Shown one piece after another: positions 1-64,000 of a stretch of DNA of 64,000 nucleotides. The translations under genes and the position numbers were made by a program. The stretch comes from Dillenia suffruticosa (Eukaryota; Streptophyta; Magnoliopsida; Dilleniales; Dilleniaceae): positions 15,805,398-15,869,397 of the forward strand of contig JAVTVX010000026.1 of the NCBI GenBank assembly GCA_033439265.1, in the 5' to 3' direction. The notes beneath the pieces were generated by a model that did no database searches, was not told the origin of the DNA, and saw only the letters and a program-made list of their open reading frames with translations. Positions within the stretch are counted from its first letter, which is position 1. The number at the start of each line of letters is the position of its first letter.

Positions 1-1235
1 AATATTACGAGTTTTTAAACTCTTAATATCTTACTCTCAAATATCTTATACGATTTTTTTGGAGAAATTATAGAAGTTTAGTAAAACACTTTCTTTAAAT
101 AAGATAAAACAAATGAAACTTGGTCTACTTTCGCCTCTTTTTTTTCTAACTACAAAAAAATTCTCGAAACGCCAAGCAAAAATCTCATTCATTCCGGAGG
201 GAAAGAAGGAAACCAACATGTCGAAAGTCCCAGTGATTTGATTATTAGATTCCAAAAGCATGAGAGAGAGAGAGAGAGAGAATACAACTAGTTCTAAATA
301 CTAGAAAACTAGAGAATACAACTCCAGAATATGAACCTTAATTTTCGCCAAAAAGAAGAATAGAAATCCCAATATCACAAGAAAGCACAGACTTGTATAT
401 GGTTCAAATGTGTAAAATACATGAAAAGGTCTGCCTAAGATAAGAAACCATGTGCCCCTTCAAAAGAAAATTGGGAAACTGTTGAACACTTGACTCCACA
501 TTGAACAAAATAAAAGAAAAAACCTTGGGGAATTTCATTATCGGCACAATGGTTAAACTTAAAAATGGCATTTCCAGCTGTGATGTTCCCATTTCAAAAG
601 ATTGTGCCAACCAAAGCAAAAGGGATGGGATGCTAGAATGCAGCTATTTGCACAAGAATTCAAACTCTAAATCTCACGACTAGAGATGAGGATTGTGATC
701 ACCAAACTGTCCCTTGGAGACTCTTTCAATCTGCCAATTACTTCCACTGAAGGTGTTCATCGTCTAATAAGATCTCTTATCTGCATGCACTGAGCAAGTC
801 ATAAAGAGGAACATAGAGAGGCATATCTGAAACAGCAAAGGCTCTTTGCTTCATAAATTCATAGATTCTCCCATACTCCCATGCAGACAAAAAAAGGTGA
901 TGCAACACAAATTCAACACTTATCATCCCAAAAAAAAATAATCAAAAACTACATAAAAAAAATATAAGAGCTGTGTTACATTTTTATTAAAAAAATTAAA
1001 ACTTATAAACTCTAAATATCTTATTTTTAGAGTTTTTAAATTAATTTAAATTTAGCTAAAGCCCCTTTTCTAAATAGGACAAGAAAAAAGTGAAATTTGA
1101 TGGTGTATTTCTGTCTTTGTATTTGAAAAATTTTCGAAACACCAATAATTAAGCAAAAATTTCAGTGGTTGTGGAGGAAAATAAGGAACTCAACATGTGC
1201 AAAGCCACAGGGATTTGATTACTAATTTCCTAAAC

Positions 1236-1299
<64 letters not shown>

Positions 1300-1502
1300 G
1301 TTGCAATATTTTGTTGGTCAAAAAACAAATCCGTTTTTGTTGGCATGAAACACTAATTACCGACAATCTCCATCGCAAACCAACACCTCTAAATACTCCC
1401 AAGTCCCAACCCGCCCGAACAATCGAATGCTATATACGAGAAAGCTAGAACAAAGAGAGAGCACATCTCAAGAACAAGAACCTTAATATTCCCAATAGGA
1501 AG
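1..1502. promoter_or_regulatory. Upstream region of the PLDRP1-like gene, with duplicated blocks
   Basis: No convincing gene lies here. Two blocks, about 1-290 and about 985-1250, are diverged copies of each other and both end in a (GA)n tract at 262-281 and 1239-1296. Between them, about 364-925 resembles part of intron 3 of the p24 gene at about 4439-4977. Arg/Glu dipeptide reading frames around the GA tracts are artefacts of the repeat. The second block and its GA tract lie about 200-500 bases before the ATG at 1503, so they probably form the promoter and leader. The transcription start cannot be seen. Confidence 0.6.
1239..1296 (+). repeat. (GA)29 microsatellite upstream of the PLDRP1-like gene
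   Basis: The longest GA run in the window, about 200 bases before the ATG. A shorter relative ends the other upstream block at 262-281. Confidence 0.95.
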
Positions 1503-2904
1503 ATGGGCCAGCACTCGCAAGAATACTCAGGTGCAGACACCGTGGATGACTACGATGAATTTGATCCCACCCCTTACGGTGGTGGGTATGACATGATCCT
1601 CACCTACGGTCGCCCTGTTCCACCCTCAGACACCACTTGTTATCCCAAGTCATCTTCCTCAAATGGCTACAATGATGAGCAAAATGACTCCCTTTGTTTT
1701 TCGTCAAATTCTCAATCCTCTGCTTATGATGAGGATGCTCTTGCGTCCGAGTACAGTAGTTACAGTCGGCCCAATAGGCCCCACCACACTCCGTCAGATT
1801 CTCAGCCCGGTTATGGTGGTGGTAGCGGTGGTGGGTGTGGAATGCCCAATAATGAGAAGAAGGATGATAATGACAGGCCCAGTTATGGGAAGTCGAGTTA
1901 TGGAGAAGATTCTGACAAGCCCTGTTATGTGACGAGCAATTACGGGCAGCAAGACAATGATGATAGGCCCAACTATGGGAGGTCCAATTATGGGCGGAAG
2001 ATTGATGATAATGGTAAGCCCAGTTATGGTGGTGGGTCCACTTTTGGGCACAAAGATGGCGATGACAGGCCCAGTTACGGGAGATCCAACTATGGGCATA
2101 AGGATGATGATGACAATAGGCCCAGTTATGAGAATGATTATGAGAAGCCCAGCTATGGAAGCTCCAATTTTCAGAGGAAGGATGATGATGAGAGGCCCAA
2201 ATATGAAAGGCAGAATTATGGGGACAAGGATGATCATGATGATAGCCCTAGTTATGGGAGCTCTAACTTTCAGAGGAAGGATGATGATGATGATGAGAGG
2301 CCCAAATATGGAAGGCAGAGTTATGGGAACATGGATGATCATTATGATAGGCCCAGTTATGGAAGCTCCAACTTTCAGAGGAAGGATAATGATGATGATG
2401 AGAGGCCCAAATATGGAAGGCAGAGTTATGGGGACAAGGATGATCATGATGATAGGCCCAGTTATGGGAGCTCCAACTTTCAGAGGAAGGATGACGATGA
2501 TGATGAGAGGCCCAAATATGGTAGGCAGAGTTACGGGAACATGGATGATCATGATGATAGGCCTAGTTATGGGAGCTCCAACTTTCAGAGGAAGGATGAT
2601 GATGATGATGAGAGGCCCAAATATGGAAGACAGAGTGATGGAAACAAGGACGACAATGATAATAGGCCTAGTTATGGGAGGTCCAATTATGAGGAGAGGA
2701 ATGATGATGATGATGAGAAGTCCAGATATGGGAGGTCCAATTATGGGAGGAAGGAGGATGATGATGACAGGCCCAGCTATGGAAGGCAAAGCTATGAAGA
2801 GAAGAATGATTATGGGAGTCAGAGCTATGGAAGATCAAGTTATGGGAGAAATAATGATGATGATGATTACAATAAGCCTAGTTATGGCCGCAACAAATAT
2901 GTGA

Positions 2905-2951
<47 letters not shown>

Positions 2952-3103
2952 CATTCAGTGAGATGAAATCTTAGGCTTCCTAATCATACATCTTGTGATA
3001 TAATCCTTGTTAGGGAGATGACAACTTTGATGATAATGGCGATGATGATGAAAAGAAGCGTCGCCATAACTTTCGTCAACACGAGCAGTATGATTATGAG
3101 TAA
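1503..3103 (+). CDS. PLDRP1-like Tyr/Asp-rich low-complexity protein (At5g39570 family)
   Basis: Two exons, 1503-2900 and 3014-3103, encode about 495 residues. The conserved N-terminus (about residues 13-95) has the order VDDYDEFDPTPYGGGYD, TYGRPVPPSDTTCYP and SSAYDEDALASEYSSYSRP. I recognise it from memory as the Arabidopsis At5g39570 / PLD-regulated protein 1 type. The rest is a run of SYGRSNYG and DDD(D)E blocks. Five tandem units (33 then 35 residues each, 2148-2666) begin PSYGSSNFQRK, and the tail is acidic and basic (DDDEKKRRHNFRQHEQYDYE). No catalytic domain or membrane segment is visible, so it is probably disordered. Family members are described as phospholipase D and phosphatidic-acid related, but function here is inferred. 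The 113-base intron starts GTGAGT and contains (TC)21 directly after the donor. Reading through it gives a false Ser/Leu tail. Confidence 0.85.
2148..2666 (+). repeat. Five in-frame tandem coding repeats of 99-105 bases
   Basis: Unit starts (first base of the Pro codon) are at 2148, 2247, 2352, 2457 and 2562, and the next Pro is at 2667. The last four units are exactly 105 bases (35 codons) and the first is 99. Each reads PSYGSSNFQRK, an Asp run, ERPKYGRQ, S/N-YG and KDDHDD-like. Units 2 and 4 share GNMDDH and units 1 and 3 share GDKDDH. This alternation suggests growth by two-unit steps. Confidence 0.9.
2907..2948 (+). repeat. (TC)21 microsatellite at the start of the PLDRP1-like intron
   Basis: A pure TC run begins six bases after the GT of the donor and fills over a third of the 113-base intron. 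Length change here would alter intron size but not the protein. Confidence 0.95.
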
Positions 3104-3764
3104 GAAGATTACATGAACGTGAGCTTCTCATTACATATATCAGCTTCATGCAGACAAATAGATGGCCCTCCTCAATAAGATTTTTTCTTTATGTTTCGGT
3201 TACTTCGTATCTAAAGGAGGTGAAGGACAGATTTTTTCCTTTTTTTTTCTTTTAATTTTTCTCTTTGAGAGTTCAAATTGTATCTAGATCCACATGGTGG
3301 TTTATTTCATATGTATCTATTTTGTATCTTGCAAATAAAAAATGGTTTTGCTCCTCAAGCATGCAAAAAGAGGTTCCTTTTAATATCCTTTATTCCCCAC
3401 CACATACCATGAAATGATTAAAGTAATAGCAATACTAGTCAAGTCTCATAACCCTTTAAATGCTCTATCCCCCCCCCCCCCGGCCAACAAAAAAAAAAAG
3501 AAAATATTGATAACTATTTTTATGAAATTGACAAGTAAAATGAAAAGGTCATAGCCAATGCCCTCAGCGACAGGAACAAAGAATTCCACGAATGTGTCTA
3601 ATTACTTTATCATCTGTCAGGTCTTAGACAGCAAGATTTCATCATAGATGTAAGTATCGCACAACAATTTTAGATGTAAAAGCTTCTACTTGTCCAGCAA
3701 TCTTGAATTGAAATCATGATTTCCTGCACTAATTGCAGAAATAATGTCCTGATCTGGGATGGAA
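3104..3764. other. Spacer between convergent PLDRP1-like and p24 genes
   Basis: This is the 3' flank of both genes, which converge here. It holds the two 3' untranslated regions and a C13 run at 3469-3481 followed a few bases later by an A run. I see no coding potential. Confidence 0.6.
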
Positions 3765-6479
3765 TTAGAGGAGCTTCTTCCTCACAAAAAAGGTTTTCAA
3801 GTGCCAAAATTGCAAGCCCGCCACCGACAAAGAAAATATAAGTGAACCAAAACTCAGCCACAGCATATAGGAATTAGTTGATTGATTGAAATCCAGGGCC
3901 CCCTCCTCCCTGTAACAAGCATTAAGCACGTTAAAATACAACTTTGGAATCATAACATGTGCTGCATTTTGAAAAAAGAGATTATTTACTCTCTAAACAC
4001 AAATTTATTGTAATATAAACATGTTTCACTTGCCTTACATAAGCATTGCCAAGCTCAACATGAATGGATTCAAGAGATGTCTGCATCTTCTTCAGCTCTA
4101 ATTCCACAGCCTGACATTAAAGATTACACATTTCTTTTCATGTAAAGCTCATTTAGTATTAACAAACAAGCAGTAAATTTACATCCACAAATTACTTTCA
4201 ACAGTAACATATGAGAATATTATTGGCCAACTTGTCAATTCAAGCTAATCATCAATTAGAAAAAAAGATATGACTGAAACTGACAATCGCCACAGATATT
4301 AGGATTCAAAATCTATGTTTACTATGATCGATGAAGCATAAAATAAACAAAGTCATAAGACCTAAAATAATAGGCTTTTTAATGGCAGCATCCACAGACA
4401 ACTTCAATTGACCAGAAAACTGGTGTTTATTTAAAAGGAAATCCCAGTCTCACAAGAATGCAGAGACATGCATACAGTTCAAATGTGTATGTGTAAAATA
4501 CCTGAAGGGTCTGCTTAAGATAAGAAACCAAGTAACACCACAAAAGAAAATTGGGAAATTGTTGGACACTTGACTCCACATTGAACAAAATAGCCCCCCC
4601 CCCCCCCAAAAAAAACACTTAGGAATTTTAATTATCAGATAATTATCACAAACGTTAAATTTAAAAATGGGATTTCCAGCTGTCATGTTCCCATTTCAAA
4701 AGGATGTGCCAACCAAAGCAAAAGTGCCCATGAGGTATTGCTATGATAATGCTAGAATGCAGCTAGTTGCACAGTGCTCTTTGAACCATCTTTCAATCTG
4801 CCAATTACTTCCAGTGAAGTTGCTCATCATCTAATAAGATCTCTTATCTGCATGCACTAAGTGAGTCACATGAGGAACATAAAGAAGCATATATGAAACA
4901 GCAAAGATATATAAATCCATAGATACTCCCATACTCCCATGCAGACAGAAACCCAGATGCAATACAAATTCAATACACCTACCACTCCTCTATCTCGTCC
5001 CCAAGGGGACAGCCTAGTGGTCATATCCTCCACCACCAACCCCGTAATCCTGGGTTCAAATTTCGTCGTAACAAAAAAAAAAAAAAGAAAAAATCACTCC
5101 TTTATATCTAGATGAGTCTAGTCTCCAAGCAATCGTATGGAATTCCAAGATTTTAGCACTGGGTTTCCATCACCACCATCAAAATTCACTTCTGACACAT
5201 GCAAATGCTTTATTATTTTCCACTATGGACCCAAAATCCACATTCAAAAACCTTAATTTGTTTGTGTTTCTGTTTAAATCGTTCAATGCCACAAAATGAA
5301 CCCCAAAGCTTGTCAAAAACATGTTCAGAATAAACTAAGGAGGAAGAAAGAAAGAAAATCACTCTTGTGGCAATACTAGACCTATCCTTCACGTCCATGA
5401 TAAGTTAGCATTTAAGCTAGTCAAATTTCTCCAATTCAAAACCAATATTATCTAAATACACAATCTTACAAACCTGGAGTTCCAAGAGCACCATTAAATC
5501 CCACTTTTACACTACTCAAATTCTCTATGACTCACCAACTTCCTCTGAAAAATCACCATTCGGAACTCCTTATTCATCCCCATTTTCATAGCATTCAATC
5601 AAACACAACTTTAACCTAGATCTCCCAGGTGGCTTCACCACCACCATTAAATTCCATTTTCAAGCTACTCGAATTCTTTATGCCTCACAACCTTCAACCC
5701 AAAATCCACCATTAAAAACCCTAATTTACCCACATTTCCATTTCATTAAATCAAGCCTTTAACCTAAAAATTCGTGACGAACACAATTGACAAAACAAAC
5801 CTAAGAGTATAAAAGAGACTCACAGTCAACTTCTCTCTCTTGGCAATACTAGCCCAATCTACTGCCTCGACACCAGTCTTCCACTCAAAATCAATGGTCA
5901 CATTCGACCCCTGAGTCGCATCAGGCACATAAAAGCAAGCAAAATGATCTCCTTCATCAACTGCCGTGAACGAAAACTGTCCTGACTCCACTCTATCCGC
6001 ATAGTGAAAGGATCTTCCATGATCATTAGACACCTGCAAAATACCACTATCACAAAATCAAAAACCCTAACCCTAAAAATCAAGTTCATGAGACTCAGAA
6101 ATCTAATCCCAACAAAATAAAAGAACTCAAATTTCATGAAAATTGAGACTTTCACTAAACAGAAAAAAATCAATTTCACAAAAAATCAAAACCCTAACCC
6201 TAACACTAAAACAACAAAAGAAAGCTCAATGAAAATTTTAAATTCTTTTGGACAGATTGATACACTGGCGACGATCTTGTGAGAAGCGGGGAGTGGATGG
6301 CCTTCGTTAGGGTTAACGACATGGTATTTGCCCACGGCGATTGAACCCTTCTTGATGTCTTCGTATATGCATCGTGTATACTGTAATTTGAGATCGAATC
6401 GGAGTGATTCAGAGCTGTTGATGAAGATTACAAGAAGAAGAAGAAGAGCAACAACAAAAATTTCAGCCTTCTTGATCAT
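3765..6479 (-). CDS. p24 family cargo receptor, delta type (emp24/gp25L/p24, GOLD domain)
   Basis: Four exons on the minus strand: 6264-6479, 5824-6033, 4034-4110 and 3765-3909, giving 215 residues, the usual p24 size. Residues 1-25 are a hydrophobic signal peptide. The GOLD domain follows, with the family's Cys pair at C37 (QYTRCIYEDI) and C105 (DHFACFYVPDA). A short coiled-coil segment (VELELKKMQTSLESIH) and a transmembrane segment at about 183-205 come next. The protein ends FFVRKKLL, a C-terminal KKxx signal for COPI binding with an aromatic pair for COPII. By family knowledge it cycles between ER and Golgi and helps cargo export, including GPI-anchored proteins. Intron 3 must use a GC donor: AG/GCAAGT at 4034/4033 restores the frame across YVREEGALDF, whereas the nearby GT options do not. 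A (GA)n tract lies immediately before the ATG. Confidence 0.92.
4439..4977. repeat. Intronic segment duplicated at 364-925
   Basis: Within p24 intron 3, blocks such as AGGTCTGC..AAGATAAGAAACCA and AATAAGATCTCTTATCTGCATGCACT match the region upstream of the PLDRP1-like gene in the same order and strand, with scattered changes. One copy has C14A8 at 4594-4615 where the other has a short A-rich stretch near 509-522. It is either a segmental duplication or two copies of an unrecognised element. Confidence 0.7.
4996..5093 (+). mobile_element. Short tRNA-derived SINE in p24 intron 3
   Basis: A box-A-like CAGCCTAGTGGTC is followed by a box-B-like GGTTCAAATTT at 5053-5063 and an A-rich tail at 5073-5093. 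The flanks look like an imperfect target duplication (CCACTCCTCTATCT before, TCACTCCTTTATATCT after). The body resembles the element at 53190-53254. Its short length suggests a truncated or minimal member. Confidence 0.65.
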
Positions 6480-7942
6480 GGTGAGAGAGAGAGAGAGAGA
6501 GAGAAACCCTAGTTTTTGTGTAACGGCTATTACTTCAATTCTGCCTCCAAAAATTATTTGAGAGAGATCAAGAGAGAGAGGGAGGGAGAGAGAGAGAGAG
6601 AACGGTGGGGGGCCAATGGTATAGAAAGGAAATAGATGATTAATGTGACATTATTATGGTATTAATAAAAAATGAAGATTAATTATCAAATTTAGGCAAA
6701 AATATTTACCGTAAATCACTTAGCAAATGAATACGGGAGCGGGTTAAGCATGGTTGAAATATCATAATTTTACTTTTTTTTTAATCTCAAATTTGAATTT
6801 CTTTTATAGGAAAAAAAAAATCATGATAAGGTTATATTTAAAAAGTTTAATTAATAATATAATGATTATAATTGAAATATATTTTTTTAAAAAAGAAAAA
6901 AAATGCAATATTTTAACTTTTGTATTGGCTGCAACAAAATTTTTGAACAGTATCTATTTAATATATTTAGTATTGTAAAAAAGAATTTTGAGAAATATTC
7001 GGGTCATAAAAGATTTAGAGTTTAAATTTCTTTTAAATAGAATAGATTTAATTTTTCCAATAAGGCTAGAATCGAAAGTTGATTATATTTGATTCGATCT
7101 CCTAATTAGGGTGAAATCTTATACTTGATGTGTTTGTTAATAATTTTGATTGATTGCAATTTACTATGATGGATATGTTTAAAATTTTTCCGTCGTTTTT
7201 CTATATTTTATTTTAAAAAAAATGAAATTTGGATTTTATTTTTGCATCACCAAACAAATATTATGTATACTTTTTATTTATTTGTTTATTTTTAGTTAAT
7301 AATTATAATTAAAACCGAATATTTCATTGTTGCAAAAAATTTTTAAGGATACTTACTTGTACTTAGTATGTTAAAATTTAAAAAAATGCTATGTAATTAT
7401 CCAAAAACAAATCACAACGTTATAACCATTCCTTGGTTTCTTAGGTGTCATATTTCCCACAATAAAGGGTGGAGAAAAGTTTATTTATTATTATTATTAT
7501 CATATTTACATAATATTTTTTATTAAAAATTATATAATTAAACTGTAGCGATCATGACTTAACAATCCGTTTGGATAGAGAGTTTTGATAGAAAAAGGAG
7601 AGAAAGGAAGGATTTTTAAAGAATCCACTACAAAGCAATTAATCGGAGTAGAGGGAAGGAAAGAGTTTCTATAAAACCCTCTAAATCTAATTTTTTAATT
7701 CTATCAAATTGACGAGTTTTAAAAGAAAAGAATTCACTTTTCAAATTATAAATATTAAATTTATTTTTATATCATATATTTTAAAACTTTAATAAAAAAA
7801 TAAAAAAAGAAAATTTGTATACTTTTTTATTATATTCCTTTCTTTCTCTCATCTATAATTTTTTTATTTTACTTTCCTTTTCTTCTCTTTCCCATCATAT
7901 ATTTAATTGTAACTTTACTTTCCTTTCCTTCTCTTTTCTATC

Positions 7943-7985
<43 letters not shown>

Positions 7986-9265
7986 ATTGACATTAATTCA
8001 AAATTTTTTGTAAAATTTTATTTTTATAAAAAAAAAATTAGTTTAATTAAAAATTATTATAGATAAAATAAATAAAAAATTAAGCCAAATGTAGACAAAT
8101 TTAAATTTCTCAAACAAGCCTTTGTGCATTAAAATTTTATAATCTGTACTTTAGATTTTTAGGTGCCCATCTACTCCTTTGGCTTTGGTGAGTGGTCTTA
8201 TTGAAAAAGGATAATAAAGTAAACAAATGGTAACGAAAATTACATAATAACTTATTTCATTTGGTGATTACACGCATTTATATAAGGCAGTGTCTAAATC
8301 TTAATGTCTAAAAATATTTTCATTTAGAAAGATAATATTTTTTATTTTTGAGATTATTGTTTTAGTACCCAAGATTATTTAATTTAGGAAAGTAAATATT
8401 CTTGATGATTTCCATAATGCATTTTTCTTAATGCAAAAAAAAAAAAAAAAAAAAAAAAATTTAAAAAGATATTGCACTCCTTGGCTTTTTTAGAAGTGGC
8501 CCTTTCGAACTCGACTAATTAACATGTATGACTTTCCAACCATCTTAAATATTTAGTTTAAGGTTGCTTTTTTTTTTATTATTAAAAAAAATAAAGGAGG
8601 GTATAATCCTAAAGAAGATTTGAATAGATTTTTTTTTTTTTTTAAACTGTTTGTATTCGATAATTATATTAAATTCAATTAAATTCGATTTGAATTGAAT
8701 TAGATTTTTATTATATATATTTTCTTACGTTAATTTTCTTTATATATAAAATTTGAATTTAAAATTTTATTTAAAAAATATCAATAATCGATCGTTAAAT
8801 CCATTTTACATGGTAAATAAAATTATCATAGACTGCTATTGGAATTTATATAGCATGCTGATTACCATTGTTGTTGTAAGATTCTTATTCACCGGATTGG
8901 CGGGGTAGAGAGGGGGGAGGATGGAGAGAGAGAGAGGAACGTCTAAGAATGAGAATAGAACAATGAATATATATATTTATATATCTAAGAGTGAGTATAG
9001 GCGGGCCGAAATGCAAGGGGATCGGTTTGGATGTAGGCGTAGTGTGTGTTCGCCGGTGTGTACTAAACAGGGATAAATGAAGCGGCCCTCTCATGGACTA
9101 AAAGGTAATAGATTAATTGATTTAGTGAGATATAATACTAAAATTTTTAATTAAAATTTTAAATTTAATTTATAATTTAAATATAAAACAGATTATATTT
9201 GAAAAGTAAATCTATCTAAATAGGATATTATAAATATCAAATTGATTTACTCGGAATATTATTTT
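6480..9265. other. AT-rich spacer with GA/TC microsatellites
   Basis: The first 150 bases contain (GA) tracts at 6483-6504 and about 6560-6600, probably in the p24 promoter and leader. The rest is AT-rich with a (TC)n run at 7946-7981 and several A or T runs. I see no gene, RNA gene or clear element. Confidence 0.6.
7946..7981 (+). repeat. (TC)n microsatellite
   Basis: Pure TC run in the AT-rich spacer at the end of a longer pyrimidine-rich stretch that starts near 7830. Confidence 0.95.
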
Positions 9266-9762
9266 TGTTGGATTTAATCGCGCATGCGGAAGCGAGAATT
9301 AAATAGATCAGAAATTTTGGGATAAATACCTCGATAGGGCAGTCTCCAAAATCCACCGTGTCGCGATGTCCCTCGAACGGATCGCACGGTCGGATGGTGA
9401 TCACGAGGTTAGTCGAACCACCACCTCAAATCCACGACGCCGCAATCCTCATGTCCGGTGATTCGTTTGACGATGGGAGATTTTCCTACGCGAAAATCTC
9501 CATCCCTCTCTCTATTCTCTCTCTAGAGAATATGTTGTGCAAAACTCTAGCCTCCATCATGGTTTCCTCCCATGGCTGCTATCCACCCCACAAGGTAGGA
9601 GAAGGAGAGTTTCCTCCATTGTTTCCTCTCCCAGAAGGAAGGTAAGACCAATTTCTCTTAATTGGTGGGGGTTACCAAAATATTGGTTAATGGTAATTAA
9701 GGATGGGAGTTACCCCATTCCTTAATTACCCAAATGCCCATAATGGGCATCAATAACCAACA
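9266..9762 (-). repeat. 3' LTR of the copia-type element
   Basis: 497 bases, bounded by TGTTGG and CCAACA, with many CpG dinucleotides at its left side. It is nearly identical to 15693-16188. Reading frames inside both LTRs are identical by descent and show no protein similarity I recognise. Confidence 0.95.
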
Positions 9763-9773
9763 TCTCCCACTTG
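9763..9773 (-). other. Polypurine tract of the copia-type element
   Basis: On the minus strand the sequence directly before the 3' LTR reads CAAGTGGGAGA. This is the expected position for priming plus-strand DNA synthesis and supports the minus orientation. Confidence 0.8.
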
Positions 9774-11829
9774 CACATTAGGGCATTTCACTTCCGTCAT
9801 TCACAAGATCGTAACTCATGCGATCTCTCACATCACCCTACTGGACTTTCATACTGGATTGGGCGTCGTGCGACCGGCGAGTACACCTGCAAGCAAAGAC
9901 TCTCGATACACCTGTTAGGATGATCGAAAAGTCACTGTTAGTATAAAAATAACTCGCTATACCCCAAACTCAATGCATTTACATCCATCGAGCCACTTTC
10001 CTCATCGAAAGTGATCCCCAATCAATTTGCTCGACTATGTATTCATTATTATGTTTGAATCCCAACATGGATTAACACAATAGGTCGACCTATGAATACA
10101 TGACAATGATGTAATGTCTATTGGCCTTCCTTTTCCCAAACTCGAATCTATCGGTCTCAATTCAGCTGCTTTCCTAGACCTGCCCCTTAGATCTCAATTT
10201 ATCTTCCGGGCCATAGGTAAACAGACTAAAGTAGCAACACTGAACCAAAACTTCTAGAGACAGCCGAAAGTAATAAGGGCATAAGAGATCCCACCCAATG
10301 GATCTCAGGTCTCACACAGTGGGAACGGGGATCAAGATCAAACTATCGTCTCAAATAATAGCTCCCACTATCCCATGGTCGTCTCATCACACGTGGTATG
10401 AAACACGTGCCACAGTGTTATTCCCCCATCTCTCAAAGGGCATATGTCAGATTTCTCTAATACTGTACAGGTACGGGACTCAGTCTACACACAAGACTTT
10501 ACCCAGAGATCTCAGAGAGAGCAACTCAAAGACAATATCACAAATCGCAGGTGATATCTGAGATCTCAAACTGGCTACTTACAGGCAACATGGATGTGGG
10601 TATTTCCATGTCGGTCATATCGCATATGACCTCATCCTGAACACATATCAGGGCGACTTATGTTCTAGTAGGGCTACTCTCAAAGCCTCTTACGACTAGA
10701 ATCCGTCTCATCTCCGCTCACTCAGAGTCGGAGGTGGTCACTCGTGTGAGAGAGTCGACCATGCCTGCCTGACACATCTTTTAATCACAAGATCATAATA
10801 TATGACAACAAATGATGCAGGAAATAAATATGTGACTCATTAATGCATACATGTCATATATTAAAATAAGCATCTAAAACAGTATATAAGGAGAAATGTT
10901 AAAGTACACTAAACCCAATGATTCCTTACCTCACAAAGGAATCTCTCACAACGGGTTTTCTGAAGAGATCAGCTCTCATGCTGAGGTGTACTTAGATGTC
11001 ACAATACCCTTCTCGGTAATATCTCTCATAGTGGTCTTCGGTATTAATGTGTTTGGCTTTGCTATTACACTTAGGGTCTCTTTTGATGACAGTGTCGGTC
11101 TGATTATCACAATAATCATCATTGACCTCCCACTATCTGTCACGACCCCTAAGTGTTCCAGAAAATTTCTGAAGCCAACCATTCTCATGAACTGCAATTG
11201 AGCACACTACAAGCTCAGTCTCTATCGTAAATAGAGATTTACAGGTTCTCTTCTTACTGCTCTAAGAAGATAAAACCTTTTGCGTTTATTCAGATCACTA
11301 CTCCCAATCAGTATCTGAATCTCAACCACAAAACGCAAATCACCTCATCCGTAACACATGGAGAGATCCGCAGTTCAAATGAGATATTTCAGAATCCTTT
11401 TTCACTGCTCTACAGTGATCCTTTTTAGGATTCTATTAATACCTACTCACCAGATCGACTGCTAAATAAACATCTGGTCATGTATGTCTCATCGCATACA
11501 TCAAATTGTATATCACACGTGTATACCTCATCGCACACACTAGAAATGTATTTTGCACTGGAATAAGGGATTCTGCTCATCTCCCTTATTTCTTTATAAA
11601 TTCTAGGGCATGTGTCAAGATTCAGGTCTTTTTATCTTTAGCGATTAGAGTATCTTTTAGGTTGTGTTCGTTATTCTCGAAATGCTTAAGAATCTACCTG
11701 ATGTAAAACTCTTGTTAAAGAGTCAACACCATTCTCAAGCGATCCCTATGGATCCAAAATCTGAGAATGAACTAAAACCTCACAACCATGTTATAATGGT
11801 CATTGGATACTCTCTGTTGTTCCCAGCCA

Positions 11830-12300
11830 ACAAAATGTCACCTACATATGCGAACATGCTCATAAAGGAGTTATCGGGACGTATCAGATATATGCAATGA
11901 TCCTACTCGATTATTACAAAACCATAAGATATCACCTTCTCGTGAAATCTCAAGCGCCGCTTTCTAGATGATGGCTTAAGGTCGTATTTTGATTTCTAAA
12001 ATCAATAGACATTATCCACCTGATCTACTAGAACGAACCCAAAGGGATGCTCTATGTAGATCGCCTCATCTTGACTTCCACTACGAAAGCGGTCTTTACG
12101 TCCTTGTGATGTGACTCTTGATCTATGTTCGTGACAATCGCTGAAAGATAAACGGATCGAGATAAATTGGACTATGATTCCTCGATAGTCCACCCCTCAG
12201 TCTAAGTGTAACCCTTGGTTACTAGACGGGTTCTTTATCTCTTCATCAATCCGTTGACCTTTATCTTGACTTTGAGAACCTACTTGTTCCCAATAGTCCT
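11830..12300 (-). pseudogene. Reverse transcriptase remnant of the copia-type element
   Basis: Minus-strand translation gives the copia RT order in broken pieces: DYRGIIVQFISIRL (family YEETFSPVAK.SIR), DEAIYIEHPFGFV (family EEDIYMEQPEGFV), then KSKYDLKPSSR (family KSIYGLKQASR). The catalytic YVDD box reads YVGD at 11837-11848, so the first Asp is lost. In-frame stops lie between blocks. RNase H sequence should lie further left, toward 9.8 kb, but I could not trace it with confidence. Confidence 0.85.
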
Positions 12301-12803
12301 TCCGCCCTTAGGCTAATCAACTAGATCCCAGACCCCGTTGATTCTCATCAATTCCTTCTTTTCATTTATGGCCTACATTAAACGGCATTTTGCATCCTCT
12401 CGAGAGCCTCTCGGACAGTTTTAGATTTCTCATCATCCTCTAGAGTCGCAATGAGGGTCTCACCCTCAATCGAGAAAACAACGTTTAAATACGCATTCTC
12501 GACACTCTTAGGAGGAGAGAAAAAATCTTTACCTCTTGATGGATCGCTCCCACTAAGATCAAGATCCGTAGTGGATTCTTATATCCCGCCGCTGGGCTCC
12601 TTGAACCGTTAGGCTCATCCATCGCATAAAAGGTAAGGTTCAAATTGATTTCACCTCTCTTAGGGAAATCATTATCAAGAAATATTGTATTACGAGACTC
12701 AATCTCGATTATAGTGCCGTTCGTGTTCGCCTAAGAACACATATTTTCTCGCGGGTCTAACTCACCGTGTGAATGCGAGAAATCATGACACAACCCCATA
12801 ACC

Positions 12804-13256
12804 TCAAGTGGCTAAGGTCAGGCTGCCTCCCTGTCCAAAGCTCAATGGGGAACTGATTAATAGTCCGTAGTCCAGCCTCATGTGTAGTTTAGACGAATAC
12901 TTACGTTCTCGCTCGGTTCTGAGAGTCTCTACTCTCAAATCTAACTGATTCTCAATCTCGCTTATAAACCTCCTGAAACAGTCTAATGCCTCAGACTTAT
13001 GCGAGAACAAATAAATGAACCGAAACGCATGTAAGCATCTATAATTATCTACACAACTCCATTTCCGGCTCTCATGCTCATGAGACCACAATAAAAAGAA
13101 GGAAGACACAAAAGTTAACCGCAATGGAGTCCCAGCTCTCATTGCATCGCCTAATGGTTTTCTCGTCATTTTGCTGACTACGCAAAACTCACATACGGGT
13201 AACTCGAATCTGGTCAGCGGGTCCAACAAACCTCTCGCTACTAACCGATTCATCAT
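12804..13256 (-). pseudogene. Integrase remnant of the copia-type element
   Basis: An open stretch of 150 codons resembles the GAG-pre-integrase and integrase core of copia elements: MNRLVARGLL, ELPVCEFCVVSKMTRKP, then FSHKSEALDCFRRFISEIENQ and VETLRTERERKYSS. The family's LR(S/T)D(R/N)GGEY block reads LRTERERKYSS, so the catalytic Asp and the glycines are lost. The segment is truncated relative to a working integrase. Confidence 0.88.
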
Positions 13257-13641
13257 CTCTTACCCCATGTGTCTAAGTCTATTATGTCATTCATTTACAT
13301 CATCATCTACGCAATCAGATGTAAAGACAATAGTAGAACGACAAGAAACCATTACAAGGAGTAGCACCCAGTGCATACATTCCATCATGGATTAAAACCA
13401 GAATATTTCAGAAAATTGTCGTATTAAAAACAATGGAATAATTTTACGCATATCGTAGTCAATTTTAGATAAGGTACAAAATTGTAGATCCGTCGAATGC
13501 CTACAATATTGAGGACGCACTCCTGTCTCGAGTTACGTGGTCGGTTGCTCCTGATTTCAAGGGAGAGAAATCAACGAGTATTATAGTAGATGAGAAAATC
13601 TCACACCACGTAAAGAAGAAGAATATTTATTTCTGCTCGTC

Positions 13642-13683
13642 ACACTCACGAGCGAAATGACCAAATCTACCTCAAACGTAGCA
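13642..13683 (-). pseudogene. Gag zinc-knuckle remnant with a stop in place of the second Cys
   Basis: The minus strand reads C-Y-V-stop-G-R-F-G-H-F-A-R-E-C. This fits the retroelement CX2CX4HX4C knuckle exactly except that the second Cys codon is TGA. Further gag-like sequence extends right to about 14.5 kb. Confidence 0.8.
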
Positions 13684-14689
13684 ATTTACTTTGGTCTAAT
13701 CAAATTCCTTCTTCTTGCGTTCTTGTACCTCGTTGTCGGTTTTCTCGGATGATTTTATTACCTAGATCTCGAGTCTCGTTCGCCTGCTTATGCTATTGGC
13801 TTAGCGCCGGGGAAGTCCTTACTCGACTCCTCTGAATAAGCATGACTCGAGTGTGGCCTACACGCCTCTAGGTGCTACTCATCGAGCTCACAATACGTAT
13901 TCACGTCAACGAAAGTACGAATACTTTCGTCAAGTGTGAGATAGGATTTCACGGTTTCCCATGAATCAGGTAAAAAACTGGATCACATCCAGTACCTAAA
14001 TTTCATTCGAAATTTACTCGTCCGTATATATTAACTCGGTGATCATACTCGCCATTTGCTTCATTGTATGATTAACCATTTTCTTCTGCATCCTCACATA
14101 GGAGCCGAAGAGAGCAACACTATGCTCTTATGGGACGAGTCGAACCGACATGTCCATAGAATATGACTCGAAAAACGAGATTAAGTTATCGTGTATGCCA
14201 CTGTAAGCATTGCCCTAACTTGGCAAATCTTTTATATCATACACGATAGATCTCTTTATCTCGTATATTCTGAGACGCGGTGCCCACCCTGAGGCCCATC
14301 ATCTCGTGCCTCAGATTCCCGTTAGATTTTGCATCTCGAGAATAAACTGAATCTTCTGATAAAATCGCGTAGATCACATCATTCAGTTTGCTCTCCTTGC
14401 AAAAATTTAATACGACAGTTCTCAACGCATTAAGAGAGATATTTGTGACTTGGAGATGCTTATTATCACATTTTTGTACGCTCTACGAATCATGAAGACC
14501 AAAATGACTTGAGTACGACCCCAAAGCGAGCGTATGAGTCAACGGACACCATACACCACAACTTGGAATCGCATCTTACCATTTGGACTGTGATTCGGCA
14601 CACAAAAACCCACAAAAAATCACATTTATGGATGTAGGACCCCCAAAAAATTGAAAAAATTCAAATTTTAGTGACTTCACGCGCCACCC

Positions 14690-15180
14690 GGGGTCCACAA
14701 GCGCCGCCGCTCGCCGGCGGTGCGACCCACGCGCCGCCGCACGCCTCCACGCGCCGGCGGTGAGCCTCCACGCGCTGCAACGCGCCTCCACGCGCTGGCA
14801 GCAGTCTGGCTCACGCGCCAGACGCGCGGCGCGGCTCAGACGCGCTGCCACGCGCCTGGGGCGGCTCGGCTCACGCGTGCCCAGTCGCGGCGCGCGGCTC
14901 ACGCGCTGAGCCGCGTTGAGCCGGGTTTTTGACCGGGTTGGTCAACGGGTCAGGGTTGAACCGTTGACCCGGTCAACAGTCCGACCCTACCCGGTCGGGT
15001 CGGTGGCGGGTCGGTCCGGGTCAGGGTCCGACCCGGCCGCTGACCCCCCAGCCTGTTCACGCGCCTGTGTGGCGCGTGTACTACACGCGCCAGTCAGACG
15101 CTCTCCTGGCGCGTGTGTGTCACGCGCCCGCGGGTCTGGGTCGGGTCTTCTTCGCCCGACGGGTCCTGCAACGGGTTTTT
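14690..15180. other. GC-rich leader of the retrotransposon with ACGCGCC repeats
   Basis: In element orientation this lies between the primer binding site and gag. It is far richer in G+C than the rest of the window, with many ACGCGCC/GGCGCGT-like repeats and a cluster of TTGACC motifs at about 14940-14975. Open frames on both strands are a by-product of base composition. Confidence 0.7.
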
Positions 15181-15679
15181 CGACCCGTTTTCTGGAAAAC
15201 ACCAATCCGGCTTTTTTTTCTTGCATTTTTCGACTGGAAAAAATTTGTGGGCATCCTCCAAACATCCTACACTTGATTTTAGGAAGATTCAAGCCCAAAA
15301 ATGGTGGGATTCAACCACCCCAGTCGCGGCCCTCTGCGGCCATTCGGAAATCCCAGTTTCCGGCACCCAAATCACATAATAAAATATATAAAACCATAGA
15401 TCTAGATGCAAGGAACTCATTTATATTATTTTCATGCATCGATCCGCCCTCTAAAGCCACAGATCTAAGGGTTTTATGTCCGTAGGGTCGCAAATTTCGA
15501 CCGGACTTTTCATGGCCCAAACATGCTCCGAAAATTAAATAAAAAATATATTTGTAATCCTTGGGCCATGGGTATTCCTACGGTGTTCTCGGATTCACGA
15601 AACTCATCCGTGATCCGGACCCCAATATTTTAAAATCCCAAAAATAATTCCGAAAATTATTAAATTAAATCCAACCACT

Positions 15680-15691
15680 GCTCTGATACCA
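15680..15691 (-). other. Primer binding site (initiator tRNA-Met)
   Basis: On the minus strand, one base after the 5' LTR, the sequence is TGGTATCAGAGC. This is the standard plant Ty1/copia primer site complementary to the 3' end of initiator tRNA-Met. It fixes the element's orientation. Confidence 0.95.
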
Positions 15692-15692
15692 A

Positions 15693-16188
15693 TGTTGGAT
15701 TTAATCGCGCATGCGGAAGCGAGAATTAAATAGATCGGAATTTTTGGGATAAATACCTCGATAGGGCAGTCTCCAAAATCCACCGTGTCGCGATGTCCCT
15801 CGAACGGATCGCATGGTCGGATGGTGATCACGAGGTTAGTCGAACCACCCCTCAAATCCACGACGCCGCAATCCTCATGTCCGGTGATTCGTTTGACGGT
15901 GGGAGATTTTCCTACGCGAAAATCTCCATCACTCTCTCTATTCTCTCTCTAGAGAATATGTTGTGCAAAACCCTAGCCTCCATCATGGTTTCCTCCCATG
16001 GCTGCTATCCACCCCACAAGGTAGGAGAAGGAGAGTTTCCTCCATTGTTTCCTCTCCCAGAAGGAAGGTAAGACCAATTTCTCTTAATTGGTGGGGATTA
16101 CCAAAATATTGGTTAATGGTAATTAAGGATGGGAGTTACCCCATTCCTTAATTACCCAAATGCCCATAATGGGCATCAATAACCAACA
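15693..16188 (-). repeat. 5' LTR of the copia-type element
   Basis: 496 bases with the same TGTTGG and CCAACA ends as 9266-9762. It differs by seven substitutions and one single-base gap, counted by eye over the full length. Confidence 0.95.
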
Positions 16189-16876
16189 TTTTAAATACTA
16201 ATCGTATAATTAAAAAAGAAAAACAACATCATGACATCTTCGCACTTAACCTACGTAAGATATTTCAACTATCATTGCTTCTTTGCTTTTGTCGCCTCCC
16301 ACCGTTCAAGAGCAGGCATGCCTTTCGTGAACAATAAGCTTTTTATGATTGTCATAACACTGACGACACTTATAATACCTTTTTTTCTTTTTTTAATTCA
16401 TTAATAAATATATAGTTTAAAACTATATAATTGAGGATAATTATTTCTAATACTACCGATGAATCATAAATACTATTAAAACTCAAACTTATTTCTTAAA
16501 AACAAACAATCTCGTATATAACTGCTAAATTATATTTTTTTGCGTAATTATTAATATTTCAATATTTCAATATTTTTATATTTTTTTTATAATATAATAT
16601 ATATGTTATTCTTCGTAATTTTGTCATTTACGGTAAAAAAATAATAACATGTATATATTTTATGGAAGGTTTATTCCCAAAAATCCTGGGTTCATTTTCA
16701 ACTTGGTTTCTTTTATCTTATTTAAACTTAGTATTTTAAAAAAGTTACTAAATTTTCATAAAAGTTAAAATTTTAATATGTAATCACTTTTTATCTTAAA
16801 AAAATTCACATGTTTTTAATTACTAAATTTAACCTTTACTTCTGCAAAGATTAAGGTAAAGAATAAAATACTATGC

Positions 16877-16908
<32 letters not shown>

Positions 16909-17607
16909 CTAATACTATGCTTTGATATTAAAAATATTAAGGTATAGTCTTACAGAGTGATCCGACAGCAATATTATATATAAATAGAATAGTGAGGACC
17001 GAATGTCCACGGCTTCTACCTCCTTACTTTATTTCACAGCCTCCCCCGTATCATAGGAACAATCGCATATTATTGAACTCTTCTTCTTAAATAATTGTAA
17101 ATTTCATTAATATACATCTCCTTTACCACCCTTTCATTCCCCAAAATTAAAAAAAAAAGCAAAAATACAATTATATTTTAAATTTATATTAATAATTTAA
17201 AATTTTCATGAATAATAGTAAAAAAAATATATCAGAGAAATTTAAATTTAAACTCATTTTTTATTAATTAAGTTTAAGTGTCGATGTGCTATTTCAGTTT
17301 TCCTTATGTAAATAATTATTGATTTATCAAATAAATAAATGATAAAACCTTGTAGTAAAAGATTTTTATTAAAAAAATAAAGTAAATATTATGCCATATA
17401 GGATCTAAAAAACCCGTAAAATAATAAGGAACTGCGTTTTTTTTTTTTTTCGTTCAAATTGACTTTATTTTTATTTTTAATATTTTCTTTAATTTTAAAT
17501 AATTTGATTGGATTCGGATGGGATTAGAATCAGACGTAGTGGAAACCTGCCACCAAACAACGATCCCCAAAAATCATCCATTGCTAAAGAGCCTAACAGA
17601 AACGAGG

Positions 17608-17645
<38 letters not shown>

Positions 17646-17761
17646 ATGACCTACAAAAGCAATTATAGGAAAGATGAAGGATTAATTAGCATCGGTTGTA
17701 TCTGTTCGTAGTTTGGCTTTTTTCTCTTTTTTATTTATTTTCATGTTCTTCTCTCTCGTGA

Positions 17762-17793
<32 letters not shown>

Positions 17794-17869
17794 ATTGAAT
17801 TTGTGCTTTTGAATTTTGTTTTTAAATAGTGGTCATTTTCACGTGCTCTTATTTTTAGAGTTTTGATTG

Positions 17870-17904
<35 letters not shown>

Positions 17905-17921
17905 GAAGCAATGAGAGAAAA
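16189..17921. promoter_or_regulatory. AT-rich spacer and leader of the O-fucosyltransferase gene
   Basis: Mostly AT-rich, with (AG)11 joined to a G run at about 16877-16908. Close to the gene there are three alternating tracts: (GA)n at 17612-17643, (CT)n at 17767-17793 and (GA)n at 17873-17900. The last ends about 20 bases before the chosen ATG. An in-frame upstream ATG at 17871 would add only Arg-Glu repeats and is unlikely to be the start. Confidence 0.6.
17612..17900 (+). repeat. Alternating (GA)n, (CT)n, (GA)n tracts before O-FucT
   Basis: Tracts at 17612-17643 (GA), 17767-17793 (CT) and 17873-17900 (GA). The CT run can pair with either GA run. Confidence 0.95.
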
Positions 17922-20900
17922 ATGGAGGTGAGATCTGAGGGAATACAAGTGAGGAGTGATAAGTTACCAACACCTCTGCAAAGGACGCGGCTTCAAGTCT
18001 GGTTTTTTAGGGTTTGTTCGAGTATTTTGTTGTGGACTTGTTTGGTTCAGCTTTTTGCTGTTTGGGAGCTTTGGCATCCTCACTTGTTCAATGGCTTGTC
18101 CCATAAATTGAGCAGAGTTACTCACATTCCTCTCCCTGCTGATCAGCCTATTGTTTCTTCATCACCTCCTCCCTTTCTTCCTTCAAGTGAGTTCAATTTT
18201 CTTTCTTTTTTTTGGGGGGGGATTTTTAAGCTAAAATCGATAATGCTTAATGAAATTTCCCTAGTTTATCAATTAGTGTGGTTTTAATTCGTGGTTGTTA
18301 GCAAAAAAAAAAACTGATCCATATGATCCTTTTTGATGATGTCTAATGTGTGTTTGCATACTGAGGACAACTTGGAAAGCTTAAAATTGATTAGTTTAAT
18401 GATTAGCTTGTGTTTTTGTTGATATCTGAAGTCACGTGAATTCCATGTTGCTATTTTATGAATTTGTTTGATGTGGGCGTGAATTTGAATGCGTTGATAC
18501 TATCATTTTGGTGATGCATAGAATGGGTTTGCCAGAATGGGGACAGCTTGGAAAACTTGAAAATGATTGGTTTTCTGATTTGCTTGTGGAGTTAAATTTG
18601 GTGCATTTTGAGTTTGGGTTTCGAAATTTAGAATTATTAGCTGCAGTTAAAAATGCTGAACAAATTTTGATTAGTTATTGAATAGATGCTGTTTACATTT
18701 TGTTCCCCCCCCCCCCAAAAAAAAATTGAATACGGGCTTTCAGTTTTGATTGGCTCATGAGATATTTTGACAATGACTGGTGTGGACTTGCAGGAAAACT
18801 TGGAAAATTTGGGACTGATTAGTGTACTTGTTAGCTTTTGTGTTTGTTGATATGTCTTTTAAGTATATGATTCACATTTTATTTTATTTTTTAATCAAAG
18901 TAGAAAATTCCTAATCAAATTTGGTTGGTTTAGGGATTTGATATGATTTTTGATTTTGGTTGTCTTAATTCACACCTCTCAAAATTTGGGATAAAGGCTT
19001 AGGTTATTGTTGCTGTCGTTGTCATCGTCGTCTTAATTCACATATGGGGTATGGATTTCAATTTGTTGATGTGATCCTTTTGACAATGTCTAGCCTATTT
19101 TATGATATGGGTTTAACTTGGAAAACTTGAAATTCAATGTTATACCTATTCGCTCATTTGTTTGTTGATGTTTGTTAAAAGAGTTGAACAAATATGCATT
19201 TAATAGCGAAGTTGTAAAGTGCTTTGCATTGCGAAATGAGACCTTTGTACTTCAATCTTGCAGGGGTTTACAAAAGTAATGGTTTTCTGAAAGTCTCGTG
19301 CAATGGGGGCTTGAATCAAATGCGTTCTGCAGTATGCGTCTGCTTCTTTCCTAATTTTGTTTAGTATAATTCTGTCTCAGCATGTTGATGTAGAAAGTTT
19401 GGACCTGCAGATATGTGACATGGTAACAGTTGCTCGGCTTCTGAATCTCACTCTAGTTGTTCCTGAGCTAGATAAAAAATCTTTCTGGGCAGATCCTAGG
19501 TACATATATATTTTTTTCTGTTTGCCCCTGGAGGAGTTTGTCTTGAACTTGATTTTATACTCTGAGTGCTTTCCAAAACTTGAAGTTGAAGAGATTCTAT
19601 GCAGTGATTTTGATGACATCTTTGACGCGAGATACTTCATTGACTCACTAAGAGATGAAGTTCGAATAATTAGAAGGCTGCCAAAGAAGTTAAGCAATAA
19701 ACGTGGATATAAACCGCTATTAATGCCTCCTGTTAGCTGGTCAAATGAGAAATACTACTTGCGGCAGGTATGCTTACTTCCTCTTGGTTATTTTGTTGAT
19801 CCCTTTAGAAACTATGATGTTTCCAACTACACATATGGGTTCTAGTTGTAAAGATGCTTATCTAAAGTGTTTGAGATTGTTAAATTGTTTTCCCTGTTAA
19901 TGAAAGTGCCTTGATTGATTGTTAACAATTTAAATTGTTAAATTGTATTCAGAATGTTTAATCTTCTCCATAAGTTGAGCACCAAAGCCTCTCCAACACA
20001 CTTAAAAGTGTGAGGGGAGAAGCACTTGTGCCAGGACCAGAAGTACATACGGACAATCGAAAATACATTAAGCCACATGGAAAATCGGGAATATATCAAG
20101 CTTGCATCTTTTTCTGCAAGTTTTGTCGGACCAACAGACTGACTTGGAACATACCTGACTTAAGAGTTCATTGAGCTTGGACTCGTATAGAATTGTTTAG
20201 TGTCTATGGTTGGGTTTTGTAGAGAGTGATTTAAATTAATATATTCTAGATATTTATCTATTGATTTATTTATTTACTTCTCCTTTTTATTTTATTTTAT
20301 TTTATTTTTATTTTTATTAATATATATTTTTTATTTATTTCATTTTTCTTTTATCTATCTTTTTCAAATTTATCCCTCAAATGGCCGATCCCAAATATTA
20401 GGATTAAAGCTCAGTTTGTTGTTGTTGTTTGTACCATATTGTGTTTATTTTAATTTTCACTTTATAGTATCCAGATTCTTTGTAAAGCCTAAAATGATGC
20501 TTAAAATGGTTCAGGTTGATTTTTGAAATGTGGACATTATCTGTGTAACTTTAAAGAATTCCTTCCAAAATGTTTGATTTGAGTCTCAAACAACTGGATC
20601 CTGAATTATTGATACCGGATATTTTTACAATGACCATTTTGTTGATTGTAAAAATAATTGGTGGCCCAACAGACTGACTTTGCACATGCTTGACTTTAGA
20701 GTTGACTAGGCTTGGATTTATATAGAAAATTTCAGCATCTACAGTTGGCTTTTCTAGAGAATGTTTTATCTTCTCCATGAGGCTTAAGCACCAAAGCCTC
20801 GAGACACACTTGTGGAAAAGCAAGAACATATCGAAAATTGAACATATGTCAGGCTTGCAGAAGGAGTTTCCACAGGTTGTTGGTCATCAAATTTTATGAT

Positions 20901-23900
20901 TTACAAAACCATCATCGGAGAAATACCCAATATGAGCAATTCAGGATCAAGTCATTTCACCCATGGAGATGGAACCTGAGGAAGGAAGTGTCATGATTAT
21001 ACTCATGCTTTAAAAAACCAAGTTGAACCATTTACCGATGTGATTTATTTCAATTTTAGTCATTTTGGCATTTACCAGAATTCTTTGCACAACACAACGT
21101 GATGTAGAAAATGTATAAACTGATTTTTTGAAGTGTGGATGCAATCTCCTTAATCTTTCTTACAAAAGATTTCCTTTTATTCAATCTCCATAACATGTGA
21201 TTCAAGGTTGAATGATTTCGTCCTGATAATTTTTCTTTACAAAGGATCGCCTTTTATTCAATCTCCACAACTTGTGATTCAAGGGTTGATAGATTTCACC
21301 CTGAACGTTGAATGTTTTTCCAATGATTCTGTTGCTGATAATAAAAATATTTGGTGAAGTTTTGTTGGATGTCCCGGCTGACTTGGTACATACTTTACAT
21401 AAGAGTTGATTAGTTTTTACATAGTTGGGTTATGTGGTTTACCTCCATTTTTAAATAGCAAAATGTGGATGTGGTGATTGGATAGCTAGCTAAGAAATGC
21501 AACAGCTAAATGCTACCTGACCTTACTGGACAGTGTCTTGTTTTGGGGTGCATTGCCTGGTCTTTGTACATCATGTTTCTCTTCCTCAGACACCGGCATG
21601 ACATGGTTGATAGACTTTCTTAGGAACTTGGTGAGGCTCTGGCCCAGCATTTTCTCCTGCAGCAAGTTTTGAGTGGCTTGCAAGAAATGTGCTCACTGGT
21701 TTGGTCAAACTTCATTATGAATTATGTGCTTGAGGTGGAAAGAACTTAGGTGCACTTCTCTTTTACTTGTGCGTATGGGCGCATACTTCCATAAAGCTAC
21801 TGTTTCTAGATGTTGAATTGAATGGGCTACAAGTCGAATCTTTGTTGCTGATATGGATCTCCAAGCATTTCATTATAATGACTGCATCAATAAAGTATTA
21901 CTTATGTATTGAATAGCCTTAGCTTTAACTTCAAAGCGTTATCATAAACTGAATGATTGCATCAATGAGATTAAGGATTGGCTCAAATCTGTGGTTTAGT
22001 GGTGTGATATTCTTGTTTTGGTTGCATAAAGGTCTGTAGATAGTCTTTGCACTGTTTACAAGCAATAAGGGTTTCAGACTAAAATTTTCCCCATAAGAAT
22101 AAACATTTAGTAAACTGATGTCTGATTTTAGAATTCCTGCTTTGCTCCTGGATATGTATTTCTAGGCCTATTATGGCATAGGTTTCTGCCTTTTTGGATG
22201 TCTTGTTGGAACTGATTCCCAAACAAATTACACTGATCAATGGAGAGCTCTATGGTTTTTCATTTTTGCTACAAAATTAAAATCAAATAGTGGGGGAGTG
22301 CTATTTTCAGGACCTCAATTTGGAAATAAATGAGTTAATACATTCCAAATTAATTGCAATGATTTTGATATGATGATGTGGATTCATTTTTGCAGATTTT
22401 GCCACTTTTTGGCAAGCACAAGGTGATACACTTCAATAAAACAGATTCACGACTGGCTAACAATGGATTATCTCTTGAGCTTCAAAGACTTAGGTGCCGT
22501 GTCAACTTCCAGGCACTAAAATTCACTCCTCAGATTGAGGCATTGGGAAACAAGTTGGTTCATATACTTCAAGGAAACGGACCATTTGTGGCTTTACATC
22601 TTAGATATGAGATGGATATGTTAGCTTTCTCTGGTTGTACCCATGGCTGCACTGAGGAAGAAGCTGAAGAACTCAAGAAAATGAGGTTGGTTGTGCTTGA
22701 ACATTGCAATTATCTTAGATGCTAATGTATATAATTGACCCATATACGATCTTCATGGTTTATGGTTAACTTTTTAGATGCACCTGCTTTAATCTCATAT
22801 GGAGAGATTCTTTGGCATTTAGAAAACTAAGGAAAAAGAAAAGGAAATTCAGATTGTCAAGGCCTTGCCTTGGAATTTTGTTACATTGTGGACGAAGGTG
22901 GTCTTTGGTGTTTTCATACTGTGGATAATTCAACATCTTTATGATAGCCCGACAATGAGGAAGTTGATTGTATGTTTATTATTAAGGGAAAAAGGCAAAA
23001 AAAAAAAAAACCTGTATATTGCATTTATTTATTTAACTTCATATATAAAAGGAAATTGTATAAGATGTAATGAAGAATGTACAAAGAACTTCTAAGAATG
23101 AGACATTCTGAGAAATGGAAGAAAGAACAACACATTATCTAATGGGTATTTGCTCCCCAGTTTTCTTCAACTCTTCTAAGCTTTAATCTTTATAAATCCC
23201 AACTATAACATTTATAAGTTCCTTAGACATGAAAACATGGAGAGGTACAAAACACGACCACATCCCATATAAGGGAAGAATCAATGATCTGATTGCTGAA
23301 AATTCTAGCATTCTCCTCTCTCTAAATACACCAAGAAATAGCCACAAACACACATATCCAAAGCAGCTGTGAGGAACAAATCGGGGAGGATCTTAAGACA
23401 AGCCTAGTTATTTTCAGACACAACTAATAGCTAGTTCACACTCATGTGCAGTTGAACAAATGCAAAAACATAGCACATGATACAAACATCTTGGGAGATG
23501 ATTTAGAAAGTTTCCTTTGTAACAGATCATTGATATTCATCTTGTTAAACACCATGGACCAAGTAAAAGCCCTAACCTTGGCAGAAACCTTTGTTTTCCA
23601 GATAAAATTAGTTAATAGAAAAGGAAAATGCTGAGAAAGATCAATAGGATGTTGAATTTGAAAGTAAAAGCGTCAAAATATCAAGACTCCAAATCCTAGA
23701 ATCAGGAAAATTGTGGAGAAGGTTCATTTTGCTGTAAGAAGGAAATTGGAGAAGAAAACTGTACAGCTTCTCTACTATTAAAATTTCTTAAAAAAGTGAA
23801 AATTCCAAGAAATTGAATGTCCCTCCAGACTATAAATTTCTCTAATAGGAGCTGAATAAAACCTGCACAACCTATAGAGTTGAGGGAAAGTAATGGTCAA

Positions 23901-25585
23901 GCGAGAGACTCCAATCCAATGATCCTCCAAAAAAGGACAAGGAGATCATCACCCACTCTAAAAGACAAAAGAGGAAGAAAAATATGATATAACTGAGAGA
24001 CAAATTTTGAATCTGAGATATGAATCTATATTGGCATCCCATCCATTCTGTCAAAGAGACCATACTTAATTCCTGATAACCTCATTTTATGTACCTTCAT
24101 TTTAAAATCTATCACTTAAGCGGATTGCATACCATATTTTTATAGTATTATACAGTTCCAATGCCAAGTTTGTTTTCACTGCCTATTCATGAGGGCAAGA
24201 GGTAATGACCAAATCCTAGAGCTTTAAGCTATGAAAGAAATGAGACAGATGCATAAAGTTAGATTAAAAACAAGCCAGCAAGGTGGATGGGATTAGATTG
24301 TTGGTCATCCAATTCTTTTCCATGTGAGGGTTGAAAGATTGTGGTTATCCGGTAGATAAAGACATCAATATGTCTTTGCTTCTAATATCAGTTGAGAAGA
24401 AGAGATTTAGGTATCTACAGTTGTGTCCCTTGCTTGATCGGTTGAAAGGGAAGCTAGAACAAACTAGTTAGGCTGGAGCTTACCAAAAGGCTGCAGACAG
24501 ACTAACTGTGGTGGTCAATTGAACTGGTGGACAAAAGACTGTACAACAAGAGTGGTTTATAGCCCCACTGAGGGAATGAGTTCTGAATGAAGGTGGCCTT
24601 AATTGAGTTTACTGATTGTGAAATAATTCTTAGAAAAGAAAAATTTGTCATCTGCTTTCGTGTTAAATAATGTTGCTGTTCTTTTTTTCAGGTATGCTTA
24701 CCCTTGGTGGAGAGAAAAAGAGATCGTTTCTGAGGAGAAACGAGCTCAAGGTTTATGTCCTCTTACCCCAGAAGAGACTGCATTAGTTCTGCGTGCTTTG
24801 GGGTTTGATAAGGACACCCAATTTTATATTGCATCTGGGGAGATATATGGGGGTGAACGGAGGCTAGCAGCACTAAAAGCGGAATTTCCACGAATTGTGA
24901 GTCTACCTGTATTCTACATTTTGTACTACATTAATTTGTTCTCTGAAACCTGATGTCATCACAGCCCATTTTTGGATCACTATCTTGAAAATTGTCCTCA
25001 AGGTCATACAACTCTATTTTTTTTTTCCTGGCATCATGTATGGAATTTAAGACCTAAACATAACAATTCCAGGCAAAAAAGGAAATGATGCTAGATCCAG
25101 AGGAGTTGCAACAATTTCAGAATCATTCATCGCAAATGGCAGCCCTTGATTTCATGGTTGCAGTTGCTAGTAATATTTTTGTTCCCACTTATGATGGGAA
25201 CATGGCAAAAGTAGTGGAAGGTCACCGTAGGTAATTTCTTCCTTTTCCCTCAACTTCATCCCCCAGTGTAATCAATCTTGTAAATTGAATTGTTTCAAGA
25301 GAACCTTCTCATTAGATCAAACGCAGGTATCTTGGCTTCAAGAAAACCATCACACTGGATCGGAAACGACTTGTAGTGTTGTTGGATATGTATCAGAATA
25401 AGACACTCTCATGGCATGCATTTGCAGTTGCTGTTCGTTTGGCACATGAGAAAAGAGTGGGGCAGCCTACACGCCGCAAAGTAATTGTTGAGAAGCCTAA
25501 GGAGGAAGACTACTTCTATTCAAACCCTCAAGAGTGCCTTTGTGAGAGCACAAGCTGTGATGATTTGCTTGGCTCTGTTAACTAA
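17922..25585 (+). CDS. Plant O-fucosyltransferase family protein (GDP-fucose protein O-FucT-like, GT106 type)
   Basis: Eight exons: 17922-18186, 19264-19331, 19411-19499, 19605-19767, 22396-22685, 24692-24896, 25073-25230 and 25327-25585. They join in frame to 498 residues. Residues 26-49 form a single hydrophobic anchor, so it is a likely type II Golgi protein. Family blocks follow in order: [54 protein letters not shown], and [14 protein letters not shown] at about 263-276, whose Arg is the expected GDP-fucose contact. Then come [50 protein letters not shown] and [14 protein letters not shown]. The acceptor is unknown; relatives act in cell-wall and signalling glycosylation. The large introns 4 (19768-22395) and 5 (22686-24691) carry LINE debris. 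I chose the ATG at 17922 because it precedes MEVRSEG and avoids the GA-encoded extension. Confidence 0.92.
19940..21440. repeat. Degenerate tandem duplication inside O-FucT intron 4
   Basis: Blocks recur in the same order. TTCTCCAT..GCACCAAAGCC is near 19966 and 20773. CAACAGACTGACTT is near 20133 and 20669, with a weaker copy near 21367. A block ending TTTTTGAA..TGTGGA is near 20448-20535 and 21048-21145. The first copy is interrupted by an RTE tail at 20228-20430. The period is roughly 600 bases. Confidence 0.65.
20228..20430 (+). mobile_element. RTE-type LINE 3' end fragment
   Basis: Matches, in opposite orientation, the tail of the LINE at 38719-40510. Shared pieces are TAGATATTTATCTATTGATTT, a T-rich stretch, CTTTTATCTATCTTTTTCAA, CTCAAATG.CCGATCC and a terminal GTTGTTGTTG run. 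Only the 3' untranslated part is present, as expected of a severely 5'-truncated insertion. Confidence 0.8.
23390..24065 (-). mobile_element. L1-type LINE remnant (reverse-transcriptase zinc-binding region)
   Basis: Minus-strand translation of about 23450-23640 gives [19 protein letters not shown] and then [13 protein letters not shown] recognise this as the zf-RVT segment that follows the reverse transcriptase in plant L1 elements (family FIWKSKVPPKVKAFAWLVAH, KVNTNDLLQ). Flanking sequence toward 24065 is consistent with the preceding variable region but has stops. It is a dead fragment within O-FucT intron 5, antisense to the host gene. Confidence 0.75.
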
Positions 25586-26361
25586 AACCGAGGCAACAAG
25601 CCAGTTAAGAAACCGATGATGACGATATTTCTCACAATCCCTTGCGGCCCAAGTGTGCTTTACCATGGAAGGCCAAGCATGACCATGAATACATGTAAAC
25701 ACGATGAGCTTTGTTGGAATCGGCAGAAAAGAATCCATAAGTTATTTGTCCATCTGAACAAGGTGGACAATTCATTCGTTTAAATGTTAATTTTTTTTTT
25801 CTTGGGTTACTTATAGGGTCACATTATTCAATTATCGAAACAAGTGTAGCAATGCCTGAATGAGCAGCAATTTTACTGTTGGTACATAAACCTAGTTATG
25901 CTGCTCTATACGCTCCCAGGTTGTAGGTTGTAGGTTGTAGAGGTCCTTGTACTAATGTTTCTGTATTGAGGAAGAAAACAACAATATCTTTTCGGTGGGG
26001 TAGAGAAAAAGAATTAACATGAAATTCTTGGGTAAGTGACCAATATCAATAATTGTGAAACCACCACATGAAGACAAGAATATGGGATTGCAGCGGTCCA
26101 AATCTGGAAAGGAGTAATAAAGAGGTCTTCACTCGTGAACTTGCCCTATAATAAGCTGTGGTGTTCATTGACTGAATTATCAACTGATGGGGCAGCCAAG
26201 AAGTAGATATTACCAGAGGTAATATATCCATGGCTAGCCGTAGACTCCAACTTGACGCATCTAACGCTAATCAAGTTGGAAAACTAGTCACTTGTCAATT
26301 GGCGGTAATGCTCCAGCCTTGGCTCTTGCTTCTGAAAGCTAGTCGCCTATAAAGCTTGCAT
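25586..26361. other. 3' flank between O-FucT and the methyltransferase pseudogene
   Basis: Holds the presumed 3' untranslated region of the O-FucT gene, including a three-fold GGTTGTA repeat near 25920, and the 3' side of the minus-strand pseudogene. No gene seen. Confidence 0.55.
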
Positions 26362-27909
26362 TCAACTCTTGGGTTCCCAGAAAATGATTTCCCCTTGTTC
26401 CCCAACCAGACCAAGATCTTCGAGCCTCCTTTCTTGGTAATATTCCAAAGCATCCAATTCCGACTCCATATCCTTGAAAATCTCCCCTATTTGTTGAAGC
26501 ATCCTTTTCTCCCCCGCTCTTATCCCAACAGCTATCTCCAGCCTTGGACTAAGATTCCCTCTTTTTCTCAAAGTCTTCATCCTGCAAAATGCATCTGCAC
26601 CGATTAGCAAGTACTTAGAGCAGAATAGCACTAGAAATTGCTATTTGTCTTAGCTTGTGACTTGGAAACCAACCATCAGCACATTATTTTGCGGAATTAC
26701 AAACCACAGAGATACAGATGCTACACTCAATCATGTTTCCTCAAGGTCAAGGAGTTCTTTTAAGATGTTTAGAAGATGCCTAGTGACTTCAAATAGGACA
26801 TTATGAAGTTAAAAAAAATTGTGTTCAAGGTAATATATTCCAGAATCAGCTATATATTTTCTGGCAAAAGCAGTCAATCTACTTCTGAGCGTTAGATAAC
26901 AGCTGATCTAACTGCGGTATGCCAATTTTTGCAAAGATAAGTGGATGCCTTTTTGAGCAAAACTGGTTTAAGCAAGCAAGTGATACTGCAAGTTGCAGTG
27001 TGAATAGACCAAGAGTTTTACCTGATTAATTGTAGTGTGGAAGCCCGAAAGTTCAGCTTTGCAGGCATCGCGGACCACCCTACATATAAGCTCCTCATTG
27101 GCTGCACTCACGGGCAATTCAAGATGACCCCAAATTGTGTTTCGAAAAAGAGATTCCAACAGAAAAGCATCAGTTCCTCCAAGTGCCACCAGACGAAGAT
27201 ATGGAAGCATTTCTGGTGGAAGAGGACAGCGCAGCACGACATCAAAATATGCAGTGCCACCCAGCCCGTTTGAGTTGGCAATGTCCAGCTTATCCCCATA
27301 AAAAGGGTCGGACTTGGAAATCTCTAGTGTTAGTGTATAAGCATTGCGATTAGAATTACAGAACAAAGGTACGCGACCGAAAATCAACTAATGCTTCCAA
27401 ATTGTGTACTTAAAGCAAAAATTAAGCAAACCCCACCAAAATATGGTAGAATCAGTCTCCTGTGGGAGAAGATCAATCTAAACCCTCCACTTAAGAGTCC
27501 TCTGTTAACTTTTCCCCAATCAAGAACAGAGCAACAGAAATCCACGGCTTCAAGCCACTACAAACTTTTCCAATTTCCGACTCCACAGCAGTATCTGGGT
27601 TGAACCAAAACTTGTTGGGCACATCCAAAACGACCTCGTTTTTGCCAATGTCTCTCTCGGCTATCAAGCCCAGACCTTAAGGGCCTACTCCTGGCCTTAC
27701 TAGAGTCTTGGCAGGACAACTCCTTCGCTAGAAAGCCACAGCCAGAAGGTTTGTACTGCCGGGGTAGAGGGTCGGATTCCGGCGAGTGAAGGGAGCTGAT
27801 GAGAGAGAAAGTGCGTTTATGGCATAGAGAGAGAAAATGGGTTTTTTGGGGTCCTTGTACGAGAGAGAAAGACAGAGGATGAGAGTGAAGATAACAGAGT
27901 TGAAGACAT
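26362..27909 (-). pseudogene. Pseudogene of Rubisco/aldolase lysine N-methyltransferase (SET domain)
   Basis: A broken copy of the gene at 35815-41152. Exon 1 remnant: 27437-27909, starting ATGTCTTCAAC at 27909, with frameshifts and stops (for example a TAA where the intact copy has the Glu of PEGLGL, and another after EDS). It still shows LGLIAERDIGKNEVVLDVP and FWFNPDTA. About 60 bases of intron 1 then join directly to the middle of exon 5 (about 27022-27355; RNAYTLTLE, GGTDAFLLESLFRNTIWGHL, LICRVVRDACKAELSG). Exons 2-4, with the SET core, are therefore deleted. Exon 6 (26362-26581) begins correctly but has a one-base insertion before the GNLSPRLEIAVGI block. The later blocks LEYYQERRLEDLGLVGEQGE look close to the family consensus as I remember it. 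Confidence 0.92.
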
Positions 27910-28146
27910 TGCCGGTTTCTCTCTCCCTCTCTGGGAAAGAAGATGAGAATTGCCAACGTGGTTTCAGTGGCTCCTGCTCCGTGAATAGACTTTTCGATTT
28001 CGTTTTTTTGAAAATCAAACCCACGAAATCGTGGCGTTTGGCAGAGTACAAAATCTACGTGCATTCCAAAACCATGTCGTTTTTGGTTGGTATCTTTTCT
28101 TAAGAAAAACGTGGCGCTTGGACGTGCCGAAACTCAACCCTTAAAG

Positions 28147-28156
28147 ACGACGTCGT
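28147..28156. promoter_or_regulatory. ACGACGTCGT palindrome upstream of methyltransferase pseudogene
   Basis: A perfect 10-base palindrome about 240 bases upstream of the former ATG at 27909. The same motif precedes the intact copy and the bL32m gene. Its GACGTC core is a bZIP-type site by general knowledge. Function not shown. Confidence 0.5.
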
Positions 28157-28299
28157 TTACGTTTTATTTCATCAACGCGGCGGAGGGGCTTTTCGCCCCT
28201 TCCGCCCACGGGTCGCTATGGTGAAAATGCAGAAATACTTTAAATGAAGCAGAACGTTGTCTCAATTAAAGAGAAGCCCATTGGAGAAATCGGGAGAGA

Positions 28300-28302
<3 letters not shown>

Positions 28303-28336
<34 letters not shown>
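28303..28336 (+). repeat. (GA)n microsatellite upstream of the methyltransferase pseudogene
   Basis: Pure GA run about 390 bases upstream of the former minus-strand ATG at 27909. Confidence 0.95.
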
Positions 28337-28338
<2 letters not shown>

Positions 28339-29000
28339 GAATTGTAACTTTCGATTGCTTTTCTTGAGATGAAACATAACTTATTCTTTCACTTTTCTTT
28401 CCTTCATTTTTCTCTTTAAAATTAAATTTTACAAATAATTGAAAAATTAAAATAAGATAATTCTCTATTTTACATGTATTTTTTTATTAATAGGAAATAT
28501 AAAATTTGTAAAAGTGTTATCAATGTCACCTAATTAATTAGGTGTCCCGTATAAAACAATTTTTGTATAGTTATACTATTGATCCATTATATATGATTGG
28601 TATATTAGTGAATGACATAAATCTATTTCCAATATCCCCTCCTTGATATCATAATTTAAAAATTCAAATCTCCCTTGATTTCATAATTTGAAAATTCAAA
28701 TCTTGTTATAAAAGAAAATGGCATAAACCCAAGAGAGTTGAGATTGGAGTAAAATTCTTCTCCTCTAAACAATGTTCAAAGTGGAGAAATTTCAAATCCC
28801 CACATAAAATTTAGTTGACATATTGCATAATATATTAATTGTTAAGTAAAATCTTTTTAACTTTGCATATAAATAAATAAATGGAAGTGATTAGAATTAT
28901 TATTGAATTTTAAATTTGGGAAAAATTAGGAACCTGATGTCTGATGAAATCAATGTCCGAAGAGTAATCATCATCATCATTATTATTATTATTATTTTTT

Positions 29001-29176
29001 GATTTTTATCATCGGTATCTGAGTTTTACCTGACCAATTTAGTTCAAATACTGTATGACTCATTTTAAAAATTGACTATCTCAATTTTTTTTTCGTTATT
29101 CTCATAACTTGAATTCAAGATTTCTGGTTAAGGAGTAGAGTGTTCGATTATTCAATTCAAAAGAGATCGATAGAGT
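29001..29176 (+). repeat. Dispersed repeat, copy 1
   Basis: About 170 bases with the blocks GAGTTTTACCTGA.CAATTTA, AAATACTGTATG, TTTTTTTCGTTATTCTCATAACT and GAGTAGAGTGTTCGATTATTCAA. Diverged copies lie at about 47215-47372 and 54925-55082. I see no coding capacity, A-tail or terminal inverted repeat. Identity unknown. Confidence 0.6.
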
Positions 29177-30234
29177 AATCATTTTTTGATTCGGTAAATC
29201 ATAAAACATCTAGATCTACGTCTTTGGATTAACCCACAAGTTCTTCATTCGTCGGACAAAACTTAAATTTAAAACCTCATTTTCTACTACCGAAATCTTC
29301 TCTATTTTGTTTTGTTTTATTTTTTATTTTTAAATCTGTTTGATTCTTTTTTTTTTTTAAATAAAACCCTTTTTTTTGGGGGGGGGGGGGTTGGGAAGGG
29401 TTAGGCAATAACCAAGTCTTGTAGCACCATATGAGGAAGAGTCCTGAAACATAGATGGAAGATCATTTATATTTACCTACCTTTCTAGAAAGTCATGTAA
29501 GAGAACAAATTGTACTTGGTTTTCCCTGGAAATTCATTTAATCCAGTAGGAACTTTTTGATCTGAACATGAAATCTGACAGGTCAGGGATCTAAACCCCC
29601 GTTTCAATTGGTAAACAATATAGGATTCAAAATCTAATTTCTAGTAATTGCATTAAGAAAATTTTGAGCTCACACACAGCAGGTGGGGTATTCGTGTTTT
29701 TATGTAAATTTCTAAGTACATGGTCAAGTCAGAGGCCATGTGCACAAAGAATGAGTGGACTGAGATCAGAATCAGAAAATTCTTCATGGGAGAAAAAGAG
29801 AGAGCAAAACTTCCTCAAAGTGAACACATGGTGAAGAGTAGAGAAGAGTACGGATGTTTTCCTCTGATTTTTCTTCATATTCTTCATGTGACATTGTCAA
29901 TGCGGACTGCTTCCATCCTCACACAGTATCTTTCCACACTGCCAACTACCTCCTCGTCTCTCTCTCTCTCTCTGATGGAAAAATGGTGAATGCAAGCCGC
30001 CATGCGCAGCCTGCTTTCATCCTTGACAGCTGAAAAGGTCTGATGACTCATTTGTATATAAACAGGAAGGTTTGTCTACCTCTTCCGGGGTATTAAACTC
30101 TTCTTCTCTCGAAAGCTTGATCTGTTTAAGCAACAGAGAAATCCTTGCATCCACAAAGCAATCCAGCTCCCAATAATTCCGTTCTTTTTCCAGCCATATA
30201 GCAATATAAACCCCCCCCCTCCCAAAAAAAAAGT

Positions 30235-33200
30235 ATGAAGTTCGGGAAAGAATTTGCATCACAAATGGTGCCTGAATGGCAAGAAGCATACATGGATTAC
30301 AATTATTTGAAAATCTTGTTGAAAGATATCCTAAGGTTTAAGCAAAGAAACAGAACACCAGCTACAGTCAATAGGCTACAGAGAGCGTTAACATATTATA
30401 GATGTTTCAGTGGTCTAACAAAATATAACCATGTAAGTCCAGCATCATTAGACATTGAAAATCAAGTGATTCATGTGAATGAATCCATGCAAGATGGAGC
30501 GGACAAAAGCTATGAGACAGTGTTTCTAATGTCACAAGATGAAGGAGGGGAATATGAGCTTGTATACTTCAGAAGGCTTGATGATGAGTTCAACAAAGTT
30601 AATAAATTTTATAAGTCTAAGGTCGATGAAGTGATGAAGGAAGCAGATATGCTGACTAAGCAACTGAATGCCCTGATTGCTTTTCGGATAAAAGCCGAGA
30701 ATCCTCAAGAATGCTTTGATTGTTCTGTTGAAATGGCTAGTCTAGCTTCAGATGTGGCAGCTTCAACTGCAGCATTATCGGCTTCAACCCCGTCTAGTGC
30801 AAAAGCAAAGGGTAAGCATTTTTTCCAAGCCTAGAAGCATTTTCTTTTTGTCATCAAATAGTCAGAAAGCAAAGTTAAATTCATAGAAAGAGCTTATAAA
30901 GATTATATGTCATTCTCATCCTCAATGTGCAGGAATAGTGCATATGGACACAATCGAGGAAGGTGATCCAAGCAGCCAACCAGGGCAGTCTGACTCTTGT
31001 GATGATGAAGATGACAAGGAGACCAAACCTACACATGAAAGTGTTCCAGAAGAGAAGGGGAGGAAGAAGTCGATAGCTGCTCTTGTTAGACCACCACCCC
31101 TGGAAATACTTAGCCATGTCAAATTAAATCATGCCCTTGAAACTCCTCGTTCAACCATCAAAAGACTGCTGAAGGTTTCCAAAGACACAGAACTGATTTT
31201 TGATGACAAGGATCAACTCAAGAGAGTTGAAGGCAAACTCAAGCAGGCTTTTGTTGAATTCTATCATAAGCTACGGCTTTTGAAGAGTTATAGGTATCTA
31301 TGATTTTTGTTTTAATTATGGAAACTATTATTCCAACTAGACATGAACCTAATGTTTAAGTGGATGTCTGAAACAGCTTCTTGAATCTGTTGGCATTTTC
31401 TAAGATTATGAAAAAGTATGACAAGGTAAGCCTCTTTGTTAAGCGGGAGATCAGGATGGCAGATGGTACAAAAAATGATTTGATACTACAGAGCTATGAT
31501 GGCATTTTCCGCAACTAAGTTCTTTGTTGGCTGGTTGCTGCAGATCGCTTCAAGAAATGCCTCAAAGTCTTACTTAAAAATGGTGGATGAATCAAGCCTT
31601 GGCAGCTCTGATGAGGTAAGTTCAGATAACCAACACCAACCTAATTCAATCTCTACTCTTGCCAAACCATCATAAGGATAGAACCTAAATCTTCCTTGAG
31701 TATTGATCTTAGGAATGACAAATCTCTTTGTTGAGGTTTAGTAGTCCAACAAAACATCTATAGCTTAATGGGACTTTTTATTTCCATGATAGATTACAAA
31801 GCTTATGGAGAGAGTGGAAGCTACTTTCATCAAGCATTTCACGAATTCAAATCGACGAAAGGGGATGCAAATCCTGAGACCAAAACCAAAAAGAGAACAT
31901 CACAGAGTAACATTTTCATTGGGTAAGATTTTAACATTTTCATGTATGCATTCTTTAGGTTAAGGATATTACACATTTGATGCTAATGATTCTATTCCCT
32001 TAAATGGAGAATAAAACTATGAGATTCAGACATGTTAACATTTAAAATTTTCAGGATTCTTTGCTGGCTGCGTAGTGGCACTCATTCTTGCCCTTATCTT
32101 GATTATGCGTGCCCGAGATATCCTAAATCATGAAGGTGGTACACGGTACATGGACAACTTGTTTCCCCTATACAGGTACATATAATCATAATTCTGCACC
32201 AACACTCTTTTCCTAGTGTCCGATACAAATGCTTTCAATTCTTGTTCCTGAAGAAAGAATTTTGCCTTTTGATGATTTATGCTTTTTTTAAAACAGTTTG
32301 TTTGGATTCATTGTTCTACACATGCTTATGTTCGGAGCCACAATTTACTTCTGGAGGAAGTACCGGGTCAATTATCCATTTATATTTGGCATCAAGCAAG
32401 GAAGTGAACTAGGTTATCGACATGTTTTCCTACTCGGCTTTGGCCTAGCAGTATTAGCACTAGCATGTGTGCTTGCAAACCTTGACTTGGAGATGGACCC
32501 AAAATCAAAAGACTACAAAGCATTTACTGAGCTTCTTCCTCTCGGACTGCTTTTAGTTAGTATTGGACTCAACCAACTTCTTGTCTGCTCTAATCCTCCC
32601 CAAGTTGATCATAAACATTTACAGCTTGATTTTCTCTGGTTTGCAGCTCTTAATCATAATATTATTGTGTCCATTTAACATAATCTATCGCTCAAGCCGT
32701 TACTTCTTCCTCATATGTGCCTGGCATTGCATTTGTGCTCCTCTGTACAAGGTAAAAGAATTACACTAACTTCCCTCAAAATGGAAAATTCCAAACTTGA
32801 TTTTTAATGACTTCATGGGTCTGCAGGTCACACTTGCAGACTTCTTCGTGGCAGACCAAATGACAAGTCAGGTACAAGCAATTAGAAGTCTTGAGTTTTA
32901 TGTTTGTTACTATGGCTGGGGAGATTTTAAACACAGACAAAACTCCTGCAAATCAAGTGCAGTTTACAACACTTTCTATTTCATAGTAGCTGTCATTCCC
33001 TATTGGAGTCGCCTCCTCCAGGTAAGGCCGCTTGTTACCTTAAAACAGTATATGATCAATTCCTATTTAGGATTTTTTATGCCCACTTAATTAGATGCAC
33101 TTACTTGATCCAGTGTCTTAGACGATTCTTTGAAGAAAAAGATGCAATGCAGGGATATAATGGGTTAAAATACTTTTCGACAATTGTAGCAGTTTCAGTC

Positions 33201-33803
33201 AGAACTGCCTACAGCCTTAATAAAGGATTGAGTTGGAGAGTAATGGCATGGATTTTCTCAGCCATAGCAGCAATCTGCAGCACATATTGGGACTTAGTCA
33301 TTGACTGGGGACTTCTGCAACGAAACTCTAAAAACCGATGGTTAAGAGACAAGCTCCTTATCCCATATAACAATGTTTACTTTGGAGCTATTGTGAGTAA
33401 TAGTATAAAACCAAATAGGTTTACTTTGTGTGTTAATAACGTGCTTCAGAATTTAACCTTTGTGAATCCTCTCTAACAACGTAGATCTTAAATGTCATGT
33501 TGAGATTTGCTTGGTTGCAAACTGTGCTGGATTTAAACGTGACTTCCTTACATAGAGAAGCTATGGTGACCATTGTTGCTAGCTTAGAGATCATTCGTCG
33601 TGGCATATGGAACTTCTTCAGGTAAACTTAGGCTAATGATCTAAGTGGCATGATAAGAATTTCCGAAGTTATACTAACTTGTTTGGCTTCCTGTGTCATT
33701 AAGGTTGGAAAATGAACACCTAAACAACGTTGGAAAGTATAGAGCCTTCAAGTCGGTGCCCCTACCTTTTAACTACGATGAAGATGAAGACAAAGACGAG
33801 TAG
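30235..33803 (+). CDS. PHO1-like phosphate exporter (SPX and EXS domains)
   Basis: Twelve exons: 30235-30811, 30933-31293, 31377-31425, 31544-31615, 31793-31922, 32055-32175, 32297-32555, 32647-32751, 32827-33021, 33114-33392, 33485-33621 and 33704-33803. They join in frame to 794 residues, the usual PHO1 size. The SPX domain spans about 1-330: it begins [20 protein letters not shown] with the basic helix [12 protein letters not shown], and ends near [20 protein letters not shown] and [10 protein letters not shown]. Several membrane segments follow ([53 protein letters not shown]). The EXS domain carries [45 protein letters not shown] and [13 protein letters not shown]. By family knowledge it moves inorganic phosphate out of cells (xylem loading), with SPX sensing inositol pyrophosphates. 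Sequence suggests the PHO1;H branch, but which member I cannot say. Two pseudogene relatives lie downstream. Confidence 0.95.
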
Positions 33804-35814
33804 CTATCCCAAACTTCCAACAAGAGAAAAATTCAAAAGAGGATACAGAGAATATGAATTTGCCTTGTCTTCCTTTTCAAGGGGAAGAATATTCAATAAG
33901 GTTTTTCCAAAGAAGTGATGGAATTCACTGTTTTCAAGTGTGATTTTTCTATTGTTCTATTCAATCCACGTGGATGTAATCCTTCGTTTGTAAATTAATT
34001 AATTTTCTTAATGAAGAAAACTTTGTTTAACCTAACAATTCAACACACACTGCACATTCATGGATTTGCATGAATCTCTGCACTCACCATGCTTTAATCT
34101 GCCTATGTTTACTAGGTAGAGGTAGAATAAAAATTTATATCCGGGAGCGAAATATTTGTATTAAGAGTTAATAATTTTAGGGAGGAGATAAATTAAAATA
34201 TTTAGTGGAGCAAACGATATTTAAGCTTTAATTTGAAATTATATACAATTCCTTTCCTCAAAAGTTCAAGGGGGTGGGAGCCTGCCTTCACCTCCTTCCT
34301 CCACCCCTGCTACTAGGAAAAGAGAGAGACAACTCAAAGGTTCTCTCTCTATGAATGCGGTCGCTGGTGCTAACCCTGTCTGTCCAAAAAAAGGAAGGAA
34401 ACCACATAGAATAAAGGCTTGTTCATTAAAATCGTGCTTTGCCTCTACAACACAAGGTCACTAGCAAACCCTCGGTAAGATCTCAATCTTCTCGTATGAA
34501 ATATGAACTCTTCAAACTCCTTTATCCTTCTTATTAAAATCAATCATAGTTCCGGAAAAAACCCAGGTCATATGTAATTGTCACAAACCCAGGATGCTCT
34601 GAAAGTTAGAAGGTACCAACCAGTCACCACAGACCATATGAGAGTATTCTGATGGTTCACAACGATTTTTCTTTTGTTTTTTTTGGTTTCTTGGATTGGC
34701 CACTGTTCAGTATCTGGAGTTTCGTCTCGACTAATCTGGATCGATCGCTGTAAGCTCTATTTTGTGAGGACAACTCTCCCAACATTATTTTATTGGTATT
34801 TAAGGGAAGTCGAACTTCCAACCTGCTTAAGAGACGAAAATGCATATCTCACTTACATCAACAATTATCGATCATCCAGGTTCCAAAAAAAAAAAGAAAA
34901 AAAAAAAACAAGTGTTGGTTGCTGGTCACAACGTTGTCATCATTGGAGAATTGGAAACTTGCTTGTCCCTTCAAAAGTCCTGTTTTACAATTAAAATCTA
35001 ATTAAATACCCAATTGTCAAAAGTCACAAAACGGAAAATTTTGATCTATTAAATTGCATCCATCACTGACCAAACAAAAAGGCTCATTTCTCTTCACGTA
35101 TCAAACAAGAGCCTGCAGTCAACATCCTTTTAAACCGACTTAGTGTTCTATTGCAAACAATATTTTGTCAAAAATATATCACAAATATTCAAATTATTTT
35201 TTTATTGAAAAAATATATAAAATAGCAAAAGTTCTGGATAAAAGGATTTTAAATTTGATTCCATTTCCTGCGGAAAAAAGGGGTGGGGGGGAGAGAGAGA
35301 GAGAGAGCGCCCTGCTAGAAATGGAATTCCACGACACAAACCTTCGCTAATAAATGTTTGTCGGGATCCTGGGTTGCGGAGATGTGAAGGCACAGGCAAA
35401 AAGAAAGAATAGGCTGACAAAACTAAAAGGAGAGCATTTCAAACTATGATACGACGTTGCATATGTACATTAATCCAAAGCATGAAAAGCTTAACCGAGT
35501 CTGGAACTGAATGTTTCACTAAGGTAACAGGAACATGATGAGTCTTTTTTTTTTCCTGATAATTAACTCGATTCTCTGTGGTAGGGATAAACCAGTTCCA
35601 GTACCACTTTCCCAGTAAGATCTCACGCAGTGGACTATATTTGTTAATCAAGAAGAAACTAGTCTTCACATGGTATTCAAGGGCGTGTCTGTTCCATGTG
35701 ATTGTGTTGAGCTCATGCAGTGGAAAAGCTGGCGATGCTGCAATAGTAACACGCAAAAAGCTAGCTGCTAACCATTTTAATGATTGTCAGGAAATTGGAA
35801 GATATTTCTTGCTC
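33804..35814. other. Spacer between convergent PHO1-like and methyltransferase genes
   Basis: 3' flanks of both genes. It contains A runs near 34889-34909 and a short (GA)n preceded by a G run at about 35280-35307. Small open frames on both strands have no recognisable similarity. No gene seen. Confidence 0.55.
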
Positions 35815-38800
35815 CTACTTAGATTCGGATAGGATGGATTCCCCCTTCTGACCAACCTGACGAAGTTCTTTGAGCATCCTTTCTTGGTAATATTCCAATT
35901 GATCCAATTTTAATTCCCTTTCTTTGAAAATCCCATCTATTTGGTGAAGCACTTTTTTCTCCCCGGATCTTATGCCAACAGCTATCCCTAGCCTTGGTCT
36001 GAGATTCCCTTCTGTCATCAACTTCCCATCCTGCAAACCCAGTGGGCAAAAACTCTATCAGTTAGGGCACCAAAAGGAGCTATGTAATGATAAAGTTTGA
36101 AATGGCAAACAAGAAGATGCATTAGCAATCACTGAAGACACGAGATCAAGTACTGTGTCAACTAGATGTTTACATGTTTTGATTACAAGATTTAAGACTT
36201 GACAGCATGAGCAAGTGAAATTTGAGCTTGGACCCCATAATATGATCCTTTAAGATAAGAGAAGTATTAGCTTGAAACATTCATAAAACAAGGTAAATTT
36301 TCCTGTGATCAGATTAATCCAACTGAATTAAGCCACTATTAACAGAAGCAAGACCAGTTGGTTGGAATGCCAAATAAGCATTATTACATAAGCCACATCT
36401 TTCATAAATCAAAATAATTAAACAAGCACAGATAAGGAACAGGAAATATTGCTATATGCAAAATAAGATTAAGAGTTTACCTCATCAATGGTGGTGGGAT
36501 AACGAGAAAGTGCATATTTGCATGCATCTCGGACTACATTGCATATAATCTTCTCATTGGCATGGCTAACTGGAAATTCAAGACAACCCCAAACTGAGTT
36601 TCTGAGAGATGGTTCCAACAGAAAAGCATCAGTTCCCCCCAATGCTATCAGCCTCAGAAATGGAAGCATTTTTGGAGGAATAGGACGGCCCAAGAGAATT
36701 TCAAAATCTGCAGTTTCATCCAATCCATTTAACTTGGCTATATCAAGTTTGTCCCCGAAAAAGGGGTCAGAACCAGGAACCTCAAGGGTTAGGCTATATG
36801 CATTGCGGTGGGGTGTTGACTCTATAAAACCATAATCCAGAGCCAATTCAGCATTTGTTTTTTTCAAACCATATTGGATAAACACCTGTGGCAAAAGAGA
36901 GAGAAGAGTGTCAAAGACAAACAGACATTATAGTATGATATCTCATTCACCAACAGATTACACTCCAATAAAAACTAAGCAGATCAAGTTTGATTCTGTA
37001 TTTAAACACTGCTTATCCCTGAATACCTTAAAAGCATGTGAGGCTTCATAACCATTCACAAATTCATCATCAAATTTCCATTTGCCTTGGTTTTTCTGTA
37101 AGGGACTTTACTATCTGTGCTTTAGTCTATACGACCATTTAGGTCCATGAAAGATAAGGATAGGAGAGTAAATGATCACCACTTTGATAAACATCATCTT
37201 TAGAGAGGCATTTGAGGATTTGGGACATTTCACCTGCTCACCGGCCTTAACAGAAACAGTTGTTCGCAGTGAAAATAGGAGATCCCAGGAGAAAAGACCA
37301 GCTGGTCCTGTTCTCTCATGTATGTGATCTTCACTGGTGATGCCAGCACTGTGGTTGATCTAATCATATCTCAAAAAAGTTAATAGATAGAAGATTAAGT
37401 CCCAAGCACATCAAAATAACACTGCAAGATTCGACATCGTTTCTTTCACTACTGCCATGGAGGCTTACTTGCCAGATTGTGCCACTTAGTCAACAAAAGT
37501 GACAATTGAATTCAGAGTGACTCTACATAATCTGGTTTCACATCCATGTCAAAACTTTTCAAAGGGATAAAAGTATCTCACCAAGTCAATAAGGGGAATT
37601 ACTACAAGATTTTGACCTTTAAGGCGGGAGAATGCCCTAGATCTTAGTATTCCATATGCCCAGAAGAAGTCATTTAGAGTAATGGCAGATGGGAATAGTT
37701 GCCTATTAGGGATGATGATTTCTGCTTCAACCTTCATAAATTCCATCTGCACATACTCTTTCACATTCAATGTCGTGCTCAACAATTGTGTTCCTGCATA
37801 AGTTCACTTCAAAATCAAATTATTGTCATTGTAGAGAATGGTATGTATAAAAAACAGGAGGTCACAAGAAAACAATGTCACATAAGCAATTGGTTTAATA
37901 AACACACTATAACTGGTTAAGAAAAAATACTCTTGAGGTGTGCAAAAAGACATAAATTTCAGGAAATTAACAGATACGCTGACTGGAAATAAAAATTAGA
38001 GAAAAAAAGTGAAGCCACAGATAGCCGTAAGAGACTAACCTTGAAGCTCGGAGAGCTCCTCATTTGACCTGCACTGGAAGGACCAGAGAATTGCTCATCA
38101 ACGGAAGAATGTCCAACTCACCAACTAGTCTACAACATACTTTGAGATGGAATTATTTAAAGAACCCAACATCCAACCACAAGAAATAGGCAGACTAATT
38201 CAAAGCTTGGGTTAATTAGTTAGGAGCAAAACAATACACCTTGTTCTTAATTCCCACAAATTTACATGAATCAGAGTTATAAACCTTAGATTTGCAAACA
38301 AGCAAAATTTCATAATGTTGATAATAGAGATAAAAAATGATCCGTGACATTTACACTATTTCAAACTGAATCAAACTTGAACCCAAGATTTCCATCGATC
38401 CTTTGATTGAGTGCTATGAGTTCTTGACATATTGGATTCCTTATTACTCATCTTCAAGATCAATAATACTTTTTTGCACATTCGTAAATGATACATACAC
38501 TACACAACTAACTACAATCAATGTAATAAATGATATTGTACATTACGACTATCTAAAAGACATTCAACCGAAAACTACATATATAAGAAACACCCAACAA
38601 ATCAAGGACTATAATATCATCTGTTACGGACATTGCCAACCAAAATAAAAGACCCACAGATTACATTATTCGGTTGTATAACACATATTAGCATAATCCG
38701 ACAAGTTCAGTTTCAAAACGTTACAACAACAATATCAACAAACTGAGATTTAATTCCAATATTTAGGATCGGTCATTTGAGAGACAAATTTGAAAAAGAT

Positions 38801-41152
38801 AGATAAAAGAAAAATAAAATAAAAAATATATATATGTAATAAAAAGAAAAAGAAAAAGAAAAAGAAATCAATAAATAAATTAATAGATAAATATCTAAAA
38901 TATATTGATTTAATTTATACGGATTCTTCTACGCCATCTATTCCTATCTAAGACAATTTTTTCTTCTAAATCCTTAACTTTCATATCTTTACGGATAATT
39001 TGCATCCAAATTTTCAGCGGTCTACCTTTACGTTTTACTATATCTCTTATCTTTCTCCGAATCGGCACATCTTTGAGTCTTTTTTACACATGCTCAAATC
39101 ATCTCAGACGACACTCTCGTATCTTATCTACAATTAAACTAACTCTCAATTTGTTACGAATCTTTTCATTTCTAATTCTATCTCTTCTAGTTTTTCCACA
39201 CATTCACCTAAATATTATCATTTCTGTTACAGTTATCTTTTGTTCCTATTGTTGTTTAACAGCCCAACACTCAATACCATACAATAGTATAGATCTAATC
39301 GCGATTCTATAGAACTTTTCCTTCAAATATAATGTTATCGTGCGATCGCAAAGAACTCCGGATGTCCTTCTTCATTTCATCCGATTCGCTTGAATCCTAT
39401 GTGATGAGATCATCAAGATTACAAGGAATTCACGAGACCGAACTCAAGTCCCAGTTGGGCCGGTGACAAAGACCTGAGTTAAAAGATTCAAAGAAATACT
39501 GAATAACTTAATTCAGGAGGCTTTACAATAAGAAATTGGAGTCCAAATAAATGTAAAACCAAAAGGGGCCTTAATTATGCTTATACAAGCCCAGTTGGAA
39601 GAATAAAAGACCTAAAACTATCCAAAACCAAGGGAGGACGAAAATGAAGAAAAAGAGCAGCAAGACTTGGTCAAAATAGTTTGATTTATTTAGTTTCCTA
39701 ATTTTAATTTTTGTAACTTATGTTTAGTTTTCTAATTCTTTATTGTTTAGGGAGTTACTAAATTTTTAGTTGCCAATTATGTTTTTACCTTTAAGCTATA
39801 AATAGGCCATTATACAGTATGTAAAAAAAAACACTTTGGAAAGAATTAATAAAATTGTGAGGATTTTTCACATAGGTCTTGTTCTTTTGAGAACTTTGAA
39901 CTTATTCAAGATATGAGTTTTGTTTAGTTCTTTGACTTATCAATCTATGTTTTGAACCATCTAGATTGTGGCGTCATTCATTCCATCATTATACCAAGAT
40001 TCTTGATCTAGTGAGAAACGGGTTTAAGGTCATATACCTTAGTTTCTTCCTCCTTTAGGGTAAGGGTTGAGGTTTTTAATTTCACGGGTTCAAATAATTC
40101 GTTGGGACGATTTTTGGGCTAAATTAACTTGTTCGTGGGTTTTAGGGTTTTTATACCCAACGGGTTCACATCACTATGGTTCACATCTCCATCTATATTG
40201 CCATTATTTTGAATAATGGAATCTAGATATCTAAATCGTTCAATTTTGGGTACATGCTGCCCATCTAATCTAATCGTTTATTCATCACTCCTATAATTAA
40301 CGCTAAACCTACATCTCATATACTTGGTTTTCGATCTACTCAATCTAAACCCTTTGGATTCCAGATTGAGTCTCCATAACTCTAATTTAGTACTAACACT
40401 CTCTTTAGTTTTATCAACTAGTATTATATCATTTGCGAAAAATATATACTATGATATTTTATCTTGGATATTTTCGGTGATCCCTGTCTATTACTGTATC
40501 ATCTTGGATATTTTCAGTTTCATGATGTTGGAGACAATAAATTGAAAAAAGAAAAAACTGGCTTTCACATCGTTTCAAACTAAACACCTGATTTCGGAAA
40601 GGGAAAAACAATACAAGAAAATCCACACGAACAAAGATAGATCACATACCCAAAGAAGAACGACTAACAAGCAAAATTAAGCAAAACCCACCAAAATATA
40701 GTCGCATCGGTTGTCTCTGGAAGAACATCAAGATAAATCTTCCACTTAGAATCCTCTCTCAGCTTCTCTCTAACCAAAAACAGCGCAACAGAGACCCAAG
40801 GATTCAACCCATCACACACTTTCCCGATTTCAGAATATTCAACGGTGTCTGGGTTCACCCAGAATCTTCTGGGGACCTCCAAAATGACGTCGTTTTCAGC
40901 AATGTCTCTCGTAGCAATCAGCCCCAGCCCTTCAGGGACTACTCCGGGCTTTACCGGAGTCTTGGACGAGAGAACCCCTTCTTTAGAAAACCAATCCCAT
41001 AAGGCTCGCACGGACGATGGAACTGGATTCGATTCCGCCGAGTCAAGTGAGTTGATGAGAGAAAGTGTGCTCTTGGGACGGAGGAGAGAGAAATGGTGTG
41101 TTCGGTTTTTTGCTGGAGAGAGAAAAACAGAGGAGGGAAATAGAGTAGCCAT
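35815..41152 (-). CDS. LSMT-L: Chloroplast Rubisco LSMT-like / fructose-bisphosphate aldolase lysine N-methyltransferase
   Basis: Six minus-strand exons: 40692-41152, 38040-38068, 37582-37793, 37234-37359, 36481-36885 and 35815-36030. They join in frame to 482 residues, the usual family size. Residues 1 to about 45 are Ser/Thr/Arg-rich and acid-poor, fitting a chloroplast transit peptide. SET-domain blocks: PEGLGLIATRDIAENDVILEVP, LWDWFSKEGVL, the short exon 2 (SNEELSELQG), NDFFWAYGILRSRAFS, the S-adenosylmethionine-binding INHSAGI, and ALDYGFIES with the active-site Tyr near 293. The C-terminal substrate-binding domain has GGTDAFLLEPSLRNSVWG and ICNVVRDACKYAL. The family trimethylates a lysine of stromal aldolases and, in some species, of the Rubisco large subunit. 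The end (GQKGESILSESK) departs from the family's GEQGEIIFWE pattern, which the pseudogene copy keeps. Intron 1 holds a LINE split by a solo LTR. Confidence 0.93.
38719..40510 (-). mobile_element. RTE-type LINE fragment in methyltransferase intron 1, split by a solo LTR
   Basis: Minus-strand translation to the right of the LTR gives broken RT sequence: GITENIQDKI, FFANDIILVDKTKESV (family LFADDIVLIDET), LNLESKGFRLSRSKTKYM, VPKIERFRYLDSIIQNNGNI and DGDVNH. Left of the LTR it continues with EGHPEFFA, KVKDLEEKI-like and RRDRIRNE-like pieces of the RTE C-terminus, containing stops. The catalytic ADD reads AND. The 3' end near 38719-38740 is a GTTGTT-type run in element orientation, matching the tail at 20228-20430. 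The element is same-strand with the host gene and inactive. Confidence 0.82.
39402..40173. mobile_element. Solo LTR inserted in the RTE LINE
   Basis: A 772-base insertion that starts TGATGAGATC and ends GTTCACATCA, flanked by a perfect 5-base target duplication CTATG (39397-39401 and 40174-40178). Removing it rejoins LINE coding sequence that reads on across the site (DVNH then a K/R-rich WMKW-like stretch). There is no internal retroelement sequence, so it fits an LTR left after recombination between two LTRs. Family and strand not determined. Confidence 0.88.
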
Positions 41153-42199
41153 TCTTTCTCCCGGTCGTTATTGGAGTTTCGGATAGGTCTTTCATCTTTG
41201 AATTATGATAAAAACGGAACGCTGAGAAAATCTGGAGAGAAAGAAAATAAAACGACGTCGTTTGGTTGAGTTAAAAAACGTAACAGTTTTTATTTCGAGT
41301 AATGTATTTCTGATAGACGATTTGATAGGCCATAACAGAGCAAACCCCCTTTAATTAAAAATAATTTAAAAGGATAATTAAACTCTTCTAATAATAAATA
41401 ATTTAAAATTAGTATCGGCAATATTAACGACAAACTTTTTTAATAGAAAATATTCTAAAATTTATTCTTTATTAAAATTAATAAAATTTTTAATTCAAGT
41501 AAAGATTTTACTAATTTACTAGTGTCATAGTTGCTTTACTTCCCCCGATTCAAATTATGTTTTTCTTTTCCTCTCTACATGCATCATTAGATTAAATTAA
41601 ACCCAAATCTTGTATAAAAAATTGAGATTAATTTTAATTGAGATCAGAAAAAAAATTTAAATGTCAAAATTTTTCACATAATGATAAATTTAGTCAACAG
41701 GAGCTGCCAATCAACAGGAGCTTGGTCAAAGATATAGCTATTGTATCGCCGCATCTTACTACTAAAGATAAGAGACTTCAATCTGGTACCCAGAAAGACA
41801 GAGATTCCCCACTGGAGCAACCGGCTTTACCACATTAAATTCGGAAGGAGAAAAATGGAATACCAACATAAGAGAACAGACTGAGAGTTTCCTGCAAAAC
41901 TGCAGAAGATTGGGATCCTTAAGAAAGTAATTGCGCTTGAAACTGCAAAATACCTGCACCAACGCTGTTCCTTCACCCACCTTTCATTGATTCAACCTCA
42001 AAGCTAGCTCAACTATTTCGGCTGAAGTTCAACACCAATATCTATAGCATAGAAACAATCAATTTTTCTGAGTAGCAAGTTGAAATATTTGTTCGAATTC
42101 CATTCCCAAAACCTAAAATTGAGAGATGGACCTAAAAGGAAACATTGGAACTCAGGCAACTTTTTACCTAGGCCAACTATTCGTACACCTCAAGAATCA
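41153..42199. promoter_or_regulatory. Upstream region of the methyltransferase gene, with spacer
   Basis: Contains the palindrome at 41250-41263 about 100 bases before the ATG, then AT-rich DNA. By analogy with the first methyltransferase/PHO1 pair, the missing PHO1 exons 1-7 would have lain here, but I find no trace of them. No gene seen. Confidence 0.55.
41250..41263. promoter_or_regulatory. AAACGACGTCGTTT palindrome upstream of the methyltransferase gene
   Basis: A perfect 14-base palindrome about 100 bases upstream of the minus-strand ATG at 41152. It shares its 10-base core with 28147-28156 and 50673-50682. A regulatory role is inferred from position and recurrence. Confidence 0.6.
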
Positions 42200-42770
42200 T
42201 TGATCGGAAATGACCTCAGTTCCTATGCCATGGAACTCTCAATTATAACATTATTGAGCACATTGCTCCAGTTCTGTGGTCCCCTGCACAAGGTAAAAGA
42301 AACAGAAGGGACATCAGAGCAAACATGTTCCAATGGCTTCCTGCAGATCCTGCAAGCACGGTATTCCTTGGCAGACAAAACGATGAGGCATTTATATAAC
42401 CTGGATAGTGTGACAAACCACTCACTTGAACAGCAATTGAATACATGGGAAACACTTATAGAAGTCTACAGCTCTTCTATGTCAGTTGTTATGGCTTGGA
42501 AGATCGACGAAGACAAAACTGCAGACTAGATGGCACTCACAACATAGCTACAATTCCATTATGATTTACTAATTAAATTCCATGCAGCAACAAACAATAT
42601 TATCCGTGTAGCAAGTTGAAGTGTTTGTTTGAATTCCTCCCCCAACACCTAAAATGCAAAGATGGGAAACATTTATAGAAGTGTAGAAGTCTATAGCTGT
42701 ATGTAACTTGTTATGGCTTGGGAGATCCATGCAGACAAAACTGCAGACTAGATGACACTCACTACAATTC
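42074..42770 (+). repeat. Local direct repeat within the PHO1 fragment
   Basis: GTAGCAAGTTGAAATATTTG near 42074 recurs as GTAGCAAGTTGAAGTGTTTG near 42608. TTGTTATGGCTTGGAAGATC near 42486 recurs as TTGTTATGGCTTGGGAGATC near 42710. The second copy lacks much of the exon-9 interior, so it was duplicated and then deleted, or copied after decay began. Confidence 0.7.
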
Positions 42771-43130
42771 CATATTGGAAATAGCTCCTCAAGGTAGTGG
42801 CCTTGTTTCTTCTCCCACTATAAAATGGGCAATCAATTCATGCACAGGAAAAGATTTCTTTATTATGATATGGGCATGCTCAGAGTGTTACTGACCAGCA
42901 TTTCAGATAAATATCTTTCGTAATTAGAGTAGCAGTTGTAAATACCGCCGAGTTTAGACTTGATGCCTGTTTGTAAGTGCTCAAGGCAATCCTTTCTGCT
43001 TCCCTACAGTGCCTCTGACAACCGCAGAACTGAAAAGATTCAACGCAAGGTATTCTACTGAATGTGTGTGTTTTTCCAACCATTAAGCAGTTAGTATAAA
43101 GACAGTTTACAGCCTTGAGAAGGAAGGAAT
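42225..43130 (+). pseudogene. PHO1-like pseudogene fragment (exons 8-10 only)
   Basis: Pieces align in order with exons 8-10 of the PHO1-like gene. About 42231-42291 matches exon 8, ending CACAAGGTAAAAGAA like that gene's splice site. About 42345-42530 matches exon 9 (TTGGCAGACAAAACGATGA; CTTCTATGTCAGTTGTTATGG; GAAGACAAAACTGCAGA). About 43007-43125 matches parts of exon 10 (CAGTGCCTC, GAAAAGATTCAACG, AAGACAGTTTACAGCCTTGAG). Frames are broken throughout. The exon-9 part is repeated in shorter form at about 42605-42765. SPX and C-terminal exons are absent. Confidence 0.75.
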
Positions 43131-44507
43131 GAATTCTAAATTTGGCTTTAACAGCAACTCAGCTTCAAATCCTTGATTTCTATTCCTCTCATCCAAGCTC
43201 TAATACCCACAGAGCTTCAATTTCAACTATTCTTAGGTAATTCTCCCCATAAAAAAGCACAAATACATGCACACACGCACACACACACTCCCATTCTCAC
43301 ATACACTCCATGTTCCCCACCCCCACCCCCCAGCCCCCACCCCCGGCCCCCAAAAAAAAATCCTAGGAAGGGGGCAAACAGTTTGCAGCAGTGCAGCCAT
43401 TGGATTCCATTGACTGTGGACCAACATATGGTCCAAGATCCTCTATAAGCCTGCTTGTCCATAAGACATTTTACCGAACAAGCTTGATTGTTGGATGTTT
43501 TCATCCCACATGGTGCACAAAATCAAGTTCTATTGCTAAGAGTTGGCTTCCTGTACTCAAAAGTGTCATGGCTAATTTATTCTTATCGCCATAATAATAG
43601 TTTCCAACAAAACAGATGTTGTGAGAGAAGGATGTTATATTCTTCCACCTATTATGCAGTGATCTATCCAAAGACACTACATTCACGATTTGATACTTCC
43701 TACGTTCCTGTCTCATTTGTCACTTTACCATAGTTTTCAATTGTAGTTCTACCAAAATTGTCACAACCAGTTTTCCACATTCATAATGAGCATAAAGCTA
43801 AAACTTATGCATCACTCACCACCTCAAACCATTCTCCAGTCCTTAAGTAAGCAACTAAGAAGCACAGCCACTCAAATCAAATCCATACCCATGTTCTACA
43901 CCATGTCAAGCACAAAGAAATTTCTCGGAAGCTACCCCTAATTGTACAAGTTCATAAGGACATCAATCAATCTATCGAAGCTACATTTCAGAAGGATAGA
44001 ACAATCCTTCTACAAGGACCCTGTCTAACTCTTCATTTATACATCACATATCAACAAAGTCAAAAAAAAAAAAAAGGTTCCAGATGCTGATGTAGTATAA
44101 CATCAATTGCATGCTTGACCCAAAAAACAATAGACCAAATTGCTCTAATTTTCTGGTTCAAGGTTCAAATTTTCTTCAAAACAGAAAAAGAAAATCTAAA
44201 ATTATGCAACACGATCACATGAATAAGTTTTATTCGTAAGATATCATCCCAACAATTCAACATAACACAAATTTGAATTGCCAGCATCAAAATAAACATG
44301 AAACCAGGAAATCCTCGTATCATTGAACTGACAATTAGATGTTTTTTATATTGATCAGTCAATCTTAGGGATTCAATGGTAATTATTCGAAAAACAAAAA
44401 CAAAAATTCCTATTCCTCTAATCTCAAAAATCTGCAGTTACCTCTTTAATAAAATATCAAAGCCGGTACCGCCCTTAGTAATCATCTCAAAATCAATCAA
44501 AAACCAA
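43131..44507. other. Spacer without recognised genes
   Basis: Includes a CA-rich and C-rich stretch (about 43260-43350) that generates spurious His/Thr and Pro frames, plus the 3' flank of the GCK-domain gene. No gene seen. Confidence 0.55.
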
Positions 44508-45014
44508 CTAATTTTTCTCTGATTTCTTTTCTTCACTCTCCGCTGCCTTCCCCGCCGTGCGATCCACATCCTTCTCCGCCACACGCTCGGCTTCTTTCTC
44601 TGCCGCACTCACGGTCGTGCTCTCCATTTTCCTCTCCGGCTCCTGATCCACCTTCTTCTCTGCCTCGCGCTCAAGCTCCTTGGCAAACTCCTCCTCGGCC
44701 GCCTTCTCCGCCTTTAGAATCGGCTCGTAGTAATCGGAGTGAGCCTCCATACACTTCTTCAACAGACTGGTGACCTCGAAGCACTTTTCGACGATGTCCT
44801 CCTCGTTCTCCTCGGCGTCTTCGACGCACTTTTCCCAGGCGATGAAGGCGTCTTTGCAGCCTCCGCCTTTCATGAATAGACAGAATCCGCACTCTCCCTC
44901 CTCCTCCTCTTCTTCTTCGACCACTTGTCGATTCTCTTTTGTGACATCACTGTCGTCGGTTGGTGGAGGAATTGAGGGTTCAGGTTCCGATGTTGAAGAA
45001 GAAGAAGAAGACAT
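44508..45014 (-). CDS. GCK-domain protein, small acidic Cys-rich
   Basis: A single-exon minus-strand gene of 168 residues starting MSSSSSSTSEPEP. A Ser/Pro/acidic N-terminus with a seven-Glu run leads into a GCK domain (about 40-95). The domain has GECGFCLFMKGGGCKDAF, AWEKCVEDAEEN and VEKCFEVTSLLKKCMEAH, with cysteines at 42, 45, 53, 63, 78 and 88. The spacing suggests a paired-helix, disulfide or metal-stabilised fold. The C-terminal half is a charged Glu/Lys/Ala helix (KAEKAAEEEFAKELEREAEKK and similar). An in-frame ATG at 45092 would add 26 residues (MFEESQTQ...). I prefer the downstream ATG because the Ser-rich start is typical of homologues as I recall them. Function of this plant family is unknown to me. 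Confidence 0.85.
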   Translation of the reverse strand: MSSSSSSTSEPEPSIPPPTDDSDVTKENRQVVEEEEEEEGECGFCLFMKGGGCKDAFIAWEKCVEDAEENEEDIVEKCFEVTSLLKKCMEAHSDYYEPILKAEKAAEEEFAKELEREAEKKVDQEPERKMESTTVSAAEKEAERVAEKDVDRTAGKAAESEEKKSEKN

Positions 45015-47804
45015 TTTTAGGGCTTTTGGAGATGAGGGTTTTGGGGACGTAAATGTTGGCCGCTTGATTTGGGTCTGGGATTCCTCAAACACCGCCGTTT
45101 TTCCTTCGCCTCGTCAATACGGTGGCGCTATTGACTTACATCCGTTTATTTATTTACAAAAAGATAGCCCAGTTACTGCTGTAAAAATTTAGTAATTTCT
45201 TTTTACATATAGATAATAATCATATGAATTAAATAAATTAAACTTTTTAAAATATTTTACTATTTTATATCAATATAGATACATATATTTTATTCCACCA
45301 ACCACTATGGTGATATACCATTTTTCCCTAAAATATACATGTTTTATTTATATTTCTAACTAAAAAATTCACTAATTTTATTTAATTTCTCCGTTTCTTC
45401 CATTTGCTCCCGTTTTCTCTCCCCTATTACCAACTTTCCTACTACGACCATTTAAATCTCTCTCTTTCTCTCATCTTCGACTCAGTCCAATAATTCTTAC
45501 ATACACTCCATCTTCGGGTGCTCTACACCAAAAAGGACAAGGCGTATATACATGAGAGATCCTTTTTATCCCAATGATTGATTTTCATCCATTTCTCCCC
45601 TCTTGTTTCTCACTCTCAATCAATCATTTTCTCTCTCTTAATTAATTCTCACAACTTCTCTCTTTTCTTTTCTTTTCTTTTCTTTTCTTTGATGTTCTAT
45701 ACCTCTTCCCTTCTCCACGTATTTTTTCTCTCTTACATCAATCTCTCTCTTATATCTTTGGAAAATGTTATTGAATAAATCAAGATAAATTTATTAGCTG
45801 GAACTCATTAATCTTTACGAACTCCTTAACTACCATTAACAAGAATAGTTAACTAGCCGGATTGCTCTATTTCTAACATATATCCTTTGGTCTGTTTCTA
45901 GGAAATCCCTTTTTATTAGCTGGCACACTAATACCTTGAATATGTGAGACTAAATTTTAGCCGGGTTTGATCGGACTTGGGTCTTGTTAGGCCCGAACAT
46001 CGTCACCTTCATGGCTCGCTTATTCTTGTCTACACGAAACCTATGAATTTTTTTTTTTTGGGCATATTGATACTCGAATTCAAGTATATTATATAAATAG
46101 ATAAAATATCATTTGAGATGAAACTCATTAACCGTAAAGTTATGATTAATGGAAGTGAAAATAACACATCCAAAGCCCCCTTCGTCCTTGATTTTTGATT
46201 TCAATTAATGTAAGAAAAAAACAACAATAGGATATTGCCTTGCCATGCCAAAAGCTTTAAGTCTTATGAATACTTCACACACTTCAGGGTGGATTATGTT
46301 ATGTGGTTATAGCCTAAAATGGTTAAGTGGACGCGTCGGGAAATTGAACATAGAGATTGATTTTGGGTTACTAAGGATGGGCTCAATCAACAGGCAAAAC
46401 GTTTCGAGGAAAAACAATTCCTTTGCTCTCTAAATCAATTTTTCTTTTTTAATTCTTTCAACAGTCTTGTTTTTAAATAAAAACAAAAAAACAACGATGA
46501 GGGAAATTCTCCTCTAGTTGAGTGATATATAACGAGTTCCAATGACCAAATACATTAGCATTCGATGATAGTTTCAATTTTCGTTTGAGAGAACTTTGGA
46601 GAGAAATTTTCAAGGCTTCCTCGAACTACTAAGATTACTAACCCTTATAGAAAGAAGCATATGGCATTGGACTCAAAGTCGGAAAATTGAACTGTCGGGT
46701 GTTGCTGGGTTGGACTCTGCCCAATGCCCATCTCCGTCGGTTCATCAAGCTTTATTTTTGTCAAGAAGCTTAATCGACAAAGTAAAAAGTAAAATTAGAG
46801 AGAAACAAATACGACATTTGCCTTCGCCATCGTTAACTTTTCTCTCTTAACATTTATCTTCCCCCTTGAATGTTGTATTATCATAATTTTGGTTAAACCG
46901 CATATAACTCCTACGTTATTTCTCGTGTAATTGAATTAATATAGTACTAGCAATTTTAAAATTTTAAAATCTCAGAATTTATTTTACATAATTTATTATT
47001 TCATCATCAACTTAGTTTCATTGTAATTGACAATTCTTCTAATTATAACTTTTTCACATACAACTTATTATTCACAGCATACCCAATGTGCAAATTTTAA
47101 TTATTATTATTAAATAAGGTTTGTATTATAAATATAATAATATTATTATTATTTCTTCATATTGATATTGATTATTAATAAAGAGACTTGATGGATAAGA
47201 GTTATTTTTTACATGAAAAATGTGTATCCGGGGTTTATCCGAAAAATTTAATTTGAGTATTGTGGGATCCATTTTAGGAGTTGAATTTTCTAAATTCTTT
47301 TTCGTCATTTTCATAACTCGAATTCGAAACATTTAATTAAGAAAGTAAAGTACTTGATCAGTCAAACCAAACAAATTTGATTTTACGACATTGTCTTAAT
47401 TCATAAACTTTTAACTGACAATACAATAATTATAAAAGGGATATTAGTTATTCAAGGTAACTTTTGAATCTTCAAAATGGGTAATTTTAAAATAAAAACA
47501 ACAAAGAACAAACACCAAACGCTAATCTTGAATTAATTTTTTTCAAAATAACATCTATTTAAATTATTATTATGATATATGTTTTAATTAATTGATTGTC
47601 TTTTTAATAATTAAAATTTGTTATTTTTATAAAGTCTTGAATGTTATATAATTTGTATTATTTTTTTATAATATATATTTGAATTAATTATTTTTTAAAA
47701 ATTATAAAAATTATATTTTAATATATAATTATAATACGAAAAGAATTATCTTAAAAAGAGAAACACATTTAACAAAGACATATTTATCTTTTTATCTTAC
47801 TGCG
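45015..47804. other. AT- and CT-rich spacer
   Basis: The first 100 bases are the GCK gene's leader and promoter side. A pyrimidine-rich stretch with several TTTTC repeats is at about 45660-45690. A diverged dispersed repeat is at 47215-47372. Short open frames near 46245-46850 show no similarity I recognise. Confidence 0.55.
47215..47372 (+). repeat. Dispersed repeat, copy 2
   Basis: Most diverged of the three copies. Shared blocks include TTTATCCG, TTCTTTTTCGTCATTTTCATAAC, CGAATTCGAAAC and AAGTAAAGTACTTGATCAGTCAA. Same orientation as the copies at 29001 and 54925. Confidence 0.55.
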
Positions 47805-50440
47805 ATAGAAACAAGCAAGTGGGTTGTGGGAGTACCTTGAGAGTGTCACATCGAATGGAAACAGTGTGTTACTGTTTTCCCTCTTTTTTTTTTTTTTTTT
47901 TTCTCTTTTTTTATGTTTCTTATTTCTTTTACTTATTTTTGTTATCCATTTACCTTTTTTTTTCACATTTTTCCCTTCCATTTTTTTTCTTTTCTTTTTT
48001 CTTTTTACTTTTTTTTTTGGATTTGTTTCTCTTTTTCCTTTTTTTTAATTCTTTTTTTCACTTTTCACATTTTTTTTTTACTTCTTTTTTAGTATTCCAC
48101 TGTTATTGATTTGTTACTTTTGTTTTTTTTACTTCCCTTTTTACCCGTTTACCTTTCTTTTTACTTATTCTTTTTTTATTTCTTTTTTTTCACCCTTCAC
48201 CATTCTTCTTCTTCTTCTTCTCTCTCTTTTTTTTTATTTTTTTTTTCACCCTTCACTTTTTTTATTATACTATTATTGGTTTACTACTGTTTTTTTTCTT
48301 TACTTCTTTTTTTTGTTTCTTCTTTTTCTTTTTTATTTTTTTTTCCATCCTTTACTCGTAGAGAGAAGAAAGTAGGAGAGAATGTCATCTCAAATGGAAA
48401 CAATTGGCTATTGTTTTCTCTTTTTTTAGGACTTTCTTCTTTGGGGAGGGGCATTACTTTGGGAGTGCCACCTAAGACGTGGGTTACTATTCCCCCTCAT
48501 TTTTCCCTTTGTTTGGTGTTCCATTTTTTACCCATTTACATTTTTTTACTTTTTCTCTTTTTTTTTCACCCTATACCCTTCTTATTTTTTTTACATTTTT
48601 TGGGTTTTTTCTTATTATTTTTTATTGTTATTTCTTTTTTTCACTCCTTTTTTTATTTTACTGTTACCAATTTGTTACTGTTCTTTTTTTATTTCTTTTT
48701 TTGTTTCTTCTTTTCATTGTTTACTTTTTTTTTCAACCCTTCAATTGTGCGAGAGTAGGAGTAGGAAGAGGAGTGAGAGGGAATGACACCTCAGATGGGA
48801 ATATTTTGCCATCGTTCCCTTTTTTTTGGGGTTTTCTTTTTTTTTTTTTTCACCCTTTACTATTTTTTTTACTTCTTTTTTTTAGATTCCTCTATTTCCG
48901 GTTCACTACTATTTTCATTTTTTTATTACTTTTTTTGTTTTTTGTTTTTATTTTTTTACTTTTTTTTTTTATCTTTCACCCGTTACCATTTTCCTCGAAT
49001 AGAAACAAGCAAGTGGGTAAGAGAAGTGCCACGGCGGATAGGAACAGTGCTACGTCCCCTGTTTTTTTTTCCTCTATTTTGGTGTTTCTTATTTTTTTTA
49101 CTTATTTTTGTCACCCATTTACCTTTTTTTCACATTTTTCCCTTTCCTTCCCCCCCCCCCCAAATTTTTTTTTTACTTTTTTGGGTTTGTTTTTCTTCTC
49201 CCTTTTTTTTTAATTTTTTTTTCACCCTTCACATTTCTTTTTTTTTTTCACTCTTTTTTTAGGGCTTCACTATTATTGGTTTGCTATTTTTGCTTTTTAT
49301 TTTAATTTCTTTTTTACCTATTTACCTTTCTTTTTGCTTATTCTTTTTTTATTTCTTTTTTTCACCCTACACCCTTCTTCTTCTTTCTTTCTTTCTTTTT
49401 TTTTTTTTTTTACTTTTTTTGGGTTTCTTCTACTCTCTATTTTTTTTAAATTTTTTTTCAAACCTTCACCCTTCTTTTTTTTTATTATTTTTTTGTTTTA
49501 CTGTTACTGATTTACTATTACTTTTTTTTTTCTTTATTTCTAATTTTTGGTTCCTTGTTTTCTACCCTTTACTCACGGGGAAGGAGGAAGTGGGAGGGAA
49601 TGCCACCTTTGACGGTAACAAATGGCTATTGGTTTTTTTTTTTTTTTTTTTTATGGGGTTTCTTCTTTAGGAAGGGGAGTACCATGAGAGTGCCACCTAG
49701 GACATGGGTTACTATTCCCCCGTTTTTTTACTTCATTTGGTGTTTCATCATCTTATTTTATTTTTACTTATTTTTTTCACCTATTTACCATTTTTTTCTT
49801 CTTTTTTTTCACCATTTTCCTATTTTTTTTTCTTTCTTTGGGTCTTTTCTTTTTCTTTTTTTCTTCTTCTTCTTTTTCACATTTCGCTCTTCTTTTTTTC
49901 ACTCATTTTCTTTTGGATTTCATTCTTACCGGTTTGTTACTTTTACTTTTTTTTTTATTCATTTACCTTTTTTTGCTTCTTTTGTTTTTTTTTACCATAG
50001 ACCCTTCTTTTTTTTACATTTTTGGGGTTTTTTCTTATTCTTTTTTATTTTTACTTCTTATTTTCACAATTCACATTTTTTTTTCATTCATTTTTTTATT
50101 CTATTGTTACCGTTTTTTTTTACTTCTGTTTTTTTGTTTCTTCTTTTCATTTTTCAATCGTGCGGAAGGGGAGAGTGGGAGAAAATGAACCTCGGATGGG
50201 AGCAGTTAGCCACTGTTCCCTATTTTTTTGACGTTTTTTCTTCCTTTGTTTTACTTTTTTTCACTTTTTATCCTTCATTTTTTTTCTATTTTTTTTTTAC
50301 TTCTTTTTTCACTTTTTACTCTTTTTTTCACTCTTTTTTTATTAAATTCCTGTTTCCTATTATTTCCCTTTTTTTACTACTTTTTTGTTTTTGTTTTTGT
50401 TTTTTACTTTTTTTTTTTACCTTTTACCTCTTTACCATTT
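47805..50440 (+). repeat. T-rich higher-order tandem array, two ~1.2 kb units
   Basis: About 2.6 kb of T-rich DNA broken by short GC-richer islands in a fixed order. Island A (ATAGAAACAAGCAAGTGGG) starts at 47805 and 48999. Island B (GGCTATTG core) is at 48406 and 49624. Island C (GGGTTACTATTCCCC) is at 48481 and 49706. Island D (GATGGGA..GCCA.CGTTCCC type) is at about 48792 and 50193. Periods for A to C are 1194, 1218 and 1225 bases. D differs by an extra ~180 bases in unit 2. T-rich arms between islands also correspond (TTATTGATTTGTTACT / TTATTGGTTTGCTATT and others). Long Phe-rich frames here are not genes. Confidence 0.8.
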
Positions 50441-50672
50441 TCTTTTAATAATTATTACACACTAAAAAAAACAAATCTGGCCAAGGTCGTACCTTGTGAG
50501 GCTAGAACCCTCCTAATATCATTTATATATAAATAATAATTTCTATGACTAATCGGCCAGGAAACACGTCCTTAGTATTTCCCGGTGGGTAATCGGGTCC
50601 GGGTTCAGCTCTTTATGGGTACAAGAACCGGACCGCCAAACACGTCCTTGAGGAAGGCTTAAACCATTTGAA

Positions 50673-50688
50673 ACGACGTCGTCACGTG
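50673..50688. promoter_or_regulatory. ACGACGTCGT palindrome overlapping a CACGTG G-box
   Basis: ACGACGTCGT at 50673-50682 is directly followed by CACGTG at 50683-50688, about 120 bases before the bL32m ATG. Both are bZIP/bHLH-type cores by general knowledge. Confidence 0.6.
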
Positions 50689-50804
50689 AAACCCCTCCTT
50701 TTCCCTTCTCAATCAATTCTGCCCTCGCTTGGGCTCGCTGCCTAGTCTTTTGATTCTGGGACGACGTAGAGAGTGAAAGAGAGCTGACTTCGGCGGCGGT
50801 ATCT

Positions 50805-53800
50805 ATGGCGTTCACGGCGGTGAATTTACTAAAGAAAGCCGCCACTGTGACGGAATCCGGCGCCCTGATCGGTCTAAAAAGATTCACTCACTCTCTTGCT
50901 TTACCTTCCCCTCTAGGTTCTTCCATCACTCCTCCAATTCAATCTCCACCGTTGGTTCTCCCCGAAGATGATCAAAACCCTAATTTCTCTTCCCACGGTT
51001 CGCTGGAGCTCATGGCCGTCCCCAAAAAGAAGGTTAATTTCTATTTCAGTTCTCTCTTTAATGAGGTTGAATCCTAAAACATGCGTTCTTTCTTAGTACT
51101 CTGAGGATGTTCCTCCTGTTTGAACTTTGAGAACTGCTACCATAGATGATGAGATTAGGACTTCAAATCTTCGGAGCCATGACTTAATTGAAAATTGGAC
51201 CTTGAGAAGTACATGAGCTATCTAAAAACACGCCACATAAAGTTTGATTAATTCTTGATTTTTTGATTAAGTTGCATTTTTCGAGGATAAATAGGATGTT
51301 CACGCGCGAAGTTAGAAATTTATATTCGGGTGACATCCATAACGATTTCACGTGCAGTGGTTATAATTTTTAGAGGGACAATTATATTAGAAATTTTGAA
51401 ATTGTATATAAATAATATAAATATATATTTTTTCTTAGCTCCTCTTGCCCCTGGTGGCCATGGATACATTACGACTCTGATTGCAAATTTTATTTGCACC
51501 AGCCCAGAGTTTGTTAAGACTATAACAATTGGTCTCATAGTGTGGGTCTCAGGTTTAACATAGTGCGTATGCGCACGCGCACACACACATCTCTCTAATA
51601 ACCGCAGTGTTTGACATGGAATGCATGGCATGCTTGCTAATGTTCTTTGGAAAAGCATAGACATGCTAGCAACTCACCTGCGAAAATTTTTGAATCACTG
51701 TTGTATATGTTTATTTGGTTAGACAGCATAAACTCTCTTTGATATTTTGACCTTTATTTTATCTAATGATCTTCTAATTTCATGAAGATTTGGGTTAGAT
51801 TTTTTAAGATTTACCTTCTGAATTGGAAGTCAGTACAAGCATTTTTTGGCTTAAAAGGATGTTCCTAATTGCCTTTAGCCCTGACTTGAGGGTGAGCTTA
51901 TGTAGGAAAATATTGGATATGTTTAACTAGAGAATTTGAATGTGATGGGGAACCCTGTAGTTTGTATGCAATATCACTCCAAGCGGTATGTAAATGGGCT
52001 AAATAGTTTTTTAGGCCTCGTGTTTTTTTGAACCTAGTCCAACAAGCCATGGCATGGTCATTTATTATTAGCATCAATCCTTGTCTGCCTTATATATTAC
52101 TAATTGTGTTATGGTTATATCATGCATGCAACTCTATCTGTACTTTTTATGTTGTTTTTCATGTTCTATGTTTAGTGATGGGCTTTGTTTTTTTTTGGGG
52201 GGGGGGGATGTGTGAACAGGCTGAAAATGCCAGTGTACTGTTAAGCACCTAAGGGGTGAAGCAAGAAATTTATGTCGAGAGGGCTAAGCATAACATGCAT
52301 TTAGGGATATAATTTAAGTTATAGTTGTGGTTATAATTTTTAGGGCACAAATAACATTTAGGTGTAATCTTTGAATTGTATGTGTGTGTATGTATAATCA
52401 TATACATATATATTCTTTAAAATTTAGGAGGGCAGCTCCGCCCCTTCCTGATTACACCTTGGACTTCATCTCCAAATCAATAGCCTTTAAGAGTTACTAA
52501 TGTTCAGTAGTATGGGTGCCTCGGCCTTCTGTGATTATAAATACATAGTAGAGTGAATAGAAGAAAAGTAATTTAGATATTGAGAACGATTGCGGTTATT
52601 ACCTGTGTGTTACAATGAGCATACCAACTAAATTGGCGTGTTCACAACTTTAATGATAAACTAAAAAAGAAAAAAGAAATGACCTATTGCTCTTGTTGTA
52701 CATTTAATCTCATACATAATAAGAAAAAATCTCATCATCTTGTTAACTGTGTATCGTTGTAAGGTGATGAATCTGATCAATGATGCTTTCCGCTCTTCAC
52801 AGGTTTCTAAGCATAAAAGAGGCATTAGAAATGGACCAAAAGCTTTGAAGCCCACTCCTGTGATAATTCGATGCAAGTAAGTTGTGTTTTTAATTGCTTC
52901 TACGATATGTTTGACCTAAAAGTCAATTCCCTGTTGAAAAAGAGGCCGATACTCTCTTTCTTAATTTGCCTTAATAATTCATCTTCTGTTGGTATTATGT
53001 GCTTTAAGGGGTAAATGGCACCGACATCATATGCATTTGAGTGGACATCTAGTGAGTGTCAACTTAGCTTAATAAAGTCATTAGGTTATGCAACCTATTG
53101 TTGGCATGTGAATTGTTTTATTTCTTCTACCAGATCATGGGCCATATTCCAATTTACGTTATTCATTTTATAAGAATCCCATTGATTTAGTGGTACAAAT
53201 CCTCTCCCCCAACCTGATAATTTCAGATTCAAATCCTTGTAAAAAAAAAAAAAAAGAATCCAATTGATTTAAAAGGTTTTCTTATCGATTATTTTTTTTT
53301 TACTTTGGGTGAAAAATGATAATCATGGGCCATCTTCAACCTCTTTATTAAGGATTTTGGGTGGAAATGGACATTGGCAGTTCAATGTCATGTAGGTTGT
53401 TACATTTTTCCTTGTAATTTGGAGTTATTACGTCAACTTTGTTTATCAGTGCAAACAAAAACTTATGAGTTGCAAAATTCAATAAACATGAGGAGAAGTT
53501 CTGAAAGTTCTGGTTCTGGACATATCCTAGTCCTTTTGAAAAGTGGGTGCTCTTGAAGGTGTTCCAGTGGGTATCATTTTGCATGTTCTGAAGCAGATGC
53601 CCCTAAAGTTTTGGCACCATTAGTTCTATGGCTTCTCTAGCCAGAATATTGAGACACCTTTAAATGGTTGGAATGAATTCTAATGCCTAGAAATTTTGAA
53701 GTATTCTGTGTGTGTTGTGACGAGTGAGATCGATTTTCATCCTTGTCTGCATTCCTTCTCCTGTTTGCAGAAGCTGTGGCCGAGTCAAGTTGCCTCACTT

Positions 53801-53849
53801 CTACTGTTGCAGTGGGGATAGGGGAAGAACTGGGGAAGGAAATGATTAA
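50805..53849 (+). CDS. Mitochondrial ribosomal protein bL32m
   Basis: Three exons: 50805-51032, 52803-52876 and 53771-53849, joining to 126 residues. The N-terminal ~70 residues (MAFTAVNLLKKAATVTESGA, arginine/serine-rich, few acidic residues early) look like a mitochondrial targeting extension. The bL32 core begins at MAVPKKKVSKHKRGIRNG, then PKALKPTPVIIRCKSCGRVK and LPHFYCCSGD. The zinc-type cysteines C100/C103 and C113/C114 are kept, with the second pair adjacent rather than CXXC. The acidic, Gly-rich end GRTGEGND is short. It should act in the large subunit of the mitochondrial ribosome. Intron 1 (51033-52802) contains a T/G homopolymer junction at about 52188-52207. Intron 2 carries a SINE. 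Confidence 0.92.
53190..53254 (+). mobile_element. Minimal tRNA-like SINE in bL32m intron 2
   Basis: A 51-base body and an A14 tail are flanked by a 17-base target duplication with one mismatch (53173-53189 and 53255-53271, AGAATCC.ATTGATTTA). The body has TTAGTGGTACAAA (box-A-like) and AGATTCAAATCC (box-B-like), and aligns with the element at 4996-5093. The clear duplication supports a retroposition event despite the small size. Confidence 0.75.
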
Positions 53850-56272
53850 AGATGCTGACTTGTTCCATGCTTTTGTAGTACCAAATGGTGGTAGGCTTAT
53901 ATAACAACTGCCTCTGTAGACCCTCTCTCTCTCATGTTTTTTGAGAAATCAGATGGTGATTTTCCTTATAGTTGTAGATTGATTGTGTTTCTTTGAAGCT
54001 TTTCGTACAAAATTTATGGTGTGGAAGGCTTCGCCACTTTTGTCTGGTGATGAGCCATAACCATCACCCAATAAAACTAGGGTTTGGACAGGGAGGTTCC
54101 AGTGTTCCACAACTTCTTCTGGTATATGAAGAGCCATATGAAATATGACCTCTTTCTCACTCCCGCGTGTGCTCATGCGCGCCCCAAGTCATTATCCTTG
54201 ATAAACCCTTTTTACGGGCGTCAGTTGTTTGAACATATGTGAAATCTGGGTTGAAATGTGAGGATTGTCATTCTTATCCTTATATTGTCACAAATGAAGC
54301 ACCGTTGCAGTCATTCTCAGCATCTCCAATTTTGTCACTGCCACCAAATTTTCCGTTGTTGCTTGCCAACTTCCACTGCCCTTTGTCCACCACTCCCGTC
54401 TTAATCACCATCACAAGCTAAAAATATCACCTACTCATTGTATAATCTTCCACTCAAATACCATTGCAGGTATAGAATGGAAAGGGTCTGTTATCCAAGT
54501 TTTCGATTTATGAACAAATTCAATTTTGTTAATTATGTATTTGAAGGTCCAATTATTATATATGATGTTAAAGAATGGAGGGTTGTTGACATAATGCAGA
54601 TTATGCCAAAGGCATAAACCGAGTAAAGTATGGAAAATATATTAGCTGGTGGCGGTCACCATGAGAGATGCTAGCCAAGTATTCTCTATGTTTGCCTGAA
54701 AAAATAGAAAGAAAAGAATGATTGCCCTTGCTTGCAAAACCTCTATGAAAATTCGAAAAAAGTGCAGATGCGACTATACGTGGCAATTAGGGATATGGTA
54801 TTTTATCGGTGTACTATCAGTATTTTGATGGGTATAACAGTGCAAAGTAGGTATTAGTTCTAATCTAAAATTAAAGAAAGAATAAGTTCAGGGTAAAATG
54901 GAGAGAAATACAATAGTATTTATGATTTTTTTTATTTTCACCGTCGAGTTTTATCCGATTAATCCGGTTTAAATATTGTATGGTCTATTTTAAGGATTGA
55001 CTCTCTCAAATTCTTTTTCGTCATTTTCAGTGTTAGTTAAGGGGGTAGAGTACCCTTAATTACTCAACGAAAGGAGTTTGATACAGTATTTATGATTATA
55101 ATTCCATATAAGTGAAGTTATGTAATTTTTAAAAATTAAACAATATTTGTAATTATTATTTTTATAATTTATACTTTTCTTGAATTCTTAGGAGGTCTTT
55201 TCACCTGTGTTAACTATCTTTTTGAAGCAAATAGTGTTGAGAATAAAACTGAAATCGTTTTTCAGAAATTATTTTTGCTTTTATTTTTTCGGAAATAGAG
55301 GGTCACATTTATTTTTGCAACCTCTTTTTTTGGGACCCGGCAGTGTTATGAATGATGCGGTGAGCTCCAAACAAACGTATGAGCAACAAATGAACGAAAG
55401 GGGGACACGTGTCAGTAAGACGTGGGGTCACATGTACAGACACCAATACGTAACTAACTTCAACATGTCCTCACCTCTCACAGCAGCAGTGCCCAAAACC
55501 CCCTCTTCTCCCTCTCCTTCAGGGTTTTTCTCTCCCTCAGTAGATACCTCTCCCTCTCTCTCTCTCTCTCTCTTTCACGCGTCCCCCCTTTGCAGATTTC
55601 AAGTTCCAAGCAGAACTTAATGGCGGTGTCGGTTCTCACATAATGTACGTGCTTTTCTAGTGCCATTTTTCCTTTTTCTTATTTCGGTTATCACTGTCTG
55701 GAGACACTTAATCGGATCCTCTTGCTTCAACGTGTGGGTGTGTGTGAATCAAATGGGTGCATGTTTCTTGAATCCTCAGTAGCCTTCTCTTAGTCTTATG
55801 GTTCTTTTTCCTCTGGTTAAGCTGAATCTTGATTAGAATGTTAAATTCCATCAGCGTCTTGTAAACTGTGAGGTAATTGATGCTCATTAGTTGGAATTTT
55901 CTATTTGTATCAATCCTCATAGGATGATACTCCAGACATCCAAAATTTTACTATAATCATAAAAAAAAAAAAAAAAAATTAAAAAATCGAATGTTCATAA
56001 TCGTCTTGACTATTATCCAATTGCTACCATCTTACAGTGTCGATGGCCCCTTATTAGATTATCCAACAACCAATGTAGCATAATGTTTCCTTTCTAATTT
56101 TCTGACGAATCCATACCTTAGAAACGTGTAGAAAAATTGTACTCGTACGTGTCCATCTGTTGACAAAAAGACTCAGGCCTCTGCAATGATGCTTTAATGG
56201 TCTCGTAGCTGGTTATTATTAGTGAAATCCAAGAGTTCTAAAAGGAAAAAATTCCAAAAGAAAAAAAAAATA
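53850..56272. other. Spacer with a dispersed repeat and a promoter-like patch
   Basis: Holds the bL32m 3' flank, the dispersed repeat at 54925-55082, and at 55330-55640 a less AT-rich patch with a GACACGTGTC G-box near 55407 and a CT-rich run at 55553-55573. That patch could be the promoter and leader of a gene now lost, possibly the PHO1 pseudogene at 56273. No complete gene seen. Confidence 0.5.
54925..55082 (+). repeat. Dispersed repeat, copy 3
   Basis: Blocks GAGTTTTATCCGATTAAT, TTTAAATATTGTATGGTCTA, TTCTTTTTCGTCATTTTCA and GTAGAGTACCCTTAATTACTCAA align with copies at 29001 and 47215 in the same orientation. Confidence 0.6.
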
Positions 56273-57898
56273 ACGAAGTTTGGAAAAGGGTTCAAGAGGC
56301 AGATGGTGCCTGAATGGACAGAAGCTTATATGTACAATTTTTTGGTTGGAACATACGTAACATCTTCTCACTGTAGTATAATTTCAGATAAGCATACCAT
56401 AATATCTTCATCTGCAGGTTATTCGTCTTATAACTTCATGCCCCTTTAATATCATATATCGATCAAGTCGTTTCTTTGTCATCCAATGCATGTTTCACTG
56501 TATTTGTGCTGCTCTGAACTTTTCAGTTTCGCAATATCCTTATTCTGGCTTAGGTCCAGGCAATAAGAAGTGTGGAATACTACATTTGCTATTATGGCTG
56601 GGAAGACTCTTCCAGGTAAGACCAGTGTAATAGTGGCGTCTACAATGCGTGCTACTTCATTGTAGCAGTTATACTGTACTGGGCCTGTTTCATGCAGGTA
56701 TTAGCACCACTCTTTACCTTTGTTATTTTGTCTTCTTATTGAATTTCCCCCTTTTATGGATGATATCATGGCGTGTATGAAACGTAACTGTATTCTTAAG
56801 AACATATATTGGCTAAAAAAATAGGCAACTCCATGTTAGAGGGTTAGACAGTAAGACCCGAGATTTTAATGAGCATGGAATTTGTTGTTTAGCATAGCAA
56901 GCCAGATGTTGAGGTCAATAAGCTGACATCAACATATGGCATGATTGGTGGCACTTTTGTTCTTTTTAGGAATCCGCCAAGTGCTATAGGCAGTTAGAGA
57001 CATCCCTAGATCTATGAGTTGACTCTTTATATTTACACTACCAACATCATATGCATTTGGAAGTTATGCCCTTCGGGACTAATATTAGACCCTTTATATC
57101 TTGAAAAAGATAAACAAGAGGCTGGTGTGAGGATTTATGCTGGCTCATTGGCGCCTATTCTCTTCCTGCGCTGCATATATTAGCTTTAGCACACAGCAAC
57201 TAGCATTGCTTGTGAGCTTTTTTGCCTGTACGTCCTTCATGGTCTTAGTTTGCGACTTACCTGCCCCTTCCCAATCGATAGAAAATTAAACACTATCATT
57301 AGAAATGAGTTTTATTTCCAGAAATGGAGGGCCTGATGGTCTGTGATAATGCTGCAGTGCCTCCGGTGACTGTTTGAAGAGAAAGATCCAATTCATGGTT
57401 ACAATGGCTTGAAATACTTCCGGACAATTGCTGCATTAGATCATCATTCGAATGCAGAAAGGGGATAAGCTGGAAGGCTTTTGCATTCTCAGCTCACCTA
57501 GAGCAACAATTGTGAATACATATTGGGATATTGTGATGGACCGGGGTCTCCTGCGAAGGCACTCGAGGAATATTGGTTTAAGAGACAAGCTTGTAGTTTC
57601 ACACAGAAGTGTTTACTTCACAGCCATGGTAATTAATATCTAAAAGCTTTGATCCAATAGCTGTTTCTTTGCTGTCAAACTAACATGTTTATGGGATTCG
57701 ATGCAGGTTATGAATGTCATATTGAGATATGCCTGGCTGCAGTTAGTGCTGATACTTGATGTCATTACGTTCGGCGGAAAGGTTACGTCCATGACTTTTC
57801 CCTGCCCGGAGATACTTCGTCGTAGCATTAGAAGCTTCTTTCAGTGCTCTGGAAACAAAACTGAACAACGTTGGCGCATTCAAGAGTCTGTGCCCTAA
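56273..57898 (+). pseudogene. PHO1-like pseudogene with SPX and early membrane exons deleted
   Basis: Starts with KFGKGFKRQMVPEWTEAYM at 56273, but the initiator is ACG instead of ATG. After about 70 bases it jumps to exon 8 ([20 protein letters not shown] near 56440), so most of exon 1 and exons 2-7 are gone. Exon 9 follows with almost no intron (VQAIRSVEYYICYYGWEDSS, then CYFIVAVILYWACFMQ, ending 56697). Exon 10 is 57358-57626 ([20 protein letters not shown]), with a frameshift before NTYWDIVMDRGLLRRHS. Exon 11 starts at 57707 (VMNVILRYAWLQLVLILDV, ILRRSIRSFFQC). The end is out of frame from about 57850. It is closer to the PHO1-like gene at 30235 than the 42.2 kb fragment is in length kept. 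Not functional. Confidence 0.9.
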
Positions 57899-59091
57899 CT
57901 GCTATGATGCAGACATCAAGAAGGATGATTACGGATCAAAAAGGTCTTGATTCTACCAAATTGGAGCACTGAGGATGAGAACTTGCTTAGCCTCAAGGAT
58001 CGATCAATACACAAACCATGGTCTTGATTCCACCAAAATGGGAAAAAAAAATGTTCTTGAATACCAAGGAAATCAAATATATTAAGAACATGAGAATTAA
58101 AAGATAATCAGTTTAGCGGGTAACAGTGTTAGTGCTGGTGTTAGATTTTTTAAAAGACATGAATTTCAAATTTAAGAATAGAAAAAAAGTTGTATCCTAA
58201 AATATATTTGACAAGCAGAGGAATTAAATTTGTGACTAAGAATCTCGGTTAATTAAAAAAAAAAAGACATGTTAGGATTAGACTGATTGACGTGTTGGCT
58301 CAAAAATTCCCATCCATGCTTGTCGGGTCAAAAGTAACTGAACAAATTATTTTTAACGGCTGGGATTTGCATTCCTGACCTCACAATTTTAACTTCACAT
58401 GGTGTGCTCTAAACTTAATTATCTGAAAGGGTTTCTTCAAAGTTGACACATGAACTTATGTTTTAAGGTTATTTGGTCCCAGGAGGGTAGCTATGTATAA
58501 TTTTAAAAATTATAATTTAAAATATTATTTATCGCATTAAAATTTTGTAAATTAGGTTTTTCATTCTCAAAAAAACAAAAAAAAATTGTTGAGTCCTAGA
58601 AGGATGGCTCAATTAATAATAGCCTTTTGCTAGACATATTAGATGATAAAAATGTTATTAAACTCAAAATCTTTTTTTTTTCTTTATTACGTTGGATCAT
58701 GAATATTATAAAAATACATATATTATGAAGGTTTAAACATTTAATTTTGAAAAAAATATTTGAATAAAAGTTCTTTACCGATCGGGTATCCCTATAAAGA
58801 TAAGGTCAGAATCTTTTGGTTGCATTCCAACATTAATTTGATGATTTTTAGGGCATGGTGGGGTTGGAGTTACTGCAACATAAAAGCCAGTAATAATCAA
58901 ATCCGACTTTAATTTTAGGTTTAAATATATGGGGTGCAAATTTTATCAGAATACCCATCACCAATTAAAGTATTAAATATTTATAAATAATTATCAGAGT
59001 ATCACGTAATACATTCAAAGTAGCATAATCATTTCCAAATAAGCGACATATATAATTAATACATAAACAACACAAAACCCAAATTCCAAAA
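57899..59091. other. AT-rich spacer
   Basis: A short phrase (TGAAGGATGA.., GGTCTTGATT.CACCAAA) is repeated near 57940 and 58020. The rest is AT-rich with no gene or RNA seen. Confidence 0.5.
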
Positions 59092-59104
59092 GACCCACAA
59101 TACA

Positions 59105-59307
59105 CAACGTCTAATAGCTCAGTTGGTTCAGGAACTGATGTCCCTTAACCATGGTTCGGAGTTCGATCTCCCATGAGAATGGAAAAATCAGCGCTGGGAG
59201 ACCTGTCCCCTCAATTGGACCCTACAAGCGATCGATCGAGATTAGTAAGGGTGAAATCCTGGATACCGAGTTGGTGGCTTAACCATGGTATAAAAAAAAA
59301 AAAAAAG
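59105..59307 (+). mobile_element. tRNA-derived SINE with target-site duplication
   Basis: A perfect box A (TAGCTCAGTTGG, 59115-59126) lies 45 bases before a good box B (AGTTCGATCTCC at 59160-59171). A tRNA-unrelated body follows to about 59290 and ends in an A14 tail. The element is flanked by the 13-base direct repeat GACCCACAATACA at 59092-59104 and 59308-59320. The box spacing and tail define an RNA polymerase III retroposon. It lies between genes. Confidence 0.9.
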
Positions 59308-59320
59308 GACCCACAATACA

Positions 59321-61129
59321 TAAAAAGTAACAAACAAAGTCATTATTGAAATTAAGAAAGTGCTCTCCTAAATAAATTTTGTAAATTTAAAGATATCAAC
59401 CTATGAATTTTACATTAAAACAAGGACTAATTTACATAATTACTTATTGATTACTATCTTATATCCTATGACTTAGGTTTTGTAAAATACTAATATTCTG
59501 TTCTTGTAGACACCTAAATGGTAAATAACTCTTACTCAAATATTTTCTTCGATATTGAGATATAATATTTAAATTTTTATAAGTACGCGTATTTTTATAA
59601 TTTTCATTTAATAATCGCTTATTATATTATTACCCTAATTAAATTTAGACTCAATCATTCATTTGAATCTGTATTTTGATGTGAAATAGTATTTGCATGA
59701 AAAGAAGCATTTCCTCCTTTTAATCATATCATTTAACAAAAGTATGCTTAAAAGTTGATTACCCTCCAAAAGTAGATTGCGTTTTTACTGATTTCTTGAA
59801 TCGGATCTTAATGGAAAAAGGGCACTCGTCAAAATTAAAAATAAAGTTTGAACAAAGTTAGGCAGTATTTTTAATATAAAAATTACTAATATAATATAAT
59901 TTTAATTAATTTTATTTGTAAATTTTAAAACTTTTTACTAAGTACACATATTATGAGCTCAAATCATGGAACTTCTTCTTTCTCTCTCTCCCCGTTATTA
60001 AAATCGAATTATTCCCCCAACAATTCACAGAGACCATGAGCTCAAATCAACACCACTCAATGTCGCCAAGCTGCAGATTCCCTCTATTTTCCTTTTTATC
60101 CTTCCATCTCTTTTTCTTTTTTCTTTTTTTTTTAATTTCAAGTTAAATTATGTAATTAAAAAAATTAAGAAAAAAATAATAACTATCAAATTGTACCCAA
60201 ATAAATTGTGAAAAAGATTATTCGTTTTATGATTCTAGAAATCAAATATTTATTTTCCAATCAGGCCAAATAATTTCTTAATCCCACATCGAAACTTTAA
60301 AATCTCTCAAGTTTAATTTTACTCTTATTTCATTGTCAAAATAACACATTCCTCATACAATACCCCCCATCATCTCTCTATACTGAATTGAAGAAAAATT
60401 AGAATTGATATGGTCCAATTTGGTCTGGTCCAGAATGGATGGTGATGGCTAAACTTGAGTCTAATCCCAAGCCTGTTTCTTTCCAATAACATTTAATATT
60501 CTAAATTTAATCTTAAGAAATTTTTTCCCTTTTAGAAGTTCTAGTAGGTTGGCTAAACCTGTAGGTCCCCAATTGAAAATAAAATATAAAAAAGTATATA
60601 TGCATCGTATACAACAAAAATGACCGAACAAATTGATTTTTAATTTTAAATTTTGAAATCAGCTATCCGAGAAATTAATATAGAATAGAGAAAAAAATAA
60701 AGAAAGAAAACATAAAATTAAAAAAATAAAAATAAAAATAATAAAAAGATGAATTTAAATTAAATAACTAAATATTTATTTAAAATTTTATGTAAATATA
60801 TTTTGAATCGATTCATATTATAATTTATCAAGATATATTTAGTAAACCCTAATGCAGGTATTTGATTCAAAACCCTCTTTAGTAGCGCAAAAACGAGAAC
60901 TTTCTATTTGAGGAAATTTTATTTTGATATTCATAAAAATTAGTGACCGTTGGATTTTAATCCGAGCTCATCCATCTGTTCGCACTCCCACACCTAATAA
61001 ATAAGAACAAAACTGAACTCGGGCTCATTCCTCTGGCGGTCCCACCTTCGAGGAAAACTTAAGGAACGTGAAAATATTCCACCTTCTTATGAATGACCAG
61101 TATTAGAAGACGATGAATATGACGTTCTG
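59321..61129. other. AT-rich spacer and promoter side of the GT37 gene
   Basis: No gene, RNA gene or clear element found. The last ~150 bases are less AT-rich and probably hold the fucosyltransferase leader. An upstream ATG at about 61118 has an early stop. Confidence 0.5.
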
Positions 61130-63804
61130 ATGAATTTCAATTCCGTCAGAAAACGATTGTCTCTGTCGAAATTCCGAAATCGTTCGACGAATTTCGACAG
61201 GACATCCGTCATGAAGAGAATTGGAGCGGATACGATGAGGTTTACAGGAATTCTCGCTGCCTGTTTGATCATCTTGCCTCTCTTTGTTACTTTCTCCTTC
61301 GTCTATCGCCAACCACCGTCTGATGCAAATGGGGCTTTTGCAGGTTCTAGGGCTCTTGATGAATCATCTAATCAAAGTTTTGTTATTTTATGTATTATTA
61401 TTATTTTTTTATTGAGAACTTGTGATGAGTTTTATGATAATCGTTTGCTTCCGTTTCTCCGTTTTACTCTGTTTCTTGTGCATATGTGTACATGCATGTA
61501 TTAAAATTGGGGTTTGGGGATGTTGATTTTGTGAATGAAAAGGGTTTTTTTTTTTTTTAAATAAATGGGCTTGCAATTGAAAATGTTGGGTGGACTTTCA
61601 AATTTTTGATTCGGGTATAGTTGTTATTTTCTATAGCAGAAATCTCGATTATTCTCTTTATATTGTAGATAAGTAAGCTCCCTACTTAGCACTGGAAAAA
61701 ATATGTTAAGGACCGTGAACTTTCCAAGGTTAATCCTTCATAGGGTAACGAGGCTCTTCATCAAGGCCATCCGTAGGGTTTGATTCAGTATTGTTGGTTA
61801 ATGATAATCGACTTAATGGGGTTTATGACATGGAATGACCCCAGCCCTTGTTTAGCACTTGACTGTTCATTTCAATTTAATTTTGAAAATATTTTTTTTC
61901 TTAGAAATTTTTGTTATTATCTTTTCACAAATAATATGTACCGAAAAGGTAAATTGAAAACTGTGCATTCTCCCGGCTTAAACGCCGGATTTGGCTATGA
62001 AAGCAAGTACCAAAAGTTGGTTGAGTTGATGTAGTTATGGTATTATATGACAAAAATTTGGAATGATCTTATGTCTTGTTTAGCGCTTCACTGTTCATTT
62101 CATTTTGATTTTGAAATAAACCATGTCTCTTGTTTGATTCTTTAAATTTCACCCATCACATCTTTTGCTTGTTTGTTTATTTATTTACTTATTTTTCGTG
62201 GCTGATCAAAAGAGTACAATGGAGCCCACTTTTTTATCTTTATTCTATTTGGTTGGGGCCTGTCGGTTCTTGTTTTAGAGGAAAGGTGAACCGTTGGAGC
62301 ACTTTATAAGCATCTGTCTTTGTGTCTTATAAACAGTCCCTAATTGTTTTTTCTTGGTCTTTCTCAATTTACAGTTTCAGAAGAGCCTAAAGACAAACTT
62401 CTAAGTGGACTTCTGAGTGCTAATTTCAATGAAGAGTCCTGTTTGGGCAGATACCAATCTGTCTCATACCGAAAGACATCTCCATACAAGCCATCACCAT
62501 ATCTCATCTCAAGACTCAGAAGCTACGAAAATCTGCACAAGCGTTGCGGACCCCACACAGAAGCCTACGACAGGGCACTGGAACAACTCAAATCTGGTGT
62601 TAAAATTGGTGACTCAGAATGTAACTATGTTGTTTGGATATCCTATAGTGGTTTGGGAAACAGAATACTGACTCTGGCTTCAGCTTTCCTTTATGCACTT
62701 CTCACAAACCGGGTCTTGCTAGCTGATCCTGGAAATGACTTGGGCACTCTCTTCTGCGAGCCATTTCCTCAAACCTCGTGGTTACTTCCCTTGGACTTCC
62801 CACTCAAGGGAAAGTTTGACAGCTTTGATCAAAAGTTTTCCCATTGTCATGGTAACATGTTGAGTAAAAAGCGCATAAGTGCTGAAAGAACATTGCCATC
62901 ATTTCTGTATCTTCATTTGGCTCATGATTATAATGAGCATGACAAGCTTTTCTTTTGTGATGAAGAACAGAGTGTGCTACACAAGGTGCCTTGGTTGATT
63001 ATGAGGACAAACAACTACTTTGTCCCGTCTCTCTTTTTGATGCCATCCTTTGAGAATGAATTGAAGAAGTTGTTTCCAGAGAAGGAAGCTGTTTTTCATC
63101 ATCTGGGTCGGTATCTTTTTCATCCTACAAATGATGTTTGGGGGTTAATTACAAGGTTCTATGAAGCTTACTTGGCTAAAGCAGATGAGAAAATTGGAAT
63201 CCAAATAAGGACTTTTGAACCCGGACAAGGACCATTTAATTATGTGATGGATCAAATTCAATCCTGTTTTCTGCAGGAAAAACTTCTGCCTGAAATCAAA
63301 ATGCAAGAATCAGTCAAGATTCATTCTAAAAATCCCATATCGAAAGCTGTTCTGATGACATCTTTGAGTGCTGGATACTTTGAAAAATTGAGGGACATGT
63401 ACTGGCAATATCCAACTGTGACAGGAGAGGTCATAGGAGTTTATCAGCCAAGTCATGAAACGTTTCAACAAAGTGAAAGTAAGATGCACAACAAGAAGGC
63501 TCTTGCAGAGATGTATTTACTTAGTTTATCCGATAAGTTGATTACGAGTTCTTGGTCCACTTTTGGTTATGTGGCTCAGGGTCTGGGAGGTCTGACGCCA
63601 TGGATTATGTACAAGCCTGAGAATCGGACATCCCCAGATCCAGCATGTGGTCGAGCAATGTCTATGGAGCCTTGTTTCCATGCTCCTCCATTTTTTGACT
63701 GCAAGGCTAAGAGAGGAATTGACACGGGTTGTGTTGTTCCTCATGTTAGACATTGTGAGGATATGAGTTGGGGCCTTAAGCTCGTAGACAGAAATGAGTT
63801 GTAG
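61130..63804 (+). CDS. Galactoside 2-alpha-L-fucosyltransferase, GT37 (xyloglucan FUT1-like)
   Basis: Two exons, 61130-61343 and 62375-63804, encode 547 residues. A basic cytosolic tail precedes a single membrane anchor at about 38-59 (FTGILAACLIILPLFVTFSF), so it is a type II Golgi protein. GT37 blocks follow: ESCLGRYQSVSYRK, SPYLISRLRSYENLHKRCGP, YVVWISYSGLGNRILTLASA, FLYALLTNRVLLAD, LCEPFPQ-like, VPWLIMRTNNYFVPSL, IGIQIRTFEP with Arg350 (the expected GDP-fucose contact), LITSSWSTFGYVAQGLGGLTPW and a Cys-rich end (EPCFHAPPFFDC, HVRHCED). The family adds alpha-1,2-fucose to galactose in xyloglucan or arabinogalactan chains. Which one cannot be told here. The donor at 61343/61344 and acceptor at 62374/62375 keep phase 1. 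It is unrelated in family to the O-FucT gene at 17922. Confidence 0.94.
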
Positions 63805-64000
63805 GAACAAAAGCCATGAGATATAGTTTTTTTCTTGGAACATTTTGTTAGAGATAATCGTACTACATTCGATTTCTACATTTAATGCAGTAGGTTTCAT
63901 TGCATTGCCCATCATCATTTGCTCCATAATCGCATTGCAGCTTTTCAGGTGCACTTAGTGTGATTTTGGATTTCTTTGAAACCCATGCAGATCAATCTCT
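63805..64000. other. 3' flank of the GT37 gene
   Basis: Presumed 3' untranslated region; no further feature before the window ends. Confidence 0.5.

Follow-up and report, generated by a model that had tools for sequence, protein, structure and literature searches.

In Dillenia suffruticosa, two colinear regions on contigs C26 and C24 each hold one intact gene for a chloroplast-type protein methyltransferase (Rubisco-LSMT type) and one intact PHO1-family gene, and the surviving copies do not correspond between the regions. The arrangement very probably reflects tandem duplication of a methyltransferase-PHO1 pair beside an older PHO1 gene, duplication of the whole region, and then differing losses on C26 and C24. 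According to this history, an ancestral head-to-head pair, with the methyltransferase on the minus strand and PHO1 on the plus strand, would have been copied in tandem to give MT1-PHO1a and MT2-PHO1b, with the older PHO1c already beside the array. PHO1b would have decayed early, before duplication of the region gave rise to C26 and C24. By mutation, C26 would then have lost MT1 and PHO1c, keeping PHO1a and MT2. On C24 the MT1 and PHO1c counterparts would have survived and PHO1a-MT2-PHO1b would have disappeared, most simply through one deletion of ~13 kb.

The repeated methyltransferase-PHO1 unit

The window, a stretch of 64,000 nucleotides within contig C26 of the 596-Mb assembly, has plant-like gene content in the order emp24, O-FucT, LSMT, PHO1, GCK and xyloglucan fucosyltransferase (Table 1). 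Gene models and alignment of a relic bore out the predicted double occurrence of a minus-strand methyltransferase followed head to head by a plus-strand PHO1: MT1 and PHO1a form the first unit, and MT2 and the PHO1b relic form the second. PHO1a and MT2 now lie tail to tail in C26.

Table 1. Positions of genes, relics and other features in the window
Feature	Position	Strand	Description
O-FucT-family pieces	22369..24953	+	two pieces of a gene flanking unit 1; also in C24
MT1	26362..27909	-	LSMT-type methyltransferase pseudogene; Rubis-subs-bind E 3.1e-24
MT1 surviving parts	exon 1 ~27436-27909; exon 5 remnant ~27022-27351; exon 6 26362-26581	-	
Unit-1 intergenic region	27910..30234		between divergent MT1 and PHO1a; partly aligns with C24 up to ~30064
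Block absent from C24	30064..43347		PHO1a-MT2-PHO1b; flanks joined in C24 with ~26 nt filler and a C/A tract
PHO1a	30235..33803	+	intact PHO1-family gene of unit 1; 12 exons, 794 aa, GT-AG sites
PHO1a exons 1-6	30235-30811, 30933-31293, 31377-31425, 31544-31615, 31793-31922, 32055-32175	+	
PHO1a exons 7-12	32297-32555, 32647-32751, 32827-33021, 33114-33392, 33485-33621, 33704-33803	+	
MT2	35815..41152	-	intact LSMT of unit 2; six exons, 482 aa
MT2 exons	41152-40692, 38068-38040, 37793-37582, 37359-37234, 36885-36481, 36030-35815	-	
PHO1b relic	42109..43135	+	unit 2; DNA alignment with PHO1a exons
PHO1b pieces	possible exon 7 end 42109-42142; exon 8 end 42273-42301; exon 9 42684-42786; exon 10 43005-43135	+	
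GCK-domain reading frame	44508..45113	-	flanks unit 2; also in C24
PHO1c pseudogene	56276..57929	+	pieces of exons 1, 8, 9, 10, 11 and 12 (PHO1a numbering); stops and frameshifts

The PHO1 gene of unit 1 is complete, as predicted, and belongs to the PHO1 family: it encodes a full-length N-terminal SPX domain (E 2.9e-74) and a full-length C-terminal EXS domain (E 1.1e-102), and the frame of its first exon is by itself enough to match PHO1;H1 in the PDB (E 1.4e-12). Exon 9 of PHO1a lacks an intron that splits this exon in the C24 PHO1, a member of the PHO1c lineage. The relic carries roughly 70 extra bases at the site of the missing intron (judged partly by eye), so perhaps PHO1a alone lost the intron. 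MT2 is likewise complete, provided that a 29-nt exon (the second in Table 1) is counted; this exon scored 32, compared with a best score of 21 among 30 base shuffles. The protein contains SET and Rubis-subs-bind domains, both above gathering scores, and with the nearly full-length pea match given below it belongs to the Rubisco-LSMT type. Intron 1 of MT2 also holds a dispersed repeat (38728-38913), which is inverted relative to 20231-20429 (83%) and resembles sequence at 60.6-60.8 kb.

Synonymous divergence fell into three classes: ~0.19 between C26 and C24, 0.50-0.76 between the two units, and at least 1.7 between PHO1a and the PHO1c lineage. Between regions, dS was 0.19 [0.13-0.26] for MT1 and the C24 methyltransferase and 0.18 [0.11-0.25] for the 56-kb pseudogene and the C24 PHO1. 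Flanking genes gave 0.07 [0.01-0.13] and 0.16 [0.06-0.29] for the O-FucT pieces and 0.26 [0.13-0.41] for GCK; regional dS is thus not uniform, one O-FucT piece being low. Between units, MT2 differed from MT1 by 0.71 [0.54-0.88] and from the C24 methyltransferase by 0.76 [0.64-0.96]; PHO1a and the relic differed by 0.50 [0.26-0.87] over 71 codons, a value biased downward because local alignments favor similar stretches. PHO1a differed from the PHO1c lineage by 2.7 (lower bound 1.7) for the C24 gene and 1.7 (lower bound 1.07) for the 56-kb pseudogene. Four-fold sites ranked the pairs identically, with 21/137 (0.17) and 13/74 (0.20) between regions, 43/101 (0.63) for MT1-MT2, 6/16 (0.52) for PHO1a-relic and 93/153 (1.25) for PHO1a-PHO1c. 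Within-array values (0.71 and 0.50) exceed those between regions, indicating that the pair was duplicated before the regions parted.

The original prediction depended on the two methyltransferase copies and the two PHO1 copies having comparable ages. Their dS intervals overlap, with neither pair far older or younger than the other. Order and orientation thus occur twice with similar divergence, the pattern of a tandem head-to-head duplication, with the PHO1 side represented by 71 codons and 16 four-fold sites. No homology was detectable between the unit-1 and unit-2 intergenic regions (15 of 60 shuffles scored as well; the alignment, made with loose gap costs, ran through the whole regions, and only the shuffle comparisons were used), and one joint copying event for the two genes would thus follow from their matching age and order. 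Separate duplication of the methyltransferase and of PHO1, with the alternating array formed by chance, is unlikely. Tandems of two to three genes do account for 55 of 125 Class IA PHO1 genes in one survey (PMC3680083), a class to which PHO1a may or may not belong, and PHO1c was duplicated here with no methyltransferase partner found by tblastn in the window or on C24; the overlapping dS of the two pairs and the repetition of both order and divergent orientation nevertheless argue for joint copying.

The counterpart region on C24

Fifty kilobases around the C24 LSMT are colinear, in reverse, with most of the window, a length of colinearity characteristic of homeologous regions, observed for the one region pair compared. 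Whole-genome duplication is the presumed source. The C24 LSMT (486 aa) is intact and occupies the place of MT1, not of MT2. The C24 PHO1 (13 exons, 787 aa, one GC donor) is also intact and sits where the window has the 56-kb pseudogene; PHO1a and PHO1c-lineage proteins are 56.6% identical. These two C24 genes are not counterparts of MT2 and PHO1a, and the block holding the latter is absent, so each region retains a single LSMT and a single PHO1 that do not match those of the other region as counterparts: MT2 and PHO1a on C26, the MT1 and PHO1c counterparts on C24. The claim that one working copy of each gene remains is therefore true of the C26 locus, where the survivors are presumably active, but a further intact gene of each kind lies on C24. 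The survivors on C26 do derive from different ancestral units, PHO1a from unit 1 and MT2 from unit 2. The proposed change in a shared upstream region was not borne out: PHO1a keeps the unit-1 intergenic region and MT2 that of unit 2, each having lost its divergent partner.

Colinearity is also interrupted elsewhere in the window. A degenerate copia-type LTR element at 9266-16189, with LTRs 98.4% identical and minus-strand matches to RVT_2 and gag_pre-integrs, faces an empty site in C24, where homology resumes on either side at almost adjacent bases. Approximately 2.5 kb of degenerate pyrimidine-rich repeats occupy 47890-50450, and C24 homology stops near 47.4 kb and restarts at 50.6 kb. A minisatellite at 2140-2785 (105-bp period, ~6 copies) lies in sequence that is likewise alignable with C24.

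For window positions 30.06-43.34 kb, C24 contains no colinear counterpart, the matches there being paralogous (to PHO1c and to the one C24 methyltransferase) or short dispersed repeats. Similar C/A tracts precede the PHO1a start codon and mark the right edge of the block, so deletion through these tracts is possible. The alternative, that PHO1a-MT2-PHO1b was copied from elsewhere and inserted into C26 after the regions parted, is improbable. It would account for the absence of the block from C24 and for the tight junction. However, the block begins only ~170 bp upstream of the PHO1a start codon; MT2 exon 5, used as a DNA query genome-wide, gave three matches (MT2 itself, the C24 methyltransferase and MT1) and hence no other LSMT source; an LSMT-like gene and a PHO1 homolog bear adjacent locus numbers in Arabidopsis; and the copies within the array diverged long before the two regions did. 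Loss from C24 would thus be the better explanation of the missing block.

Relics and the order of decay

MT1 lacks exons 2, 3 and 4 (six-exon numbering), as predicted, and in addition ~74 nt from the start of exon 5, whose 3' part is kept. Its exons are 90-93% identical to the intact C24 counterpart. Relative to that copy, five 1-nt indels and two in-frame stops disrupt exon 1 and a single 1-nt insertion disrupts exon 6, the exon 5 remnant being free of indels, in agreement with the predicted frameshifts. Searches by tblastn with both intact LSMTs as queries (E up to 1) found no further LSMT pieces in the window.

The reduction of the second PHO1 to exons 8-10 was confirmed by DNA alignment of PHO1a exons 1, 2 and 5-11. 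Exons 8, 9 and 10 scored 109, 161 and 127, in order and on the plus strand; none of 200 dinucleotide shuffles equaled any of these scores, and all three matches exceeded those in 20/20 control stretches (drawn from 28 available in the window). The end of exon 7 was borderline (7/200 shuffles as good), and exons 1, 2, 5, 6 and 11 gave no signal (144, 179, 184, 176 and 85 of 200 shuffles as good). That these matches arose by chance in a unit 2 that was always without a PHO1 is scarcely credible given three ordered exons above every shuffle and control, even though Pfam (plus strand, 41.0-45.8 kb) and PDB phmmer (one plus-strand frame of 41-44 kb) returned no match and the best tblastn hit for PHO1 at the relic had an E of 1.9. 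A partial second copy of exon 9 lies within 42445-42544; this stretch and 42051-42129 both recur inside 42586-42766 (80-82%), so that the relic is in part internally duplicated.

The relic resembles PHO1a more closely than PHO1c. At discriminating sites it was PHO1a-like at 63, PHO1c-like at 36 and neither at 43, a count that includes badly aligned columns and divides by piece into 10:11 (exon 8), 11:5 and 24:5 (exon 9) and 18:15 (exon 10). PHO1c exons beat shuffles at the relic in 0/5 cases. The 56-kb pseudogene, whose counterpart is the intact C24 PHO1, is better preserved than the relic; it was considered as the second PHO1 of the array and rejected, since exons 8-10 align at 42-43 kb. The four genes originally described for the array stand, with PHO1c as a further PHO1 that the description omitted.

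The dN/dS ratios, which are rough averages over both branches, were 0.58 for the relic and PHO1a, 0.46 for the 56-kb pseudogene and 0.38 for MT1 against its intact counterpart. The intact LSMTs (MT2 and the C24 copy) gave 0.27, or 0.35 on the codons kept by MT1, and the intact PHO1 comparison gave 0.12, a rough value owing to saturation. This pattern suggests that MT1 died late and that PHO1c on C26 died earlier, after the regions had parted. The losses look staggered, with the relic PHO1 early and MT1 late. Tandem duplication, as first proposed, is retained; its resolution in a single complementary step is not, because the relic is far more eroded than MT1.

Two LSMT forms and comparison with known systems

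Of greatest interest at this locus is the putative descent of two LSMT types from a single tandem duplication. Pea Rubisco LSMT (PDB 1mlv, 2h21) aligns over nearly the whole chain with MT2 (E 2.5e-188) and with the C24 enzyme (E 8.9e-208), both of which carry SET and Rubis-subs-bind domains as pea LSMT does. The triad stretch reads TTEDHAYEVKGAAGLFSWD in pea LSMT, TSEDHIHERTGPAGLFSWD in MT2 and TTEDYAYEIKG-AGLFSKN in the C24 copy, so that H-P-W in MT2 is aligned to H-A-W in pea and the C24 copy has Y-gap-K; we take these to be the triad columns on the basis of the pea alignment. A His-Ala/Pro-Trp triad reportedly enables LSMT to methylate Rubisco (PMC11012178). The C26 and C24 LSMTs therefore carry different residues at the motif that reportedly determines whether Rubisco serves as substrate. 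MT2 possesses the triad of Rubisco-methylating enzymes and the C24 copy lacks it, so MT2 is predicted to be bifunctional (acting on aldolase and, by trimethylation at Lys14 of RbcL, on Rubisco) and the C24 LSMT to be aldolase-only. The exon bearing the triad residues is deleted in MT1.

With pea LSMT as the third sequence, private residues numbered 63 in MT2, 30 in the C24 methyltransferase and 60 in pea, an unrooted count that sets no order between the LSMT duplication and the divergence from pea. If rates were even, the deepest branch would not be the C24 copy, a point against the triad form having arisen from the tandem duplication. The triad may have arisen after duplication or in parallel, or the MT1 lineage may have lost it. 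It is conceivable, though doubtful, that the Rubisco-methylating LSMT arose by tandem LSMT-PHO1 duplication and change of one copy, rather than through a single-copy enzyme that took on a further substrate. If so, the genome would keep both forms, MT2 on C26 and the triad-less form on C24, and resolution of the array would have divided two functions over two chromosomes. The presence of both forms in one genome allows one to ask whether duplication preceded the triad change.

In published sources, Arabidopsis locus numbers run At1g14010 (emp24), At1g14020 (PF10250), At1g14030 (LSMT-like), At1g14040 (labeled AtPHO1.3, a PHO1 homolog) and At1g14080 (FUT6). The numbering gives the same order as the window (emp24, O-FucT, LSMT, PHO1, xyloglucan fucosyltransferase), an agreement in gene order, and consecutive numbers imply neighboring genes. 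We take At1g14040 to be PHO1;H3, and a GCK gene presumably sits between the PHO1 homolog and FUT6. The literature search found no paper naming At1g14060 and none naming LSMT and PHO1 together; subscription papers were mostly outside it, and the pair may be described there.

PHO1a shares the SPX-EXS architecture of the phosphate exporters PHO1;H1 and PHO1;H3, a likeness at the level of sequence. Unlike the pea LSMT and Arabidopsis At1g14030 systems (the latter compared by description), D. suffruticosa has two diverged intact LSMTs in one genome; for strawberry, one At1g14030 counterpart is listed (PMC4822149). Events that combine tandem duplication with reciprocal loss are already known. Reciprocal loss after polyploidy is well known, and the term is in use. 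As in reciprocal gene loss after whole-genome duplication, different copies were lost here from two colinear regions; unlike in that process, the loss crosses a tandem array that already existed, which makes the survivors on C26 and C24 old paralogs, not homeologs. Position alone would label MT2 and the C24 LSMT, and likewise the two PHO1 genes, as homeologs, and gene trees and dates drawn from such false homeolog pairs would mislead.
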